Positions 1 to 64,000 of a DNA stretch of 64,000 bases are shown here, one piece after another. Position 1 is the first letter of the stretch, and every line of letters begins with the position of its first letter. The stretch is from Thermoflexibacter ruber (GTDB lineage: Bacteria; Bacteroidota; Bacteroidia; Cytophagales; Thermoflexibacteraceae), in the NCBI RefSeq assembly GCF_900113045.1, contig NZ_FONY01000022.1, positions 1 through 64,000 of the forward strand. Direction: 5' to 3'. A program made the position numbers and the translations under genes. The notes beneath the pieces were generated by a model that worked only from the letters and a program-made list of their open reading frames with translations, was not told the DNA's origin and made no database searches.

Positions 1-191
1 TAGTAATATTTGAAACATTTCATGCCTGATATATGATAATAAATCACAATTGCCATGATTTCTGAACAAGACATTTTTTCTTGTGGTACAACTTGTCCTT
101 GACTTAATTGATACTGTTCAAATTTTTTAGCAAAGTCATCACAAGTAATGTAAATTTCTATTAGTTTTGTTGTGTTCAATATTAAGTACAT
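1..191 (-). mobile_element. IS982-type transposase, N-terminal part, cut by the window edge
   Basis: Reading the minus strand from the ATG at 189-191 gives an uninterrupted frame of 63 codons to the left edge. It contains IEIYITCDDFAKKF, then SEIMAIVIYYHISGMKCFKYY. This matches the N-terminus of IS982-family transposases, which start with a conserved CDDF-like segment and an SEIMTI..FH.SGYR.FKHYY-like helix. The DDE catalytic core would lie outside the window. About 100 bp upstream (roughly 280-330) is a short imperfect palindrome, AATAACTCACGTTATT, that could mark the element's end; that is inference, because the other terminus is not visible. The neighbouring amidohydrolase gene looks intact, so the insertion lies in intergenic DNA. 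Confidence 0.72.
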
Positions 192-478
192 AGTATTCTT
201 TGATTAGTGTAATTTTCAAATATACTATATTTATTAATATTGAACATTTTTTATCATAAAAAATTGACTTTTAAGCAATTACCTCAATAACTCACGTTAT
301 TTTAAGGGTTTTCCCCGCTACTTTCAAAGATTTTGGCTAAATTATTTTCCTACGAGCAGAAATTAGGACTTCAAATGCTTTCTTGTTCAAATTGATTTTC
401 CTAATTGCTTGGTTTTTCCTAATTATCTTGTATTTTAGCAAGTAACTTAACAAGCTGCTTACATACAACTAATTGATT
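192..478. other. Intergenic region between IS fragment and amidohydrolase gene
   Basis: I see no gene here. It is AT-rich, contains the presumed IS end near 280-330, two copies of TTTTCCTAATT (396-406 and 415-425) and a small hairpin CTTGTATTTTAGCAAG just before the amidohydrolase start. No convincing -33/-7 promoter pair was found. Confidence 0.5.
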
Positions 479-2155
479 ATGAAGATAAAAATTATAGGTT
501 TAAACTTATTACTTGCTTTTGGCTTACTTTGGGGGTGCAGTTTGCCTCAGCAAGAATATGACCTCATTATTCGCAATGGAATGGTTTACGATGGCAGTGG
601 GAAGTCTGCTGTAAAGACAGACATTGGAATCAATGCAGACACCATTGCTTTCATAGGTGATTTGAGCCAATTCAAAGGCAAGAAAGAAATAGATGCCAAG
701 GGATTGGCAGTAGCACCGGGTTTTATCAATATGCTTAGCTGGGCTACGGAGTCTTTGCTCATAGACGGTAATTCGCAAAGCGATATAAGACAAGGCGTTA
801 CTTTAGAAGTTTTTGGAGAGGGGACTTCTATGGGACCGCTGAGTGAGAAAATGAAGGAAGAGTATAGAAAAGAAGGGGGAGATTTCAAATACGAAAACCA
901 ATGGACTACCTTAGGAGAATATCTTACATTTTTGGAAAAAAAAGGAGTTGCTTGTAATGTGGCTTCTTTCATGGGAGCTACTACTGCAAGAATCCATGTT
1001 TTGGGCTACCAAGACCGAAAACCCACTGAGGAGGAACTCAAAAAAATGCAAGACTTAGTACGTCAAGCTATGGAAGAAGGAGCATTAGGGGTAGGTTCTT
1101 CTTTGATTTATGCACCTGCCTTTTATGCTAAAACTGATGAGTTGATAGCACTTTGCAAGGTAGCTGCGGAGTATGATGGCTTGTATATTTCTCACTTGCG
1201 TAGCGAAGGGAATAGTTTTGAAAAAGCTGTTGATGAACTCTTGACTATCGCCAAAGAAGCGGGAATCAGGGCAGAAATTTATCACTTAAAGGCAGCGGGC
1301 AAAGAAAATTGGCATAAGATAGATAAGGTGATTGCAAAAATAGACTCGGCACGCAAAGCTGGTTTAGAAATCAGTACAGACATGTACACCTATATTGCTG
1401 GGGCGACAGGTTTAGATGCTGCTATGCCGCCTTGGGTACAAGAGGGAGGTTACGAAAAATGGGCAGAACGCTTGCAGAAGCCTGAAATTCGCAAAAAAGT
1501 AATCCAAGAGATGAAGACCCCTACTAACCAATGGGAAAACTTGTACCTCGGAGCGGGTTCTCCTGAGAACGTATTGCTAATAGGTTTTAAAAATGACTCC
1601 TTGAAGTATTTGACAGGGAAAACTTTAGCAGAAGTGGCTAAAATCCGAGGAAAATCTCCAGAGGAAACCGCCATAGATTTGGTAGTACAGGACGGCAGTA
1701 GAGTAGGGACGGCTTATTTTATGATGTCAGAGGAAAACGTAAGAAAGCAGATTGCTTTACCTTACATGAGTTTTGGTTCTGATGCAGAGAGTTTAGCCCC
1801 CGAAGGTAGCTTTTTGAAGTATAACCCGCACCCAAGGGCTTATGGGAATGTAGCAAGGCTCTTAGGGAAATATGTAAGAGAGGAAAAAATTATCCCTTTG
1901 GAGGAGGCTATTAGAAAATTGACTTCACTTTCCGCTGAAAAACTAAGAATCAAGAAAAGAGCTTTGCTTAAAGAAGGCTATTTTGCTGATATTGTGATAT
2001 TTGATGCAGATAAGATTCAAGACCACGCTACCTTTGAGAAACCTCACCGATACGCTACAGGCATGGTTCATGTTTTTGTAAATGGCGTACAAGTACTCAA
2101 AGATGGCGAGCATACGGGAGCAAAACCGGGCAGATTTGTCAAGCGAGAAAAGTAA
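479..2155 (+). CDS. N-acyl-D-amino-acid deacylase-like amidohydrolase, lipoprotein
   Basis: This is a 558-residue metal-dependent amidohydrolase of the D-aminoacylase group. I use the ATG at 479 rather than the in-frame TTG at 473. It starts with a lipoprotein signal ending LLWGC (Cys20), so the enzyme is probably anchored in a membrane facing the periplasm. The family core is visible: ISHLRSEG, EIYHLKAAG and the late SDAESLAPEG aspartate, plus a C-terminal composite beta domain with GYFADIVIFD. The usual GFIDxHxH metal pair near residue 81 is replaced by GFINMLSW, so the alpha-metal site appears absent. D-aminoacylases use mainly the other site, so hydrolase activity remains possible. The substrate is unknown. 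The stop lies one base from the convergent pdeM stop. Confidence 0.85.
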   Translation: MKIKIIGLNLLLAFGLLWGCSLPQQEYDLIIRNGMVYDGSGKSAVKTDIGINADTIAFIGDLSQFKGKKEIDAKGLAVAPGFINMLSWATESLLIDGNSQSDIRQGVTLEVFGEGTSMGPLSEKMKEEYRKEGGDFKYENQWTTLGEYLTFLEKKGVACNVASFMGATTARIHVLGYQDRKPTEEELKKMQDLVRQAMEEGALGVGSSLIYAPAFYAKTDELIALCKVAAEYDGLYISHLRSEGNSFEKAVDELLTIAKEAGIRAEIYHLKAAGKENWHKIDKVIAKIDSARKAGLEISTDMYTYIAGATGLDAAMPPWVQEGGYEKWAERLQKPEIRKKVIQEMKTPTNQWENLYLGAGSPENVLLIGFKNDSLKYLTGKTLAEVAKIRGKSPEETAIDLVVQDGSRVGTAYFMMSEENVRKQIALPYMSFGSDAESLAPEGSFLKYNPHPRAYGNVARLLGKYVREEKIIPLEEAIRKLTSLSAEKLRIKKRALLKEGYFADIVIFDADKIQDHATFEKPHRYATGMVHVFVNGVQVLKDGEHTGAKPGRFVKREK

Positions 2156-2156
2156 T

Positions 2157-2804
2157 TTATCCTATTTGTACTACTTTTTCATTGACAATGGCAAAAATAG
2201 TATCTCCTTGTCTTGCTGTAATATTTGCCATGCCTGTAAACTGTCCAAAGGCAGGAAGGAAGCCTTGTTTTTTACCAAAATAAAAGCAAGGTAGTCGCAG
2301 AGATTGCTTCCCTTTGCCGTTCAGCGTAACAGCGGGGTGCAAGTGTCCACAAAGGTTGTATAGACTTCCGTCTAAATCATTTATATTTAAGGGAATATGA
2401 GAAAAGATAAAAGGCGATTTTTCCCAAGTTGTGGGAAAAACTTTGATGCGCTGACTTTCAAATAAATGGATAGGAATAATATCGTGATTTCCTTTGATGA
2501 GGTTGATTTCCAAGTTTTTATGACTCTCACACCACTCCTCAAATAGTAGCCATTCATTGTTTAGCTTGCTATGAAACAAATCTCCTAAAATAGTTAAACT
2601 ATGCGGGCAGTATTGTTGAATAAGCGAACTAAGTATATGTAAATCAGTATGATGTATTTTTGTAGGGACAGGAATTCCTGCTTGGCGAAAATGTCCTACT
2701 TTTCCTAAGTGAATATCAGCGACTAAAAGCATTTTCTCCTCTGCCCACCAAATAGCTTTTTCTGCTAATAAGATTAGCCTTTGTTGCTTTACCGTATATT
2801 CCAT
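2157..2804 (-). CDS. pdeM: Ligase-associated DNA damage response phosphoesterase (PdeM-like)
   Basis: A 215-residue calcineurin-like metallophosphoesterase. Metal-ligand motifs appear in order: VADIHLGK near residue 29, ILGDLFHS near 72, KGNHDI near 105, FSHIPL and LCGHLHP near 153. The pattern KVGHFRQAGIPVP after the first motif is characteristic of the PdeM group, which in other bacteria is encoded with an ATP-dependent DNA ligase, a Lhr-like helicase and an exonuclease. None of these partners is in this window, so the gene stands alone here. It is convergent with the amidohydrolase gene, with no room for a terminator between them. The family role in DNA repair is known from operon association; the substrate is not evident. 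Confidence 0.82.
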   Translation of the reverse strand: MEYTVKQQRLILLAEKAIWWAEEKMLLVADIHLGKVGHFRQAGIPVPTKIHHTDLHILSSLIQQYCPHSLTILGDLFHSKLNNEWLLFEEWCESHKNLEINLIKGNHDIIPIHLFESQRIKVFPTTWEKSPFIFSHIPLNINDLDGSLYNLCGHLHPAVTLNGKGKQSLRLPCFYFGKKQGFLPAFGQFTGMANITARQGDTIFAIVNEKVVQIG

Positions 2805-2835
2805 GTAATTTGTTGTCGTTTTGATTATAAATTGG

Positions 2836-2872
2836 AAAGCGAAAGATGCTCTTAGGAAGTATCTTTCGCTTT
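2836..2872. terminator. Hairpin between pdeM and the upstream lipoprotein gene
   Basis: AAAGCGAAAGAT (2836-2847) pairs perfectly with ATCTTTCGCTTT (2861-2872) around a 13-nt loop. It lies downstream of the minus-strand lipoprotein gene ending at 3014 and upstream of pdeM. There is no clear U-run on either strand, so terminator function is tentative. Confidence 0.4.
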
Positions 2873-2897
2873 AACGTTTGTTCTACAGAAATTAGAC

Positions 2898-2974
2898 TTC
2901 TTGCAAAAGTGTTTTTTTCGCCTCACTTCTGCCCCCTCTCTTTCTGAGAGGGGAAATAGGTACTTTCGCAAGAA
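2898..2974. repeat. 77-bp nested inverted repeat, MITE- or REP-like
   Basis: Outer arms TTCTTGCAAAAGT (2898-2910) and ACTTTCGCAAGAA (2962-2974) match at 12 of 13 positions. Inside is a perfect 8-bp stem, CCCCTCTC (2933-2940) and GAGAGGGG (2946-2953), with a 5-nt loop. The nested symmetry and the GC-rich inner hairpin in AT-rich intergenic DNA suggest a non-autonomous repeat or a structured RNA rather than a simple terminator. No second full copy was seen in the window. Confidence 0.45.
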
Positions 2975-3013
2975 TTCTATTGTTGAAATTAATCAAATGT
3001 AAAGAGGCAATCT

Positions 3014-3487
3014 CTATGGAGAAACTAAGTTAGCTCTTACAGAAGCAGTCGCCCCCAAAGGTGCGTAAATTGTCCCTGCAGTTGGGAAAGGATAGTTGAT
3101 AGTCATGGTAGTACTTGTCAAGTTGCTGATGTCTGCTGCTACATTTCCTGGGTTCAAAATAATGCGGTCAGTACGAGAACCATCAAAAGCCCAAGTGCCA
3201 GAGGGTGCGATACCTGCTAAATCTACCCCTTCTACCTTATAAGTACCACTTTTCTCGAGAGTCATGCGAAGTCTGGTAAAGTCTGGTCTTGCGGCAGGAG
3301 GCACTTGTGCCAAAAGTGTAGCGATAGGAAGCCCATTGATAGTAATAGAAGCGGGGTCGACTCTCCAAGTGCGAGAAATATTATCTCTGGCAGTATCTTG
3401 GGGACTTGCTCCTTCTTTTTTACATCCTTGTATGATGATTAGGCTTGCAAGCATTAGCAATAATAGTTTTAAACCGTTGTTTTTCAT
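3014..3487 (-). CDS. Hypothetical lipoprotein, lipocalin-like fold possible
   Basis: 157 residues with a lipoprotein signal: hydrophobic LLLLMLASLIIIQGC, so Cys22 is probably lipidated. The mature part contains ISRTWRVDPASITING, then alternating hydrophobic and polar stretches and SGTWAFDGSRTDRIILN. This resembles the small Bacteroidota lipoproteins annotated as lipocalin-like or DUF5004-like beta-barrels; the resemblance is to general pattern, not to a motif with known function. It follows the phosphatase gene on the same strand with a 99-bp gap, so it may share its transcript. No function is assigned. Confidence 0.7.
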   Translation of the reverse strand: MKNNGLKLLLLMLASLIIIQGCKKEGASPQDTARDNISRTWRVDPASITINGLPIATLLAQVPPAARPDFTRLRMTLEKSGTYKVEGVDLAGIAPSGTWAFDGSRTDRIILNPGNVAADISNLTSTTMTINYPFPTAGTIYAPLGATASVRANLVSP

Positions 3488-3586
3488 TTTTTTGAGTAGT
3501 TAAATTAAAAAGATATAATATGATTACTTTTTTTATTAATCAACAATAATAGTAAAAGTATAGATATTTTGCAAGATTTATATGAT

Positions 3587-6016
3587 TTATAATCTTACGC
3601 CCACTACCAAAATATCATCTAATTGATTTTCTCTCCCATCTTCTATCCATTTTTCTATGGTATATTGTAAAGTCAATTTCTGCTGCCTCATGTCTTCTTG
3701 ATGTACTTGAAAAAGTAAGTCCCGCATTTTTGCACTGGAAAACTTTTTGCTATCTTTCCCACCAAACTGGTCTTGGTAGCCATCAGAGAATAGATAAAAG
3801 GTAGTAGGTACATCAATAGGGATAGTATGCTTTGTAAAAAGGCGATTGATTTCTCTCTGTTCGCCTCCTATGGGCATTTTATCCCCTTTAATTAGTTGTA
3901 ACTCATTATTTTGTATGTAAGCAATAGGGTTTTTGGCGCCTGCATAAGTAAGAGTTTTTGCCTCTTGGTCTATAGTTACTATGGCTACGTCCATGCCATC
4001 TCTGCCTTGGTTCTCGTCTTGTTTGAGGTATTGTCGGATATAAAGGTGTAAGGCATTAAGAATCTCGTTGGGTTCTATAATATGCTTTTGGAATACGATT
4101 TCTGAAATCCCTGCACTGCCCAGCATGCTCATAAAAGCACCCGGTACACCATGCCCCGTGCAGTCTGCTACCACTAAAATAATTTTATTTTCTGCTTTTT
4201 CTATCCAGTAAAAATCTCCTGAAACAATATCTCGCGGCTTGTAAAGCACAAAGCTATGAGGCAATTTGCTTTGAAAAGTCGCTGTGCTTGGCAGTACTGC
4301 TTCCTGAATACGGCTTGCATAAGTAATGGAATCCTTTATATCCTGATTATTTTTTTCTAATTTCTTATTTGCCTGCTCCAGAGCATCTCGCTGTGCAACT
4401 ACCTCCTCCTGACTTTGTTGTAACTCTTCATTTTGCACGTTAATTTCCTCTTGCTTTTCTTTTAAACTAATATTGGCTCTTTCTATTTCTTGGTTTTTCT
4501 CAGAAAGTTGGTTGTTTAGCTTTTTAGTAATTCTTAAACCCCTGTAAACGAAGAATAAAATGCCTAATACTAAGATAATTACCCCTATTCCTAAATAGCG
4601 AATATATTTTTCCTGCTCAAACTTCTCTATTTGAAGTTTTTGCTGCGCTCTCGCCATGAGCAAGTCCCTACTTTTAGCGTTGCTTTCTATCTGCTTTTGG
4701 CGTGCTATCAGTCTTTGCTGCTCGGCTTCTTGGGCTTGGGCTTCGGCTAACAGCCTTTGGCGTTCTGTTTCCGCTTTTTGCTTAGTAAGTTCTAAGAGTT
4801 GCTCTATGCGTTGCTTTTCCGCTTCTTGGGCTTTGAGCCTAACAGCTTGGAGTTCCTGATTCCTTCTGAGCAAAACTAATTCATTTTCACGGAGCTTGAG
4901 TTCTTGCTCTTGTTTTTGACGCTCCAATTCTGACTGCCTCAGGGCGGCTTCTTGGCGGTCTTTCTCTGCAATGAGGCTTTTCAACTCGCTTTCTTTTCGC
5001 TCCACCGCAATTTCCTTTTCCAACGCCTCTTGGATAGCTTGCTGCTTTTGTTTTTCTAATCTCGCCTTGAGTTCTTGGTATTTGGATTGGTAGCTTTGGG
5101 CTTCTTTGTAGTTTTCCTCACTTTGGTAAATTTGGGATAAAATCTGGTAAGCAGTAAGTAGGTTGTCATAGTCTTTGTTTTCTTCTGCAATGGACAAAGA
5201 CTTGGAGGCGTAAGTAATAGCTAAACCATTCTCATCGCTGAGGTAATGGGACATAGCACCGTAGTTATAAGCCGCCGCCTGCGATTGCATATCTCTGTGA
5301 TTATCTGCTACTTTTATGGCTTCTTCAAAGTAATAATTAGCTTTTTTGTAGTCTTTTAGCTGTAGATAGGTAACTCCTGCATTTATTTGTAGAAAAGCAT
5401 CTATTTGATTGGTCGACTTTTTTTCTTTAAGCATAGTTTTGTTCACTTCTATCGCCTTGCTAAAACTTTCCACTGATTTTTGCGAGCTGCCTTGCCTGCG
5501 ATAAATGATTCCAAGATTGTTATATACTTGATTTAAGCCCGCTAAGTCATTTCTTTTTTCATAGATTTTTAGCAGTTCGGCATTATAAATCAATGCTTTA
5601 TCATAAAGATTTTCATATTGGCAGTATTCAGAGTTTTCATTCAAAAGCCCAATGACCTCCTCTTCGCGAGCATGAGTGCGGTAGTATTCCAATAATTCTT
5701 CATTGATGTGGATAGCCTCTTTGTATGCTTTCAAAGAAACATGGCTTTGCACAATCTTACGTTTTTTAGCTAAGACCTCATCAGCAGTTCCTTTATAGGT
5801 TTCTAAAGATTTTTCATAGTATTCTACTGCCTTTTTGTATGCTCCTTGTTGTTGGTATTCATTAGCGATTTGATACATGAGTTCGCTTCGCTTGGGTAAG
5901 TCTTTTTCGGTGTCTAACTTATTTAGTAACACTTCTATAGCCTGCCCATGCGTAATATGAACAAGCAAAAAAAGCAAACCAAAGAGTAAAAGCGATATAT
6001 AATAATATTTTTTCAT
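3587..6016 (-). CDS. TPR / coiled-coil / SpoIIE-type PP2C phosphatase
   Basis: 809 residues. A signal peptide (to about residue 25) precedes TPR repeats at about 30-310. A long Glu/Gln/Lys-rich coiled coil follows, then one membrane helix near 470-492 (YLGIGVIILVLGILFFVYRG), a second coiled coil, and a SpoIIE-type PP2C domain from about 565 to the end. Metal-binding motifs are present: SGDFYW, VADCTGHGVPGAFMS and FSDGYQDQFGG. The TPR part should face the periplasm and the phosphatase the cytoplasm, so it probably turns an envelope signal into dephosphorylation of an anti-sigma-antagonist-type target. That target is not in the window. The gene starts 29 bp after the TonB receptor gene, so the two are likely cotranscribed. 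Confidence 0.87.
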   Translation of the reverse strand: MKKYYYISLLLFGLLFLLVHITHGQAIEVLLNKLDTEKDLPKRSELMYQIANEYQQQGAYKKAVEYYEKSLETYKGTADEVLAKKRKIVQSHVSLKAYKEAIHINEELLEYYRTHAREEEVIGLLNENSEYCQYENLYDKALIYNAELLKIYEKRNDLAGLNQVYNNLGIIYRRQGSSQKSVESFSKAIEVNKTMLKEKKSTNQIDAFLQINAGVTYLQLKDYKKANYYFEEAIKVADNHRDMQSQAAAYNYGAMSHYLSDENGLAITYASKSLSIAEENKDYDNLLTAYQILSQIYQSEENYKEAQSYQSKYQELKARLEKQKQQAIQEALEKEIAVERKESELKSLIAEKDRQEAALRQSELERQKQEQELKLRENELVLLRRNQELQAVRLKAQEAEKQRIEQLLELTKQKAETERQRLLAEAQAQEAEQQRLIARQKQIESNAKSRDLLMARAQQKLQIEKFEQEKYIRYLGIGVIILVLGILFFVYRGLRITKKLNNQLSEKNQEIERANISLKEKQEEINVQNEELQQSQEEVVAQRDALEQANKKLEKNNQDIKDSITYASRIQEAVLPSTATFQSKLPHSFVLYKPRDIVSGDFYWIEKAENKIILVVADCTGHGVPGAFMSMLGSAGISEIVFQKHIIEPNEILNALHLYIRQYLKQDENQGRDGMDVAIVTIDQEAKTLTYAGAKNPIAYIQNNELQLIKGDKMPIGGEQREINRLFTKHTIPIDVPTTFYLFSDGYQDQFGGKDSKKFSSAKMRDLLFQVHQEDMRQQKLTLQYTIEKWIEDGRENQLDDILVVGVRL

Positions 6017-6045
6017 CGGATAAAAATCAAGTCATAAGTGATAGC

Positions 6046-8127
6046 CTAATTGCTAAATTCATACATTAGTCGTAGTAAAAATTCTCTGCTTTGTGCGGGC
6101 AGTTCTATCTCGCTACTGAAATCTATTTTCCAAGGCACGTACCAATGTGCTTGGTTTAATAAATTGTATCCACCTACACTCAAAGTCAGGTTTTTCACAA
6201 GAAAATTTTTGAAGTTTATATTAAAATTAATCAACGTTTCGGGGGCATATTCTTTAGAGTCTGTGGGGTTAAATAAGATAGAAGCAATTTTGAATTTATT
6301 GGTAGTATAAAGAATAGTAGGACTTAAAGAAATCATAGGGCTTACCTGAAAACTTGCCTGCAAAGTTGCTTTTTGAGCGGGAGTTCCAGAGAAAACTTGG
6401 CTTACCAAAGGTAATTTTTGGTTGGGTTGAGTTTCAGAAACCCTATAAAAAGCATAGCCAAAATTGATATATCCCCACTTTTTGCGATAGCGAGCCTCTA
6501 CCTCTATGCCTTGCGTACCTGAGTTGCCGATATTTTTGTACTGTACGTCGCCTGTAATAATATCTTCGCGCACTATAAAATCCTTGATGAGGATATTGTA
6601 AATGTTAGCATTGAGTTGCAAATCATTGAAAAGTTTGTAACCTACTTCAAATTCTATCAGTTGAAACCTCTCAGGCTGAATAGACTGATTAACTGCAAAT
6701 TGTATATTCTGAATGGTAGGAGTTTTAAAAGCCTCGTTGTAAAGAGCCTTAAAATGAACTTTCTCAAATGCCTTCGTAATCGCCAAACGAGGCACGATAA
6801 CGGGCTTAATGTTAGTGTATTTATCTACTCTTGCCCCTACGGTAAGGTTAGCAAACTTGGATTGGATATTTGCCTCTGCAAAAGCCCCCAAATTCGAGTA
6901 GCTTACGCGCCGTCTTCCGTCACCGAAAACTCTATCTGCCTGATACTTAGAATCGTCTAAAAAAGTTTCTATTCCACCTATGAGGGTTACTTTGGGTAAA
7001 AACTGATATAACAGATAAGAACGGGCTGCCAAACGCCTGTCTTCTGTGTTAGACTTTTCTAACACAAAAAGTTTCCCTCCTCCTGCGGTAATAGGTCTAT
7101 CAGGAATATCTGTAAAATTGTAGGGGTTTTGTTGTTTTACATTTACGTTGGTATGCAAAACCATTTTATCGGAAATATCTATCCTATAATTAAGTGTACT
7201 CCAAAGTCCCTTAATATTTAGCTTGGCATCTCCCAAATGAGGAAGGCGATTATCATAATTATTGTATAAAATATTGATAGATAGCTTCTTATAGCTAAAA
7301 TTGAAATTAATCATATCAGAAGTAATAGCAGAAAAACGTTGGTTGTCCACAAAATTATTTTGCAACCCTCCTACGTAGTTTACATCAGTCATTTTTCCAT
7401 TATTTCTACCTGCGATTAAGCTAAACTCTATGCCATTATTGTATTTTTGCAAAGCCCAAAATTCCAAATTATCTCGCATCAAGCCATTTTGTGTTACGCC
7501 AATCTGAGCCGAAGCCCCTAATACTTGCCCTGCTTTTACTTTCTTAGTGATAATATTTATTACAGCCAGCCCTGCCATGCCTCCATATATCGCCGAGCCT
7601 GCGCCGCGTATGATTTCTATGCGGTCAATCGTTTGAAGTGGAATACGCTGTCCTATATAGCTGTAGCCAAAGCTAATATCATTGAGGTTTTGTCCGTCTA
7701 TTTGTAAGAGAATTTTTGCCTCGCTACCACCGTTTCCCCTGACCATAATTGCGGGCTGTACATCAAAAGCAATATCAAAACCAGGAACTAAGCGCAAGAC
7801 ATCTAAAATATCTTTTGCTCCCATTGCTCGTATCTCTTCGCCTGTAATTAAAGTAACAATACTTGGCGATTCTCTGAGCGTAGTCTGAGTAAAGCCTGCT
7901 ACAGATACGCTGGGTTCTGATTTATTGAGTCGAGGGAGATTAGTTGTTTCTTCTATATTGGATTTATAAAAATTTAAAACTTTGGTAGTATCTAATTGAG
8001 CAAATGTATTGATAGGTTGCAAAAGAAGGCAAACTAAAAAGATAATATAGGATTTCTTCTTTTCGGGTAGATGAAAAGCAATATTATACAAATGTAAGTT
8101 TATGATTGAAAATACTGATTTCATCAA
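6046..8127 (-). CDS. TonB-dependent outer membrane receptor
   Basis: 693 residues. The N-terminus has a hydrophobic export signal ending near TFAQ (about residue 44), preceded by an unusually long hydrophilic stretch. A plug domain follows: TLRESPSIVTLITGEEI, DVLRLVPGFDIAF, VRGNGGSEAKILLQIDG, RIEIIRGAGSAIYGG. The rest is a 22-strand-type beta barrel ending in an aromatic FLLRLMYEFSN. There is no N-terminal carboxypeptidase-regulatory domain and no SusD partner, so this is closer to siderophore, cobalamin or colicin-type receptors (YNEAFKTPTIQNI, EFEVGYK) than to SusC glycan transporters. The ligand is unknown. It is the first gene of a probable two-gene unit with the TPR-SpoIIE phosphatase. 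Confidence 0.88.
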   Translation of the reverse strand: MMKSVFSIINLHLYNIAFHLPEKKKSYIIFLVCLLLQPINTFAQLDTTKVLNFYKSNIEETTNLPRLNKSEPSVSVAGFTQTTLRESPSIVTLITGEEIRAMGAKDILDVLRLVPGFDIAFDVQPAIMVRGNGGSEAKILLQIDGQNLNDISFGYSYIGQRIPLQTIDRIEIIRGAGSAIYGGMAGLAVINIITKKVKAGQVLGASAQIGVTQNGLMRDNLEFWALQKYNNGIEFSLIAGRNNGKMTDVNYVGGLQNNFVDNQRFSAITSDMINFNFSYKKLSINILYNNYDNRLPHLGDAKLNIKGLWSTLNYRIDISDKMVLHTNVNVKQQNPYNFTDIPDRPITAGGGKLFVLEKSNTEDRRLAARSYLLYQFLPKVTLIGGIETFLDDSKYQADRVFGDGRRRVSYSNLGAFAEANIQSKFANLTVGARVDKYTNIKPVIVPRLAITKAFEKVHFKALYNEAFKTPTIQNIQFAVNQSIQPERFQLIEFEVGYKLFNDLQLNANIYNILIKDFIVREDIITGDVQYKNIGNSGTQGIEVEARYRKKWGYINFGYAFYRVSETQPNQKLPLVSQVFSGTPAQKATLQASFQVSPMISLSPTILYTTNKFKIASILFNPTDSKEYAPETLINFNINFKNFLVKNLTLSVGGYNLLNQAHWYVPWKIDFSSEIELPAQSREFLLRLMYEFSN

Positions 8128-8181
8128 TTTTATAAAATTGTTTTAATGTTTTAATTATTGCACGTTTAGCTCTATTTTTGC

Positions 8182-8215
8182 TTGTAATAAATAAGTTAAG
8201 GAGGGATTAACTTTG
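8182..8215 (+). promoter_or_regulatory. Possible Bacteroidota promoter for the 8274 lipoprotein gene
   Basis: TTG at 8182-8184 and TAACTTTG at 8208-8215 are separated by 23 bp, at the long end for a Bacteroidota -33/-7 pair. It lies 58 bp before the start codon in the divergent gap upstream of the TonB receptor. Confidence 0.35.
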
Positions 8216-8273
8216 ACTTAGCAATTAAGTTATTTTTTTTTACTATATAGCAAAAACTATTCAAAATATTCTT

Positions 8274-8771
8274 ATGAATAAAAAAAATATTACTTATTTT
8301 ATTTCTATTTGTTTTTTAGGCTTGCTTTCCTGCAATACGCCTAAAGACCCAGCTCCTCCAATACCCATATTCAATGCGGGGGACTTGGTAGGCAAGTGGA
8401 AATTAGTAGCAGGGTCGGCAGATATAGGAGGAGGGGCTATCGTCATTACTGATATTTTTGACAGAACTAACTTTCTCTTAGCTGTAGATACTACGGGTTT
8501 TTGTTCGCAAAATGCTATCTTAGATTTGCAAGCTGATAGCCAATTTGCAGAAACAAGTAACTGCTATCAAAGCATTGCAAACAAGACGTGGACAGGGGTC
8601 TATACTTTTAGGCAGGAAGCGGCAACTTTTGTACTTACCTACAATGCAGAAGCTAAAATTACTCCTCGTGCTTATCGCATTACAGAGTTGAGTGCTAAGG
8701 AAATGAAAGTGAATTATAGCGACACTCGGCAAGGAATCGTCTTTCTAAGTAAGCTCACTTATCAAAGATAG
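8274..8771 (+). CDS. Hypothetical lipoprotein, lipocalin-like
   Basis: 165 residues. The lipoprotein signal ends FLGLLSC (Cys20), followed by a Pro-rich linker (NTPKDPAPPIPIF). The mature domain begins GDLVGKWKLVAGS, the 'G.W.L' start typical of small Bacteroidota lipocalin-like lipoproteins. It continues with FAETSNCYQSIANKTWTGVYTF and ends with YRITELSAKEMKVNYSD. Two further cysteines in the mature part could form a disulfide. The gene is divergent from the TonB receptor and is separated from the next gene by 202 bp without a recognisable feature. Its function is unknown. Confidence 0.75.
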   Translation: MNKKNITYFISICFLGLLSCNTPKDPAPPIPIFNAGDLVGKWKLVAGSADIGGGAIVITDIFDRTNFLLAVDTTGFCSQNAILDLQADSQFAETSNCYQSIANKTWTGVYTFRQEAATFVLTYNAEAKITPRAYRITELSAKEMKVNYSDTRQGIVFLSKLTYQR

Positions 8772-8973
8772 TAATCAGATTACAAAACTTTTAAAATATT
8801 TACTATCAAATTATACGCATAATCGCTAAATTTATAAGTATTTTTACTTTATTGAGAGTAGATTATTACATGAACGTAGTAAAGCATATCATAAAAAAGC
8901 GAACATTTTTGCAAAGTTTAATGTAGATAAAATCAATTCCATCTAAAATTATTCTAAATCTTAAAAATGCCTT

Positions 8974-9423
8974 ATGCGTAACCCCTATTTGCTATTGTTT
9001 TTGTTGCTAATTTTGTCTTTTCATGCTTCTGCTCAAATCGTATCATGTGATACCTTGCAGAAAAAATCTATTGCCAAAATCGCTCGTGAATATACCTACG
9101 CCAAAACATTTCCTATGACTAAGAAAACAGGAGAACCCGCTACGGCTGCTTTGGTAATGAGCGAAGGCTCTACCTATTGCGTTAAGTTTACTGTAAGCGG
9201 AGGTGATAAAAGCATTACCGATGAGGGTATTATTTTAAATTTAATAAACAACGGAAACGTAGTTGCATCATCTTATAATAAAGTAACCTTGCGTTACCAA
9301 GATGGCTTTACTATTAAATGTGAGAAAACGGGAATGTATTATTTTAATTTTGAACTTCGCAATAAAGAAAGAAAACAACCCTTGTGTGGCTACATTTCAA
9401 TAGGATTTAAAAGAAATAATTAA
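8974..9423 (+). CDS. Hypothetical secreted protein
   Basis: 149 residues with a clear Sec signal peptide (LLLFLLLILSFHASAQ, cut after about residue 21). The mature protein has four cysteines (VSCDTL, TYCVKF, IKCEK, PLCGY), consistent with an oxidised extracytoplasmic beta-sandwich. The segment GNVVASSYNKV followed by F-x-IKCEKTGMYYF and a final GYISIGF resembles the C-terminal half of the lipoprotein encoded at 51125-51580 (GELVASNYAKT, YRCAEAGNFKLVL, ALGVI). I infer they are distant paralogues of one uncharacterised Bacteroidota family. The gene lies 15 bp before galK and could be cotranscribed with it, though no functional link is evident. Confidence 0.7.
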   Translation: MRNPYLLLFLLLILSFHASAQIVSCDTLQKKSIAKIAREYTYAKTFPMTKKTGEPATAALVMSEGSTYCVKFTVSGGDKSITDEGIILNLINNGNVVASSYNKVTLRYQDGFTIKCEKTGMYYFNFELRNKERKQPLCGYISIGFKRNN

Positions 9424-9438
9424 TTTTTAAACAGGTAT

Positions 9439-10599
9439 ATGGATAATATATCAGTTATTACACGAAAGTTTGTATCACATTTTCATTCGCAACCTGTCGT
9501 AGTTCGCTCTCCTGCAAGGATTAATCTCATTGGAGAGCATACAGATTACAATTTGGGCTATGTGCTTCCTGCCGCCATAGATAAGGAAATTATTTTTGCC
9601 GTTGCCCCTAACCACGTAGGGAAGTACCGATTTTTTGCCCATGACATAGATAAATACGTAGAAATCTCCCCTGAGCAGATTAGTCAGCAAAAAGGGCAGT
9701 TTGCATGGGCAAATTACCTTTTAGGCGTAGTTCTTCAAATCCAAGCACTTGGCTATGAAGTGCCTACCTTTGATTGTGCTTTTGGTGGAGATATTCCCAA
9801 AGGAGCAGGTTTATCCTCCTCTGCCGCTTTGGAGTGTGGTTTGGCATTGGCTCTCAATCAAATTTTTGGATTTGAATTGGACAAACTAAGTTTAGTAAAA
9901 CTCTCCCAAAAAGCTGAAAATGAATTTGTTGGAGTAAAGTGTGGTATCATGGACCAGTTTGCCAATACCTTTGGGAAAGAGAATCATGTAATACGTTTGG
10001 ATTGCAAAGACTTGACTTACCAATATTTCCCTTTACAACTTACAGATTATCAACTTTTACTTTTAGATACGGGTGTGCATCACTCTCTGGCTTCTTCTGA
10101 GTATAATACTCGGCGTAAACAATGCGAAGAAGGGGTGAGTATCCTAAGCTACTACGAGCCTCACATACAAAGCCTTAGAGATGTAAACTTTTCAATATTG
10201 GACAAGTATAGCGATAAATTGCCCTTTACACTATGGAAAAGGTGTAAGTTCGTGATAGAAGAAAACGAAAGAGTACAAGATGTTTGTAACGCCTTGCAAA
10301 ACAATGACATACTGCAAGTAGGTAAAAAAATGTTTGAATCGCACTATGGATTGCAGTACGAGTACGAAGTAAGCTGTATCGAATTAGATTTTTTAGCAGA
10401 GTTTTCCGCAAACGATTCCAATATCATAGGTGCGCGTATGATGGGCGGTGGCTTTGGGGGTTGCACGATTAACTTAGTAAGAAAGCAAGGTGTAGAAGCA
10501 TTTTCAGCGAAAATAAAAGAGGCATATTTTTCTTACACAAGTAAAGAATTAAAAGTATATGCTGTAAATGTAGTGAATGGCACAAGTGTTGTTAGCTGA
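9439..10599 (+). CDS. galK: Galactokinase
   Basis: A 386-residue GHMP kinase that phosphorylates galactose at C1 using ATP, the entry step of the Leloir pathway in the cytoplasm. All signature motifs are present: the galactokinase motif SPARINLIGEHTDYNLGYVLP split over residues 21-41, the ATP-binding loop PKGAGLSSSAALE near residue 117, catalytic GIMDQFA, and the C-terminal GGGFGGCTI. The length matches the family. galT, galE and galM are not adjacent; the epimerase at 62093 does not look like GalE. The gene ends 10 bp before the convergent peroxiredoxin-like gene. Confidence 0.95.
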   Translation: MDNISVITRKFVSHFHSQPVVVRSPARINLIGEHTDYNLGYVLPAAIDKEIIFAVAPNHVGKYRFFAHDIDKYVEISPEQISQQKGQFAWANYLLGVVLQIQALGYEVPTFDCAFGGDIPKGAGLSSSAALECGLALALNQIFGFELDKLSLVKLSQKAENEFVGVKCGIMDQFANTFGKENHVIRLDCKDLTYQYFPLQLTDYQLLLLDTGVHHSLASSEYNTRRKQCEEGVSILSYYEPHIQSLRDVNFSILDKYSDKLPFTLWKRCKFVIEENERVQDVCNALQNNDILQVGKKMFESHYGLQYEYEVSCIELDFLAEFSANDSNIIGARMMGGGFGGCTINLVRKQGVEAFSAKIKEAYFSYTSKELKVYAVNVVNGTSVVS

Positions 10600-10609
10600 C
10601 GAGTTTTTC

Positions 10610-11209
10610 CTAATTTGCCAAAGCCTTTGCTACTGCAAGTAAGAAAGCGGCAGGTATGCGGTCTTTGAAATCGGGATTGATATGTTCAAAACGAATAATA
10701 CCGTTTTTATCTACAGCAAATACTGCAGGCACAGGAAGCAACGGCTCTGTGTTCTTCCCACCAGACTTTTCTATTAACATTTTACCATAAGTACTTTTAA
10801 AAGCAATGCCCATATTTTTAGCTAATCGCATATCAGCATCAGAAAATAATGGCAAAGATAAATTTTGCTTTTCTATGGTGTTTTTCAAGCTCTCAGGGCT
10901 ATCAGGACTTACGGCAACTATCTGCCAACCCAATTCAAGCAGTTCTTTTTCTATGGTCTGAATACTTGCTAAGTGTTTGATACAGAAAGGGCACCAGCCT
11001 CCACGATAAAAAATCAAGATAGTTGCTTGCTTGCTAATGGTGCTTTGTAAATCAACAGTTTGTCCACTTGCATCTGTCAAGTACTTAGTGGGTATTTTTT
11101 CCCCAACTAACAACGGGCTAATATCCTCTGGCTTTTCAGGAATAGTATCGCTTGTTGGAATAAAGGCAAAAGAAGTAAGCAGGGCTAAGAGTAATACAAT
11201 TTTTCTCAT
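10610..11209 (-). CDS. Peroxiredoxin-like AhpC/TSA-family protein, exported
   Basis: 199 residues: an N-terminal signal peptide (LLLALLTSFAFIP) and a thioredoxin-fold domain. The active site is YRGGWCPFC, a CxxC in the position of the peroxidatic cysteine of the 'peroxiredoxin-like' AhpC/TSA subgroup, with family motifs VAVSPDSPESL and LFSDADMRLA. It probably reduces peroxides or acts as an envelope thiol-disulfide protein; activity cannot be decided from sequence. Its promoter should lie in the 242-bp gap shared with the divergent DUF1549/DUF1553 gene, which also holds a terminator-like hairpin (11286-11329). Confidence 0.83.
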   Translation of the reverse strand: MRKIVLLLALLTSFAFIPTSDTIPEKPEDISPLLVGEKIPTKYLTDASGQTVDLQSTISKQATILIFYRGGWCPFCIKHLASIQTIEKELLELGWQIVAVSPDSPESLKNTIEKQNLSLPLFSDADMRLAKNMGIAFKSTYGKMLIEKSGGKNTEPLLPVPAVFAVDKNGIIRFEHINPDFKDRIPAAFLLAVAKALAN

Positions 11210-11285
11210 AAGAATTTAGATTTTTCAACAAAGTTTGAAAAAAATACCCTTACCCAATGTCTTTTAGCGGACAATAGAACATGAA

Positions 11286-11329
11286 TAAAAAAACAAAAAA
11301 AGAACGGCGGAAAATCCATCGTCCTTTTT
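11286..11329 (-). terminator. Intrinsic-terminator-like hairpin with U-run in a divergent gap
   Basis: On the minus strand a 14-bp stem with one mismatch and two G-T pairs (11316-11329 with 11297-11310, loop 11311-11315) is followed by a T-rich tract (the A-rich run 11286-11300 on the plus strand). This is a good Rho-independent terminator form. It lies upstream of the minus-strand peroxiredoxin gene, where no minus-strand gene precedes it, so it could end a small RNA or act as a leader attenuator. Confidence 0.45.
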
Positions 11330-11407
11330 CAAAAAGCATACATACACATTAAAAATTTAAAAGTTTATTGCCTTTTTTTGAAAAGGTAAACAAGGGGAAT
11401 GAAGTTT

Positions 11408-11439
11408 TTTGAATAAATCGCTTTATTTATCTATATTTG
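11408..11439 (+). promoter_or_regulatory. Bacteroidota promoter for the PSCyt1/DUF1549/DUF1553 gene
   Basis: TTTG (11408-11411) and TATATTTG (11432-11439) are separated by 20 bp, matching the -33/-7 consensus. The start codon is 12 bp beyond the -7 box, implying a very short leader. Confidence 0.6.
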
Positions 11440-11451
11440 ATTGGATAAATA

Positions 11452-14268
11452 ATGATGAAAATGAAAAAAATATTCCTTTCGTTTATAGGTCTTCTATTGA
11501 TTGTAGTACTTGCTTTATTTAACTTTTCAGAGGTGCGTAATTATGCCAATGCTACATTTGGCTTAGATTTCTCGCCTATCAATGCCATTTTTCCTTCATC
11601 TCAAGAGATAGACTTCAACGCCGACATTCGCCCAATTTTTAATACCAAGTGCATCGCCTGTCATGGAGGAGTCAAGGAAAGTGGCGGTTTTAGTCTTTTT
11701 TCTCGTGAAGATGCTTTGCGGAAAACCAAATCGGGCAAGTCTGCTATTATCGTAGGAAAACCCGATGAGAGTGAAATGGTCAAACGCTTGCTTGCTAAAG
11801 ACCCAGAGGAGCGTATGCCCTATCATGCAGAACCTTTGAGCAAAGAGGAAGTAGAAAAAATACGACAATGGATTAGACAAGGGGCAAAATGGAAAGACCA
11901 TTGGGCATATCTTCCCTTAGAAAAACCAGAAATTCCAAAAATAGATACTGCTTGGGGAAAAAATCCTATTGATAATTTTGTTTTTGAAAAGCAGAAAGAG
12001 CATGGTCTTTCTCCTTCTCCGCCAGCAGATAGGGCTACTCTCATTCGTCGCTTGAGTTTAGATTTAATTGGCTTACCACCTACCTTAGAAGAAGTTGCTG
12101 ATTTTCAAAATGATAAATCAGAAAAAGCGCATGAAAAAGTAGTAGATAGGCTGCTTGCTTCGCCTCATTTTGGAGAGCGTTGGGCGGCAATGTGGCTCGA
12201 TTTAGCTCGTTATGCCGACTCTAAAGGTTATGAGAAAGATACCCCGCGCCAAATTTGGCGTTTTAGAGATTATGTAATCCAATCTTTTAACGAGGACAAA
12301 CCTTTTGACCAGTTTACCATAGAGCAATTAGCAGGGGATTTATTACCTGAACCCACTGAAAATCAACTTATAGCAACGGCTTATCACCGCAACACAACCA
12401 ACAATGATGAGGGTGGGACTGATGATGAGGAGTTTAGAACAACCGCTTTGATAGATAGAGTGAGCAACACTTGGGAAGTCTGGCAGGGCATTACTATGGG
12501 CTGCGTGCAGTGTCATTCGCACCCCTACGACCCTTTCCGACATGAAGAATTTTATACTTCTTTGGCTTTTTTTAATAATACCAGAGATGAGGATATTCCC
12601 GCAGAGTATCCTATTTATCAGCATTTTAAGCCAGAAGAAGAAGCAAAGATTTTAAAAATCAAAAATTGGATTGCTACTCAACTGACAGAAAGCGAAGCCA
12701 AGCAAAAAAGCAAAGAAATAGATTACTTGCTCAGAATAGGCGAGCCAAAAATCCATGCCCATAGCTTTGATACCCTAACCAATGCAGCAATGGTGGACGG
12801 AAAAATTTTAGGAGGTGGGCATTTGGGCTTTGCACGCCTCAAAAATATCGATTTATCAGGTAAAAAAGAACTTCTCTTGGCTTGTGGAACCAATCAAGAT
12901 AAAGGTTTAGTAGAAATCCGCAAAGACCGATTAGACGGAGAAGTTGTCGCTTCTTTCGTTCCTGAAAATACCAAAAGTTGGTGGTCAATGAAAAAGTTTG
13001 CCGTCAAACTCAAACCTACCGAAGGCAAGCATGACCTTTATTTCGTATTTAAAAATCCTACTTTTGAAAATCCACAAGATTATGTTTGCTTGATAGAATG
13101 GGTTTTATTCCTTGATAATCTGATAGATGAGAGCAAGCCAGATGCCTCAAAAATAAAACAAGAGATTTTGGCTTTGCTCAATACCAAAAGTGAAAACACA
13201 CCTATCATGCAGGAAAATCAGGGCGATTTCAGGCGAAAAACACAAGTTTTTATTAGAGGTAATTGGTTGGTCAAAGGACAGGAAGTGCAGCCCAAAACGC
13301 CCAAAGCGTTGCCCAAGTTTGAAAACTACGCACCTAATCGATTAGGCTTGGCAAAGTGGCTCGTAAGCCAGGAAAATCCACTGACCGCCAGAGTGATGGT
13401 CAATCGTTTTTGGGAACAGATTTTTGGGACGGGCATCGTAGAAACTTTGGAAGACTTTGGCTCGCAAGGTATTAAGCCTACTAATCAAAAACTTTTGGAT
13501 TGGTTGGCGGTGCAGTTTCGCGACGAGTATAAATGGAGTGTAAAAAAACTCTTGAAAACTATCGTGCTATCGGCTACCTATCAACAAAGTTCCAAATCAA
13601 ACAAAAATTTGATAGAAAAAGACCCTGACAATCGCTATTTGGCAAGGGGGGCAAGAGTACGCCTTTCTGCTGAGCAGATACGCGACCAAGCCTTAGCGGT
13701 AAGTGGGCTTTTGAGCAAAAAAATGTATGGACAAAGCGTCATGCCTCCACAACCTGAGGGGGTTTGGCAGGTAGTTTATAGTGGAGAAAAATGGGAAACA
13801 AGCAAAGACGGAGATGCTTGGCGTAGAGGAATTTATACCTTCTGGAGGCGGTCAGTACCTTACCCCTCTATGATGACTTTTGATGCTTCGGCAAGAGAGG
13901 TGTGTGTATCAAGGCGAATCAGGACAAATACACCTTTGCAAGCCTTAGTAACCCTCAACGATACGGTATATATCGCTGCGGCAAGAGGTTTAGCAAAGCA
14001 AATGCTCCAAGAGCAAGGTCTTGAAAATCAACTAAAAAAGGGATATGAACTCTTAGTTTTCAAAAAACCTACTGCACAGACTTTGAAAGTTTTGCATGAG
14101 CTTTATGAAAAATCCTTGAAATATTATCAGGCAAAACCTGATGAGGTAAAGAAAATAGTGGGCAAAGATGCAAAGCCGTCAGGTCTTAAAAACCTGACAG
14201 CTTTAGCCGCAACGACTGTAACCGCTAACGTCTTGCTGAACTTAGATGAAGTAATAATGAAGGAATAA
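11452..14268 (+). CDS. PSCyt1/DUF1549/DUF1553 domain protein (planctomycete-type cytochrome c)
   Basis: 938 residues. After an N-terminal hydrophobic anchor comes a PSCyt1 haem-c motif, CIACHGG, near residue 69. A DUF1549 domain follows ([54 protein letters not shown]), with a second CVQCH near residue 352. An unclassified insert spans about 430-600. The C-terminal DUF1553 domain has [47 protein letters not shown] and the closing LNLDEVIM. In planctomycetes and Bacteroidota such genes are normally followed by a DUF1501 sulfatase-like gene; here none follows. A 33-bp palindrome sits in frame near the 3' end. The function of the family, possibly oxidative degradation in the periplasm, is not established. 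Confidence 0.88.
14172..14204. repeat. 33-bp palindrome inside coding sequence (copy 1)
   Basis: Arms AAAGCCGTCAGGTCTT and AAAACCTGACAGCTTT flank a single central A and match at 14 of 16 positions. It is read in frame as part of the DUF1553 protein ([11 protein letters not shown]), just before the conserved C-terminus. It has the same length, symmetry and CAGGT/ACCTG core as the palindrome at 46904-46936. Confidence 0.6.
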
Positions 14269-14293
14269 AAGAGAAATCACAGATTTTAAGTGG

Positions 14294-14959
14294 TTAATTA
14301 ATAGACAGATACACTAAATAATTTGCTAACTTGATGTAGTTTTCCATGATGAGAGGGGCAGGTCTGAGTTTTTCCAATTGATGCTGATGCTGGTCTAAAA
14401 GTTTGAAAAACTGTGGGTTATTGTTGTATTTAGCAATAATAGCCCCTTTAAAACATCTATGTATTTGGTTATAAACATATTTCAAGGGCTGGTAGGGCTT
14501 ATCATTAAAAAGGCAGTCTAAATGCTTGATGTGCGAGTTGTGTTCTAAGAAATCAAATCCCCTACCTTTCATAAAATCTTTGATGGCTTGCACAGTAAAA
14601 AACACATCTTCTTGATTAGCAATTTTATAGCGTAAGTATTTAGTATCACTTAGCTTTCCTATGGAAATAATAAGCGTATTGGCATGTTTGCGGTACTCAG
14701 GCGTAACATCTAAGAACTGCTGGGCTAAATTTTCTACGGTATCTATGCGTACCCCTATGTTTACTTCTACCCAAAGTTCTGATTCGTAGCGTGTAGAAGT
14801 AAGTATAATATTTTGAAAGCCTGTTTCCGTAGGTTTGCGGAACTGGTAAAGTTCAGGCATCAAGTGAAAATTTCTTTTGGATAAAAATTGATTCAGATGC
14901 TCATACAAACTGGTTTCTAATTCTGTTAAAGTCATGGCATCGTTCCCTTTATGTTCCAT
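14294..14959 (-). CDS. Hypothetical cytoplasmic protein
   Basis: 221 residues with no signal peptide or membrane segment; an alternative start at Met9 (MTLTELET, 14935) is possible. It opens with an amphipathic helix (LETSLYEHLNQFLSKRNFHLMPE), then RKPTETGFQNIILTSTRYES and LWVEVNIGVRID. That layout is reminiscent of DUF4304-type proteins, but I cannot confirm membership. The C-terminal half is helical and basic. A -7-like box (TACTTTTG on the minus strand, 15000-15007) lies 41 bp upstream. It ends 26 bp from the convergent DUF1553 gene. No function is assigned. Confidence 0.6.
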   Translation of the reverse strand: MEHKGNDAMTLTELETSLYEHLNQFLSKRNFHLMPELYQFRKPTETGFQNIILTSTRYESELWVEVNIGVRIDTVENLAQQFLDVTPEYRKHANTLIISIGKLSDTKYLRYKIANQEDVFFTVQAIKDFMKGRGFDFLEHNSHIKHLDCLFNDKPYQPLKYVYNQIHRCFKGAIIAKYNNNPQFFKLLDQHQHQLEKLRPAPLIMENYIKLANYLVYLSIN

Positions 14960-15152
14960 TGTTTATTAGCTTATGCTGAGGTAGTATCCTTTATCAATAC
15001 AAAAGTATCAATATCTTTCAATCAAAAAATGAGATAATCAATTTTAATGTGAATTTATTATTATATCAAAACGTTAATCTAAGAACTATGTTTACACTGT
15101 GATAGAAAAATTATTTGTTTTAACTTTGTAGCTAATAAAAAATAACTCATTC

Positions 15153-16919
15153 ATGGCACAGCAGGAAACCGCAAGCGGTAATATTTTTGATAGTAAAATT
15201 CTTAAAAGGATTTTCGTTTTTGTCAAGCCCTACATTCATCTTTTCTACCTTTTAGTTTTTCTCATTATTTTTCAAGGTGTTATTACGCCTGTTCGTCCTT
15301 GGCTTACTCAACTCACTATGGACGACTATGTGGCGGCTGGAGATAAAGACGGCTTAGTAATGATGGTCGGCATACTTATAGCTGTAACTGCTATCCAAGC
15401 CCTTATCCAATTTGTTCAGGTATATCTTTCTGAATGGATTGGGCAGCACGTCATCAGAGATATTCGAATTAAGCTCTACCAGCATCTTACTACCATGAAA
15501 ACCCAATTTTATGACAAAACGCCTATTGGGAGATTGGTTACAAGAAATATCTCTGACGTAGAAACGCTATCAAGTGTTTTTACTGAGGGGCTTGCCTCGA
15601 TTGTAGGAGATTTACTCCAACTTGTATTTATCTTGGGCATCATGCTCTACACTGATTGGAAACTTACTTTGGTGAGCCTTTCTTCTATCCCGCTTTTATT
15701 TGTGGCTACTTATATTTTCAAGGAAAAGGTCAAACATTCTTTCAATCAAGTACGTGCCGCAGTAGCGAACCTGAACTCTTTTGTACAGGAGCATATTACA
15801 GGAATGAATATTGTGCAAATATTTAACAGTGAGGATATTGAATACGAAAAGTTCAAGAAAATCAATAAAGAACACCTCCGCGCCAATCTCAAATCTGTGC
15901 TGTATTACTCTGTATATTTTCCTGTAGCAGAGGTAATTGCGGCTATCACTACGGGTATGTTGGTTTGGTATGGGGGCAAGGGCGTACTCCAAGAATATAC
16001 CACTCTGGGTACATTGATAGCTTTTATCATGTATATCTCTCTGTTTTTCAGACCTATACGTATGATAGCTGACCGATTCAATACCTTGCAAATGGGCATA
16101 GTGAGTGCAGACCGAATTTTAAAACTATTGGATAGCAAAGACCAGATTCAGAATACAGGCACTTATCAACCTGAGCATCTCAACGGTCATGTGAAATTTA
16201 AAAATGTTTGGTTTGCTTACGAAGAGGAGAATTATGTGTTAAAAGATATTTCTTTTGAGGTAAAAAAAGGACAAAACTTAGCTTTGGTAGGAGCAACAGG
16301 TTCTGGTAAGTCCTCTATTATCAATCTACTCAGTCGTTTTTATGAAATCAATAAAGGACATATAGAAATAGACGGTATAGATATTAGAGAGTATGAACTT
16401 TCGGCACTTAGGTCAAAAATTGGGGTAGTCTTGCAAGATGTTTTTCTTTTTTCTGATACTATTATGAACAATATCACTTTGGGAAGGAAGGACATCAGCC
16501 GAGAAAAAGTCATACAAGTAGCCGAGTGGGTAGGGGCAAGGGAGTTTATAGATAGATTACCTAACGGCTTTGACTACAACGTCATGGAAAGAGGGGCTAC
16601 GCTTTCCGTAGGGCAAAGACAGTTGATTTCCTTCGTAAGGGCTATGGTATTTGACCCTGCTATTATTGTTTTGGACGAGGCAACTTCTTCCGTAGATTCT
16701 GAAACAGAGGAGCTTATACAAAATGCCATAGAAAAAATGATGAAAGGACGTACCTCTATCGTAATAGCTCATCGCTTGGCAACTATTCAAAAAGCAGACA
16801 AAATCATTGTCTTGGACAAGGGCGAAATCAAAGAAGTAGGCACTCACGAAGAACTATTGGAACACGAAGGATTTTATGCCCAACTTTATCAAATGCAGTA
16901 CAAAGAGTTGTTAGTTTGA
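15153..16919 (+). CDS. ABC exporter, fused membrane and ATPase domains (MsbA/MDR-like)
   Basis: 588 residues. A six-helix ABC transporter type 1 membrane domain (about 20-320) is followed by an ATP-binding domain. Walker A GATGSGKSS is near residue 382, Q-loop VVLQDVFLFSD, signature LSVGQRQ, Walker B IIVLDEATSSVD, then the H-loop AHRLATI. It probably works as a dimer in the inner membrane exporting a lipid, drug or peptide. There is no peptidase domain that would mark a bacteriocin exporter. The sensor kinase gene starts 40 bp downstream on the same strand. A TAACTTTG -7-like box at 15121-15128 lies 24 bp upstream of the start, without a good -33 element. Confidence 0.9.
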   Translation: MAQQETASGNIFDSKILKRIFVFVKPYIHLFYLLVFLIIFQGVITPVRPWLTQLTMDDYVAAGDKDGLVMMVGILIAVTAIQALIQFVQVYLSEWIGQHVIRDIRIKLYQHLTTMKTQFYDKTPIGRLVTRNISDVETLSSVFTEGLASIVGDLLQLVFILGIMLYTDWKLTLVSLSSIPLLFVATYIFKEKVKHSFNQVRAAVANLNSFVQEHITGMNIVQIFNSEDIEYEKFKKINKEHLRANLKSVLYYSVYFPVAEVIAAITTGMLVWYGGKGVLQEYTTLGTLIAFIMYISLFFRPIRMIADRFNTLQMGIVSADRILKLLDSKDQIQNTGTYQPEHLNGHVKFKNVWFAYEEENYVLKDISFEVKKGQNLALVGATGSGKSSIINLLSRFYEINKGHIEIDGIDIREYELSALRSKIGVVLQDVFLFSDTIMNNITLGRKDISREKVIQVAEWVGAREFIDRLPNGFDYNVMERGATLSVGQRQLISFVRAMVFDPAIIVLDEATSSVDSETEELIQNAIEKMMKGRTSIVIAHRLATIQKADKIIVLDKGEIKEVGTHEELLEHEGFYAQLYQMQYKELLV

Positions 16920-16959
16920 AAGGATTTACTTATGTTTGGAGAACTGACAACGCTTTGAT

Positions 16960-19221
16960 ATGAAAAAAATGCTTGGTTTGATATGCTCCATGCTCATGGC
17001 TTTTTGTGCATCAGCACAGGAAACCATTGTGCTTGTGGAGAAAAACCAAACTATAGACATAAATGCTTTATGCTACTTTTTTGAGGACAAACAAAGTGTT
17101 TTTTCTATTGAAAAGGTAAAAGAAAAAAATTGGGAAATACAATTTACTAAATCTTCACGGTCAATTCCTAACTTTGGCATAGTCAGCTATCCGATATGGT
17201 GCAAGTTTACAGTAAAAAACCTAACAGGAGAGCCGTGTTTCCTTTTTATCAAAAGTGCTACGATTGATTCTCTCACTCTTTATATTTCCCAAGACTCCTC
17301 CTCTCGATTTGCCACTAAAAATACAGGCTACTATCTACCTCTTAATCAACGAGATTTGCCTACTGCCTTTGCTTATGTTTTTGCTCTTAGCCCTTCTTCC
17401 CAACCTTTAACTTATTATTTGAAAATTACATCTACTAATAGCATCTATTTGCCTTTGAAAATCGGGACTAAAGACGCTATCTGGAAAGAAGTTAGCCAAT
17501 TTCAAAGCATAGATGCCTTATTTTTTGGTATCATTACTTTTGCTATTCTCTATAACTTATTCTTATACTTTAGCTTACGAGAAGTTTGCTATTTGTACTA
17601 TGTTTTCTTTGGCATAGGGCTGATTTTGAATGCTGTTTATCATTGGGGCTATTTTTTACTACTAAGCGAAAAATTAAATATTGGATTTTATCATTACCCT
17701 TATACCTCCATCGGGGTGTTGGCGGTAAGTGCTACTTTGTTTACTATGTCTTTTTTACATACAGCCAAATACACCCCTCGTATGCACTTGGCTTTCAAAG
17801 GATTTGCTTTTTTCTTTATTGCTTATTGGTTTTTTGATATTTTCAAAATACTGCCTTTGCAAACACTTCGCATTATTTTTAGCATTGTAGTATTGCTTAT
17901 CTTTCCCTTGTATTTTTATGGGGCAGCGCAAGTATATCGGCAAGGATTTAAACCAGCCTTGTTCTATTTGTTGGCATGGGGGGTATTCTTGCTTACTGCT
18001 GTATGGATGATTTTGTCCAACTTAGGAATTTTCCCTGCTGCATTTTTCATCAATTACCAACTTCAAATAGGGGCTGCTTTGGAAATGCTATTGCTTTCTT
18101 TTGCCTTAGCGCATCGCATTAAAATTTTGGAAGAGGAAAAAATAAAGACTCAAAGTTTGTTACTCAACTCTTTGCAAACCAACGAACGGCAACTAAAACA
18201 GCAACAATCAGATTTAGAGGAGCAGATACAAGAAAGAAATTTAGACTTGCAAAACAGGCAAGAAGAAATACTAAGGCAAAATGAAGAACTCTTGGCACAG
18301 CAGGAGGAGATGCAGAGGCAAAAAAGCGTTATAGAACAACAAAACCAAGAACTTTTCTTGCAAAATCGCCGCATGAAAGCCAATGAAGCCGTGCTACAAA
18401 AAGCCTATTTTAAACTTACCCAAGCACAAAAAACAATACAAGAACAACACGAACAGCTCAAAAAGTATAATGAAAACTTAGAAGCCCAAATCCAAGAACG
18501 CACCCAACAAATTGCCAAAGCCAATGCCGAACTCATTAAGCAAAATAATCAATTAGAGCAGTTTGCTTTTATTACAGCTCACAACCTTCGCTCTCCTGTG
18601 GCTCGCATTTTAGGCTTAGCAAATATTTTAGATACAAAAAATCTAAATAACTCTGATAACCAATTTGTTTTGGAAAAAATGATAGTAGTAGCCCATGAAT
18701 TGGAAACAGTGATTAAAGACTTAAATATCATTTTAGATATTAAAAAAGGCATCAATCAAATCATAGAAGTAATTAAGTTTAGTGAAAAACTGGAAAAAGT
18801 AAAAGGACTATTAGAAAATCAAATTTATGATAGCAAAGCTCAATTGGAAGCAGACTTTTCTCAAATTGATACTATTCAATCGGTTAGTCCTTATGTGGAG
18901 AGTATTTTGTATAACTTGATTAGTAATGCAATTAAATACAGAAATCCTAAAAAAGTACCGTATATCAAAATTAAAACAGAAATACAAACCGACTATGTAG
19001 TGCTAAGCGTAGCTGACAATGGCTTAGGTATAGACTTGGAGGCAAACAAGGGGAAAATTTTTACCCTCTATCGCCGTTTCCACGACCATGTGGAGGGGAA
19101 AGGGCTGGGACTCTACCTGATTAAGACTCAAATGGAAACCTTAGGAGGAAAGGTAGAAATTACAAGCAAACTGGGCGAAGGAACTACTTTTTATGTTTTT
19201 TTCCCCCGACGTCCTTCTTAG
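16960..19221 (+). CDS. 7TMR-DISM sensor histidine kinase
   Basis: 753 residues. A signal peptide (to about 20) is followed by an extracytoplasmic 7TMR-DISMED2 domain (about 25-165, with YPIWCKFTVKN), seven membrane helices (about 180-390), and a long Gln/Glu-rich coiled coil (395-520). The dimerisation/phosphoacceptor helix has FITAHNLRSPVARILGL (His541). The HATPase domain follows, with LISNAIKYRNP, VADNGLGID and GKGLGLYLIKTQ. It should sense a periplasmic ligand and autophosphorylate on His541. No response regulator gene is adjacent, so its partner is elsewhere. It lies 40 bp after the exporter gene and 62 bp before the methyltransferase gene. Confidence 0.9.
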   Translation: MKKMLGLICSMLMAFCASAQETIVLVEKNQTIDINALCYFFEDKQSVFSIEKVKEKNWEIQFTKSSRSIPNFGIVSYPIWCKFTVKNLTGEPCFLFIKSATIDSLTLYISQDSSSRFATKNTGYYLPLNQRDLPTAFAYVFALSPSSQPLTYYLKITSTNSIYLPLKIGTKDAIWKEVSQFQSIDALFFGIITFAILYNLFLYFSLREVCYLYYVFFGIGLILNAVYHWGYFLLLSEKLNIGFYHYPYTSIGVLAVSATLFTMSFLHTAKYTPRMHLAFKGFAFFFIAYWFFDIFKILPLQTLRIIFSIVVLLIFPLYFYGAAQVYRQGFKPALFYLLAWGVFLLTAVWMILSNLGIFPAAFFINYQLQIGAALEMLLLSFALAHRIKILEEEKIKTQSLLLNSLQTNERQLKQQQSDLEEQIQERNLDLQNRQEEILRQNEELLAQQEEMQRQKSVIEQQNQELFLQNRRMKANEAVLQKAYFKLTQAQKTIQEQHEQLKKYNENLEAQIQERTQQIAKANAELIKQNNQLEQFAFITAHNLRSPVARILGLANILDTKNLNNSDNQFVLEKMIVVAHELETVIKDLNIILDIKKGINQIIEVIKFSEKLEKVKGLLENQIYDSKAQLEADFSQIDTIQSVSPYVESILYNLISNAIKYRNPKKVPYIKIKTEIQTDYVVLSVADNGLGIDLEANKGKIFTLYRRFHDHVEGKGLGLYLIKTQMETLGGKVEITSKLGEGTTFYVFFPRRPS

Positions 19222-19283
19222 CTAAGTGAAATCTGTTACAATTAAATCTTTCATAATCATTCTCTTAGACAATCAAATTAGTA

Positions 19284-20453
19284 ATGGCAAAAATTATTTT
19301 ATCTCCTTTGAAAAATAGACGCATAGAAAATGGGCATCCTTGGATATATGACAACGAAGTAAGCGATATCCAAGGCGAGGTAAAGCAAGGAGAAATAGTA
19401 GAAGTCTATACGCACAAAAAAAAATTCATAGGGAAAGGCTATGCCAATCCGCTTTCTCATATCTTAGTTCGTCTATTGACTACTAATCCGAAAGAAGAAA
19501 TTAACAGGACCTTTTTCAAAAGAAGAATCCAAGAAGCCTACGCCTATAGACAGAAACTGGGCTATCAAGATACTTTTCGCCTTGTTTTTGGAGAAGCTGA
19601 TTTTTTACCTGCCTTAGTTATTGACAAATTCGGAGATTATTTCTCTCTCCAAACCTTAGCTTTTGGCATAGACCAATTTAAAAATGATATAGTGGAAATC
19701 TTAGAGGAAATATTTAATCCCAAAGGTATTTATGAACGCAACGACGTACCTGTCAGAGAGTTAGAAGGGCTAAGTCAAATGAGTGGATTCTTAGGGAAAG
19801 ATTTTGATACACAGGTTGTTATCAAAGAGAACAACTTTCGTGTCCTCATAGACATCGCTAACGGACAAAAAACAGGTTACTTTTTAGACCAGACAGCCAA
19901 TCGCGCTGCGATAGCTCCTTTCGTCAATCAAGCAACCGTATTGGATTGTTTTTCGCATACAGGTTCTTTTGCCATTCATGCCGCAGGATATGGGGCAAAA
20001 AAAGTTACTGCCGTTGATATTTCAGAAGTAGCCATTCGCACTGCCAAAGAAAATGCTAAACTTAACTCGCTGGACAACATAGACTTTGTAGTAGCCAATG
20101 CTTTTGACCTTTTAAAAGAATGGACAAAAGAAGGAAAGCAGTTTGATACAGTGATTCTTGACCCTCCCGCTTTTACCAAGACCAGAGGTAACATAGACAA
20201 TGCCCTGCGGGGATACAAAGAAATCAATTTGAGAGGTATGAAATTGGTCAAAAGGGGAGGCTTTTTGATTACTTGTTCTTGCTCTCACTTTATCAAACCC
20301 GATATTTTTAAGAAAGTAATTTATGATGCCGCCATAGATGCAGGTAAAACTATTAGGGAAGTTTTGTATAGACCGCAAGGGAATGACCACCCTATCTTGT
20401 GGAATGTAGAGGAAACGCTTTACTTGAAGTTTTATGTATTGCAGATTTTATAA
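19284..20453 (+). CDS. rlmI: Class I SAM-dependent rRNA methyltransferase (RlmI-like)
   Basis: 389 residues with the RlmI layout. An N-terminal PUA domain (ILSPLKNRRIENGHPWIYDNEV) precedes a central fold with LDQTANRA and a Rossmann methyltransferase domain: VLDCFSHTGSFAIHAA, VTAVDISEVAI and catalytic DPPAFTK near residue 294, then CSCSHF. In E. coli this family methylates C5 of 23S rRNA C1962. Whether the same base is targeted here is inferred from architecture. The stop is about 70 bp upstream of the tRNA-Thr promoter. Confidence 0.88.
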   Translation: MAKIILSPLKNRRIENGHPWIYDNEVSDIQGEVKQGEIVEVYTHKKKFIGKGYANPLSHILVRLLTTNPKEEINRTFFKRRIQEAYAYRQKLGYQDTFRLVFGEADFLPALVIDKFGDYFSLQTLAFGIDQFKNDIVEILEEIFNPKGIYERNDVPVRELEGLSQMSGFLGKDFDTQVVIKENNFRVLIDIANGQKTGYFLDQTANRAAIAPFVNQATVLDCFSHTGSFAIHAAGYGAKKVTAVDISEVAIRTAKENAKLNSLDNIDFVVANAFDLLKEWTKEGKQFDTVILDPPAFTKTRGNIDNALRGYKEINLRGMKLVKRGGFLITCSCSHFIKPDIFKKVIYDAAIDAGKTIREVLYRPQGNDHPILWNVEETLYLKFYVLQIL

Positions 20454-20523
20454 AATTTTGTCCTTGATTATCAATAAGTTTTTGTCTTTATAAATAAATC
20501 GTTAAATTTTTTTCTTCAAAGGC

Positions 20524-20555
20524 TTTGCAAATTCAAAAAACGTATCGTACCTTTG
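20524..20555 (+). promoter_or_regulatory. Promoter of tRNA-Thr
   Basis: TTTG (20524-20527), a 20-bp spacer and TACCTTTG (20548-20555) match the Bacteroidota -33/-7 consensus exactly. The tRNA begins 32 bp downstream. Confidence 0.75.
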
Positions 20556-20587
20556 CACCGCAATTCAGCAAAACATAGCGAATAAAA

Positions 20588-20660
<73 letters not shown>

Positions 20661-20667
20661 CAAATCT

Positions 20668-20708
20668 CAAAGAGTGATTGTAAATGAATAATTTGCAATC
20701 ACTCTTTG
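20668..20708. terminator. Hairpin terminator between tRNA-Thr and the MORN gene
   Basis: 18-bp arms 20668-20685 and 20691-20708 match at 17 positions around a 5-nt loop. It starts 8 bp after the tRNA and ends 4 bp before the convergent MORN gene stop. It is well placed to stop both transcripts, although neither strand has a long U-run. Confidence 0.65.
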
Positions 20709-20711
20709 CAT

Positions 20712-22277
20712 TTATCTACTAAAAGTAAAAGAATTTTTCAATTCGCCCAATTCCCAATTTCCTGAAATCTTCTTACCATTTGCCTTGTAGAGCGTACCTT
20801 CTCCCGCACGCAAGTCGTGCAGCCAATGCCCTATATACTTATCTCCGTTGGCATAAACCATCGTGCCTTTGCCTTCTCTTTGGTTGTTTTTCCATTCGCC
20901 ATCATAGTAACTTCCATCAGTCCAAGTATATTTTCCTTTGCCTTCTCGCTTATTTTCCTTGAAATCACCAAAATAGTTGCCTCCACTAAAATATTGCATT
21001 TCTCCCTTGCCATCAAACATTCCTCTGGAAAAATTGCCTTTATAAATATTACTCAAATGATTTAACTCCCCGTAGCCATTTTTACAATCTCCTTTTTTGC
21101 AATCCAAGTAGCTTTTCTGGCAAATAAATTGGAAGGTACTTATATTTGCCTTAAAATCTACAGAAGTAAGCATAGTTTTGGTATTAAAGCGGACATAAAT
21201 TGTATAGTCGCCTTCTTGGTAAAGGAAGATATTTCCTGTTTCTGACTTCACAATTTCTTTTGGTGTACCAAGTGCATACCTAATGTATTTCTCATCGCTA
21301 AACGCAGGGATACTCTTGGGCAAACTACTCGAGAAGTCCTGTAAACCAGAGTTTTTCAAACTAATTTTATATAAATATCCGTATTCGTCAAAACTCAAAG
21401 TTAGCTTTCCATTATTAAAAACATAATTAGTCAAATCTCGCTCTAAGCGAACTTCTTTGAAGCCGTTACCATAGCTTTCTGTAAGCAATTTGATGGAGCT
21501 ACTTGTTTTATGCTTACCCAAAAGGGTATAAAGCAGCTGCTCCTTATTTTTAATTTCTCCTTTGAATACATCTCTTTCCCAAAGCCCATTTTTTACTGTA
21601 CCATTTTTATAGGTCATTTTGCCTTCTCCATTGCATTGATTAGCAAGCCATTCCCCTTCATAGACATCACCATTGGCGTAATAGCATATTCCCTTGCCCT
21701 GTCTTACGCCATTTTTCCAATTTCCCTCGTACCGCTCCCCTGTACGGCTTACAAATATGCCGTATCCATTTTGGCAATCCCCAGAAATACAAGTTCTTCG
21801 CTTGATAATGATTTTAGAAATCTGCTTTTCATCTGTATAAATCAGCAAGGAAATCTCCTCGATATTGAATTGGAGGTACTCATTGGTGAAATAGCTTGCC
21901 TTACCCAGTCTTGATACTACTTGGCGGCGATTCAACCCAAAAGAAAGTTGGAGAGGCAACAAGCCTTGATAAGTTTGGAAAAGTTCGCCTTTTTGAGTAG
22001 TTTTTCCACTATACAATTCTATGGTTTCCAATTGCTTGCCTGCATAAAACTCTAACTTGATTCCTTTTTGCGGATATACATACAAGTTTGTCCCACTTAG
22101 CATCTCCGACCTCTGCCCCAATTCTTTGAGCAGTTCTTGCACCTCGCTATCTTGTAACTTTTTTCCTAAGAGATGAACCAATTTATGACTAATTAACTGC
22201 TGATATTGCACCTCCTGAGCAAACAAATAGGTAGAGAAAATAAATAGAATGATAGAAGATAAAAACGATATTTTCAT
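20712..22277 (-). CDS. MORN-repeat secreted protein
   Basis: I place the start at 22277 (521 residues), not at the in-frame ATG at 22313. The downstream start gives a clean signal peptide (MKISFLSSIILFIFSTYLFAQ), and a -7-like box (TATATTTG, minus strand 22301-22308) lies between the two. Two blocks of MORN repeats are visible. The first has GERYEGNWKNGVRQGKG, GDVYEGEW and GEGKMTYKNG. The second, C-terminal, has GNYFGDF, GSYYDGEWKNNQREGKG and GDKYIGHW. Each block is preceded by a CxxGDCxNGYG-like turn (CISGDCQNGYG, CKKGDCKNGYG), suggesting an internal duplication. MORN repeats bind lipids or proteins; the role here is unknown. Confidence 0.82.
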   Translation of the reverse strand: MKISFLSSIILFIFSTYLFAQEVQYQQLISHKLVHLLGKKLQDSEVQELLKELGQRSEMLSGTNLYVYPQKGIKLEFYAGKQLETIELYSGKTTQKGELFQTYQGLLPLQLSFGLNRRQVVSRLGKASYFTNEYLQFNIEEISLLIYTDEKQISKIIIKRRTCISGDCQNGYGIFVSRTGERYEGNWKNGVRQGKGICYYANGDVYEGEWLANQCNGEGKMTYKNGTVKNGLWERDVFKGEIKNKEQLLYTLLGKHKTSSSIKLLTESYGNGFKEVRLERDLTNYVFNNGKLTLSFDEYGYLYKISLKNSGLQDFSSSLPKSIPAFSDEKYIRYALGTPKEIVKSETGNIFLYQEGDYTIYVRFNTKTMLTSVDFKANISTFQFICQKSYLDCKKGDCKNGYGELNHLSNIYKGNFSRGMFDGKGEMQYFSGGNYFGDFKENKREGKGKYTWTDGSYYDGEWKNNQREGKGTMVYANGDKYIGHWLHDLRAGEGTLYKANGKKISGNWELGELKNSFTFSR

Positions 22278-22300
22278 TAAAAGTGGATTATGAGTTCTAC

Positions 22301-22308
22301 CAAATATA
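22301..22308 (-). promoter_or_regulatory. -7 box deciding the MORN gene start
   Basis: TATATTTG on the minus strand, 23 bp upstream of the ATG at 22277. A matching -33 TTG at the right distance is not obvious. It lies inside the longer ORF, so it supports the shorter coding sequence. Confidence 0.35.
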
Positions 22309-22351
22309 CGCAAAATCTGCTAAAAAGGTATTACTAAAATCTGATAAATAC

Positions 22352-22381
22352 TTGTGAAGGTTTGAATTTGTGATACTTTTG
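22352..22381 (+). promoter_or_regulatory. Promoter for the polyprenyl synthetase gene
   Basis: TTG (22352-22354), 19-bp spacer and TACTTTTG (22374-22381), followed 20 bp later by the ATG at 22402. Confidence 0.6.
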
Positions 22382-22401
22382 CATAAAAAACAAAATATTC
22401 C

Positions 22402-23376
22402 ATGTTTGATACCCAACAAGCACTGCAAAGCATTGAAAAAGAGATACAAAACATTGCACTCGGTACACACCCCACAGAGCTTTACGAGCCAATTCGCTAC
22501 ATCATGGACTTAGGCGGTAAGCGGATTAGACCTATTTTGGTCTTGATAGGCAATTATCTGTTTACTGATGACTGGCAAAAAAATACTAAACCTGCGCTTG
22601 CCGTAGAAATCTTCCATAATTTTACCCTGTTACATGACGACATTATGGACAATGCGCCTATTCGCAGAGGCAAACCTACTGTACATGAAAAATGGAATAG
22701 CAATATTGCCTTGCTCTCTGGCGATGTGATGCTGGTCAAAGCCTACCAACAACTTGATTTTGTAGAGGAAAAATACTTTCATACAATTCTTAGAAAATTT
22801 CATCAATGCGCCATAGAGGTTTGCGAAGGACAGCAGTTAGACATGAATTTTGAGAAAGTCGAGAAAATCAGCCAAGGAGAATACATTAATATGATTCGCT
22901 TGAAAACAGCTGTTTTGCTTGGGTTTAGCTTAGAATTTGGAGCAGTCATAGGGGGAGCAGACCCAGAAAATGCCCAGCAACTCTACGACTTTGGGGTAAA
23001 TATCGGCATTGGCTTCCAACTCAAAGACGACTTATTAGATGTTTACAGCGACCAAGCCAAGTTTGGCAAGCAAGTAGGGGGCGACATCATTGCCAACAAA
23101 AAGACCTTTCTGCTCATCAAAGCCTTAGAAAAAGCTACAGGAGAAACTCAAGACCAGCTTCAATCTTGGCTTACAAAAGTAGATTTTGACAAAGAAGAAA
23201 AAGTAAAAGCCATAATTGAGATTTATAATTCATTGAATATCAAGCAAGAAACAGAAAGTAAGATGAATGAATACTTTTACAAAGCATTTCAAAGTTTGGA
23301 TAGCATACCTATAAAAAAAGAAAAAAAAGAAGCACTGATTTCCTTTACCAATGATTTGATAAACAGAGAAAAATAA
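22402..23376 (+). CDS. Polyprenyl (farnesyl/geranylgeranyl-type) diphosphate synthase
   Basis: 324 residues of the trans-isoprenyl diphosphate synthase family, which condenses IPP with allylic diphosphates. Visible motifs are GGKRIRPIL, the first Asp-rich motif LLHDDIMD near residue 75 followed by RRGKPTVHE, and the second Asp-rich motif QLKDDLLDVYSD near residue 210. The gene has its own promoter and is followed after one base by a VOC gene, so the two are translationally close. Chain length (C15, C20 or longer) cannot be set from sequence by eye. Confidence 0.93.
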   Translation: MFDTQQALQSIEKEIQNIALGTHPTELYEPIRYIMDLGGKRIRPILVLIGNYLFTDDWQKNTKPALAVEIFHNFTLLHDDIMDNAPIRRGKPTVHEKWNSNIALLSGDVMLVKAYQQLDFVEEKYFHTILRKFHQCAIEVCEGQQLDMNFEKVEKISQGEYINMIRLKTAVLLGFSLEFGAVIGGADPENAQQLYDFGVNIGIGFQLKDDLLDVYSDQAKFGKQVGGDIIANKKTFLLIKALEKATGETQDQLQSWLTKVDFDKEEKVKAIIEIYNSLNIKQETESKMNEYFYKAFQSLDSIPIKKEKKEALISFTNDLINREK

Positions 23377-23377
23377 G

Positions 23378-23770
23378 ATGAAACAAAAGTTAGCCTACAT
23401 TTCCTTAGTAGTTCAGGACTATGACGAGGCAATTCAATTCTATACAGAAATACTTGGTTTCGACTTGATAGAAGACACGCCGCTTTCTCAAACCAAGAGG
23501 TGGGTGTTAGTAAAGCCACGAGGTTCGGAGTGTGGTTTGTTGCTTGCTAAAGCCTCTAATGACTTGCAAAAAAGCAGGATAGGCAACCAAACGGGGGGCA
23601 GAGTTTTTCTGTTTTTGCATACAGACGATTTTTGGAGAGATTACCACAATTTGATAAGCAAACAAGTCAAATTTATTAGAGAGCCAAGCAAAGAAGTGTA
23701 CGGAACAGTAGCTGTATTTGAAGATTTGTACGGTAATTTGTGGGATTTGATAGAGCCTGCTGCTGTTTAA
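23378..23770 (+). CDS. VOC-family (glyoxalase/bleomycin resistance fold) protein
   Basis: 130 residues with the double beta-alpha-beta-beta-beta layout: KLAYISLVVQDYDEAIQFYTEILGFDLIED at the start and GTVAVFEDLYGNLWDLIEP at the end. Possible metal ligands are few (the usual first-strand His is replaced, ISLVV), so it may not be a classical metalloenzyme. It begins one base after the prenyl synthase stop and probably shares its mRNA. The substrate is unknown. Confidence 0.85.
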   Translation: MKQKLAYISLVVQDYDEAIQFYTEILGFDLIEDTPLSQTKRWVLVKPRGSECGLLLAKASNDLQKSRIGNQTGGRVFLFLHTDDFWRDYHNLISKQVKFIREPSKEVYGTVAVFEDLYGNLWDLIEPAAV

Positions 23771-23800
23771 GCCTATAAGATTTTGTAAAACTTATAGGCT
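23770..23800. terminator. Bidirectional hairpin between convergent genes
   Basis: AGCCTATAAG (23770-23779) and CTTATAGGCT (23791-23800) are perfectly complementary, with TTTT/AAAA inside the loop. It sits in the 48-bp gap between the convergent VOC and beta-barrel genes. Confidence 0.6.
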
Positions 23801-23818
23801 ATGGAATTAATGGTTGAT

Positions 23819-24379
23819 TTAAAAAGCAATACCTAAGGTAACACCAAAACGGAAGCCAAAAGAGCCAAAACCTGTCAAAGTGAAGTCATCTTCTGTTGTG
23901 CCGCTTGTGCTTGCTTTAAAACTCCTTGAATTTACTCTGGGGCCGCCAAAAACATCTAAGGAAATGATGTTAGAGAATATCCACTGCCCGCCTATCAGCA
24001 GTCCACCTCCAAAAGTGCTTAAAGTCGCCTCATCTCTGGAACTATTGGTAGAAAGGTTCAAACTTTCATAACGCACAAATGGAGCAACAAAAAATCCTTG
24101 TGGGGCTTCTTTGCTTTGGGAAAGATAAAATCGATACTCAGGCGTAATACCGAAACCTCTCAGTTTGGTGTCATCAACGGAATAGCCCGTATAAAAAACG
24201 CCTAACTGTAAGCTACTTTTTTGGGTAATAGCTCTCTCGTAAAAAAATGAACCTGTGCGTACTATGGGGCTTATAACATTCACTTTAAAGATGTTTTTCT
24301 TTCCGTCTTGTGCAAAAGAGGAACTACCCAATGAAAAAATAGCAATTAGCAGAGCAAATAAAATTTTAACTTTCTTCAT
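23819..24379 (-). CDS. Outer membrane beta-barrel protein, hypothetical
   Basis: 186 residues: a signal peptide (LFALLIAIFSLGSSSFAQ) and then alternating strands. Typical barrel features are KVNVISPIVRTGSFFYERAI, YRFYLSQSKEAPQGFFVAPFVRYES and a C-terminal FGFRFGVTLGIAF that ends in Phe, as expected for Bam recognition. It looks like the small DUF3575/'outer membrane beta-barrel' proteins of Bacteroidota. No ligand or partner is suggested by context. Confidence 0.78.
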   Translation of the reverse strand: MKKVKILFALLIAIFSLGSSSFAQDGKKNIFKVNVISPIVRTGSFFYERAITQKSSLQLGVFYTGYSVDDTKLRGFGITPEYRFYLSQSKEAPQGFFVAPFVRYESLNLSTNSSRDEATLSTFGGGLLIGGQWIFSNIISLDVFGGPRVNSRSFKASTSGTTEDDFTLTGFGSFGFRFGVTLGIAF

Positions 24380-24512
24380 TTTAGTTTAGGTTTAGGTTAG
24401 CAATGAAAAATAGATTAATAGGCTTTTTAACGTAAAGCATATAATAAGGTTTGTGTAATGTTTGTAAAATATATACCAACTCAAAATTAGCTTTGAGGTT
24501 TGATTTAGTAAA

Positions 24513-24543
24513 AAGTCCCTTTCTCAGCAAGAAAAAGGGACTT
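24513..24543 (-). terminator. Rho-independent terminator after the TSUP gene
   Basis: On the minus strand AAGTCCCTTT pairs with AAAGGGACTT (24534-24543 with 24513-24522) and is followed by TTTTTA. It lies 33 bp beyond the TSUP stop. Confidence 0.75.
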
Positions 24544-24575
24544 AGGTTGAGAAAAACCATTTTGTTTTGAGTATA

Positions 24576-25295
24576 TCAGGAAAATAAAGGCTTCAAAATC
24601 ATACTCAGTGCCACCAAACCTAAAATGATATTATTCAGTTTATCATATTGATTATCAGGAATTTTTGCTATGAGTGTTCGCCCAAACCAAGTGCCTAAGA
24701 TAGTGGCAAGGGCTAAATATATAAGCAAGCTACTATACTGAGCAAAATCAAAGTCTATCACCGAAGCAAACATCAACATCTTGGCTACTTGGGCAATGGC
24801 TTGGCAGACTGACTTGGTGGAAACCATTTCTTCTTTTGTAATGCCATTGACTACAAAAAAGGCAGAAACCAAAGGACCTGTTACGGCTACTATCATTCCC
24901 AAAAAACTCGATAAAAACCCCAACAAGACAATCATGCCCTTGCTAAGGGCTTTTCCATTTTTCTTAGGCAAAAAAAGAGTAAATAAGACAAAAATACCTA
25001 CTAATACTTCCAATATTTCTGCATTGAAGTATAGGAAACAAAGACTACCTAAGTACGCTCCCAAGAGTGAGAGCATAGCAAAATAACCTACTATTTCCCA
25101 GCGAATAGTATCCCAAAAAGCAAGCAGTCGGGTAGTGTTGCTCATGAGTTGGGTAAGGCTGTGCAAAGGAATCGCCTCCTTTGCACTGAGTACCCAAGTA
25201 ACCATCGCAAAGAAAATAGAGCCGCCCGCCAAACCAAACATCGCTGTTATGACGGCACTGAGCAGAGCGGCAAAAATTACAATACCTGCTGCCAT
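24576..25295 (-). CDS. TSUP-family (TauE/SafE) membrane permease
   Basis: 239 residues and about seven to eight hydrophobic helices, with the repeated TSUP half-structure. The first half has ITAMFGLAGGSIFFAMVTWVL and PLHSLTQLMSNTTRL; the second has LGFLSSFLGMIVAVTGPLVSAFFV and MVSTKSVCQAIAQ. Family members move sulfite, sulfoacetate or other anions across the inner membrane. The start overlaps the end of the DUF2252 gene by 19 bp, so the two are translationally coupled. A Rho-independent terminator follows. Confidence 0.85.
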   Translation of the reverse strand: MAAGIVIFAALLSAVITAMFGLAGGSIFFAMVTWVLSAKEAIPLHSLTQLMSNTTRLLAFWDTIRWEIVGYFAMLSLLGAYLGSLCFLYFNAEILEVLVGIFVLFTLFLPKKNGKALSKGMIVLLGFLSSFLGMIVAVTGPLVSAFFVVNGITKEEMVSTKSVCQAIAQVAKMLMFASVIDFDFAQYSSLLIYLALATILGTWFGRTLIAKIPDNQYDKLNNIILGLVALSMILKPLFS

Positions 25296-26467
25296 TTTTC
25301 TTTGACAAGGGAATGGGCTTCTATGATTTCTGCGTTGAGTTGATGCCCTATCTGCACCAATTTTTCATAGTTATTTTCCAAATGCCTTACTAAATCTTTG
25401 GGCTTAGACTTGTAAAGCGTTCTGCGATGCGCCCTACCTAATTGGGTACCTACAGAATAAACCATATCGAGTTGTTCTAACTCATCGAGGTTTTCTTTTA
25501 TTTTCGCTCCTTTGGACGGAATTTCCCTGCCCCAGTATTGCTGTCCTTTGTAAGTTGTATAGCCCATTCGAAGTTCTATGTTGGGGGCATATACCTGCGA
25601 GGCTTTTATCATTCTTAGTCCATGATGCTTAAAAGGATTGAAATAAAAAGCGTTGTCAGGGTCTTGGTAAACTGTTTTTAAGTCTAAAAAAATACTGTCA
25701 GTGTACTCTGATAACTTTTTTGGAGAAAGCACTACCAAGTAGCGTTTGTTGCCAAATGTTCCTTCGCTGATGCCAGCTTCGCTAATCTGAAAATCTTTAA
25801 GCAGCTTAGTTTCTTTGCGGCTTTTCAGATACCCCATCAAGATGGCTCTCATATTTTTATCTTTGACATCTATGGGATTCTTGCGCATCTTCTTTGCCCA
25901 CTTAATATTTGCTTCCAAATATTCGTTAGTGCTTGCAAACCAAACTTTTTTGTCTGCCTTATCGCTGGCAATACTAATTTTTTTAAAGTATAAGTTAGGA
26001 TTGTAAAAACTACGGAAGTAGCCTTCTAAAAAATACTCCAACACAAAGTTGGGTAGGAAATAATCGCTACTTTCTGCCTTTGGGGAAAGCAGGTTTTTAT
26101 CAGCCTGCTCCTCGCTTTTCCTCTCTTTTTTGATTGCGACTGAGGAGAGAAAGCGCACTATGTCCCAAGCATAGACTCCTATGCGAGCACGGTCAAAATC
26201 GGTCATTGCTCCGCCGTTTTCAGTAATGAGATAATTCTCGACGTGAGGGTTGCCATGCAAAAATACACGAGGCATTCCCTTATGCTCAATAAGTTCCATG
26301 AAGCGGGCTTGCATAGCCATAGACATGCTGCGGAAAAAGAAAAATGTCCCTCGCTTCTCGTCTAAAAAATCCTTATTGATATTTAGTTTTTCAGTAAATT
26401 GATGATTTTCCAAGGTAAATGTACTTTGTAAAAAGCTACTTTTTAAAATCTGTCCAATGTGTTCCAA
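25277..26467 (-). CDS. DUF2252-family protein
   Basis: 396 residues. The kinase-like segments of DUF2252 are recognisable: FFFFRSMSMAMQARF, FLHGNPHVENYLITENG, MTDFDRARIGVYAWDIVRFLSSVAI, and later AHRRTLYK. The family has a protein-kinase-like or aminoglycoside-phosphotransferase-like fold with HGNxHxEN in place of the catalytic loop; its activity is unknown. It is the first gene of an overlapping pair with the TSUP permease. A 263-bp upstream gap shows no clear promoter. Confidence 0.8.
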   Translation of the reverse strand: MEHIGQILKSSFLQSTFTLENHQFTEKLNINKDFLDEKRGTFFFFRSMSMAMQARFMELIEHKGMPRVFLHGNPHVENYLITENGGAMTDFDRARIGVYAWDIVRFLSSVAIKKERKSEEQADKNLLSPKAESSDYFLPNFVLEYFLEGYFRSFYNPNLYFKKISIASDKADKKVWFASTNEYLEANIKWAKKMRKNPIDVKDKNMRAILMGYLKSRKETKLLKDFQISEAGISEGTFGNKRYLVVLSPKKLSEYTDSIFLDLKTVYQDPDNAFYFNPFKHHGLRMIKASQVYAPNIELRMGYTTYKGQQYWGREIPSKGAKIKENLDELEQLDMVYSVGTQLGRAHRRTLYKSKPKDLVRHLENNYEKLVQIGHQLNAEIIEAHSLVKEKWQQVL

Positions 26468-26730
26468 CTTGCATAAAAAATTTAAAATGGTTTGAAAATA
26501 ATAATTACTTAACTTGATTACGTAACATTAAGTTCACAAAATTACTAATAAAATTAACAATAAATTAATATTTAGTTCATATTAACAGATTTTGACTTTT
26601 TGCGTTTATAAACTCATGTAATAAAACCTTCAAATAATTGCTACAAATTTGGCTTATATAAGAACAGAGAATTAAATTTTTATCTAATTTTGGAACTCTT
26701 TAATTGCTTAACCCAAATCAATGAATACGC

Positions 26731-28239
26731 ATGGAATGGTTGAACGCCTTGTTAGCTTGGTTGATGAAACGCAGATTTAGTCAGATAGAACGCTTTATGG
26801 ACTACCCTCATGATGTTCAGCATGAACTTTTTAAGTATCTGATTTCTAATGCAAAAAATACAGAGTGGGGAAGAAAATACGCCTACAAAGACCTGCAAAA
26901 TGTGACTCAGTTTAAGGAGAGGGTACCTGTTTCTTCTTATGAGCAGTTATATCCTTACATAGAACGCATGATGAAAGGCGAGCAGAACGTACTTTGGTCG
27001 TCTGAAATTAAGTGCTTTTCCAAGTCCTCTGGAACGACCAATGCCCGAAGTAAGTTTATTCCTGTTTCTGACGAAGCCTTAGAAGAATGTCATTACAAAG
27101 GAGGCAAAGATATGCTTTGCTTGTACGTGAATAACTATCCAGAAACTAAAATTTTTCAAGGCAAAATGCTGGGTATTGGAGGAAGCTACCAGCAAAATCA
27201 CCTCAACCCTAACACCTACTACGGCGATGTTTCTGCATTGATTATGAAAAACTTACCTATTTGGGCAGAGTTCCTCCGAACCCCAAGTTTAGAAATAGCC
27301 CTTATGAGTAAGTGGGAAGAGAAGATAGAAAAAATCGCTCAAACTACTATCAAAGAAAACGTAACGGCACTCTCAGGCGTGCCTACTTGGACGATAGTAA
27401 TTTTACAACGTATTTTGCAAATCACTGGAAAGTCCAATATTTGTGAAGTTTGGGAAAACATAGAAGCCTTTTTTCATGGAGCTGTGGCTTTCGCTCCTTA
27501 CAAATCGTTGTTCAGAAGTCTGATACCTTCTGAAACCATGAATTATATGGAAACTTATAATGCCTCAGAAGGTTTTTTTGGAATTCAAGACCAAAAAAAT
27601 TCAGAAGAACTATTACTCATGCTCGACTATGGAGTATATTATGAGTTTGTTCCTATGGAGCATTTTGAAGAGGAGAATCCTAAAACGCTGAGCTTAGATG
27701 AGGTAGAAATAGGAAAAAATTATGCCTTAGTTATCTCAACCAATTCAGGACTTTGGCGATACAAAATAGGTGATACAGTCCGTTTTACTTCTTTATCTCC
27801 TTATAGAATCAAAATCACAGGACGCACCAAACACTTCATCAATGCTTTCGGCGAAGAATTGGTCATTGAAAATGCAGATACAGCCATAGAAAAAGCCTGT
27901 AGGCATACAGGGGCTATGGTCAATGACTATACTGCTGCACCGATTTACTTAGAAATCGGCAACAAAGGAGGGCATGAGTGGATTATAGAGTTTGAGAAAG
28001 AGCCTGATAGCTTGGAGAAATTTGTCTATATTTTAGATGAAACTTTGCGACAGGTCAATTCTGACTATGATGCCAAGAGATACATGGATATAGCCTTAGT
28101 TATGCCCAAAGTCCACCAAGTTCCCAGAGGTACTTTCTATGAGTGGATGCGAAAAAGAGGGAAGTTGGGTGGACAAAACAAAGTACCAAGACTTTCCAAT
28201 TCAAGAACTTACGTGGAAGATATACTTGTAGGAATTTGA
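26731..28239 (+). CDS. GH3 auxin-responsive promoter family protein (acyl-adenylating)
   Basis: 502 residues of the GH3 branch of the ANL adenylating superfamily. Motifs: SKSSGTTNARSKFIPVS (phosphate-binding loop) near residue 90, YNASEGFFGIQD (adenine site) near 275, and KITGRTKHFINAFGEEL near 365. In plants GH3 enzymes conjugate amino acids to jasmonate or auxin via acyl-AMP. Bacterial members are common in Bacteroidota, but substrates are unknown. The last 31 bp overlap the convergent leucine-rich gene. TAATTTTG at 26685-26692 could be a -7 box, but no -33 box fits. Confidence 0.88.
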   Translation: MEWLNALLAWLMKRRFSQIERFMDYPHDVQHELFKYLISNAKNTEWGRKYAYKDLQNVTQFKERVPVSSYEQLYPYIERMMKGEQNVLWSSEIKCFSKSSGTTNARSKFIPVSDEALEECHYKGGKDMLCLYVNNYPETKIFQGKMLGIGGSYQQNHLNPNTYYGDVSALIMKNLPIWAEFLRTPSLEIALMSKWEEKIEKIAQTTIKENVTALSGVPTWTIVILQRILQITGKSNICEVWENIEAFFHGAVAFAPYKSLFRSLIPSETMNYMETYNASEGFFGIQDQKNSEELLLMLDYGVYYEFVPMEHFEEENPKTLSLDEVEIGKNYALVISTNSGLWRYKIGDTVRFTSLSPYRIKITGRTKHFINAFGEELVIENADTAIEKACRHTGAMVNDYTAAPIYLEIGNKGGHEWIIEFEKEPDSLEKFVYILDETLRQVNSDYDAKRYMDIALVMPKVHQVPRGTFYEWMRKRGKLGGQNKVPRLSNSRTYVEDILVGI

Positions 28240-29189
28240 CTTGGCTGCAACTGACCAATCCTCTGCTTAGGTTGAGTTTGTTGTACTATTTTGTGTATTT
28301 TTTTACTTCTTTTGGCTACCTCGACTTCCTTGCTATCCAAACGTAGGTTAGTGATTTGGCTATTTTCTATGTTTAGGGAAAGCAAAGAAGGCAGCTGAGA
28401 AATAGAAAGATTTGCTACTCTCTGCGAAGCTAAACTAATCTCTTGCAAGATAGGAAGGTGGCTAAAGACTACATTGGTCGCATAGCTTGACTCCAAATCT
28501 AAGATTTCTAAATTTTTGCACTCTTTGAGATGCAAGTTGCTAATTTTTTTAGCTTTTAGGTAAAACTGTTTTGCCTCAACGATTTGAGAAAAAGTAATGT
28601 TAGTCAAGTAGTTAGCACAAAGATAAAATTCTTTTAATTGGTTTAGCTGGCAAAAGTTAGCCTGAGTAAGTTGGTCAGTAGAAATAATCATGGTATCAAG
28701 TTGTGGCAGATTGACCAACTCAATATTAGTTAAGTCATTGGCTATCAAGACTAAAATCTTTAGTTTAGGCAAATTGGATATAGTCAAGTTCGTCATTCTG
28801 TCCACATTTAAAAATAAAATTTCTAACTGTTTGAGAGCCTCTAAGTTCAGGTTAGATACTTGATGTTGGCTTTGATTTTGCTCTTGCAGGGCGGTCAGAT
28901 TACTCAAATCTATATTGGCAATCTTGCTTTCACAAAGATAGATTTCTTTGAGAGAGGTTAATTGTTGAATAAATTTAAGGTTAAAAAAGCGATTAGGAGA
29001 TGACCTGAGGGGACTTTTTATCCATTGCTGTTTGTCGATGTACCACTGACCTAAATTTAGCTTTTCTAAACATGGTGCAAATTCAGTAACTTTTTTAGGA
29101 AGTGCTTGCAAAGCATAATTTCCCAAATCCAAAAATTTTTGTTGGTTTTTAGCAACTGTGCAAAGTAGTTGCGATAATTCTTCAGACAT
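28209..29189 (-). CDS. Leucine-rich-repeat-like cytoplasmic protein
   Basis: I prefer the ATG at 29189 (326 residues, MSEELSQLL) over the one at 29237, whose extra residues look untypical. From about residue 75 on there are roughly ten leucine-rich units of 22-24 residues. Examples are LKQLEILFLNVDRMTNLTIS, LPKLKILVLIANDLTNIELV, CKNLEILDLESSYATNVVFS and LPSLLSLNIENSQITNLRL. The repeated 'TN(L/I)' turn is distinctive. There is no signal peptide. Such repeats normally bind proteins; the partner is unknown. The 3' end overlaps the GH3 gene by 31 bp, tail to tail. Confidence 0.75.
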   Translation of the reverse strand: MSEELSQLLCTVAKNQQKFLDLGNYALQALPKKVTEFAPCLEKLNLGQWYIDKQQWIKSPLRSSPNRFFNLKFIQQLTSLKEIYLCESKIANIDLSNLTALQEQNQSQHQVSNLNLEALKQLEILFLNVDRMTNLTISNLPKLKILVLIANDLTNIELVNLPQLDTMIISTDQLTQANFCQLNQLKEFYLCANYLTNITFSQIVEAKQFYLKAKKISNLHLKECKNLEILDLESSYATNVVFSHLPILQEISLASQRVANLSISQLPSLLSLNIENSQITNLRLDSKEVEVAKRSKKIHKIVQQTQPKQRIGQLQPSQIPTSISST

Positions 29190-29363
29190 ATCTATAAGAG
29201 GGTAAATTTTGTACCTATAAATGTAAGTTGAACACACTCATAGTTAGCGTAAAGATAGCAAAAATCTTTCCATTAGCCAAAAAAATATTACATTTACAAA
29301 AATTTAATACTCAATACAAAATTCGTATATTTAACACATTCTTCCACTAAAAATAGATGAAAA

Positions 29364-30716
29364 ATGATAAAATTGTTAAAAAAACACAATTTATTTTATT
29401 TTATATCCTACTCTACAAGAACTTTTGTTTGGTTGCTATGCTTACTGACTTTTCCTAACCTTTATGCCCAAGAGGAAGCAAGTCTGGAGTTTCCCGCAGA
29501 AAGTAATGGTATTTTTGCAGAGGGTAAACCCATAGAAGTCATTTTTTATCTTAAAAATCCTACCCAGCGAAAAATTAGTGGGCAGTTGATATGCCAATTC
29601 TCTACGCTCCAACAGCAAAATCTATCTAATGAAGTAAAGCCTATAGAGGTCTATCCCAAAGACCTACAGGCATTGGTATTCAGTTTCCAGCCGTCTAAGG
29701 CAGGATTTTACAAAATAACTGTCAAATTGGAAAGCACACAAAGTAAACTCAATGTAAATAGCTTAGTAGCAGGGTATGCCATAGACCAAATGCAGGTAAA
29801 TAAAAGTGGAAAGCCAGACTTTGATACCTTCTGGCAAAAAACACGGCAAGAATTGGCACAGGTTGCACCTAACTTCAGACTGACCAAAAAAACAGAGCTT
29901 TCTACTGCTCAGTACGATATTTACTTGGTAGAGATGCAAAGCCTTGATAACATGACGATAAGAGGCATTTATCGCACTCCTAAAAACAAAAGAAATGTGC
30001 CTGCTATCTTGCAGTTGCCTTCTTTGGGAGGTGGCTTTACCAATCCTAAATCATTAGACGAGCAGCCCCTCTATGGTGTTCCGTTAGACTTTGCAGTGCT
30101 TTCCCTCAATATCCGAGGACACGGCAACAGCAAAGACCACCTCAACGTGGGGAAAGATGTCTTTACGTATATCACTCATAATCTGCACGATAAAAATAAG
30201 TATGTGTATCGGGGGGCGGTAGCAGATGCTATTCGTGGCTTAGACTTTCTCTCACAACGCCTTGAAATAGATAAAGAAAGAATCGCCATAGAGGGAGCGA
30301 GCCAAGGAGGCGGACTAAGCCTGATAGTAGCTGCCTTAGACAATAGAGTAAAACTCTGTGCCGCAGATGTGCCTTTCCTTTGCGATATAGAAAACTTGAC
30401 TACCCAGACTGGCTGGGTAAAAAATGAAATAGAAAAATACATTAAGAAAAATAAAAATCTTTCTTATCACCAAGCACTTAACAATCTTAGCTACTTTGAT
30501 ACAAAAAATTTTGCCCCTATGATAAAAATTCCTGTACTGATGAGTACAGGCTTGCAAGATAATACCTGCCCTCCCGCTACTAATTTTGCTACTTTTAACC
30601 AAATCAAATCTACCTTTAAGCAATATTGTGTTTATCCATACGGCAAGCATGGCGGCGGAGGAGTAGAACATCGCAAACTCAAATTCAACTGGATAAGAAG
30701 TTGGTTTGGTATGTAG
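29364..30716 (+). CDS. Acetyl xylan esterase (AXE1)-family hydrolase, secreted
   Basis: 450 residues with a signal peptide (to about residue 33), an N-terminal beta-sandwich (about 38-135) and an alpha/beta-hydrolase AXE1 domain. The oxyanion and nucleophile elbow is IEGASQGGGLSL, the acid probably the aspartate in TGLQDNTCPP, and the histidine lies in YGKHGGGG. Family members deacetylate xylan, cephalosporin C or acetylated sugars. Secretion and the extra N-terminal domain suggest action on polysaccharide fragments, although no other carbohydrate-degrading gene is nearby. Confidence 0.85.
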   Translation: MIKLLKKHNLFYFISYSTRTFVWLLCLLTFPNLYAQEEASLEFPAESNGIFAEGKPIEVIFYLKNPTQRKISGQLICQFSTLQQQNLSNEVKPIEVYPKDLQALVFSFQPSKAGFYKITVKLESTQSKLNVNSLVAGYAIDQMQVNKSGKPDFDTFWQKTRQELAQVAPNFRLTKKTELSTAQYDIYLVEMQSLDNMTIRGIYRTPKNKRNVPAILQLPSLGGGFTNPKSLDEQPLYGVPLDFAVLSLNIRGHGNSKDHLNVGKDVFTYITHNLHDKNKYVYRGAVADAIRGLDFLSQRLEIDKERIAIEGASQGGGLSLIVAALDNRVKLCAADVPFLCDIENLTTQTGWVKNEIEKYIKKNKNLSYHQALNNLSYFDTKNFAPMIKIPVLMSTGLQDNTCPPATNFATFNQIKSTFKQYCVYPYGKHGGGGVEHRKLKFNWIRSWFGM

Positions 30717-30867
30717 TAGTCAAGAATATATTTTTTTATTTACAATTAATTCCTATTTTTGCAAGTGATGAGAATGAAATGACTTGAGTAGAGGTAATTA
30801 GACCTAAAATTATTGTGTTATCGTATCAACTACTCAAAGCAATGTTTTATTAAATTTATTTTGCTTC

Positions 30868-32010
30868 ATGGATTGGTTCAAAACAACGCTGATTGTCGTA
30901 TTCGCAGTCAGTATTGTCGTTCAGTTATATTATATTTTGTTTGTTTTTTCTCGACTTGCTTTTTTTAAAAATAGACCCCCTAAGCCCCTTCTCAATGAGT
31001 TAAAGCCTGTTTCGGTAATTATAGCCGCTCACAATGAGGAGAAGAACCTTAGGAAAATGCTCCCTATTTTGCTTGGTCAGGAGTATCCTTGTTTTGAAGT
31101 GGTAGTAGTAAATGATAGGTCATCTGACGGTACGTATGATTATTTGCTGGGCTTAAAAGCACAATTTTCTCACCTGAAAGTAGTGACTATAGAACGAAAA
31201 CCCGAACATATCAACGGTAAAAAGTTTGCCTTGACTATGGGTATCAAAGCCTCTAAAAACGAACATCTACTTTTTACAGATGCCGACTGTGTACCAGCCA
31301 ATGAACACTGGATAACTTCTCTTAGTCAGCAGTTTAGCGAGAAAAAGCACTTGGTTTTGGGCTACTCCCAATATGAAAAAAGAAAAGGTAGCTTGCTTAA
31401 TATGTTGATTCGATTCGAGACTTTCTACACCGCTGTCCAATATCTATCTATGGCTTTGCTGGGCAAGCCTTACATGGGAGTAGGACGAAATTTAGCATAT
31501 AGGAAAAAGTTATTTTTTGAACAAAATGGTTTCTTTAAGCATTTAGTAATTACAGGGGGAGATGATGATTTATTTGTAAATCACGCCGCTACCGCCGAGA
31601 ATACCGCCATTGCTATTGGGAAAAACAGTCAAATCCTTTCTTTACCTAAAACCAGCTGGCTGGCTTGGTTCAAGCAGAAAAAAAGGCATCTGTCCGTAGG
31701 CAAATTTTATAAAGCCTCTGATAAATGGAGACTGGGGCTACTAAGTCTATCTCATATCTTGTGTTGGATAAGCGGTATGCTGATTGCTTATTTTTGTTAT
31801 TGTGAGCAGGAGATTGTAATTGTATTTACTATTATTGGACTGATGACACTCCGATGGATAGCCCTGTGGATAGTAATGTATCAAATCAAAAAAAGATTAT
31901 CTGATGAACTATCACTAATTTTTTTACCTTTTTTAGATTTTCTGTATTCAATCTATTATCTTGTCGTTGGATTTGCAACTCTCAGCACTAAAAACGTGAA
32001 ATGGTCATAG
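30868..32010 (+). CDS. Family 2 glycosyltransferase, membrane-bound
   Basis: 380 residues. An N-terminal membrane helix (LIVVFAVSIVVQLYYILFVF) precedes a GT-A domain with VSVIIAAHNEEKNL, VVNDRSSDGTYDY, the metal-binding FTDADCVP, GGDDDLFVN and KQKKRHLSVGKF. At least three further C-terminal helices follow. It probably transfers a sugar from a nucleotide donor to an envelope acceptor at the cytoplasmic face. Its last 10 bp overlap the start of the sigma factor gene, suggesting translational coupling. TATTTTTG at 30754-30761 could be a -7 box, without a clear -33 element. Confidence 0.88.
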   Translation: MDWFKTTLIVVFAVSIVVQLYYILFVFSRLAFFKNRPPKPLLNELKPVSVIIAAHNEEKNLRKMLPILLGQEYPCFEVVVVNDRSSDGTYDYLLGLKAQFSHLKVVTIERKPEHINGKKFALTMGIKASKNEHLLFTDADCVPANEHWITSLSQQFSEKKHLVLGYSQYEKRKGSLLNMLIRFETFYTAVQYLSMALLGKPYMGVGRNLAYRKKLFFEQNGFFKHLVITGGDDDLFVNHAATAENTAIAIGKNSQILSLPKTSWLAWFKQKKRHLSVGKFYKASDKWRLGLLSLSHILCWISGMLIAYFCYCEQEIVIVFTIIGLMTLRWIALWIVMYQIKKRLSDELSLIFLPFLDFLYSIYYLVVGFATLSTKNVKWS

Positions 32011-32720
32011 AAGACGAAAATAACAAAGTGGAAAACAAGGACTTAGAAGAAAGCATAGAACAAAAAGATATTATAAACGATTCAGATAATCAACTCCAAG
32101 ATGAATCGGAAGATGTATTAGAAGAAAGAGAATTTTCATCAAGGGCTTTATCGGATTTCAAATTGATAGACCAAGCTACCTCTGGCGATGAGAAGGCGTA
32201 TGCTGAATTGATGCGTCGTTATAGGAAGCCTGTTCAGCATACTTTGATGAAAATGGTCAGGAACGCTGACGATGCCGAAGACCTGATGATAGAGGCATTT
32301 GCCAAAGCCTTTAAAAACTTGCCTAAATTCAAAAAAGACTACACTTTTAGTACATGGTTGTTTCGCATTGCTACAAATAACTGTATTGATTTCATCAGAA
32401 AGAAAAAATTAGAAACTATGAGCATCAATACATCTTATACTGACGATAGCGGAGAGCCTGTAGATTTGGACATCAGAGATGAAAATTTGAATCCACAAGA
32501 AAGCGCAATTAGCAAGCAAAAGATAGAACTTGTACGCAATTTTGTAGGTTTACTTCCTGAAAAATACCAAAGATTAGTAGAAATGCGTTATTTTGATGAG
32601 CTTTCTTACGAAGAAATTGCCGAGCATCTGCAAGCACCTTTAGGTACAGTGAAAGCCCAATTACACAGAGCGCGTGAACTATTATATGATTTGGTCAAGG
32701 AGAAAAGAGATGTCATATAA
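32001..32720 (+). CDS. ECF-type RNA polymerase sigma factor with acidic N-terminal extension
   Basis: 239 residues. The first 50 or so are highly acidic (EDENNKVENKDLEESIEQKD and beyond), which is unusual for an ECF factor. Sigma region 2 follows: YAELMRRYRKPVQHTLMKMV, DAEDLMIEAFAKAFKNL, YTFSTWLFRIATNNCIDFIRKKK. Region 4 is VGLLPEKYQRLVEMRYFDELSYEEIAEHLQAPLGTVKAQLHRAREL. It directs RNA polymerase to an alternative promoter set. No anti-sigma gene is adjacent; control may instead come from coupling to the overlapping glycosyltransferase gene. Confidence 0.9.
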   Translation: MVIEDENNKVENKDLEESIEQKDIINDSDNQLQDESEDVLEEREFSSRALSDFKLIDQATSGDEKAYAELMRRYRKPVQHTLMKMVRNADDAEDLMIEAFAKAFKNLPKFKKDYTFSTWLFRIATNNCIDFIRKKKLETMSINTSYTDDSGEPVDLDIRDENLNPQESAISKQKIELVRNFVGLLPEKYQRLVEMRYFDELSYEEIAEHLQAPLGTVKAQLHRARELLYDLVKEKRDVI

Positions 32721-33007
32721 TTTTTCTTATCAACTATTTGCAAATTATCATTTTATATTGTAATATTGCATTACTAATCTCTTAAAAGCAGTTCACTACC
32801 CCATTTGGGGCTTCCGAACACCTTTCTATACGACATTTTTAAGCTGATTATTTCAATATAATTTTTGAAAAAAATCCATTTATCTTTTACTTAATTAACC
32901 TTGAATAACTTTGCTAAAATAGCAATCAACAAATATCAAATGTTCATCTGCATTTTACCATAATGTTTTTTTAACTTATCACATCAACACAACACATTTA
33001 TTTTCGT
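32721..33007. other. rho upstream region / leader
   Basis: A 287-bp gap. It holds a short hairpin CCCCATTTGGGG (32799-32810) that might end the sigma-factor transcript, and TAACTTTG (32906-32913), a -7-like box about 95 bp before rho without a convincing -33. The remainder is AT-rich. rho genes are often autoregulated through their leader; whether this leader does so cannot be seen. Confidence 0.35.
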
Positions 33008-34609
33008 ATGTACACGATTGATGATTTGAATGTACGGCTTTTGTCCGAACTACGACAAATTGCCGATGATTTAGGGGTCAAAAATACCAATAAGTTGGCA
33101 AAAAAAGATTTGATTTACAAGATTTTAGACCAACAAGCCGTTCTCCCTGAATCCGAACTTCCACTCCCCTCTAAAATGAAAACTACTTCCGATGCTTCAA
33201 TGGACTTTATTTCTAAGGAAGAGAAACCTGAAAGTAAAAAGCGTCCAAGAGTAAAACGCGAAAGCGTTAAACTTGATTTAGATGAGGAATCGCCTACTTT
33301 AAATTTTGATTTTGACGATGACCTTATCATTACAGATATTCCTTCTTTGGAAGAAGAAATCATAGACACGAATATTCCTTTTGTAGAGCCAGAAATAGAA
33401 CTACCCATTGTTTATACAGAAAAAAAAGAAACCAAACCTCAGCATAAAGAGCAAAACAGTAGCGAAAATAGAAATAAGAAGCAAGGAAAAGACTTTGATG
33501 GGGTTATAGAAAATGAAGGTGTACTTGAAATCATGCAAGATGGTTACGGATTTTTAAGGTCTTCTGACTATAACTACTTAGCAAGTCCAGATGATATTTA
33601 TGTTTCTCCCTCTCAAATCAAACTTTTTGGTTTAAAAACAGGAGATACGGTTAGAGGACAAATCAGACCTCCCAAAGAAGGAGAGAAATATTTTGCCTTG
33701 CTCAGAGTAGAATCCGTCAATGGTAAAACCACAGAAGAAATCCGCGATAGAGTACCTTTTGAATACCTCACACCGCTATTCCCCGAAGAAAAACTACACC
33801 TCAGCACCAAATCTGACCTGTATTCTACTCGTTTATTAGACCTATTTGCGCCCATAGGAAAAGGGCAAAGAGGTATGATTGTAGCTCAGCCTAAAACAGG
33901 AAAAACGACTTTATTAAAAGAAATCGCCAATGCCATAGCCTATAATCACCCAGAAGTTTACTTGATTGTATTGCTGATAGATGAAAGACCAGAGGAAGTT
34001 ACTGACATGGCGCGCAGCGTAAAGGCAGAGGTCATAGCCTCTACCTTTGATGAGCAAGCAGAGCGGCACGTAAAAGTTGCCAGCATCGTCTTGGAAAAAG
34101 CTAAACGCATGGTAGAGTGTGGACACGATGTAGTGATTTTATTAGATTCAATCACCAGATTAGCAAGGGCATACAATACTGTAGTCCCTTCCTCAGGCAA
34201 GATTCTCTCTGGTGGTGTCGATGCCAATGCACTACATAAGCCTAAGCGGTTCTTTGGAGCGGCAAGAAATGTAGAAAATGGAGGTTCTTTGACTATCATT
34301 GCCACTGCCTTGATAGAAACAGGTTCTAAGATGGACGATGTGATTTTTGAGGAATTTAAAGGTACGGGCAATATGGAACTACAACTGGATAGAAAACTCT
34401 CCAACAAACGCATCTATCCTGCTATTGATATACCTGCTTCTGGTACACGCAAAGAAGATTTGCTTTTAGACAAGGACACGCTCCAAAGGGTTTGGATTTT
34501 ACGCAAATACATGTCTGATATGAACTCCAACGAAGCAATAGAGTTCTTGCTCAACAATATGCGAGGCACAAAAGACAATGAGGAGTTCTTAATTTCTATG
34601 AATAATTAG
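33008..34609 (+). CDS. rho: Transcription termination factor Rho (Bacteroidota type)
   Basis: 533 residues, about 110 longer than E. coli Rho. Rho_N (about 1-45) is followed by an acidic, disordered insertion (about 50-165, rich in E, D, K and S), as is usual in Bacteroidota. The cold-shock-like RNA-binding domain has [15 protein letters not shown] and [11 protein letters not shown]. The ATPase has [17 protein letters not shown] (Walker A), [10 protein letters not shown], and Walker [18 protein letters not shown]-terminal motifs are [19 protein letters not shown] and [15 protein letters not shown]. It acts as a hexameric RNA helicase that ends transcription. A strong terminator follows. Confidence 0.96.
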
Positions 34610-34612
34610 AAT

Positions 34613-34649
34613 AAAAAAGAAGAGTAGTTTCAAACTGCTCTTTTTTTTT
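34613..34649 (+). terminator. Rho-independent terminator after rho
   Basis: GAGTAGTTT, single C, AAACTGCTC (34622-34640) forms a stem preceded by an A-run and followed by nine T residues (34641-34649). Confidence 0.85.
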
Positions 34650-34697
34650 ATAAAAACTATATTTCTCATGCCAAAAACAAGAAAATTAACCTATACA

Positions 34698-34727
34698 TTG
34701 TTTTCTTACCATAATATAGTAGTTTTG
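34698..34727 (+). promoter_or_regulatory. Promoter of trpE
   Basis: TTG (34698-34700), 19-bp spacer and TAGTTTTG (34720-34727); the ATG is 33 bp further. No Trp-rich leader peptide or attenuator is visible in so short a leader. Confidence 0.65.
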
Positions 34728-34760
34728 TAGGTAAACTTAAACATTCATTAGATAAGCTCT

Positions 34761-36182
34761 ATGAAAACTTTTTACCTACATACCGTAAGCAAAAAACTTT
34801 TAGCAGATACTTTTACCCCTGTAAGTATCTACCTCAAACTCAGAGATAAATACATCAACACCCTGCTTTTAGAAAGTTCTGATTATCACGGCAACGAAAA
34901 CGCCTTTACGTATATTTGTTGCGAACCTATTGCTAAGTTTGAGGTGCAAAATCAGCAAGTCAGTATGCAGTTCCCTGATGGTAGCATAGAAACCATAAGC
35001 ATCAGTGATAAAAAAATAGTGGTTAGCTTACTTGCCCAGTTTGCTCACTCCTTTCAGTCTGATTACCAAACTACAAAGTTTATTAATAATGGGCTTTTTG
35101 GCTATATGGCTTATGAGGCAGTACAATACTATGAGGACATAAACCTGAAAGATAATCATACACAAGATACAATTCCCGTAGTTTTATATCAGGCTTTCCG
35201 ATTTGTTATTGCTATCAATCATTTTAATAACGAACTCTATATTTTTGAACATACCTTAGCCGATAAACAAGAAGAAAGTAAAATCCACCAGATAGAAACT
35301 TTGATACGCAATAAGAACTTCTCTGCATATCATTTTGCGCTTGATGGAGAAGAAAACTCGAATATGAGTGATGAGGAATATATAGAAATGGTCAGCAAAG
35401 GCAAGCACCACTGCCAAATCGGCGATGTATTCCAAATCGTACTCTCGCGGCGTTTTCAACGCAATTTCAAAGGCGATGATTTCAACGTCTATCGCGCTTT
35501 ACGTTCTATCAATCCCTCTCCTTATTTGTTTTATTTTGATTACGGTAACTTCAAAATTTTTGGTTCTTCGCCTGAAACTCAGTTAGCTATCAAAAACAAC
35601 CAAGCCTCTATATATCCCATTGCAGGCACTTTTAAGCGGACAGGACACGACGCCCAAGATGCAGAAATGGCTCAAAAACTACTACAAGACCCCAAAGAAA
35701 ACGCAGAACACATCATGCTAGTCGACCTTGCTCGCAATGACCTCAGCAAGCACTGCGATAACGTAAGGGTTACTACTTTCAAAGAGATACAGTATTTTTC
35801 TCATGTCATTCACTTGGTTTCAACCATTCAAGGGGACTTAAAGAATCAAGCAAGTGCTGTACAGATTGTAGCCGATACTTTTCCCGCGGGTACACTTTCA
35901 GGTGCCCCTAAGCACAAAGCCATGCAACTCATCGACCTATACGAACCTACGCCTCGTTCTTATTATGGAGGTTGTATTGGCTTTATGGGCTTCAATGGGG
36001 ATTTTAACCAAGCCATTATGATTCGTTCTTTTCTAAGCAGAGCCAACACGCTTTACTATCAAGCAGGCGCGGGCATAGTGGCTAAATCTAATGAAAAAAG
36101 CGAATTAGAAGAAGTAAATAACAAATTGCGTGCTTTAAGAACCGCATTAAAGTTGGCTGAGGAAGAGTCCTCTCACTGGTAA
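34761..36182 (+). CDS. trpE: Anthranilate synthase component I
   Basis: 473 residues. The N-terminal part contains LLLESSDYHGNENAFTYICCEP, matching the feedback-site 'LLES' element of TrpE, and this favours TrpE over PabB. The chorismate-binding domain has VFQIVLSRRF, PSPYLFYFDYGNF, GSSPETQ, PIAGTFKRTG, EHIMLVDLARNDL, FPAGTLSGAPKHKAM, YGGCIGFMGFNG and AGAGIVAKS. With a glutamine amidotransferase partner it makes anthranilate from chorismate. trpG, trpD and the rest of the pathway are absent here, and the gene has its own promoter, so it is a monocistronic trp gene. Confidence 0.9.
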   Translation: MKTFYLHTVSKKLLADTFTPVSIYLKLRDKYINTLLLESSDYHGNENAFTYICCEPIAKFEVQNQQVSMQFPDGSIETISISDKKIVVSLLAQFAHSFQSDYQTTKFINNGLFGYMAYEAVQYYEDINLKDNHTQDTIPVVLYQAFRFVIAINHFNNELYIFEHTLADKQEESKIHQIETLIRNKNFSAYHFALDGEENSNMSDEEYIEMVSKGKHHCQIGDVFQIVLSRRFQRNFKGDDFNVYRALRSINPSPYLFYFDYGNFKIFGSSPETQLAIKNNQASIYPIAGTFKRTGHDAQDAEMAQKLLQDPKENAEHIMLVDLARNDLSKHCDNVRVTTFKEIQYFSHVIHLVSTIQGDLKNQASAVQIVADTFPAGTLSGAPKHKAMQLIDLYEPTPRSYYGGCIGFMGFNGDFNQAIMIRSFLSRANTLYYQAGAGIVAKSNEKSELEEVNNKLRALRTALKLAEEESSHW

Positions 36183-36193
36183 AGAAACAACGT

Positions 36194-37543
36194 TTAATTA
36201 TCCGTTTCTATTTTTATTTCTGTATCTAACTTAGGTTGGTCATCAGCTTTTTGACCACTAAGACTCTCTATTTCTGCCATTGCGGCATACTTATACCCTG
36301 CAAAATCTGCTTTTTTGAAGGTATTTTCTGCTATTTTGGCATCTTTACCACTGCGGCTATACATCACTCCTAAAGCAAAATTGTATTGCGCCCTCGATTC
36401 TTGGTCTAAGGTAGTTTGCTTGGTAAGGATATTCAATAAATTAATAGCATCATCTACCTTTTTGAGCCTATACATTGCAATAGCTTTTAAAAATGCAATT
36501 TGTGTATTTTGAGGCTGAATCGCCAGACAAGCATTAGCAGAATTAACCGCATCTTGATATTTTCCTGAGTTGAACTGTAACTCACACAAGTTGGCATATC
36601 CTGTGGCTTTTTTTTGAGGTTCTTTTTCATATTCTACTGCCCTTTTCATAGACTCAATCATGGCACTTTTATCTGCTTTCATCGCCACTATTTTGAGCAA
36701 TAAGTCATGGGCTTGGGAAAAATCAGGCTTCATTCTTAGGGCTATCTCCAAGTAGCGTTTGCTGTCCTCTATGTCATAAATTTTAAAATATGCCAATGCC
36801 ATGCCGTAAAAATATGGCGGGGTCATTTTGAAAACAAGTTGCTTGAAGGGACCATAGTTTGCTTTGTCCAATGCCATACGTGCCTCGTTGTACTTTTCCA
36901 GATGATAGTAAGCATAGCCCAACTCATAGTAATACTTAGAAAATTCTTTGGGGTCATCGCTCCTAAGGATACTCGTTGCTTTGAGCATGTCGTTTTTTGC
37001 TTCTTCGTACTTACCAAGCGTATTGTTCAGTAAGGCACTGTAATAGAGTAAGTTAAGATTGTTAGGCTCTATTTTTAAGGCATCGATAATGTGGGTTTCT
37101 GCTTCTTTGAAGCGATTAAGACGATACAAAATCTTGACTATGTTCATTTTGTATTCTATCTTCTTTGCCTTATCGTCTTCATACTTGAAAGCACTCTCGA
37201 AGGCTTTTACTGCATTTTCGTTATTAGATTTCAGTGTATAAAGGCGAGCCAGTCCTACATGGGCATTCAAATAGTCTTGTCTTAGACTAATAGTTTTCTC
37301 AAAATATTGGATAGCATTTTCTGCATCTTTTTTAATATAGTAAACTTGCCCTTTGCGGTAGGTATATTCGGGATTTTTTGGGTCAGCTTTGATGGCTTTA
37401 TCGTACTCTGCCAATGCCGCATCATAGTTTTTACTTCTTTTGAATTCTTCTGCTTTTAGTACGAAATCCAGACCCACTTGTGCAAATGCCTCAGCACAAG
37501 ACCAAAAACAAAAAAACAGTAGATACGTAAAAGTTTTTCTCAT
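36194..37543 (-). CDS. TPR-repeat secreted or periplasmic protein
   Basis: 449 residues. After a signal peptide (LLFFCFWSCAEAFAQ) come about ten tetratricopeptide units. Clear ones are YDAALAEYDKAIKADPKNPEY, AENAIQYFEKTISLRQDYLNA and FKEAETHIIDALKIEPNNLNL. Two degenerate ones lie near the C-terminus, followed by a short acidic tail. There is no catalytic domain, so it probably acts as a protein-binding scaffold in the envelope. It is convergent with trpE (11-bp gap). Cys in the signal region (WSCAEA) is not in a lipobox. Confidence 0.8.
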   Translation of the reverse strand: MRKTFTYLLFFCFWSCAEAFAQVGLDFVLKAEEFKRSKNYDAALAEYDKAIKADPKNPEYTYRKGQVYYIKKDAENAIQYFEKTISLRQDYLNAHVGLARLYTLKSNNENAVKAFESAFKYEDDKAKKIEYKMNIVKILYRLNRFKEAETHIIDALKIEPNNLNLLYYSALLNNTLGKYEEAKNDMLKATSILRSDDPKEFSKYYYELGYAYYHLEKYNEARMALDKANYGPFKQLVFKMTPPYFYGMALAYFKIYDIEDSKRYLEIALRMKPDFSQAHDLLLKIVAMKADKSAMIESMKRAVEYEKEPQKKATGYANLCELQFNSGKYQDAVNSANACLAIQPQNTQIAFLKAIAMYRLKKVDDAINLLNILTKQTTLDQESRAQYNFALGVMYSRSGKDAKIAENTFKKADFAGYKYAAMAEIESLSGQKADDQPKLDTEIKIETDN

Positions 37544-37983
37544 ATATATATTCTTTTTTAATTCGTAAGATGATATGATAAACGCTTAAATATTTTCTTT
37601 AGGGGTTGAGGTTCTCAAATATTTATAAAAAAACCTTGCCACTTTTGCAAGTTCAAAAAGTATGCAAAATTCCAGTATAAAAATAGATATTTAATTGCTA
37701 AAATTCAAATTATTCTTAGATAAGTGATAAATTTTCTTAAAAATGAGTAATTCATCATATTTGGACAAACATTCTAAATATTTAATACAGTATTGGGGTT
37801 CTCTGATACTCCTCAAAATGCAAAATGAAGCCTCTAACCAAGTATTAGACCAAAGTTTTGTTATATATAAGATTTTTTCTTGAAAAGTCATCTTACTTTT
37901 GGTAAAGTCTTGTAATAATTCTATATTTTTGCTAACAAGCCTTAAAGCAAATATTTCAAGTTTTTACTTTCTCCCTAATTTTT
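37544..37983. other. 440-bp region between TPR and TerD genes
   Basis: Divergent intergenic DNA. It holds a questionable minus-strand ORF (37691-37891). It also has a short ACTTTTGCAAG sequence near 37650 that echoes the outer arm of the nested repeat at 2898-2974. No promoter matching the consensus on both boxes was found on either strand. Confidence 0.4.
37691..37891 (-). pseudogene. Possible remnant ORF, helical
   Basis: 66 residues from ATG (MTFQEKILYITKLWSNTWLE...). The same frame stays open upstream for another 22 codons (EIFALRLVSKNIELLQDF just before the ATG) without a start codon. The pattern FALRLV, then EASFCI, then a Lys/Leu-rich helix vaguely recalls four-helix-bundle S23/IVP proteins. 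I treat it as a decayed or spurious ORF. Confidence 0.2.
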
Positions 37984-38595
37984 ATGTTCGAATCTGGCAC
38001 GGTTATTCTCATCAAGGCGGCATCCTCTGCTAAACCTATCAAAGTAAACATAGGCATCAATTGGGGTGCTATCGCTCAAAAAAAATTATTAGGTCTGTTC
38101 CCCAAATGGGAAAACGTAAACTTGGACATTTGCGTAGCGATATTTAATAACAACAAAGATATGATAGACCTGATATATCCCGCTAAGACTCACTCATCTG
38201 ACGGTGCGGTTTATCATAGTGGCGATGACACCACAGGCGACAAATCTATCAAAGAGGACAACAAAGACAACGAGGTCATTAGCATTAACTTTGAGAAACT
38301 TAGCCAAAATATCGTACAGATGGTTTTTTTCTTGGTCAGTGCAAATCGCCAAGATTTTGCGCATATCCCATATTCCAAAGTAAGAATTTACAGTGGAGAG
38401 GTACACCAAATAGAAAATATCTTCGGTGAGTACAATATCTCCGCCCAAAAGCAGTTTGCAGGAAAAGTAGCGATGGTCTTAGGCAAACTCTACAAAGAAG
38501 CAGAAAACTGGCAATTTAAAGCCATAGGAGAAGGGCTGACCTCTGAGAAATTGCTTAGTACGGTTTCGGTGATAAAGGAAAGGTTTTTGGGTTAG
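37984..38595 (+). CDS. TerD-family protein
   Basis: 203 residues with the TerD beta-sandwich pattern: KVNIGINWGA, NLDICVAIFNN, DLIYPAKTHSSDGAVYHSGDDTTGD (Ca-binding region, here read over residues 60-85), NEVISINFEKLSQNIVQMVFFLVS, KVRIYSGE and a final GKLYKEAENWQFKAIGEGL. TerD proteins occur in tellurite-resistance and chemical-stress operons and bind calcium. No TerB, TerC, TerZ or kinase gene is adjacent, so this is a solitary member and its role is unclear. It opens a tight same-strand run extending to 42408. Confidence 0.85.
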   Translation: MFESGTVILIKAASSAKPIKVNIGINWGAIAQKKLLGLFPKWENVNLDICVAIFNNNKDMIDLIYPAKTHSSDGAVYHSGDDTTGDKSIKEDNKDNEVISINFEKLSQNIVQMVFFLVSANRQDFAHIPYSKVRIYSGEVHQIENIFGEYNISAQKQFAGKVAMVLGKLYKEAENWQFKAIGEGLTSEKLLSTVSVIKERFLG

Positions 38596-38620
38596 TTTGT
38601 AGTTTTAGATTTATAGTCTT

Positions 38621-39406
38621 ATGGCAAAAAAAGTAAATATTTCCATTCCTACGCCTTGTCGTGAAAATTGGTTGGCGATGCAGACCAACGAACAGGGGAG
38701 GTTTTGCCTTTCTTGTCAAAAAACAGTAATTGACTTTACCAATCAATCAGATAAAGAAATCGCAGAAACTATTTTACAGCATCAAGGAAAAATTTGTGGG
38801 AGATTTCGCCAAAGCCAGCTTAGAACCATTGCCCTGCCTGAACCCAAAATCAGCCGTACTCACTTTCAGACCTATTTTTTTGCTCTTGCCAATGCGATTG
38901 TGGCGAGTTTATCTGTCCCTACCCACGCAAAGGCTCAGATTCCTACAGAAATAAAGAGCAATAAAGATTATGTAAATATATTCTCAACAAAAGAGCAGGT
39001 ACGAGAACAGGTAAAGCCAAAAGAAAAACTCAAAGATTCCGAAAAATTAACTATTGGCAAGGTGAGGGGTGAAGAAGGAGATAATAAGTATTACGATTTG
39101 CCAGGTGCAAATGTTTCTCTCAAAGGAACGAGCATAGGAACTATCACTGATGAAAACGGGGATTTTCTATTGGAGATAAATAAGAATTTTTCCGAAGCAA
39201 TCATTGTTTTTGCCTTTGTAGGCTTTGAAACCAAAGAAGTAAAAATTTCTACTATCAATAAAAATGCTCCTGTAAGGGCTAATGCTATAGTACTGAATAT
39301 TGATTTAGCATTGGATAGTTGTATTTTAACTGGCGAAGTAGTGATAATAGATTATCATGGTAATGTACCGTTATATAAAAAAATCTATTACAAATTGCGA
39401 AATTAG
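38621..39406 (+). CDS. CarboxypepD_reg-like domain protein with Cys-rich N-terminus
   Basis: 261 residues. It begins with the Bacteroidota segment IPTPCRENWLAMQ, EQGRFCLSCQKTVIDFT, and KICGRFR. These four cysteines could bind a metal in the cytoplasm. A predicted membrane segment follows (about 86-105, TYFFALANAIVASLSVP), then a linker and a carboxypeptidase-regulatory-like beta domain: PGANVSLKGTSIGTITDENG, FLLEI, FAFVGFETKEV. Proteins of this layout may be membrane-bound regulators. It begins 25 bp after terD and is probably cotranscribed. No function is established. Confidence 0.75.
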   Translation: MAKKVNISIPTPCRENWLAMQTNEQGRFCLSCQKTVIDFTNQSDKEIAETILQHQGKICGRFRQSQLRTIALPEPKISRTHFQTYFFALANAIVASLSVPTHAKAQIPTEIKSNKDYVNIFSTKEQVREQVKPKEKLKDSEKLTIGKVRGEEGDNKYYDLPGANVSLKGTSIGTITDENGDFLLEINKNFSEAIIVFAFVGFETKEVKISTINKNAPVRANAIVLNIDLALDSCILTGEVVIIDYHGNVPLYKKIYYKLRN

Positions 39407-39432
39407 TTTAACTTTTAAAAAAACGTCCAAAT

Positions 39433-39699
39433 ATGAAATTTAAAAAATTACTTAAACAAATCGGGGCATTTTTTGGCTCAACAGCAGGCTTATTTTTCTT
39501 AGATGCAATATTATACAATCCGTTTGCTGCGCCTATGTGGGGATATGCTTTAGCATTGTTTTCTCTTAGCTTAGGCGGACTGAGTATTCATGCTTTATTA
39601 CAAGATGCTAAAAAAGAAAAAGCACAAAAAGAATTGGAACTTTCTAAGAAAATAGTACATTTAATAAGCGAAAAGTATGGTAAAACTATCTTAGCATAA
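39433..39699 (+). CDS. Membrane protein, N-terminal part of a gene split by an in-frame stop
   Basis: 88 residues: two hydrophobic helices (FGSTAGLFFLDAILYNPF; YALALFSLSLGGLSIHALL) and a basic linker, ending KKIVHLISEKYGKTILA at a TAA (39697-39699). The ending looks like the first helix of a winged-helix domain cut short. The next codons in the same frame continue as the missing remainder (see 39703-39867). Undoing the single TAA gives one protein of about 144 residues: two membrane helices plus a winged helix. It could be a nonsense mutation, a read-through site, or a sequencing error. Confidence 0.6.
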   Translation: MKFKKLLKQIGAFFGSTAGLFFLDAILYNPFAAPMWGYALALFSLSLGGLSIHALLQDAKKEKAQKELELSKKIVHLISEKYGKTILA

Positions 39700-39702
39700 C
39701 TT

Positions 39703-39867
39703 ATGATGCGCTTGGATATACCCCTGCACGAACTCAAAGCCAAATTAGATGACTTGCAAAAAGAAGGTATTGTGGGTATAGAAGTTTCCCAAACAGGCGA
39801 AATTCTCTACACTGTTTCTAATTCTATTTCTCTTGAGGACAGACTATATACGTATAAATTGATGTAG
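39703..39867 (+). pseudogene. Winged-helix C-terminal fragment continuing the preceding frame
   Basis: 54 residues from ATG 39703, in the same frame as the 39433 gene (offset 270 bp) and only one codon beyond its TAA. The sequence MMRLDIPLHELKAKLDDLQK then EGIVGIEVSQTGEILYTV has the recognition helix and beta-wing of a winged-helix domain but lacks the first helix, which sits at the end of the upstream ORF. It could be translated separately only with re-initiation. Confidence 0.6.
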
Positions 39868-39914
39868 TACCATACAAACCAAAAATAATAAATCAGAAAC
39901 TATAAATATAAAAC

Positions 39915-40679
39915 ATGATAGAAGTAAAGAACGTAAGCAAAAAATTTGGGGACAAAGATGTATTGAAAAACATTAGTGGGGTTTTTAAGCGAGGCATGAC
40001 CAACATGATTATCGGGGCAAGCGGGACGGGAAAAAGTGTATTACTAAAAAATATAGTAGGTTTGGTGATACCTGACGAAGGAAAAGTGCTGTATGATGAA
40101 CGAGATTTTATCAAAGCAAGCAAGGAAGAGAAAAAAGACATTCGCCAAGAAATAGGCATGTTGTTTCAAGGTTCTGCCCTTTTTGATTCTAAGACGGTGG
40201 AGGAAAATGTACGCTTTCCCTTAGATATGCTTACGCAGATGCCCTTAGACGCAAAAATGGACAGGGTGCATTTTTGCTTGAAAAGGGTTGGTTTGGAAAA
40301 TGCTGCTAAGAAAACTCCTTCGGAAATAAGTGGAGGCATGAAAAAAAGAGTGGGTATTGCCAGAGCCATTGCCTTAGAAACTACGCGTTATCTTTTTTGT
40401 GATGAGCCAAACTCAGGACTTGACCCGCTCACTTCTATTAGAATAGATAACTTGATACAAGAAATCACTCAAGAATATGATATTACGACTATCATTGTAT
40501 CGCATGACATGAACTCTGTCATGGAGATAGGTGAATACATCATGTTCTTGCATCAAGGTGAAAAGAAGTGGGAGGGAAGCAACGAAACGCTATTTGATTC
40601 CGATGTACCAGAATTAAATGAGTTTTTGTTTTCCAATAAATTGATGAGAAGGTTTAAAAATGAACCTTCCTCTGCTTAA
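39915..40679 (+). CDS. ABC transporter ATPase, MlaF-like
   Basis: 254 residues with Walker A GASGTGKSVLLKNIVG near residue 34, Q-loop GMLFQGSALFDSKTVEENV, signature SGGMKKRVGIARAIA, Walker B YLFCDEPNSGLDP and H-loop VSHDM. GSALFDSKTVEENV and CDEPNSGLDP are typical of MlaF/Ttg2A, the ATPase of the retrograde phospholipid or toluene-type MCE transporter. Its usual permease (MlaE) and MCE substrate-binding partner are not adjacent; instead the next genes are a GNAT-like protein and a glyoxalase-like protein. Confidence 0.85.
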   Translation: MIEVKNVSKKFGDKDVLKNISGVFKRGMTNMIIGASGTGKSVLLKNIVGLVIPDEGKVLYDERDFIKASKEEKKDIRQEIGMLFQGSALFDSKTVEENVRFPLDMLTQMPLDAKMDRVHFCLKRVGLENAAKKTPSEISGGMKKRVGIARAIALETTRYLFCDEPNSGLDPLTSIRIDNLIQEITQEYDITTIIVSHDMNSVMEIGEYIMFLHQGEKKWEGSNETLFDSDVPELNEFLFSNKLMRRFKNEPSSA

Positions 40680-40691
40680 GCTATTGATTTC

Positions 40692-41672
40692 ATGAATATA
40701 GCCTTGCAAGCGATTAGATACCATGCTCATTATCAACAAATTTGGAATGAGTTTGTCAATATAGCTCAAAATGCTACCTTCCTTTTTCATCGCAGTTTTA
40801 TGGACTATCATGCGGACAGATTCCAAGACCATTCTGTCATGGTTTTCGCTGATAAAGAACTACTTGCTATTTTTCCTGCCAATGAAAAAGACAATGTTAT
40901 CTATTCGCATGGAGGACTGACCTACGGGGGAGTAGCTGTAGCCCCTTCGGTAGAAAGCTATCAAAATATTTTTCAAGCAATTTTTCATTACTATCAACGT
41001 AAAGAGTTTGAAAAAATTTTTTATAAAGAAATTCCTTTTTTTTACCAAAAAAGTAAACCTACTGAACCGAAATTTTATCCTTTATCACTTAGCAATCAGA
41101 CATTAGTGCATCTTATTAGGCTTTGCCAGCAAGATATGGGGGCAGTGATAGATTTGCAAAGCCCAATTCACCTTTGGCATGGAAGAGAGCAAGCCATCAA
41201 AAAGGCTTCTCATGCCATCCCTCCTTTGGAAATCATAGAAGACTCCTCTTTTACCCAATTTGAAGGCTTTTGGAACGAACTGCTCATTCCTCAATTAAAG
41301 AATAAGTATGGTTTAAGCCCTACACATACCCTTTCAGAAATTAGCTTGCTGGCGGCTCGCTTTCCTCAAAACATCAAGCAGTACAATGTCTATCAGCAAG
41401 GCGAAATCTTAGCGGGAGCAACCATTTTTGAAGATAGACAAGTTGCTCACTGTCAATACGTCGCTTCTAATAACTTAGGCAAAGAACTACGTGCCACAGA
41501 TTTGCTCTTTCACTATCTCATCAAAGAAAAATACAAAAATTTTTGCTACTTTAGTTTTGGAATTTCCAACGAACATGGAAGCAATAAGGTAAACCAAGGA
41601 CTGCTCCAATGGAAAATCAGTTGGGGGGCTGAGGTTTGCAAGCATTTACATTTTCAGATAGATTTAAGCTGA
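40692..41672 (+). CDS. FemAB/GNAT-like acyltransferase, hypothetical
   Basis: 326 residues. The beginning, YQQIWNEFVNIAQNATFLFHRSFMDYHADRFQDHSVMVF, is typical of a GNAT/FemAB-like family often found near polysaccharide genes of Bacteroidota. It is followed by SHGGLTYGGVAV and, at the end, YNVYQQGEILAGATIFE, ASNNLGKELRATDLLFHYLI and FSFGISNEHGSNKVNQGLLQWK. It probably transfers an acyl or aminoacyl group to a sugar nucleotide or lipid; the substrate is unknown. It lies 12 bp after the ABC ATPase and 7 bp before the next gene. Confidence 0.72.
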   Translation: MNIALQAIRYHAHYQQIWNEFVNIAQNATFLFHRSFMDYHADRFQDHSVMVFADKELLAIFPANEKDNVIYSHGGLTYGGVAVAPSVESYQNIFQAIFHYYQRKEFEKIFYKEIPFFYQKSKPTEPKFYPLSLSNQTLVHLIRLCQQDMGAVIDLQSPIHLWHGREQAIKKASHAIPPLEIIEDSSFTQFEGFWNELLIPQLKNKYGLSPTHTLSEISLLAARFPQNIKQYNVYQQGEILAGATIFEDRQVAHCQYVASNNLGKELRATDLLFHYLIKEKYKNFCYFSFGISNEHGSNKVNQGLLQWKISWGAEVCKHLHFQIDLS

Positions 41673-41679
41673 TAAAACA

Positions 41680-42408
41680 ATGGCATTACAACTTGACCAC
41701 GTAGTACTTTTGGTTGAAAACCTCGATGAGGGCATAAAGCAATATCAAAAAGAGGGCTTCAAAGTAAGCAAAGGAGGCAAACACAACAACGGTGTTACAG
41801 AGAATGCACTCATTCATTTTAAAAACGGGACTTTTATAGAAATATTGGCTGTGCGAAAGCGTTGGAAAACAAAGTGGACAAAGCTACTTTTCCAAATTGG
41901 CTACTTTAAGGCTGACAGCCAATCCCCTCACTCAGGTTTCCAGCAAAGATTTGTAGGAAGAGCCTTGCTTTTTCCAAAGGGCATCATAGATTTTTGCCTC
42001 TTGGCTACCGCAGGCGAGCAAGATTTTTGGGAAGTCCAAAAGCGAAAAGTCCCAACTACCCATCTTACCTCTATGCAGAGATTAAAGCCTGACGGACAGG
42101 TGCTTACATGGAAAATTTTTACGCCTTTCTCTATGTATTTGCCTTTTGTCATGACCCCTTATGAGCCACCATTTTCCCCGCTGCCTGCCAATTTAGAGCA
42201 TGAAAACGGCATCAAAGGCATAGAGAAACTCAGTGTTTATATTCCTAAAAATAACTTTGAAAATGCCGTGCAGTCCTATAAACAATTTTTAGATAAGCAA
42301 ATAGCCTACTCTGATGAGGAAAAAGTCGTTTTCCAATTAGAAAAAGGGCAGATAGCTGTTTGCAAAGGTGATGTTCACTTAGGTTTTTCTATTTCGTATC
42401 TTTCCTAA
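41680..42408 (+). CDS. Glyoxalase-like (VOC) domain protein
   Basis: 242 residues of the 'glyoxalase-like domain' group. The first half has LQLDHVVLLVENLDEGIKQYQKEGFKVSKGGKH, with a His at the expected metal position, then NALIHFKNGTFIEILAV. The second half has IEKLSVYIPKNNFENAVQSY. It is longer than single-domain VOC proteins and probably binds or hydrolyses a small molecule; the function is unknown. It is the last gene of the run, and its final 30 bp overlap the convergent CHAT-STAND gene. Confidence 0.8.
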   Translation: MALQLDHVVLLVENLDEGIKQYQKEGFKVSKGGKHNNGVTENALIHFKNGTFIEILAVRKRWKTKWTKLLFQIGYFKADSQSPHSGFQQRFVGRALLFPKGIIDFCLLATAGEQDFWEVQKRKVPTTHLTSMQRLKPDGQVLTWKIFTPFSMYLPFVMTPYEPPFSPLPANLEHENGIKGIEKLSVYIPKNNFENAVQSYKQFLDKQIAYSDEEKVVFQLEKGQIAVCKGDVHLGFSISYLS

Positions 42409-45400
42409 CGCTTTTTTCCCTGTTAATACTATCCAAAGCAGAAAAACAAAACTCAAGAAAAAAACATAAGCCATTACCCATTTTTCTTGGATATTGCCTT
42501 TTTCAGTAAAATTGTAATAAAGTATCAAAGAAAAAAAGCAAAATATCAATAGCTCAGGCAGAAGATTTGTAGCTAATACAAACCAATTTTTTTCTCTAAT
42601 CAACTGCTTTATCAAAGGTTCGTAGTACCGATATACCTTTTCACCTACCCACAGAGTAAACCAAAAGAAGAAATAAACAGCGATTCCCCACCCAAAAAGG
42701 TCAAACCTGTCGGGAGTAGCGTACTGAGTAAGAAACCACGATAAATAGCTATACGCAAAAAATAGTAAGCCCAAAGTTTTTATATATCTTTTTTGATAAA
42801 ATGAGGATTCTGATAGATGCAAAGTCCACAAAACTAAAGCATTAAAAGCATAAAACAAAGGTAAGAAAATATAAAAGTATCCTTTTTCAACTATTATTTC
42901 GTAGTCTTGCAAGTTGCCATAGACAAAGAGCTGATAGATAGCATAACTGTTGATAGTCAGGACAATTACCTCTGGTGCGGCATACAAAACTAAGGAAGTC
43001 CACTTTTTTTCCAATACGTAGCTTCGGATTTCTTCTTTTTGCTCAAAAAGAATCAAGCACAAGTAGAAAAATGCTAAAATAATGAAGTTGTCGGCTAATT
43101 TATTGATGATGTTCTCCTCCATTTCGGTAAAAAATTCGCGATAAATGGCGGCAATGAGAAAAATAAAAGTGGCTAAGCCATACATGAATATTTTGTAATA
43201 TCTTTTTTCTTTATAAAGTTGAATACATACAGGAATATATCTAATCAGGATTAGCAAAATAGTCATAAAAGAAACTATTTGAGCTAAGATAAACTTTTGA
43301 GCATCATATTGTTGCCACTTTTCCTTGAAGGAGGCAATATCATACTTTATCTTCTGCCTTATGCTAAGTTGTGGGGCGGTGGTTCGTTCCAGCCAATCTC
43401 GTAAATGATAAATGGGAAAACGGAGAATCATTTTATTTTCTTGTAAATCCATGAGATATTTCCCATCGTTAGAAAATGAGAAACCCTTGGTTTCGCTGGA
43501 GAGGTAGTGTATGTCTTCAAGGCGTCCTTGAAAATCGTAAATTCGTATTTGATTAGAACTTAGTGCTTGGTTTGCATAACTTGTCTGCCCAACTACCTGA
43601 ACAAGAATATGGTTGTCTTGAGCAAGCTGAATTTTGCCAAGAAAACTATCCCCTATCCTGATACTTCTATTGAAAATCTCTTGAAGTACGACTTTATCAT
43701 TTTTGATTTGCAAACGGTACAAGCTAAAGTTCTTATCTCTATTGATAATCCCCACATATTGAAGGTCTTTGGAAAAACTAATACTATTTTTATAATCCGT
43801 ATAAGCGAGAAAGTCCTTGATAGGTAAAAAACGATAGGTACTATCTTGCTTGTCTTTGTAAAGTAGTACTGCATTTCTATCCGTGTAGGCGATTATTTTG
43901 CTGAAATCTTGGTTAAAAGCTACTTCTGCCGAGTTATATCCGTACCATGACAAGCCGTAAGCTACTGTATAAAAATCTGAAGAAGAAGGATTATCGTCTG
44001 TTACTTCTGCCAAGGTATCTACACTTACATTTTCCCAACTTGAGGAGTTAGGATTTGATTTTTTGGAACTTAGTTTTAAAAGTTTATTGGCATACCAAAT
44101 AAACAAAGCATTATTTTGATAGGAAAGAAACTGAAACTTATATGCGCCAGATACAGAGTCTTTAGGCAAAGTTAGCACCGACTCAGCAGAGCGTTTTCTT
44201 GGAGAAAAGGCTTTGATTTGGTAGGCTGTGTCTATTACAAACCAATTAGTGCTGTCCACCGCTAAAAAATCAGTCCAACTACTATCCGCCTTGAAAAGCT
44301 GGCTGGCTTCTCCTCTCTTATATGGATACACTCGGAAAGAATGATTTTTAATCCATATCACTAACTGCTTATGGTCAAGTGTATTTTTGTAAATTACTTG
44401 ATTGGTATAGTCAAAAATTTCTTGGGGGAAATCAGGTAATTCTTCTGCTAATTCCCCAAACTCTGCACTGCTTCTGCGAAAAGCTAAAAAAGCGGCGTCA
44501 TTCATTTTATTTTGGCTAAATCGTGCATCAAAAGGCAGCTCCCGATAGCGAATTTCTTGGTAAGGAGGTAGCCAAAACTTGCCCTCTGCCTTATGAGTAC
44601 GATAACTTTCGCTGACTTTTCTAAAATTATCAAAAACCTCGCTTTTTTCTTTATTTTCTACCTGCTCGGCAAAAGTTGCCGCCTGCTCTGCCAAGCGTAT
44701 CGCCAAGTCTTTCACAGAGTCTATTTCCGAGTTTACATTTTGGGCAGAAAGAAGCATCAGCTCTTTCATTTTGGCAGAATCCGCACTTTTTACTGACCGA
44801 TTCCATTGGTACAAAGAAAACAAAGCTGTAATCAAAATCATGGAAAGTGCTGCAATAGCATACCTTCTGCGTCTGCGCCTTGCTTTTTCTTTCTCTAAAC
44901 GAACCTCTTGGCTGGCGGCTACAAATTTTTCTTCATTCTCCGTCCAGACCCTCATGCCTTCCTTGCCTTTTTCCACAATCTCGACCTCCAACTCATCTAA
45001 GACATATTTGCTATCTATAAGAAAATCACTAAGTTGGTTTTCCAAAATACGACTTGCTCTTTGCCCTGCTCTTTCTGATTTTCTAAATTCATTTTTCACC
45101 AAAGGGGCAAGCGTGTCGTGAGTAAGGTTAGTCCGATTATCTCCCGCTTCTACCAAAAGATACAAGTCTTTGAGTTTGTAGAGCAAAAGTTCTGCCTTCT
45201 CGGGGATATGGGCATAGTGTTTTCGTATTTCCTCCAAACTTCTACTTCCCGCCGTTCCTAAATGCGTAGTGTGAAAGAACAAAATGTCTAAGGGTAAGCC
45301 CGAACTTTCCAATTCTGGATTCCACTCTGCCAATTTTTTACTTTGCTGACGGAAGAAATCATCTAATAAAAAACCCTCTCTTTTCAGATTTTGGTATAAT

Positions 45401-47193
45401 TCTACGGTAAAAGTAGGATTTTGTTTATCCCGTACCCTGTCCCACATTTTGGTAAGCAAAATCTGCAACACAGGTGCAACAGGCGAGTCCTTATCCTCGA
45501 GTAGGTCATCTGCGATAATGACAGGTAAGTTCTTGTCCACCTGTAAATTGTATCTTTTTTTCAGTGTAGGTGTGTCTGTAAGCCCTTTGAAAATATCCAA
45601 AATATCTTTGCGAGAAAGTGGCTCTAAAAAAACCTTAGCCCGTGGAATGGCATACTCTTTAAAACTTTCCTCAAACTCAGGGTGATATTCCTTGCGATAC
45701 CCTAAAATTAGCTTGCCTTGTGGCGCAAAAACAGGAAAGTTAAAAATAACTTTTAAACATTGGGCTAAATCATCTAACTCATTACTTATCTGCTTATTAG
45801 GTCTGGTAAAAAGTTCTTCTGCTTGGTCTAAAATCACCAATAGCGGCTTTTGAAAATGAGTTTCAGCTTCGTGCCATGCTTTGAGTAAAGGTAAAAAAGG
45901 CGTTTCGCCTACTTGGGCAAGAAATCTCTGCTCTATCGCCGCATCAAATTTTTTAGAAGTATCAAAATTTTTGTCTATCTGATATTTTTTTCCCTCAGAA
46001 AAAGAAGAAGAAAGTTCTCTTTCCAAAGTTTCAATGGTAGCCGAGAGGTTTATTTTCTCGCTTTCTGCAAGTGTAAGCAACTGATTTTTAAGATTTTCTA
46101 ACAGAAGAAGGCGTTTGTCTTCCGCTCCTTTTTTATTATTTTCTTCTATGTATTTATGCTCTTTAGCAGGGATTTGATTTTGTAAAACCAAACCTTCCGC
46201 CAATGTGCCTATCAAGCCCAAGTTTTGATTTCGGCGGAGATAGACTACCTGATGCGAATTTTCCAAACGTGGATTTAGCCCTGCATCAAACAAAGAGGAC
46301 TTGCCCGTTCCCGACTGCCCGTAGAGCAAAATGACAGGTGGAGCTTGTGTATCGATAATCTTATTGTATAAATCTCTGACATAGAATGACCTACCAAAAA
46401 ATAGTTCTGCATGAGGGCGTTCATAGCGTTTTAAAAACAAAAAAGGGGACTCGGGCAGGGCAAAAGTTGGGGGAATTGGCGGCAAGCCAAAAAGTGGATT
46501 GTCCACCTCCTCTGGCAAGTTCCATTCTTTGACTTTTTCTGCTCCTTCGCGAAAGTAAATCTCCCAAGGGAAGCGGTCTGGAGCAGTTTCTGTTTGGCTT
46601 TTGCGGTATAGTCCTCGCAAGTTGGCTGTACCTTCCTTCATTTTTACCTCGTCAGTTGCCTCAAGCCATGCTTTTTCCAAACTCGCTCCTTTGGCAAGCC
46701 CAGAGTAAAAGCGAATAGACAAAGTAGTAGCTACATCATCATTGATAGAGTTACTCGTGCCTATGACAGCAGGGATACCCGCTTTGACCAACTCCAAAGA
46801 CTGTTGCTGGGTGCTACACCCATTGAAAAATACCAACTTTAATCCTTTCTGCCTTGCAAAAAAAGAAACTAAACCTTCGCCATGAGCAACCTTGTTTGCA
46901 TTAAAATCTGGCAGGTTTTCAAAACTTGCCAGATTTGAGGACTCTAATAACAACTGATAGCCGTCTGCATGACCGCCATAGTGGAAAATTGCAATTTGTT
47001 CCTTGTAGGTTTGGAAAATGTCAAAAATTTGCTCTATGCTTACATTGGCTCTTTCTATGACTTCGCAAAGTCCCTCTTTGACAGCAGGTTGGAGTACCTT
47101 TCGGATACCGTCAAGTTCCCAAGGCAAGTTCCTGAGGTAACGCGCATTGTCGACCTTGTCATTTGCAAAAGCCAGAAAGATAATTGGTTTCAT
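42379..47193 (-). CDS. CHAT protease - STAND NTPase - multi-pass membrane protein
   Basis: 1604 residues from ATG 47193, chosen because MKPIIFLAFAN starts the CHAT fold; the ATG at 47262 would add 23 residues. Order: a CHAT caspase-like domain (1-220) with catalytic HYGGHAD (His75) and FFNGCST (Cys126); a nSTAND-type P-loop NTPase (about 250-750) with FGRSFYVRDL, Walker A GQSGTGKSS (292-300) and Walker B LLVILDQAEELF; a basic segment and one membrane helix near 830; about 480 residues of irregular beta-rich repeats resembling a decayed propeller; and about nine C-terminal membrane helices. CHAT-STAND proteins are suspected signal-activated proteases in conflict or cell-death systems. That role is inference here. 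A 33-bp palindrome lies in frame between His75 and Cys126. It diverges from sbcC (138-bp gap). Confidence 0.85.
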   Translation of the reverse strand: MKPIIFLAFANDKVDNARYLRNLPWELDGIRKVLQPAVKEGLCEVIERANVSIEQIFDIFQTYKEQIAIFHYGGHADGYQLLLESSNLASFENLPDFNANKVAHGEGLVSFFARQKGLKLVFFNGCSTQQQSLELVKAGIPAVIGTSNSINDDVATTLSIRFYSGLAKGASLEKAWLEATDEVKMKEGTANLRGLYRKSQTETAPDRFPWEIYFREGAEKVKEWNLPEEVDNPLFGLPPIPPTFALPESPFLFLKRYERPHAELFFGRSFYVRDLYNKIIDTQAPPVILLYGQSGTGKSSLFDAGLNPRLENSHQVVYLRRNQNLGLIGTLAEGLVLQNQIPAKEHKYIEENNKKGAEDKRLLLLENLKNQLLTLAESEKINLSATIETLERELSSSFSEGKKYQIDKNFDTSKKFDAAIEQRFLAQVGETPFLPLLKAWHEAETHFQKPLLVILDQAEELFTRPNKQISNELDDLAQCLKVIFNFPVFAPQGKLILGYRKEYHPEFEESFKEYAIPRAKVFLEPLSRKDILDIFKGLTDTPTLKKRYNLQVDKNLPVIIADDLLEDKDSPVAPVLQILLTKMWDRVRDKQNPTFTVELYQNLKREGFLLDDFFRQQSKKLAEWNPELESSGLPLDILFFHTTHLGTAGSRSLEEIRKHYAHIPEKAELLLYKLKDLYLLVEAGDNRTNLTHDTLAPLVKNEFRKSERAGQRASRILENQLSDFLIDSKYVLDELEVEIVEKGKEGMRVWTENEEKFVAASQEVRLEKEKARRRRRRYAIAALSMILITALFSLYQWNRSVKSADSAKMKELMLLSAQNVNSEIDSVKDLAIRLAEQAATFAEQVENKEKSEVFDNFRKVSESYRTHKAEGKFWLPPYQEIRYRELPFDARFSQNKMNDAAFLAFRRSSAEFGELAEELPDFPQEIFDYTNQVIYKNTLDHKQLVIWIKNHSFRVYPYKRGEASQLFKADSSWTDFLAVDSTNWFVIDTAYQIKAFSPRKRSAESVLTLPKDSVSGAYKFQFLSYQNNALFIWYANKLLKLSSKKSNPNSSSWENVSVDTLAEVTDDNPSSSDFYTVAYGLSWYGYNSAEVAFNQDFSKIIAYTDRNAVLLYKDKQDSTYRFLPIKDFLAYTDYKNSISFSKDLQYVGIINRDKNFSLYRLQIKNDKVVLQEIFNRSIRIGDSFLGKIQLAQDNHILVQVVGQTSYANQALSSNQIRIYDFQGRLEDIHYLSSETKGFSFSNDGKYLMDLQENKMILRFPIYHLRDWLERTTAPQLSIRQKIKYDIASFKEKWQQYDAQKFILAQIVSFMTILLILIRYIPVCIQLYKEKRYYKIFMYGLATFIFLIAAIYREFFTEMEENIINKLADNFIILAFFYLCLILFEQKEEIRSYVLEKKWTSLVLYAAPEVIVLTINSYAIYQLFVYGNLQDYEIIVEKGYFYIFLPLFYAFNALVLWTLHLSESSFYQKRYIKTLGLLFFAYSYLSWFLTQYATPDRFDLFGWGIAVYFFFWFTLWVGEKVYRYYEPLIKQLIREKNWFVLATNLLPELLIFCFFSLILYYNFTEKGNIQEKWVMAYVFFLSFVFLLWIVLTGKKALGKIRNRKT
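46904..46936. repeat. 33-bp palindrome inside coding sequence (copy 2)
   Basis: AAATCTGGCAGGTTTT, one C, then AAAACTTGCCAGATTT: 16-bp arms with one mismatch. It encodes NLASFENLPDF within the CHAT domain of the minus-strand gene, read in the same codon phase as copy 1 at 14172-14204 (GLKNLT versus SFENLP). Confidence 0.65.
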
Positions 47194-47331
47194 CTCCTTG
47201 TGAATTATTCCCTCTATACCCAATAACAATGAACCAGCAATATACATTATTTTGTAAAACATTGATTAGCTTTTTCATATATTTTCATTATTTTTACTGT
47301 AAAAAAGAAAATTGATTGTAAATATCTAAAA

Positions 47332-50300
47332 ATGAAAATTTTAGCACTCCGTTTCAAAAATCTGAACTCTCTCCGTAAAGACAAGCAAGGCGATTTTTTT
47401 GAAATAAACTTCCAAGCCTCTCCACTGAAAGAGGCTGGACTTTTTGCCATTACAGGAGCAACAGGAGCTGGGAAAAGTACCATTTTAGATGCCATTACTT
47501 TGGCACTTTATGGGGTTGCGCCTCGCTTTGGGAAAGACAAGGCAAATGAGATATTAAGCAGAGGGGCAGCCGATTGCTTTTCAGAAGTCCATTTTGAAGT
47601 ACGAAATAAAATTTATACTTCTAAGTGGCTACTCCTTAGAAAAGTAAAGAAAAGTGGAGAAATAGAATATGCAGAGAAAATGGAATTGGCAGAGATGGGA
47701 GGAACTATCTTAGAAGCAAACAAACTCAAAGAAGTAAAGGAAAAAGTTGAGCAACTTACGGGCTTGGATTATCAGCGTTTTTTGCGTTCTGTTATGCTGG
47801 CACAAGGTGATTTTTCTGCTTTTCTCAAAGCCGATGAAAAAAGCAGGGGAGAACTCTTAGAAAAAATCACAGGGACAGAAATCTACTCCCAGCTTTCCAA
47901 ACGAGCTGATGAAAGGCGATTTGAGGAGAAAAAAAAATTAGAACTTTTAGAAAGCCAAATAGATGAAAGTAAGTTGCTTTCAGAAGAACAGAAAACAGCT
48001 ATCAAAAGCCAACTTGTTGAAAATCAGAAAGAAAAAGAAAAATTAGACCAAGTAATAGCACTTACCAATGAGCAAATCAAAAAAGCCAAAGAAATTCAAG
48101 AGTTAAATAAACAATTAGCTGATTTTGAGCAAACTTATCAGCAAGTTATGCTACAACAAGAAAATGCAAAAAATGATTTTGAAAAATTGCTAAGGCACGA
48201 AAAGGCAGCTCACTTCAAAGGGGAACTCAGCGAAATAGAAACGCTTTCTAATTTAGTGCAAACAGAACAGGAAAAATTAGATAAAGAACAATCACAACTC
48301 CCTATAAAAGAAATAGAAATCAAAAAAAAGCAACAAGAGTTCAATCAGATAAAAGAAAACTTAGCCAAAGCAGAGCAGGAGCAGAATGCCGAATTTCCTA
48401 AGATAGAGCAAGCAGAAAAGTTGGATTTCCAGATAAGCGAAATGAATAAAAACTTAGATGCCACTCGCAAGCAAATAGGCGAACAGGGAAAAGAAATAAA
48501 TCTTGCCTATCAGAAAAAGCAACACATAATGCAAGTCATAGAAAGTGAAAAAGAAAACTTAGCCAAAATACAGCAGTATATTTTTGAAAATCACCAAGAT
48601 AAATTACTTGTCCAAGATTTAGGTGTCATCAGACAAAAGTTAGACTATCTTTTTGAGTTGAAAAAAGAAATAGACAAAAACTCACAAAGGAAAAAAGAAA
48701 ATGAAGATAGCACTAAAAAGGTACATGAAGAACAGAAAAAACAAAGAGAAATCTTAGAAAAATACCAAAAGGAAGTAGCAGAAATTGTCCAGAAAACTAC
48801 ACAAGTACACGCAGAAAAAGAAACAGTTTTACAAGGCAGAGAAATACAAGAAGTAGAAAAGGCTTACAATCAGCTTTTGTCTAATCTAAGTAAGTACAAG
48901 CAAATAGCTGATATTTCTTTGGAATTCGAGAAATTAACAGAAGTGATAAGATTGCTAAGAGAAGATATTTTTAAAAATAGTAATGATGAAAAAAGAGTAG
49001 CTGTTTTTTTAGCAACTCTCAAAGAAGAAAAAATACATCTTCAAGAAAAATTGGATTTGGCAAGGGAACTCTATGAAAAAGAGCAACTGATACAAAGTTA
49101 TAAGCAAGTAAGGCAGACACTTAGAAAAGGTGAACCTTGTCCACTTTGCGGAGCAACTCATCACCCCTTTGCTCATTATCAAGCAGATACCAAAGCCAAA
49201 GAGCAAACTTGGAGAGCATATCAAAACGAGTTGGACAGGACAAATGAAAAAATAAAAAAGGCAGAAGTCGAGGCAAAAGGCTTAGAAGTTACACTCAATA
49301 AACAAACACAAGAATTAGCGGATAATCAAATAAAAATCCAAGAATTACAAAAGCAATTTACTGAACTTTCTGCTACACTCTCCTCACAAATTGCAATTCA
49401 TGAAAGCAATCAAGTTCGCAATCAGTGGGAGGAGAAAGAAAAACACCTACAAACTCTTGAAAAGCAAAATATGCTTCTGAAAGAAAAGCAAAAAGAAATA
49501 GAACACTTAGGAAAAGAAGAAGAAAGCTGGAAAAGTAAAATCCAAAAACTTGAAATAGAGCTAACTAAAATAAATACTGACTTAGCTAATTACGAAAAAG
49601 AACGCCAGCAATTAGAGCAGGAAGGTTCGCAGATTTTAGACAAAGGAAAAAAAGAAAAAGAGGCACTCTTAGACCTTTTGAAAAAGTACAAGGAGGCTAT
49701 TCCTTTGGAAAAGGACAAAGCAACTTGGCTCAGAAAATTGGAAGAGAGGGTAAATAGCTATCAGCAAAACATTGATAATGAAAAGATTATTTTAGATAAG
49801 ATTAATAAATTGCAAGGTGAGGAAGGACAAACTACGGCTACTGTTATAGAAATGGAAAAACAGTTGAAAAACCTCCAAAGAGAACAAGAAAAAATGCAAA
49901 ATGAGCTAAAAGATTTGCAAAGCAATCGCAAGGCAATTTTTGGAGAAAAAAATACCCAAGAAGAAAAAATAAGAATTACACAAACAATTAAAAATGAGCA
50001 GCATAGATTAGAAAATTTGAAAACTGCTCTTACCAATGTGCAACAAGAGGTAGAGATTTTGAAAAGTAGCATTGCCCAAGTAAAAAATCGCTTACAAGAA
50101 AATCGACAAACTTTAGCTCATAAGACAGACCAACTCCAAAAAAGAATACTCCCTGATTTTGAGAATATTGAATTACTCAAACAATCACTGCTTTCTAATG
50201 AAGCAGTAGTTCAGATTCGTAAGCTAAAAGAAGAATTGGGTAATAAGTTGGTACAATGTGAAACCAATATCAAAATGACAAAGGAAAACCTCCAAAAATT

Positions 50301-51000
50301 GAGTAGTTCAGCAGGCATCAGCTATGAAACTTTGGAAGTTTTAATAGCTAACTTAGAAAAGTACAAAAGCGAGTTAAGAATTTTAAACGAAAATATCAAT
50401 GAGCAGAGTTTTAGACTTCGAGAAAATGAAAATTTAGAAAAACAATTCAGTGAGAAACGCAAAGAGATTGACAAACAACGCAAGGAATACCAACGCTGGA
50501 AAACTTTGGTCGACATCATAGGCTCAAAAACGACCAATGAGTTGCGTGCCTTTGCCCAAAGTCTTACGCTTGCTCATTTGATTGCATTGGCAAACAAGCA
50601 CTTAGAGAAAATAAACCCACGCTACCACCTAAGAAAAAAAGATAAAGCAGAATTAGACATGGAAATAGTCGACAAAGACCAAGCAGATAACATTCGCTCT
50701 ATCAATACGTTGTCTGGCGGAGAAACTTTCTTGGTAAGTTTAGCTTTGGCGTTAGGACTTTCTGACTTGGCTACGGCGGGCAGACAGACGCAGATTCGCT
50801 CTTTGTTTATAGATGAAGGCTTTGGTACGCTTGACCCCGATACCTTAGCCGATACGATTAATACTTTGGAAAACTTGCAGTTAGGGGGAAAACAAATTGG
50901 CATCATTTCCCACGTAGAAGAACTCAAAAACAGGATTACTACTCAAATCCAAGTACAGCCCAAAGGCAATGGGGTAAGTGAGATACGGATAGTAGGTTAA
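47332..51000 (+). CDS. sbcC: SbcC-like SMC-family ATPase (exonuclease subunit)
   Basis: 1222 residues with Rad50/SbcC layout. The N-terminal half-ATPase has Walker A TGATGAGKSTILDAITLALYG (residues 41-61). Next come LDYQRFLRSVMLAQGDFSAFL, a first coiled coil, the zinc hook GEPCPLCGATHHP (Cys603 and Cys606), and a second coiled coil of about 450 residues. The C-terminal half-ATPase has signature INTLSGGETFLVSLALALGL, Walker B RSLFIDEGFGTLD and ISHVEEL. With SbcD it forms a nuclease cutting hairpins and protein-blocked DNA ends. sbcD is not adjacent, which is unusual. Divergent from the CHAT-STAND gene. Confidence 0.93.
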   Translation: MKILALRFKNLNSLRKDKQGDFFEINFQASPLKEAGLFAITGATGAGKSTILDAITLALYGVAPRFGKDKANEILSRGAADCFSEVHFEVRNKIYTSKWLLLRKVKKSGEIEYAEKMELAEMGGTILEANKLKEVKEKVEQLTGLDYQRFLRSVMLAQGDFSAFLKADEKSRGELLEKITGTEIYSQLSKRADERRFEEKKKLELLESQIDESKLLSEEQKTAIKSQLVENQKEKEKLDQVIALTNEQIKKAKEIQELNKQLADFEQTYQQVMLQQENAKNDFEKLLRHEKAAHFKGELSEIETLSNLVQTEQEKLDKEQSQLPIKEIEIKKKQQEFNQIKENLAKAEQEQNAEFPKIEQAEKLDFQISEMNKNLDATRKQIGEQGKEINLAYQKKQHIMQVIESEKENLAKIQQYIFENHQDKLLVQDLGVIRQKLDYLFELKKEIDKNSQRKKENEDSTKKVHEEQKKQREILEKYQKEVAEIVQKTTQVHAEKETVLQGREIQEVEKAYNQLLSNLSKYKQIADISLEFEKLTEVIRLLREDIFKNSNDEKRVAVFLATLKEEKIHLQEKLDLARELYEKEQLIQSYKQVRQTLRKGEPCPLCGATHHPFAHYQADTKAKEQTWRAYQNELDRTNEKIKKAEVEAKGLEVTLNKQTQELADNQIKIQELQKQFTELSATLSSQIAIHESNQVRNQWEEKEKHLQTLEKQNMLLKEKQKEIEHLGKEEESWKSKIQKLEIELTKINTDLANYEKERQQLEQEGSQILDKGKKEKEALLDLLKKYKEAIPLEKDKATWLRKLEERVNSYQQNIDNEKIILDKINKLQGEEGQTTATVIEMEKQLKNLQREQEKMQNELKDLQSNRKAIFGEKNTQEEKIRITQTIKNEQHRLENLKTALTNVQQEVEILKSSIAQVKNRLQENRQTLAHKTDQLQKRILPDFENIELLKQSLLSNEAVVQIRKLKEELGNKLVQCETNIKMTKENLQKLSSSAGISYETLEVLIANLEKYKSELRILNENINEQSFRLRENENLEKQFSEKRKEIDKQRKEYQRWKTLVDIIGSKTTNELRAFAQSLTLAHLIALANKHLEKINPRYHLRKKDKAELDMEIVDKDQADNIRSINTLSGGETFLVSLALALGLSDLATAGRQTQIRSLFIDEGFGTLDPDTLADTINTLENLQLGGKQIGIISHVEELKNRITTQIQVQPKGNGVSEIRIVG

Positions 51001-51065
51001 GAGTATGATTTGCAACTTGCAATGCTGCCAAACTACCATATTGTTTTCTTAAAATCGCTTTAACA

Positions 51066-51105
51066 ATACTGTTCTCGTTGGTCTTATGAACAAGGAGAAC
51101 AGTAT
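51066..51105. terminator. Long hairpin between convergent sbcC and lipoprotein genes
   Basis: ATACTGTTCTC (51066-51076) and GAGAACAGTAT (51095-51105) are perfectly complementary, with further partial pairing inside. There is no U-run, so it may stall both converging polymerases rather than act as a classical terminator. Confidence 0.5.
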
Positions 51106-51124
51106 GTATCTCTAAAGAGTTAAT

Positions 51125-51580
51125 TTAATCCAGCACTTGCTTAGGTTTGATTACACCTAAAGCATAATTTATATCTGCTTCAGACTTTCTTGTATCCAAG
51201 ACTAATTTGAAATTGCCAGCTTCTGCACAGCGATATATCCAAGCATCATGAAATTTTACTGTACCTTTAGCAGTTTTGGCATAGTTAGATGCTACCAACT
51301 CTCCATGTTGATTATACAAGTTTGCAAAAACATTCTCAAATTCTCCATTAGAACTACCCATGCGAATGGTATATATCCCTTCTGTTTCTAAGGGAAGTAT
51401 AGAGCTATGCTTGTTATGCTTAGCAAGTAGTCCAGAACCGAATTGGGTAAAGCGCTCAGGCATAATAGCTTGATTAGTAAAATCTTGTGATGCTACTAAG
51501 GTTTGTTCACTGACATCTATCTTGTTACAAGACAATAATAATGCGGACAAAATTGAAATTAAAACAAATACTTTTTTCAT
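51125..51580 (-). CDS. Hypothetical lipoprotein
   Basis: 151 residues; the lipoprotein signal ends ILSALLLSC (Cys18). The mature part has EGIYTIRMGSSNGEFENVFANLYNQHGELVASNYAKT, then AWIYRCAEAGNFKLVLDTRKSE and YALGVIKP, a probable beta-sandwich. The second half resembles the secreted protein at 8974-9423, suggesting a shared, uncharacterised family. It is third in a probable operon after the Cys-rich peptide and the large lipoprotein (25-bp gap) and is convergent with sbcC. Confidence 0.7.
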   Translation of the reverse strand: MKKVFVLISILSALLLSCNKIDVSEQTLVASQDFTNQAIMPERFTQFGSGLLAKHNKHSSILPLETEGIYTIRMGSSNGEFENVFANLYNQHGELVASNYAKTAKGTVKFHDAWIYRCAEAGNFKLVLDTRKSEADINYALGVIKPKQVLD

Positions 51581-51605
51581 AAGATTATTTTTTAGGGTTT
51601 TATAG

Positions 51606-52739
51606 TTAGCGTTTTTCTAATCGGAAAATATGAAATGAATAAATGCCTTTCTCAGAAGATTCTCCTAAGAAAGTTTTTCTATCTAAGAGATACAGTCCTG
51701 CTTTACCTATGAAAAATGCGCCATTCACGTAGCTACTATCTTTAAACTTTGTTTCACCTACTATCCGAAAATCTTTATCGAGGATAATGATAGAAAAAGG
51801 CTTATCATAGTCTTCTTTTTTTTGCTTATCTCCCCAGTTTATTGGAAGAAAGGCAAACCTATAATACAACTGACGATATTTATCATGAACTACAAATTGG
51901 TAGTACGCTTCTTGGAGATGATAAGTTTTCTTTACTTCCCAATCTTCCCAAGAATCCAATGGCTTTACTTTATCAAAAAACTTACTATGAGCGTCAATTA
52001 ATTTTTCTTGACCACTTTTTATATCTTTTACCACCAATTTTGATGAGGACGCAAAGGACATTATCAATCTTCCTTCTCTGTCCACATCAGCAAAATATTC
52101 TCTATTCCACAATTTTCCTCTATAATCATCAGGATATTTTCCTTCCATTAATTTATATTCTCCTGTTTGCAAATCTATTTTTATCTGAAAAGCATGCAGC
52201 ATATCATAGTACTGTGTTGTAGTAGCAGAATACGTACTCCTATTGGGTAAAAATAGCTGATGCTGATAGTACATAGGCAAATTACCATTACAGAATATAC
52301 AAGAAATTTGTGCTTGATTGAAGTTATTTACCTTGTGAGAAGTTATTTCTCTTTTTAGATTTCCCTGACTATCAATAAGTAATATACTATTTACTTTTTG
52401 ATGCATAAAAGGAATAACATAGATAGAGTCTGGATTGATGAATACACAACTAAAAGTATTAGGCTTTAGGTTTTTGTCCTTAGGTAGAGAAATAGTACTA
52501 ATTACCTTATTGCTTGTTATATCATACAAGATAAGTTTAAGTTGTTTAGAAAACATAAGATAACTCCTTCCTTTATCTTCTACTTCTTGTATGCAGTAAG
52601 AAGCGTTGCTTAGTAAAGTATCATTAATAATCAACTGTTTATACTGCTTTAAAGTATAAACATCTGTGCTTGGAAATTGCGAAGAGCCTGTGCAACCAAG
52701 AACTATCAACAGTATCACACTAAGTCTAAATACATGCAT
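51606..52739 (-). CDS. Lipoprotein, DUF4221 / six-bladed-propeller-like
   Basis: 377 residues; lipobox LIVLGC (Cys16). The mature protein is a series of short beta-rich repeats: YLMFSKQLKLILYDITSNKVISTISLP, CVFINPDSIYVIPF, LLIDSQGNLKREI, and near the end FSIIILDKDFRIVGETKF followed by FFIGKAGLYLLDRK. This is the pattern of the Bacteroidota DUF4221 or '6-bladed beta-propeller' lipoproteins that sit next to small NVEALA-type peptides. It is probably surface-exposed. It follows the Cys-rich peptide gene with a 14-bp gap. Function unknown. Confidence 0.72.
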   Translation of the reverse strand: MHVFRLSVILLIVLGCTGSSQFPSTDVYTLKQYKQLIINDTLLSNASYCIQEVEDKGRSYLMFSKQLKLILYDITSNKVISTISLPKDKNLKPNTFSCVFINPDSIYVIPFMHQKVNSILLIDSQGNLKREITSHKVNNFNQAQISCIFCNGNLPMYYQHQLFLPNRSTYSATTTQYYDMLHAFQIKIDLQTGEYKLMEGKYPDDYRGKLWNREYFADVDREGRLIMSFASSSKLVVKDIKSGQEKLIDAHSKFFDKVKPLDSWEDWEVKKTYHLQEAYYQFVVHDKYRQLYYRFAFLPINWGDKQKKEDYDKPFSIIILDKDFRIVGETKFKDSSYVNGAFFIGKAGLYLLDRKTFLGESSEKGIYSFHIFRLEKR

Positions 52740-52753
52740 AAGATTTGAAAAAT

Positions 52754-52984
52754 TTAGGAACAGTCACAAGGAGTACCGTAGCAAGGACAACCAGTACCTT
52801 CTGTCGCACACCAAGACTGTCCTTTCGGGTTGATAACAGCACAGGCACTAAGCTCGTAACAAGACGGGATAGACGGAGGATAGGAAGGTGGAAGTGTTTC
52901 TTGCGCATAAATCTCAGGACTACTCGCATTACAAAGCCATACAAACAAAGACAATAGAAATAGGATTAAAACTTTCTTTTTCAT
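52754..52984 (-). CDS. Small secreted Cys-rich peptide (NVEALA-like)
   Basis: 76 residues. A signal peptide (KKKVLILFLLSLFVWLCNA) is followed by a linker SSPEIYAQETLPPSYPPSIP and a C-terminal Cys-rich core with PSCYELSACAVINPKGQSWCATEG and then TGCPCYGTPCDCS (split here for length). The core has seven cysteines. Placement before a propeller-type lipoprotein and the two-part design recall the NVEALA peptide family of Bacteroidota, though the NVEALA motif itself is not obvious. The Pro-rich linker before the core could be a processing site. Six 13-bp tandem repeats lie 29-107 bp upstream of the start. Confidence 0.68.
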   Translation of the reverse strand: MKKKVLILFLLSLFVWLCNASSPEIYAQETLPPSYPPSIPSCYELSACAVINPKGQSWCATEGTGCPCYGTPCDCS

Positions 52985-53013
52985 AATAATTAAAAATTTA
53001 AGTTAAATAAAAT

Positions 53014-53091
53014 AAAGAAAGAGTAGAAAGAAAGAGTAGAAAGAAAGAGTAGAAAAAAAGAGTAGAAAGAAAGAGTAGAAAAAAAGAGTAG
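53014..53091. repeat. Six 13-bp tandem repeats upstream of the Cys-rich peptide gene
   Basis: Six uninterrupted copies of AAAGAAAGAGTAG (plus strand), with units 4 and 6 reading AAAAAAAGAGTAG. They end 29 bp from the peptide start codon, so on the minus strand CTACTCTTTCTTT units lie in the promoter or 5' leader. A 13-bp period invites slippage and copy-number change. Confidence 0.8.
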
Positions 53092-53202
53092 AACTCTATT
53101 ATTCTAATATAATTGAAGTAAGTTTGACTCCTTTTTAATATGAATATAAATGTAAAATTTTAAAATAAATTATACAAAAAAGTAATGATATATTTTGAGT
53201 TT

Positions 53203-53234
53203 TTTGTTTACAAAATAGTTAGTTGATATTTTTT
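53203..53234 (+). promoter_or_regulatory. Possible promoter for the AcpH-like gene
   Basis: TTTG (53203-53206), 20-bp spacer and TATTTTTT (53227-53234), which differs from the -7 consensus only at the last base. The chosen start at 53268 is 33 bp downstream. Confidence 0.4.
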
Positions 53235-53267
53235 ACCAACAAAACCTGCTTAACAGCAACATTTGAC

Positions 53268-53843
53268 ATGAATTTTTTAGCACATGCTTACCTTTCTGGC
53301 GAGGAGGAGGAGATACTCATTGGCAATTTTATTGCTGACCATGTCAAAGGCAAGCAGTTTTTGCAGTACAGCGAAAGCATAGCAAAGGGGATTTTATTGC
53401 ACAGGCAGATAGATGATTTCACAGACCAGCATGAGATTGTCAAACAAAGCAAAGCAAGACTAAGAGATAAACATAGACACTATGCAGGCGTGATAGTAGA
53501 TATTTTTTATGACCACTTTTTGGCGGCGAATTGGTCAAGTTTTCACCATGAGGACTTGTCGTCGTACAGCCAACAAATACATCAAATTATTTTTAAGTAT
53601 CAGACGCTACTTCCCCAAAAATCCTTGTATTTTTTCCAATACATGCTCAAAAATCAAATTTTTGAGGCATATACTCGCATAGAGGGCATACACAAAGTTT
53701 TGACGGGAATGTCGCACCGTACCCCTTTTTCCTCTGGTATGGAAATAGCCTCTGAAAGCCTTTTGATGTATTATGAGGAGTTTAAAGAAGAATTTTATAC
53801 ATTTTTTCCCTTGTTGATTGACTTTGTAGCGGAAAACAAGTAA
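53268..53843 (+). CDS. Acyl carrier protein phosphodiesterase (AcpH/DUF479-like)
   Basis: 191 residues starting at ATG 53268, which gives the family N-terminus MNFLAHAYLS. Motifs: GNFIADHVKGKQF, GILLHRQIDDFTDQHEIVKQSKARLR, RHYAGVIVDIFYDHFLAANW, all HD-like helical with conserved His/Asp. AcpH removes the 4'-phosphopantetheine group from ACP in vitro and belongs to the HD superfamily. In Bacteroidota its physiological role is not settled. The gene stands alone between the divergent peptide locus and the coiled-coil/CorA pair. Confidence 0.85.
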   Translation: MNFLAHAYLSGEEEEILIGNFIADHVKGKQFLQYSESIAKGILLHRQIDDFTDQHEIVKQSKARLRDKHRHYAGVIVDIFYDHFLAANWSSFHHEDLSSYSQQIHQIIFKYQTLLPQKSLYFFQYMLKNQIFEAYTRIEGIHKVLTGMSHRTPFSSGMEIASESLLMYYEEFKEEFYTFFPLLIDFVAENK

Positions 53844-54039
53844 GCAGTTGGGATATAACACATTTTAAGAAAATAATCTGCACTTTTTAAAACAAATTTG
53901 TAACTTTGGGCTTGGTATGAAGTAATATGAGTATCGCATAAGAAAATCATACCTAAATTTGTTGAAGATGACTTATTGATGAGAGGTAGTCAATTTTTAT
54001 AAAAACTTACTATTTTTTTACTTACTAAACTTAAAAGTT

Positions 54040-54384
54040 ATGGAGCCTGTTTTCGTCATTGGCATACTTTCCTCTATTCCTATCGTAGCTATCTTGAGTA
54101 GTGCGCTTATCAAAATTAAGAAAATGGAGTTGGAAAAGCTCGACAGAGCAAAACAAACCGATGTAGAGTTGATACAAGTAGTAAAAGCTTTGTCTAAGGA
54201 AAATGCAGATTTGAAAAAGCGCATAGAAAATATAGAAACCATAGTTACCTTAGGAGAAGCTCAAAATGCACCACTTCAGCAGCTGCCTCCTCAAAATAAT
54301 GAAATTCAAAAACTTGCAGAAGGGGGAAATGAGATAGCTAAAATCCTCATGGAAAGACAATTTAAAAATAAGCAAAAATCATAA
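54040..54384 (+). CDS. Small membrane-anchored coiled-coil protein
   Basis: 114 residues: one N-terminal membrane helix (VFVIGILSSIPIVAILSSALI), then a charged coiled coil (KMELEKLDRAKQTDVELIQVVKALSKENADLKKRIENIE, given as general region 28-70) and a Gln-rich tail. The layout resembles PspB-like phage-shock proteins, but I have no stronger evidence. It precedes corA by 14 bp on the same strand. TAACTTTG at 53901-53908 is a possible -7 box. Confidence 0.6.
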   Translation: MEPVFVIGILSSIPIVAILSSALIKIKKMELEKLDRAKQTDVELIQVVKALSKENADLKKRIENIETIVTLGEAQNAPLQQLPPQNNEIQKLAEGGNEIAKILMERQFKNKQKS

Positions 54385-54398
54385 ACTCAGTCCAAATC

Positions 54399-55310
54399 GT
54401 GACAGAAATTGTTTTAAAAAGTAATACTGGTTTTGAATGGGTAAGTTTGGTAAACCCCTCTATCCGAGAATTAGCTCAAATAGCCGTTCAGTACAATCTT
54501 CACTCTGCTTCTGTGCATGATTGTTTAGAACCAGAGCATCTGCCTAAGTACGAAGTTATTGACGAGGTCGCTTTTATGGTACTTAGGGCGTATGATTTAG
54601 GCGCAAGTAAAGACGGCGATACTGTGCAGAAATTGACCAATAAAATTGCCTTTTTTATAGGAAAAGATTTTTTAGTAACTATTCATCGCAAAGACCATGA
54701 GTATTTGCGAGTAGTTCGCAACAAATGGCGAGTATCAAGGAAAGATGAAGATAACCTTGCACTCAAAATTTCTACTGACCTTTATGCTGCTGCGATGAAT
54801 ACCTATGAAATTCCTATCAAAGATGCTATGGAACTTGTAGAAAGATACGAGGAGGCTATTTTTGATAATAACGAGCCTGCGACCATCATCGAGAAACTCT
54901 ACCTGCTTCGTCGCAAAGCCTCTATTTACAAAAAGATGCTTTTCTTGTTCAATGAATTACTCAAAAAACAAATGGTAGGCAATGAGATGTTAGTTAGTTA
55001 TTTTAAGGACGTACTGGAAACAGGCGAAAAACTTCAATATTACTCTGACCAACTTTACGAAGATACTAATAACTTGCTCAATATTCACCTTTCTTTGGCT
55101 TCTCATCGCACCAATGAGGTGATGAAAGTACTTACGATTTTATCTGTATTCTTCCTTCCTCTGACGTTTATTGTAGGTATTTATGGAATGAACTTTAAGT
55201 ATATGCCTGAGTTAGAATCAGTTTGGGGCTACTCAGCCGTTTGGCTTGTGATGTTGGTCATCTGTGTAGGCATTTATTTTTGGTTCAAAAGCAAGGGCTG
55301 GTTAAGTTAA
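54399..55310 (+). CDS. corA: Magnesium/cobalt transporter CorA
   Basis: 303 residues from a GTG start at 54399. A large N-terminal cytoplasmic domain (HDCLEPEHLPKYEVID, FFIGKDFLVTIHRKDHEYL) leads to the long stalk helix. Two C-terminal membrane helices follow, joined by the selectivity motif YGMNFKYMPELES near residue 267. CorA forms a pentameric inner-membrane channel for Mg2+ or Co2+. It is probably cotranscribed with the small coiled-coil gene before it and is convergent with the SDR gene (5-bp gap). Confidence 0.92.
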   Translation: MTEIVLKSNTGFEWVSLVNPSIRELAQIAVQYNLHSASVHDCLEPEHLPKYEVIDEVAFMVLRAYDLGASKDGDTVQKLTNKIAFFIGKDFLVTIHRKDHEYLRVVRNKWRVSRKDEDNLALKISTDLYAAAMNTYEIPIKDAMELVERYEEAIFDNNEPATIIEKLYLLRRKASIYKKMLFLFNELLKKQMVGNEMLVSYFKDVLETGEKLQYYSDQLYEDTNNLLNIHLSLASHRTNEVMKVLTILSVFFLPLTFIVGIYGMNFKYMPELESVWGYSAVWLVMLVICVGIYFWFKSKGWLS

Positions 55311-55315
55311 TTTTC

Positions 55316-56080
55316 TTATTCATAAGGCGAAGGGCTTACACTTGTCCAACCACCGTCTATGATAAGACTTTGCCCTGTAATGTGCTTGGCTCTGTCAGAA
55401 ACTAAAAACACAGCCGCTTGGGCTATGTCTTCCACTACGGCAGGGCGACCAAGCGGAGTAATCTTAGACCAAACTTTTTCATAACTTGTATCCCCCATCG
55501 TTCTCTCAGTCAGTGTAGCTCCTGGAGCTATGCAGTTTACTCTGATTTGATATTCAGAGAGTTCTATGACCAAATTTTTCGCCAACATTTCCAAAGCCGC
55601 CTTGCTCATGCTATACGCTGCCAAGTGCTTGTGAGCCTGATGCCCTGTAACAGAGGACATAAATAACAAAGCTCCCCCTTTCCCTTGCTTTATCATTTGC
55701 TTAGCGGCAGTTTGGGCAAGAAAAAAAGTTCCCGCCAAGTTTACCTGCATGACCCTATGAAATGCTTCAGGAGTGTAAGAAAGAAAATCTCCAAATAAAG
55801 TAATTCCTGCATTGGCAATCACTATATCCACGCTGCCCAAATCAGCCACCGCCATAGCCACCATTTGGTTTATCAAGGCTACCTCACTACAATCACCAGC
55901 AAAAGCAAGACAGGAAGCATCAGTTTGGGCTTGAATTTCTCTTGCGGCACGGCTCGCCAACTGCTCATCAACATCATTGAGCAAAATATTTACTCCTGAC
56001 TTAGCTAATTGCATAGCAATCTCTAAACCTATGCCCTGTCCTGCTCCTGTAACGATGGCTACTTTTCTTTGTTGATTCAT
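55316..56080 (-). CDS. Short-chain dehydrogenase/reductase
   Basis: 254 residues with Rossmann glycine motif TGAGQGIG near residue 12, NAG near 90, catalytic Ser in MSSVTGHQ, and YSMSK (Tyr/Lys) near 157, ending in HITGQSLIIDGGWT. This is the classical SDR pattern, FabG/glucose-dehydrogenase-like. The cofactor preference is not certain (NDVDEQ at the end of strand 2 suggests NAD). The substrate is unknown. It follows the nicotinamidase-like gene by 23 bp and may be cotranscribed. Confidence 0.9.
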   Translation of the reverse strand: MNQQRKVAIVTGAGQGIGLEIAMQLAKSGVNILLNDVDEQLASRAAREIQAQTDASCLAFAGDCSEVALINQMVAMAVADLGSVDIVIANAGITLFGDFLSYTPEAFHRVMQVNLAGTFFLAQTAAKQMIKQGKGGALLFMSSVTGHQAHKHLAAYSMSKAALEMLAKNLVIELSEYQIRVNCIAPGATLTERTMGDTSYEKVWSKITPLGRPAVVEDIAQAAVFLVSDRAKHITGQSLIIDGGWTSVSPSPYE

Positions 56081-56103
56081 GCTTAATTACCTAAAATTAC
56101 TCT

Positions 56104-56892
56104 TTAAACTATTGGTTCTGAGGACTTAGCAAAGCGAATCCCCCTCTTTTGGGCTTCCTCATAAATAGGTGTACCTAAGTGTGCTAAACCTTTTACGTCA
56201 GACATACAATCTTCTAATACAATCATTTTACTTGCCAAATGCGGTGCGTATTCCATTGCTTGACGCAAACTTGTCGCTACGCAATGCGATTTGGCTTCGC
56301 CTGCCAGATAGACATTTTCATAGCTTGACAAAGTATCTATCAATTCTTGGTTTAGTTGAGTTTCAGGGGCATTGGGTAGCGGAATCTGTGCCATGAATAT
56401 ACCGAAGTGTTCTGTCAAGGGATTTGTGCCTTTGGTAACTGCTTGGTACCACTTCCCGTCAAGCGTCCAAGTTCTTAGTGCTGCGAGTAAGGTATCGTCA
56501 AGCGAAGCCCCCTTTGAGCCTATAAGGCAGTGTTCTGGCCAGATGAAGTGAGGAAACTGCCCTTGTGCTTCCAAATCTGTCAAATATTGGACTGCCTCTT
56601 GTGGGTAAAATCTTGGAGTCCACTTTCCCGCCTTTACCTCAGCCAAAGTAATTTGGGTAAAAGGAGGGGGAAAGTTGCCTTCTGCATCTTGCCAAAAAGA
56701 AGGGTGTGAAATGTCATTAACAGGGTGGAAATCCAAAGTTACGCAAATGTGGTCTATTGCCTCTTTGTTGCGGACAATGAAGGCACTCAATCTTTGCATA
56801 TCTTCTGCGGCACCATTTACGTAAAGCGAACCCGCAGGATTGCAAAAATCATATTGAGCATCAATGATTAGTATGGCATTTTTCTTTCTCAT
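56104..56892 (-). CDS. Isochorismatase-fold cysteine hydrolase, nicotinamidase-like
   Basis: 262 residues, somewhat longer than typical PncA. N-terminal IIDAQYDFCNPAGSL gives the catalytic Asp10. CVTLDFHP is the metal-binding region, followed by FIWPEHCLIGSKGASL, TKGTNP (Lys) and the nucleophile VYLAGEAKSHCVATSLRQA. The pattern WPEHC and AGEAKSHCV fits nicotinamidases, which convert nicotinamide to nicotinate. Isochorismatase-type substrates remain possible, so no gene symbol is given. Confidence 0.82.
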   Translation of the reverse strand: MRKKNAILIIDAQYDFCNPAGSLYVNGAAEDMQRLSAFIVRNKEAIDHICVTLDFHPVNDISHPSFWQDAEGNFPPPFTQITLAEVKAGKWTPRFYPQEAVQYLTDLEAQGQFPHFIWPEHCLIGSKGASLDDTLLAALRTWTLDGKWYQAVTKGTNPLTEHFGIFMAQIPLPNAPETQLNQELIDTLSSYENVYLAGEAKSHCVATSLRQAMEYAPHLASKMIVLEDCMSDVKGLAHLGTPIYEEAQKRGIRFAKSSEPIV

Positions 56893-56997
56893 TTCTTAGA
56901 TTTGTTTAGATGTTTCAACTATTGTCAATTCTTTTTTTTGCTTATTAGAATTTTCAATAGTACGAACGTAAAAAATACACGAAGGTTAGTGTTTTTT

Positions 56998-58686
56998 TTA
57001 CACTTTTGAAAAAAAATTTTCAATTTCTTGTAAACTCATGGTATTCAAGATGTTTTCTTTGCTTGCACCTCCCTTTCTTGCTACCAAGACTCCATAGTAC
57101 ATATCTTTTAATCCTGCAATTTCATGTGCATCGGGATTGATACTTAACATCGCTCCTTTTTCGATTGTCTTGTGTACCCAGCGCCAGTCTAAGTCCAGTC
57201 GCCAAGGATTAGCATTGATTTCTATGACTACATGATTTGCTACACAAGCATCTATAATTTTTTCAAAATCAAGTGGATAACCTTCTCGCCGCAATAGTAA
57301 GCGACCTGTGGGGTGTCCCAAAATAGTAGTATATGGATTTTCTATGGCTTTGATGAGACGAGCAGTTGCCTTTTCCTTATCCATTTTAAGCCCTGAGTGG
57401 ACGGAAGCCACGATAAAGTCAAAGGTTTTTAAAATTTCTTCAGGATAGTCGAGCCGTCCATCAGGTAAAATATCTGATTCTATGCCTTTTAGGATTTTAA
57501 AAGGAGCTAATTGTTGGTTTAGTTTTTCTATCTCGGCGTGCTGTTGGATAACTCTTTCTTCTGTAAGTCCGTTGGCATAAAAAGCAGTTTGTGAGTGGTC
57601 GCAAATACCAAAATATGCTAAGCCCATGTCTATGCAAGCCTGAGCCATCTGCAACAAAGAGTTTTTGCCGTCGCTGTAAGTAGAATGATTGTGTAAACAG
57701 CCCTTTAAATCTTTCATTTCCAGTAGGGTAGGGGAGGAGGTGAGTTTAAACTCAAAGAAGCCTTCTCTCAGTTCAGGTTCGAGGTAAGGCAAGTGAACTG
57801 CTTGATAAATCTGTTCCTCTGACTCGAAGCGTTGATTTTTGAGTGTTTGTAAAAGATTTTTTCCATTAATTTTCTGGCTTAGATGTTTCTCAGCCGCAGA
57901 ATTTACAAATACCTGATTAACAAAAGTTTGAAGGGTAGAAAATTTGACTTCTACCTTCAAAGAGGACAAACCTTCCTCGTTTTTCCAATATCCACGCCAA
58001 GCAAAAGGACTGCTTACTTTTTTATTGGGAATGAGTTGAGGGTGCTGGTTTAAAAATTGAAAAATGGTATCAAAATTTTTAGCAGAAACAACTAACTGAA
58101 TCTCATCTATGATTTCCAAACGCCTACGAATCTGCCCTGTAAGATTGACTTTTTCTACTGCTTCTACGCTTTTCAAGGCATTCTCCAGCGCAAGCGCAAT
58201 GGGTTCTGCATTGGCATAGAGCATCTTGTCTGCATTGGCAGTACGGAAAGAAATTTCTTTGATGATGGCTTCTTGTGTTTTTTCTCCAAAACCTTTGATT
58301 TGTGCGACTTTGCCTGCATTACACGCCTCCAAAAGTTCGTGTATGCTTTCTATCTTGAGTTCGTCCCATAGGGTTTTTACCTTTTTACCTCCTAAGCCCT
58401 TGATAGAGAGCATTTCCAATACTCCTTTGGGGGTTTTGTCCAATAGTTGTTGCAGTTCGCTAAAAGTTCCTTTTTGGACAAACTCCACAATTTTGCTTGC
58501 CATGCCTTCAGAAATGCCCGCATGAACGATGTCAGCCTTATTTTTTTCTGCTAAGTTAATTTCCAATTTTTCTATTTGATAAACGGCACTGTTGTAAGAT
58601 TTTGCCTTGAAGGGGTTTTCTCCATGCAAGTCCATAAGGGAGGCGGTAAGTTTGAAAGCCTCTGCAATATCATCATTAGTAAGCAT
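56998..58686 (-). CDS. polX: PolX-type protein: HhH / Pol-beta-like / PHP, with altered polymerase site
   Basis: 562 residues. Helix-hairpin-helix motifs are LSIKGLGGKK (93-102) and IKGFGEKT (130-137). In the polymerase domain the usual GSxRR...DID motif reads GQIRRRLEIIDEIQLVV (184-200): the catalytic Asp pair appears replaced by Glu and Gln. The C-terminal PHP domain looks intact: LHNHSTYSDGKNSL, GICDHSQ, GIESDI, SVHSGL, HPTGR, EINANPWRLDL, INPDAHE. I infer that 3'-5' exonuclease or phosphoesterase activity is kept and DNA synthesis may be lost. The gene name is used by family only. Confidence 0.85.
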   Translation of the reverse strand: MLTNDDIAEAFKLTASLMDLHGENPFKAKSYNSAVYQIEKLEINLAEKNKADIVHAGISEGMASKIVEFVQKGTFSELQQLLDKTPKGVLEMLSIKGLGGKKVKTLWDELKIESIHELLEACNAGKVAQIKGFGEKTQEAIIKEISFRTANADKMLYANAEPIALALENALKSVEAVEKVNLTGQIRRRLEIIDEIQLVVSAKNFDTIFQFLNQHPQLIPNKKVSSPFAWRGYWKNEEGLSSLKVEVKFSTLQTFVNQVFVNSAAEKHLSQKINGKNLLQTLKNQRFESEEQIYQAVHLPYLEPELREGFFEFKLTSSPTLLEMKDLKGCLHNHSTYSDGKNSLLQMAQACIDMGLAYFGICDHSQTAFYANGLTEERVIQQHAEIEKLNQQLAPFKILKGIESDILPDGRLDYPEEILKTFDFIVASVHSGLKMDKEKATARLIKAIENPYTTILGHPTGRLLLRREGYPLDFEKIIDACVANHVVIEINANPWRLDLDWRWVHKTIEKGAMLSINPDAHEIAGLKDMYYGVLVARKGGASKENILNTMSLQEIENFFSKV

Positions 58687-58752
58687 TACTTTGGGGAATT
58701 ATAGGTAACTACAAATTATTTTAGCTAAGCATCGTCAATTTTACGAACTTCG

Positions 58753-59799
58753 CTATGGATTTACAAACATCGCCTGAATTTTTTCTGAAGTATAGGTTTG
58801 GATTTTACCATTTTCCTCATAAATCAAAAATATTTCTAATCCTTGCTTTTGGGCTAACCCAATAGCTTTTTCTTTTCCTAAGACCATCATAGCGGTAGCA
58901 TAAGCATCAGCAGAGATAGCATCTTTGGCAAAAACAGTAGCACTGAGCAAAGAGTGTTGGACGGGGTAGCCTGTTTTAGGGTCTATGGTATGGGCGTATT
59001 TCTTGCCGTCTTTGACATAAAATTTTCGGTAATTGCCTGAGGTAACTAAGGCTTGGTTGTCTAACTGCACAATAGCTTGCATTCTTTTTCCCCCACTCTC
59101 TTCGTAGAGCGGGTTTTCTATGCCGATAGACCAAATTTTACCTTGCTCATTTTTGCCTTTACAAAGCACTTCGCCGCCGATTTCTACCATAAAATTGGCA
59201 ATACCGTTTTCTTCTAAAAAATCTCCTATGACATCTACTCCATACCCTTGGGCAATGGCATTAAAATCTAACTGCACATGCTTTTTTAATTTTTTTACCC
59301 TTTTTTCATTAAACTCAATATTGTGAAAACCAATAAGTTGTAATAGAGAATCTATTTTGGGTTGTTCTATTTGGTCTTTGCGGTTAGGTCCGAACCCCCA
59401 TGCCTTGACCAAGGGCATAACAGTAGGGTCAAAAGCCCCATTACTGGCATGGTAAACTTCTTCGCTTTTTTTGAGTACAGGGTAAAAAAACGGATATTTG
59501 TATTGGATAGAATCTGTCTTATTATTGAATGTAGAAATTTCAGAATCAGGGATATAAGTAGAAAGACATTGATTAAAGGCGATTAAGATAGAATCTATTT
59601 CTTTTTTAAAGTTGCGTGCTTGAGCATCTAAGTATTTGATGGTGTAGGTTGTTCCCATAGTTTCTCCATTGACGATGACTAATTTTTCATTAGTTTGATT
59701 ATCAGGCACTTGATTTTGATTTCTTAGTACCCAGACTAACATAATGACGATGAGTAATATGGCACTGTAAATAATATTTTTTTTATCGTATCTGAACAT
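58753..59799 (-). CDS. apbE: FAD:protein FMN transferase (ApbE)
   Basis: 348 residues. An N-terminal membrane anchor (IIYSAILLIVIMLVWVL) is followed by the ApbE core: GETMGTTYTIKYLD, STYIPDSEISTFN, GAFDPTVMPLVKAWGFGP, LDFNAIAQGYGVD, FMVEIGGEVLCKG, SGNYRKFY, HTIDPKTGYPV and the metal-site DAISADAYATAMMVLG. It attaches FMN to a Thr of periplasmic flavoproteins such as NqrC or RnfG; neither is in the window. The -7 box CAAAGGTA (TACCTTTG on the minus strand) is at 59834-59841. Confidence 0.92.
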   Translation of the reverse strand: MFRYDKKNIIYSAILLIVIMLVWVLRNQNQVPDNQTNEKLVIVNGETMGTTYTIKYLDAQARNFKKEIDSILIAFNQCLSTYIPDSEISTFNNKTDSIQYKYPFFYPVLKKSEEVYHASNGAFDPTVMPLVKAWGFGPNRKDQIEQPKIDSLLQLIGFHNIEFNEKRVKKLKKHVQLDFNAIAQGYGVDVIGDFLEENGIANFMVEIGGEVLCKGKNEQGKIWSIGIENPLYEESGGKRMQAIVQLDNQALVTSGNYRKFYVKDGKKYAHTIDPKTGYPVQHSLLSATVFAKDAISADAYATAMMVLGKEKAIGLAQKQGLEIFLIYEENGKIQTYTSEKIQAMFVNP

Positions 59800-59833
59800 A
59801 AATTTGAGTGTTTTGATTTAGATTTTTGTATTA

Positions 59834-59841
59834 CAAAGGTA
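59834..59841 (-). promoter_or_regulatory. -7 box for apbE
   Basis: TACCTTTG on the minus strand, 34 bp before the start; no matching TTG at the -33 distance. It is divergent from the rhodanese-gene promoter starting 19 bp away. Confidence 0.35.
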
Positions 59842-59859
59842 GTAAAAATAGCTATTCTA

Positions 59860-59890
59860 TTTGCTTTCCTATTGCAGAATGATATATTTG
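59860..59890 (+). promoter_or_regulatory. Promoter of the rhodanese gene
   Basis: TTTG (59860-59863), 19-bp spacer and TATATTTG (59883-59890), with the ATG 27 bp downstream. Confidence 0.65.
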
Positions 59891-59916
59891 CACTAAAAAT
59901 TAATAATTAATTAAGC

Positions 59917-60231
59917 ATGGCGAAAAGACTTAACCCAATAGAATTTAAAGAGATGTTGGCACAAGACCAAGGGATATTAATAGATGTAAGAACTGCTTTG
60001 GAGGTAGAGGCAGGTTATATAGAGGGAGCAGTAAATTATGACCTGAACAACGGTGATTTTGTAAATGCAATGGAACATTTAGATAAATCAAAAACCTATT
60101 ATCTCTACTGCCGCTCTGGTGCGCGTAGTGGGAAAGCGGCAGAGTTGTTAGAGCAAGCAGGTTTCCCCAAAGTTTTTAATGTAGGAGGCTTTGAGGAATT
60201 AGCCAATGCTGGTTTTGAAGTGGCTTATTAG
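59917..60231 (+). CDS. Rhodanese-like domain protein
   Basis: 104 residues, a single rhodanese domain: LIDVRTALEVEAGYIEGAVNYDL and the active-site loop YLYCRSGARSGKAAELLEQAGF with Cys near residue 66. The loop has the six-residue size of sulfurtransferases. It could carry sulfane sulfur in the cytoplasm; it lacks a signal peptide. It has its own promoter, and its stop overlaps pyrE by 4 bp, tail to tail. Confidence 0.88.
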   Translation: MAKRLNPIEFKEMLAQDQGILIDVRTALEVEAGYIEGAVNYDLNNGDFVNAMEHLDKSKTYYLYCRSGARSGKAAELLEQAGFPKVFNVGGFEELANAGFEVAY

Positions 60232-60872
60232 AATGTATTTTCTTTTCCCCAACTGTCTGGGCTAATACGCCACTCTTGGAGCGAAGCCATGTCTTCCTCT
60301 GAGATATAGTCTTTGTCCACTGCCTCCACCAGCAAGGCAGAGTAGTTGCTTAGCGTATAAAAAGGAACTTGCTCTTGCTCAAAGGCTTGTTTTGCCAATT
60401 CAAATCCATAATTAAAAATAGCTACTAAACCAATCACATCTGCTTGGGCTTCTCTAAGTGTTTTCACTACTTTCAAACTGCTCCCTCCCGTAGAAATCAA
60501 GTCTTCTATTACCACCACTTTTTGGTTTTCCAATACTTTCCCCTCTATGAGATTTTCCATGCCATGTCCTTTGGGAGAAGAACGAACATACAGAAAAGGT
60601 AAATTCAGCATATCAGCCACCAAGGCACCCTGTGGGATTCCTGCGGTAGCTACTCCCGCAATGGCTTCCGTTTCGGGAAATTGTTTTTTTATCAGATTGG
60701 TCAATTCTTCTTTGATAAAAGTCCGTACCGCAGGAAAAGAAAGCGTAAGGCGATTGTCGCAGTAAATAGGTGATAACCAACCAGATGACCAAGTAAATGG
60801 CTCATGAGGACTTAGCTTGACTGCTCCTACTTCTAACAGCAAATTGGCAACTTGTTTGGCTACTGGATTCAT
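60228..60872 (-). CDS. pyrE: Orotate phosphoribosyltransferase
   Basis: 214 residues. PRPP-binding motif VVVIEDLISTGGSSL near residue 122. Also present: FTWSSGWLSPIYCDNRL (orotate/PRPP loop), GVATAGIPQGALVADMLNLPFLYVRSSPKGHGMENLIEG, and AIFNYGFE. It makes OMP from orotate in pyrimidine biosynthesis. It is monocistronic here, divergent from the PmoA-family lipoprotein gene and convergent with the rhodanese gene. Confidence 0.95.
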   Translation of the reverse strand: MNPVAKQVANLLLEVGAVKLSPHEPFTWSSGWLSPIYCDNRLTLSFPAVRTFIKEELTNLIKKQFPETEAIAGVATAGIPQGALVADMLNLPFLYVRSSPKGHGMENLIEGKVLENQKVVVIEDLISTGGSSLKVVKTLREAQADVIGLVAIFNYGFELAKQAFEQEQVPFYTLSNYSALLVEAVDKDYISEEDMASLQEWRISPDSWGKENTF

Positions 60873-60984
60873 TATATTTCAATAGTAATTGCTTATTTGA
60901 ATAGAATTTTTAATTTCGTATTTTATTTTAACTTACAAAGAAATAAAATTGATTGCAAATTAGCATAGTGTTAAGCGTACAATT

Positions 60985-62085
60985 ATGAAAAAAACATTGG
61001 TAAGCATTATTTTTTTTCTGCTGGGCATTGCCATATTTGCTGCCTGCCAAACACCCCAAAACCAAGAAAATCAGCAAGGAGTAGAGGTCAAAGAGGAAAA
61101 AAAATTTAAAGTACAATTTGTGCATGATACCACTGCCAAAAGCATCAGTGTAAGCATAGACGGGAAGCCTTTTACAAATTATTTGTACACGGATACTTTG
61201 CTGAAGACGGTACTTTTCCCGCTTCGTACTCCCTTAGGGACAGTTATTACCAGAGGATATCCTATTTCTCCCCGACCTTTTGAGTACACTGACCATCCTC
61301 ATCATGTTGGGCATTGGTTTAGCTATGGCAGTGTGAATGAAATAGACTTTTGGAACAATTCCTTTGCGATTCCACAAGAGGAAAAAATGAAATACGGCAT
61401 CATCAAGCACAAGAAAATTACTAAATTGGTCAATAGCGACACTCGAGGCGAATTAGAAGTAGAGCTGGACTGGGTTACGTATGATTCTGTAACGCTTTTA
61501 GTAGAAAATAGTCTTTTCTCTTTTGGTGTACTTGATAGCAACACTTGGTATTTTGACAGAACTGTAAGGCTTCATGCGCCTAATGGTGATGTACGTCTTT
61601 TTGATAGTAAGGAGGGCATGTTTGCTTTGCGTTTAGCTCATGAGTTGGAGCACCCTACGCAGCGTCCTGAGTTTGCCTTGGACAAAGATGGGAAACCAAC
61701 CTCTAAACCTGTCATTTTCAATGCAAACGTTACAGGAAAGTATAGGAATAGCAATGGCATAGAAGGCGAAGCGGCTTGGGGGAAAAGAGCCAACTGGCTA
61801 AAACTTACAGGAAAAATTGGGCAGGAAAATATCACAATTGCTATACTCAATAACAAGCAAAATATAGCAGGGGTTCCTTTTTGGCACGCCAGAGGCTATG
61901 GCTTGTTTGCAGTCAATAACTTAGGGCATCGCATTTTTACCGAAGGCAAAGAAAATTATGGCTACATTCTTACCAAAGATGGGACTGTAACGTTCAGGTA
62001 CAGAATGCTTATTAATTCTAATACAGGACTTTCTGATGAAATGTTAAATCAACAATTTGAAAGTTTTAGCAACTCAGTAAACTAA
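60985..62085 (+). CDS. PmoA-family (DUF6807) lipoprotein
   Basis: 366 residues. The lipoprotein signal ends AIFAAC (Cys20). The mature part has the 'PmoA family' pattern found in Bacteroidota and planctomycete sugar-utilisation loci: KPFTNYLYTDTLLKTVLFPLRTPLGTVITRGYP, DHPHHVGHWFSYGSVNEIDFWNN, HELEHPTQRP, ANWLKLTGKIG, and FWHARGYGLFAVNNLGHRIF. Despite the family name there is no link to methane oxidation. The protein is likely a periplasmic beta-jelly-roll with unknown activity. It is followed after 7 bp by an epimerase gene. Confidence 0.78.
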   Translation: MKKTLVSIIFFLLGIAIFAACQTPQNQENQQGVEVKEEKKFKVQFVHDTTAKSISVSIDGKPFTNYLYTDTLLKTVLFPLRTPLGTVITRGYPISPRPFEYTDHPHHVGHWFSYGSVNEIDFWNNSFAIPQEEKMKYGIIKHKKITKLVNSDTRGELEVELDWVTYDSVTLLVENSLFSFGVLDSNTWYFDRTVRLHAPNGDVRLFDSKEGMFALRLAHELEHPTQRPEFALDKDGKPTSKPVIFNANVTGKYRNSNGIEGEAAWGKRANWLKLTGKIGQENITIAILNNKQNIAGVPFWHARGYGLFAVNNLGHRIFTEGKENYGYILTKDGTVTFRYRMLINSNTGLSDEMLNQQFESFSNSVN

Positions 62086-62092
62086 CTATTCA

Positions 62093-63028
62093 ATGACAAA
62101 AATATTAATCACAGGGGGCGCAGGTTTTATAGGAAGTTCTTTGGCAGACAAACTCATTCAAAACCCTGATAACTATGTAGTTTTAGTAGATAACTTGCTA
62201 ACAGGAGATTTGAGAAAACTACCTGATGCTACGTATAAAAATTGGAGATTTATCAAATGTGATGTGAATAACTACAATGACATCGCCCCTGTGATGACTT
62301 CTTTTTCGTTTGACTACGTGTTTCACTATGCGGCAGTAGTTGGGGTAAAACGTACTTTGGAAAACCCTGTCATGGTTTTGAAAGATATAGACGGATTTAA
62401 AAATATATTGGATTTATGCAAGAATACAGGAGTAAAACGCATCTTTTTCTCGTCTTCCTCAGAAGTATATGGCGAGCCGGTAGAACTCCCTCAAAATGAG
62501 CATACTACTCCACTCAATTCTCGTTTACCGTATGCAGTAGTGAAAAATGTGGGTGAGAGTTTTTGCCGTTCTTACCAAGCAGAGTACGGCTTGGACTTTA
62601 CCATTTTGCGTTTTTTTAATACCTATGGTGAAAAGCAAAGTACTGATTTTGTGATGTCTAAGTTTATCAAAGCGGCACTCAACCATCAGGATATTACCGT
62701 CTATGGGGATGGCTTGCAAACCCGTACTTTTTGCTACATAGAGGATAATATAGAGGCAACTTTGTATGCTCTTGAAAATGAGCTTTTTATTAATGATGTG
62801 GTCAATATTGGGAATGACCAACTTACTACTATTTTGGACTTGGCAAAAGCTATCATCAAACTTACTAACTCGAGGTCGCAAATAATACACCTCCCCCCTT
62901 TGCCTGAGGGAGATATGACCCGCCGACAGCCTGACATTCAGAAAATGAAGCAGTTACTGCATAGAGAGCTACTCCCTTTAGAAGAAGGCATTAGGAAAAT
63001 TTTGAATAGCAGATTGTATTTTTTATAG
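62093..63028 (+). CDS. NAD-dependent epimerase/dehydratase
   Basis: 311 residues of the extended SDR family: ITGGAGFIGSSLADKL, FHYAAVVGVKRTLENPV, FFSSSSEVYGEP, catalytic YAVVK near residue 150, YGDGLQTRTFCYIEDN, and a C-terminal RRQPDIQKMKQLL. The last motifs resemble UDP-glucuronate decarboxylases and dTDP-glucose dehydratases, so it acts on a nucleotide sugar; the exact reaction is unassigned. It starts 7 bp after the PmoA-family gene and probably shares its mRNA. Confidence 0.88.
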   Translation: MTKILITGGAGFIGSSLADKLIQNPDNYVVLVDNLLTGDLRKLPDATYKNWRFIKCDVNNYNDIAPVMTSFSFDYVFHYAAVVGVKRTLENPVMVLKDIDGFKNILDLCKNTGVKRIFFSSSSEVYGEPVELPQNEHTTPLNSRLPYAVVKNVGESFCRSYQAEYGLDFTILRFFNTYGEKQSTDFVMSKFIKAALNHQDITVYGDGLQTRTFCYIEDNIEATLYALENELFINDVVNIGNDQLTTILDLAKAIIKLTNSRSQIIHLPPLPEGDMTRRQPDIQKMKQLLHRELLPLEEGIRKILNSRLYFL

Positions 63029-63067
63029 AAAATGGGAAGTTGGAAAAACTAATTATATAAAAATTTC

Positions 63068-63098
63068 TTGTATATTAAATCTGAATTATCTAATTTTG
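63068..63098 (+). promoter_or_regulatory. Promoter for the coiled-coil / zapA unit
   Basis: TTG (63068-63070), 20-bp spacer and TAATTTTG (63091-63098), 64 bp before the ATG at 63163. Confidence 0.55.
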
Positions 63099-63162
63099 GA
63101 GATTAGGTAAAGAGGCTGATTTGCTGTGAGCAATCAAAACCGTATTTAAAAGTAAACACGAA

Positions 63163-63465
63163 ATGCAAGAACAGGACTTGTTAAGCCGTATGGAAATGTT
63201 GGAAAAAAAAGTTCAACTACTCTTGCGGGACTACAATCACGTAAAAGAAGCATTTGCCAAAGTTAAAGAGGAGAATAAGCAATTGAAAGGCGTGATTGAA
63301 GCACAGAACAAGCAGTTAAGTGATTTTAACTATCGCAATAAAATTGATAAAATCGTAGAAAGCTTAGAAGTCAATGGGCATAGTTCAGAAGAGTTGAAAC
63401 GAGCTATCGATGAGTATATTCAAAAAATAGATGAGTGTATTACACAACTTAGTAATAGCTTGTAA
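63163..63465 (+). CDS. Small coiled-coil protein upstream of zapA
   Basis: 100 residues: an uninterrupted coiled coil (MEMLEKKVQLLLRDYNHVKEAF through LKGVIEAQNKQLSDF) and a C-terminal helix-rich segment. In Bacteroidota a protein of this kind commonly precedes zapA and is presumed a division-associated coiled coil, somewhat like ZapB. That assignment is from position and shape, not motif. The gap to zapA is 145 bp. Confidence 0.7.
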   Translation: MQEQDLLSRMEMLEKKVQLLLRDYNHVKEAFAKVKEENKQLKGVIEAQNKQLSDFNYRNKIDKIVESLEVNGHSSEELKRAIDEYIQKIDECITQLSNSL

Positions 63466-63610
63466 ATTGCTGATATAGAGAGTGATGCGGTGGTTAAAAA
63501 AACTTAAAGTAAATACTGTTTACAGTAGCATGGTGGCGATAAGAAGCAATTGAGTTTTTCTAAGTAATTTTATTCCCCATTTCTTAAACTATAAAATAGA
63601 GAAGTCGTTT

Positions 63611-63883
63611 ATGGGTCTTCTTTCTGTGAAAATAAATATTGCAGACCGAGAATATACACTCAGAGTAGAGGAAGAAGATGCACCTTTGGTTCGTCAGGCA
63701 AGTGAAATATTGAATCAATCCATTCGCACTAAAAAAGAATTGATGCGAATTCCTGACCGCCAAGACCTACTTTCTATGGTAGCATTTGATTGTATTTACG
63801 AAAAGCTGACAGGAGAAAAATTACTTTCTGAAGTTGCTCAAAGAATTGCTGTAATAGATGATTTAGTTGGTAATGCGCTGTAA
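63611..63883 (+). CDS. zapA: Cell division protein ZapA
   Basis: 90 residues: an N-terminal beta segment, VKINIADREYTLRVEEEDAPLVRQASEILNQSI, then the helical dimerisation part with DLLSMVAFDCIYEKL, matching the ZapA family (about 90-110 residues). ZapA binds and bundles FtsZ at the division site. The 117 bases to the window edge show no gene; in relatives rny (RNase Y) often follows. Confidence 0.9.
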   Translation: MGLLSVKINIADREYTLRVEEEDAPLVRQASEILNQSIRTKKELMRIPDRQDLLSMVAFDCIYEKLTGEKLLSEVAQRIAVIDDLVGNAL

Positions 63884-64000
63884 AACAGTTTGGTGTTTGT
63901 ATTATTTATTTTCTTCTTGTTTTTATTCATAGCTTGCTAAGTCCTTTTTTTGTATTGTGCTTTGCTTTCACACAGCAAAACCTTCCCTTTTACCCTATCA

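Follow-up and report, generated by a model that had tools for sequence, protein, structure and literature searches.

The bacterial NLR-like proteins characterised so far mostly recognise phage products in the cytosol. SAVED-CHAT and TPR-CHAT (Craspase), from type III CRISPR systems, have the CHAT fold in common with the protein described here; their triggers are cyclic oligoadenylate or guide RNA, and they are not known to have a STAND NTPase or a membrane part. Caspase-like and CHAT proteins with membrane sensors are already in print: in the EACC2-caspase proteins of Kaur et al. 2021 (PMC8195603), a constant caspase-like protease precedes a variable C-terminal input, which can be CHASE2 with transmembrane (TM) helices or a multi-TM region. 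A STAND NTPase protein with a sensor that is predicted, in one target, to be periplasmic occurs among the STAND conflict proteins of Dore et al. 2024 (PMC10907252), whose C-type-lectin (CLec) sensors are diversified by DGRs; the portions of that paper used here do not mention a polytopic propeller module.

The window, which is the whole stretch of 64,000 nucleotides that was analysed, carries a gene whose product resembles the EACC2-caspase proteins and the cyanobacterial CHAT-CHASE2 proteins in its constant protease and variable C-terminal input. It differs from both in that an nSTAND1 NTPase follows the protease, ahead of the sensor, and CHASE2 gives way to a module of propeller and polytopic domain. 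Both Nostoc plasmid proteins that were scanned have the CHAT-CHASE2 architecture. An EACC2 domain does not precede the caspase-like part, because CHAT begins at residue 1 and leaves no room for it, and TRADD-N, DUF1822 and ECF sigma-factor domains are absent from the Pfam matches of six window neighbours. We consider it slightly better than even, with a probability of about 0.55, that this one protein, anchored in the inner membrane, serves as an NLR-like receptor for envelope surveillance and switches on its CHAT protease. The features of the gene, whose position and length agree with the first-pass annotation, are as follows.

42379..47193, minus strand: whole gene, 1604 amino acids plus stop, a single gene
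46504..47193, minus strand: CHAT caspase-like protease domain, residues 1-230 (PF12770; profile match to 8tl0)
46969..46983, minus strand: HYGGH motif, His71 to His75 (H71, G74 and H75 in 41/41 covering rows)
46816..46818, minus strand: Cys126 in the NGCST motif (kept in 41/41 covering rows)
45385..46446, minus strand: nSTAND1 NTPase, residues 250-603 (PF20703, 3.7e-24)
46294..46320, minus strand: Walker A GQSGTGKSS, residues 292-300 (17-row alignment)
45814..45840, minus strand: Walker B region LVILDQAEE, residues 452-460 (conservation of D456 and E460)
44884..45384, minus strand: STAND core, C-terminal section carrying the HDTLAP motif, residues 604-770 (conserved H692, D693, A696, P697)
44803..44859, minus strand: TM1, residues 779-797 (hydropathy; arginine-rich stretch before it)
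44404..44793, minus strand: stalk, residues 801-930, predicted extracytoplasmic (position after TM1)
43414..44403, minus strand: probable degenerate beta-propeller, residues ~931-1260, predicted extracytoplasmic (LST8 match, model, Foldseek)
43165..43467, minus strand: juxtamembrane helix, first C-terminal TM (TM2) and KRYYKI loop, residues 1243-1343 (common to triple-TIR proteins)
42382..43413, minus strand: polytopic domain of about nine helices, residues 1261-1604, with a predicted cytosolic C-terminus (hydropathy, model)
42382..42618, minus strand: extra helical hairpin, residues 1526-1604 (resembles hairpin 1390-1464)

An alternative upstream ATG at 47262 would give 1627 amino acids; the start at 47193 was preferred because most aligned relatives begin at, or a few residues from, the same KPxIFLAFAN motif.

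The effector end retains the residues expected of a protease. All ORFs in the examined relative stretches whose match to the CHAT part reached 1e-8 were taken as conservation rows (n=42), and H71, G74, H75, N124 and C126 occur in 41 of these rows, the remaining one (L054) being cut upstream of them. We take His75 of HYGGH to be the catalytic histidine and Cys126 the catalytic cysteine; both stand where the first-pass annotation had put them, together with His71. On Pfam alone the protein would be a borderline CHAT member, PF12770 scoring 23.3 bits (5e-5) in the protein search, slightly below the 24-bit cut-off, and 26.5 bits in the six-frame search, above it. A profile of 23 relatives matched the solved CHAT chain 8tl0, named SAVED-CHAT (PMC11417357), at 3.2e-23, and with a threshold of 0.01 the CHAT profile matched no other PDB sequence. 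An AlphaFold2 model of residues 1-814, from a two-sequence alignment (the window protein and L015), reached a mean pLDDT of 33.7, too poor for a fold call.

The second part matches nSTAND1 far above the Pfam cut-off, and the same model is matched by 17/17 aligned proteins, which places within the nSTAND1 clade what had been called a Walker A/B STAND-type NTPase. G292, G297, K298, S299 and S300 are invariant across the 17-row alignment; among the 24 NTPase-matching rows, G292, G297 and K298 are kept in all 23 that are readable (L059 is cut and reads X), D456 in 24/24 and E460 in 23/24. Homologues without the His/Cys dyad or the Walker motifs, which according to the first-pass annotation would speak against its proposal, were therefore looked for in 42 and 24 rows, respectively, and none was seen. 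Residues 604-770 are labelled here, presumptively, as a winged helix. A single-protein phmmer search gave a weak match to human NLRP1 around the P-loop (0.004), which was set aside.

Beyond the NTPase, the one membrane helix expected there lies at residues 779-797, with nine K/R in the 15 residues before it versus four in the 15 after. The stalk is partly helical, and residues ~931-1260 form blade-like strands, in a low-confidence AlphaFold2 model of residues 765-1604 (mean pLDDT 42.6, again a two-sequence alignment of the window protein and L015). The C-terminal profile matched the LST8 propeller weakly (1.1e-4), and the 50 Foldseek matches listed for this poor model were mostly propellers, with TM-scores there of at most 0.31; the beta-rich stretch is thus probably a degenerate propeller, and canonical WD40 repeats do not appear, as no WD40 Pfam model matched the window protein at E <=1. 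About nine C-terminal helices had been claimed: eight stand as separate hydropathy peaks above threshold, and the ninth, at roughly 1468-1488, was read from secondary structure in the low-confidence model. In 4/4 sequences the C-terminal loops show an in/out charge bias of one and the same sign, an indication that the propeller lies in the periplasm and the C-terminus in the cytosol.

A four-unit hairpin repeat in these helices was considered and rejected, one of six pairs being clearly alike. Hairpins 1390-1464 and 1526-1604 gave a Smith-Waterman score of 54 versus 28.6 ± 4.7 for shuffled sequences (0/60 shuffles) and an hhalign E of 2.4e-5 (probability 75). The pair 1326-1393/1390-1466 was weak (hhalign probability 13; 1/60 shuffles), and the remaining four scored no better, or little better, than chance (11-49 of 60 shuffles). 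The single clearly alike pair therefore points to one duplicated hairpin and no repeat array; the hairpin 1526-1604 is mostly unaligned in the relatives G001, G002 and G003.

Judged by their sequences, the relatives form a family in which the CHAT-nSTAND1 core is constant, one TM is usually present and the C-terminus is exchangeable. WD40 models are matched in 10/17 aligned proteins, and the same position is occupied by LRR (L049), FGE (L101) or a short tail (L056, L057) in others; a polytopic end occurs in 3 of the 22 family proteins uncut before that point, in keeping with the earlier view that many relatives carry soluble repeats and that a membrane C-terminus is uncommon. The TM after the NTPase is found in 20/22 assessable proteins, and K/R in the 15 residues before it outnumber those after it in 18/18 measured (L052 and L053 left out). 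An own-genome paralogue, C56, is 52% identical over residues 2-912 and has one TM only; as in the window protein, its protease part is followed by nSTAND1 and then repeats, an order also seen in a Gloeothece nSTAND1-WD40 plasmid protein annotated as CHAT. Unlike the window protein, C56 lacks the C-terminal membrane bundle, and most such relatives have canonical WD40 arrays.

The survey of relatives for the membrane domain found it in one clade, consisting of the window protein, G001, G002 and probably G003. The first three group at 100/100 and are joined by the cut G003 gene, again at 100/100, from which the polytopic form would have a single origin. Between the window protein and G001, identity is 80% in CHAT and 39% in the propeller. 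Most of the NTPase is conserved as CHAT is, but residues 341-437 inside it are only 47% identical, so that divergence extends beyond the input. We quote identity only, because synonymous sites are saturated and selection by dN/dS is not usable. In a search of 395 phylum genomes the C-terminal 708 residues matched the window alone, and the module-carrying G001-G003 also gave no match in it.

Profile searches revealed part of the module in triple-TIR proteins (L126-L130) from five genomes of another family of the same order. Related TM1-stalk and propeller-end/TM2 regions follow one another in the same order in both; in the TIR proteins three TIR domains replace CHAT-nSTAND1, and 11 C-terminal hydropathy peaks stand against about nine helices here. 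The shared stretch, some 100 residues long, takes in the end of the propeller and TM2: residues 1243-1343, a region picked after the match was seen, gave an hhalign E of 7.9e-9, and the profile score was 68 versus 18 ± 4 in 100 hydropathy-preserving shuffles. The TM1-stalk match is also significant and may be generic; homology of the TIR proteins to the propeller and the remaining bundle was not significant. At 1e-3 with default filters the A6 profile recovered three of the five TIR proteins, the genome search with A6 having had all five, and the A12 profile without filters recovered five. The weakest A6 match to a TIR protein, the best in one genome, was 1.3e-4. The A10 profile of the membrane domain (TIR proteins included), run against 257 class and 238 phylum genomes, returned the window plus four short matches (one at 9e-4, three between 1.6e-4 and 0.007; two with an internal stop), which were taken as noise. 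Because this noise equals the weakest A6 matches, the TIR homology is rested on the stronger matches, on its presence in 5/5 proteins and on the shuffle control.

TIR domains are usually effectors. The input role that the first-pass annotation had assigned to the C-terminus has independent support, for the part of the module that is fused to TIR domains elsewhere, and this sharing supports an input over a pore or a plain anchor. In a pore-forming effector, STAND oligomerisation would let the helices open a channel that CHAT trims or releases; multi-TM domains behind caspases have been proposed as pore formers (PMC8195603), the helices lie at the far C-terminus and one hairpin is apparently duplicated. 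WD40, LRR and FGE nevertheless occupy the same C-terminal position in paralogues, the Pfam matches include no pore family, and a second effector would be redundant because part of the module is already joined to TIR; we regard a pore as improbable. Low odds are likewise assigned to a membrane part that is a mere anchor, with the propeller alone or partner proteins doing the sensing: a single TM suffices in most relatives and the TIR-protein match is strongest beside TM2, yet about nine helices with bundle residues invariant in the 4 aligned sequences exceed what an anchor needs, as do the 11 peaks of the TIR proteins.

The receptor reading would then work as follows. The order effector, STAND NTPase, putative C-terminal sensor is NLR-like. 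STAND proteins are known to change from ADP-bound monomers into multimers that hold ATP (PMC6468293). At rest the cytosolic CHAT protease would be kept inactive by the STAND NTPase, with the periplasmic propeller and the polytopic membrane domain as input. An event at the envelope, for instance an entering phage, a foreign protein arriving at the membrane or lost envelope integrity, would cause nucleotide exchange and oligomerisation of the NTPase, bringing CHAT domains together and turning on cleavage of cytosolic proteins, with dormancy, death or a stress response as the possible outcome. Such a receptor would survey the envelope from outside the inner membrane and relay the signal to a caspase-like protease within the cell, a vantage point different from sensing in the cytosol.

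More tentatively, the propeller and polytopic parts may be an undescribed portable envelope sensor that Cytophagales join to different death effectors, either a CHAT protease by way of a STAND switch or a triple TIR; the whole would be the bacterial analogue of innate immune receptors anchored in a membrane, its extracytoplasmic sensor wired directly to a caspase-like protease or TIR. The occurrence of part of the module on another effector type suggests a reusable alarm for envelope trouble. The TIR fusions open the question of how bacterial immunity recombines effectors and sensors to direct testing: were the module the sensor, exchanging it between both effectors should transfer trigger specificity. 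The first-pass annotation did not mention the predicted location of the propeller outside the cytoplasm, nor the paralogue family, the TIR fusions and the published caspase proteins with membrane sensors.

The distribution of the gene bears on whether it belongs to immunity at all. It is kept in 3/3 genomes of the genus and lies in two pieces in one genome of another genus, and the TIR form has a stable, conserved chromosomal neighbourhood; genus retention and the stable TIR locus look less like a mobile defence gene. A mobile-gene idea was rejected on searches of phage records (whole protein, no relative), viral contigs (core profile, no relative) and plasmids (C-terminal part, no match); six plasmid matches of the whole protein covered parts of residues 3-345 only, at <=31% identity. 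PADLOC-DB 2.0.0 contains no family matching the protein at E <=0.1, which, like the lack of relatives in the phage records and viral contigs searched, counts against an immune receptor. The retention in the genus, the two-piece copy in another genus and the conserved TIR locus, together with the non-defence character of the scanned window neighbours, would suit a HetF-like signalling or developmental protease that reports envelope or growth state and is no immune receptor. A weak local NCBIfam match to the CHAT protein HetF (4.7e-4, residues 134-172) lies far below cut-off; HetF, which acts in division and differentiation, is a divisome component in Anabaena (PMC8406250). The many divergent paralogues with swapped sensor repeats and the quicker divergence of the input are more like conflict systems, and we consider a signalling protease rather unlikely beside an envelope-surveillance receptor.

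Around the gene, no adjacent dedicated substrate was recognised among the scanned window neighbours, as had been stated before, and defence-type names are absent among them, the generic matches of the SbcC-like gene aside. That gene (47332-51000) is divergently oriented, and a glyoxalase-like gene (41680-42408) overlaps tail-to-tail. Clearly defence-like neighbours were seen only around the G002 orthologue; the G001 neighbours were covered by comparison with the window and by a scan of one of them. A conserved operon partner was rejected on comparison of the G001 and G002 neighbourhoods (ORFs >=90 amino acids, 20 kb around the orthologue, 1e-8): around G002 no other ORF matches the window, and around G001 one does, near 58753-59799 and 73% identical. 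In further stretches of the G001 contig, three ORFs match two window ORFs at 28-40% identity.

The large reading frame described in the first-pass annotation was recovered in full, and its product, numbered from the start of the protein, has the following layout:

Window 42379-47193, minus strand: gene encoding 1604 residues
Residues 250-603: nSTAND1 NTPase, PF20703-type match (3.7e-24)
Residues 779-797: first membrane helix (TM1)
Residues 801-930: stalk
Residues about 931-1260: region that looks like a degenerate propeller
Residues 1261-1604: polytopic membrane domain, with TM2 as its first helix

In the same Pfam search, the N-terminal CHAT match (5e-5) scored 23.3 bits, just below the curated threshold of 24; the same place scored 26.5 bits in the frame search of its own genome. 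A profile built from 23 related CHAT domains matched a single PDB sequence at 0.01, namely 8tl0 (3.2e-23), which is the SAVED-CHAT structure according to PMC11417357. The proposed catalytic dyad, His75 and Cys126, is present, as is His71. All three residues are invariant across the 23-row alignment; in the set of fetched stretches searched with the CHAT part (1e-8), 42 ORFs matched, and 41 of them keep these residues, the remaining one being cut before them. The Walker motifs are kept among relatives too: of 24 rows, all have the Walker B aspartate and 23 the second acidic residue, and the Walker A lysine is present in each of the 23 that can be read there. PADLOC returned no model for the window protein at E up to 0.1.

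Genomes were sampled as draws from each taxon. The window protein was matched at 1e-10 in 10 of 98 genomes picked as relatives, and the CHAT-nSTAND1 profile at 1e-20 in 10 of 395 genomes of the class, its own genome counted in both cases. This genome (5.50 Mb, 123 contigs) carries 18 CHAT matches, and six places in it are related to the window protein, itself included. Across the phylum, 148 of 296 genomes have any CHAT place, and among the rows listed no genome other than this one, with 18 places in 5.5 Mb, exceeds 12 first-look candidates. In one further protein of this genome (L065:7071-8777), a CHAT domain of this subtype is fused with AAA_35.

The family analyzed comprises 24 proteins with the NTPase from the fetched stretches, the window protein counted; two are cut before the CHAT part, which is presumed for both (L054 and L062), two before the membrane helix (L045 and L059), and a 960-aa ORF with an NTPase match (L074) was left out of the counts. 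In that last case, from genome G021, a CHAT ORF runs into the beginning of the separate 960-aa ORF on the same strand (L074:11468-14350 and 14338-16092), an arrangement of effector and switch as two adjacent genes. A hydrophobic helix directly follows the NTPase in 20 of the 22 proteins uncut before it, the exceptions being L103 and L104. As the first-pass annotation anticipated, many relatives end in WD40 repeats (models match 10 of 17 aligned members) and a membrane C-terminus is uncommon, the helix bundle being confined to the window protein and its orthologues in genomes G001 and G002 (3/22). Other CHAT-nSTAND1-TM proteins carry LRRs (L049:8785-12318) or an FGE-sulfatase domain (L101:5564-9001), and L056 and L057 have short tails only. 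In G003, a core piece (L045) and a C-terminal piece (L078) lie on separate contigs and are probably parts of one gene. When the core sequences of the family, apart from L054 and L062, were placed in a tree (22 sequences), the window, G001 and G002 proteins grouped at 100/100, and the G003 piece joined them, again at 100/100.

The post-NTPase helix has more K/R before it than after it in 18 of the 18 proteins measured; TM1 of the window protein has nine in the 15 preceding residues, an arginine-rich stretch, and four in the 15 following. The propeller-like appearance of residues about 931-1260 is predicted from a PDB profile search matching LST8 at 1.1e-4 and from a Foldseek list consisting mostly of propellers, obtained with a poor model (pLDDT 42.6). 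Of the roughly nine C-terminal helices claimed, eight stand as separate hydropathy peaks, whereas the ninth comes from that same model. With the helix set assigned by hand, the C-terminal loops of 4/4 sequences have a positive balance of K+R minus D+E on the inner side and a negative one on the outer side, and the predicted topology rests on these charge counts. Compared with its orthologues, the window protein has an extra hairpin resembling an earlier one. Between the window and G001 proteins, CHAT is 80% identical, residues 621-770 are 82% identical, and two blocks of the NTPase reach 77 and 75%. Identity is lower in the propeller (39%), the NTPase insert 341-437 (47%), the membrane domain (58%; 49% with G002) and the stalk (62%); the input side and one NTPase insert therefore diverge faster than CHAT.

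A profile of the C-termini alone from the window, G001, G002 and G003 (A6) gave four matches in 13 genomes of the family, all from this clade, and nine in 291 genomes of the order. The five new ones, each within an ORF of 1392-1403 aa, all belong to a single genus in a different family, and their best E-values per genome range from 2.6e-8 to 1.3e-4. Each of the three scanned with Pfam contains three TIR_2 stretches, and the CHAT-nSTAND1 profile matched none of the ORFs in the surrounding DNA at 0.01. Four of the triple-TIR proteins align to the first at 65-80% identity, and in all five the TIR part is followed by a single helix and, at the C-terminus, by 11 hydropathy peaks. Profile-profile comparison joins the membrane ends of both groups at E 7.9e-9 over 99 columns; the real pair scores 67.8, against 18.0±3.7 (maximum 30.9) for 100 hydropathy-binned column shuffles and 16.1 for a reversed profile. 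When the ORFs were scanned without filters, a second profile of the clade (A12) recovered five of five at 1.1e-5 or better, the next match outside the clade being at E 0.058; with default filters, A6 places 3/5 below 1e-3. The common region comprises the propeller end and TM2, together with a juxtamembrane helix (PxLSxxEKxxYxIAxL) and a loop of the pattern K-x-Y-x-K-I. TM1 and the stalk give a second match, which may be generic to such proteins. By these profile matches, two effectors share the module or at least its core. Plasmid proteins of Kovacikia (43% identical, L137:4992-8141) and Bernardetia (55%, L136:3986-6493) have a similar triple-TIR core, followed by CHASE2 in the first and by a TM plus coil, assigned by eye, in the second. 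Swapping thus affects the effector as well as the input.

The exchange of CHAT-nSTAND1 for TIR on the module favours a sensor role over that of a pore or an anchor, though short of proof. On sensing, STAND proteins pass from ADP-bound monomers to ATP-bound multimers, according to PMC6468293. In the proposed mechanism, whose observed part is the list of parts and their conservation, the propeller, predicted to be periplasmic, and the membrane bundle would meet the trigger, TM1 would relay it to the NTPase, and the resulting clustering would activate CHAT.

PMC8195603 describes proteins in which the caspase is constant and the C-terminus varies, some having a multi-TM domain there and others CHASE2 together with TM helices; PMC10907252 describes a STAND protein whose lectin sensor is predicted to be periplasmic. 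In literature searches on CHAT, nSTAND and STAND-sensor proteins, limited to open-licence papers, no title or abstract opening listed names this propeller-polytopic module; judged by this material, caspases with CHASE2 or multi-TM C-termini and STAND proteins with a predicted periplasmic sensor are known, and the propeller-polytopic variant is new. CHAT-CHASE2 was found in 2/2 Nostoc plasmid proteins scanned (L143:1849-4206, L145:1804-4158). Both genes directly follow DUF1822 genes, and a sigma-70 family gene accompanies one of them; these neighbourhoods fit those published for EACC2-caspases (PMC8195603).

A related ferredoxin-like gene follows the triple-TIR gene in 5/5 stretches and a related ABC ATPase gene precedes it in 4/5, a repetition that speaks for genes settled in the chromosome and against mobile islands. 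In the window, the neighbours include SbcC-like, glyoxalase-like and GNAT-like genes, an ABC ATPase and TerD. One other ORF near the G001 orthologue matches the window, and no other ORF around the G002 orthologue does; within 8 kb of the latter lie an AbiLi/PDC-M38-like ATPase, accompanied by a small partner, and a TIR protein (L015:5513-7167, 11186-12349). The gene that follows the TerD-family gene of the window (37984-38595) has a carboxypeptidase-regulatory-like domain, and another genome, G074, also has a TerD-like ORF some 5 kb away from its CHAT-nSTAND1 gene (L061).
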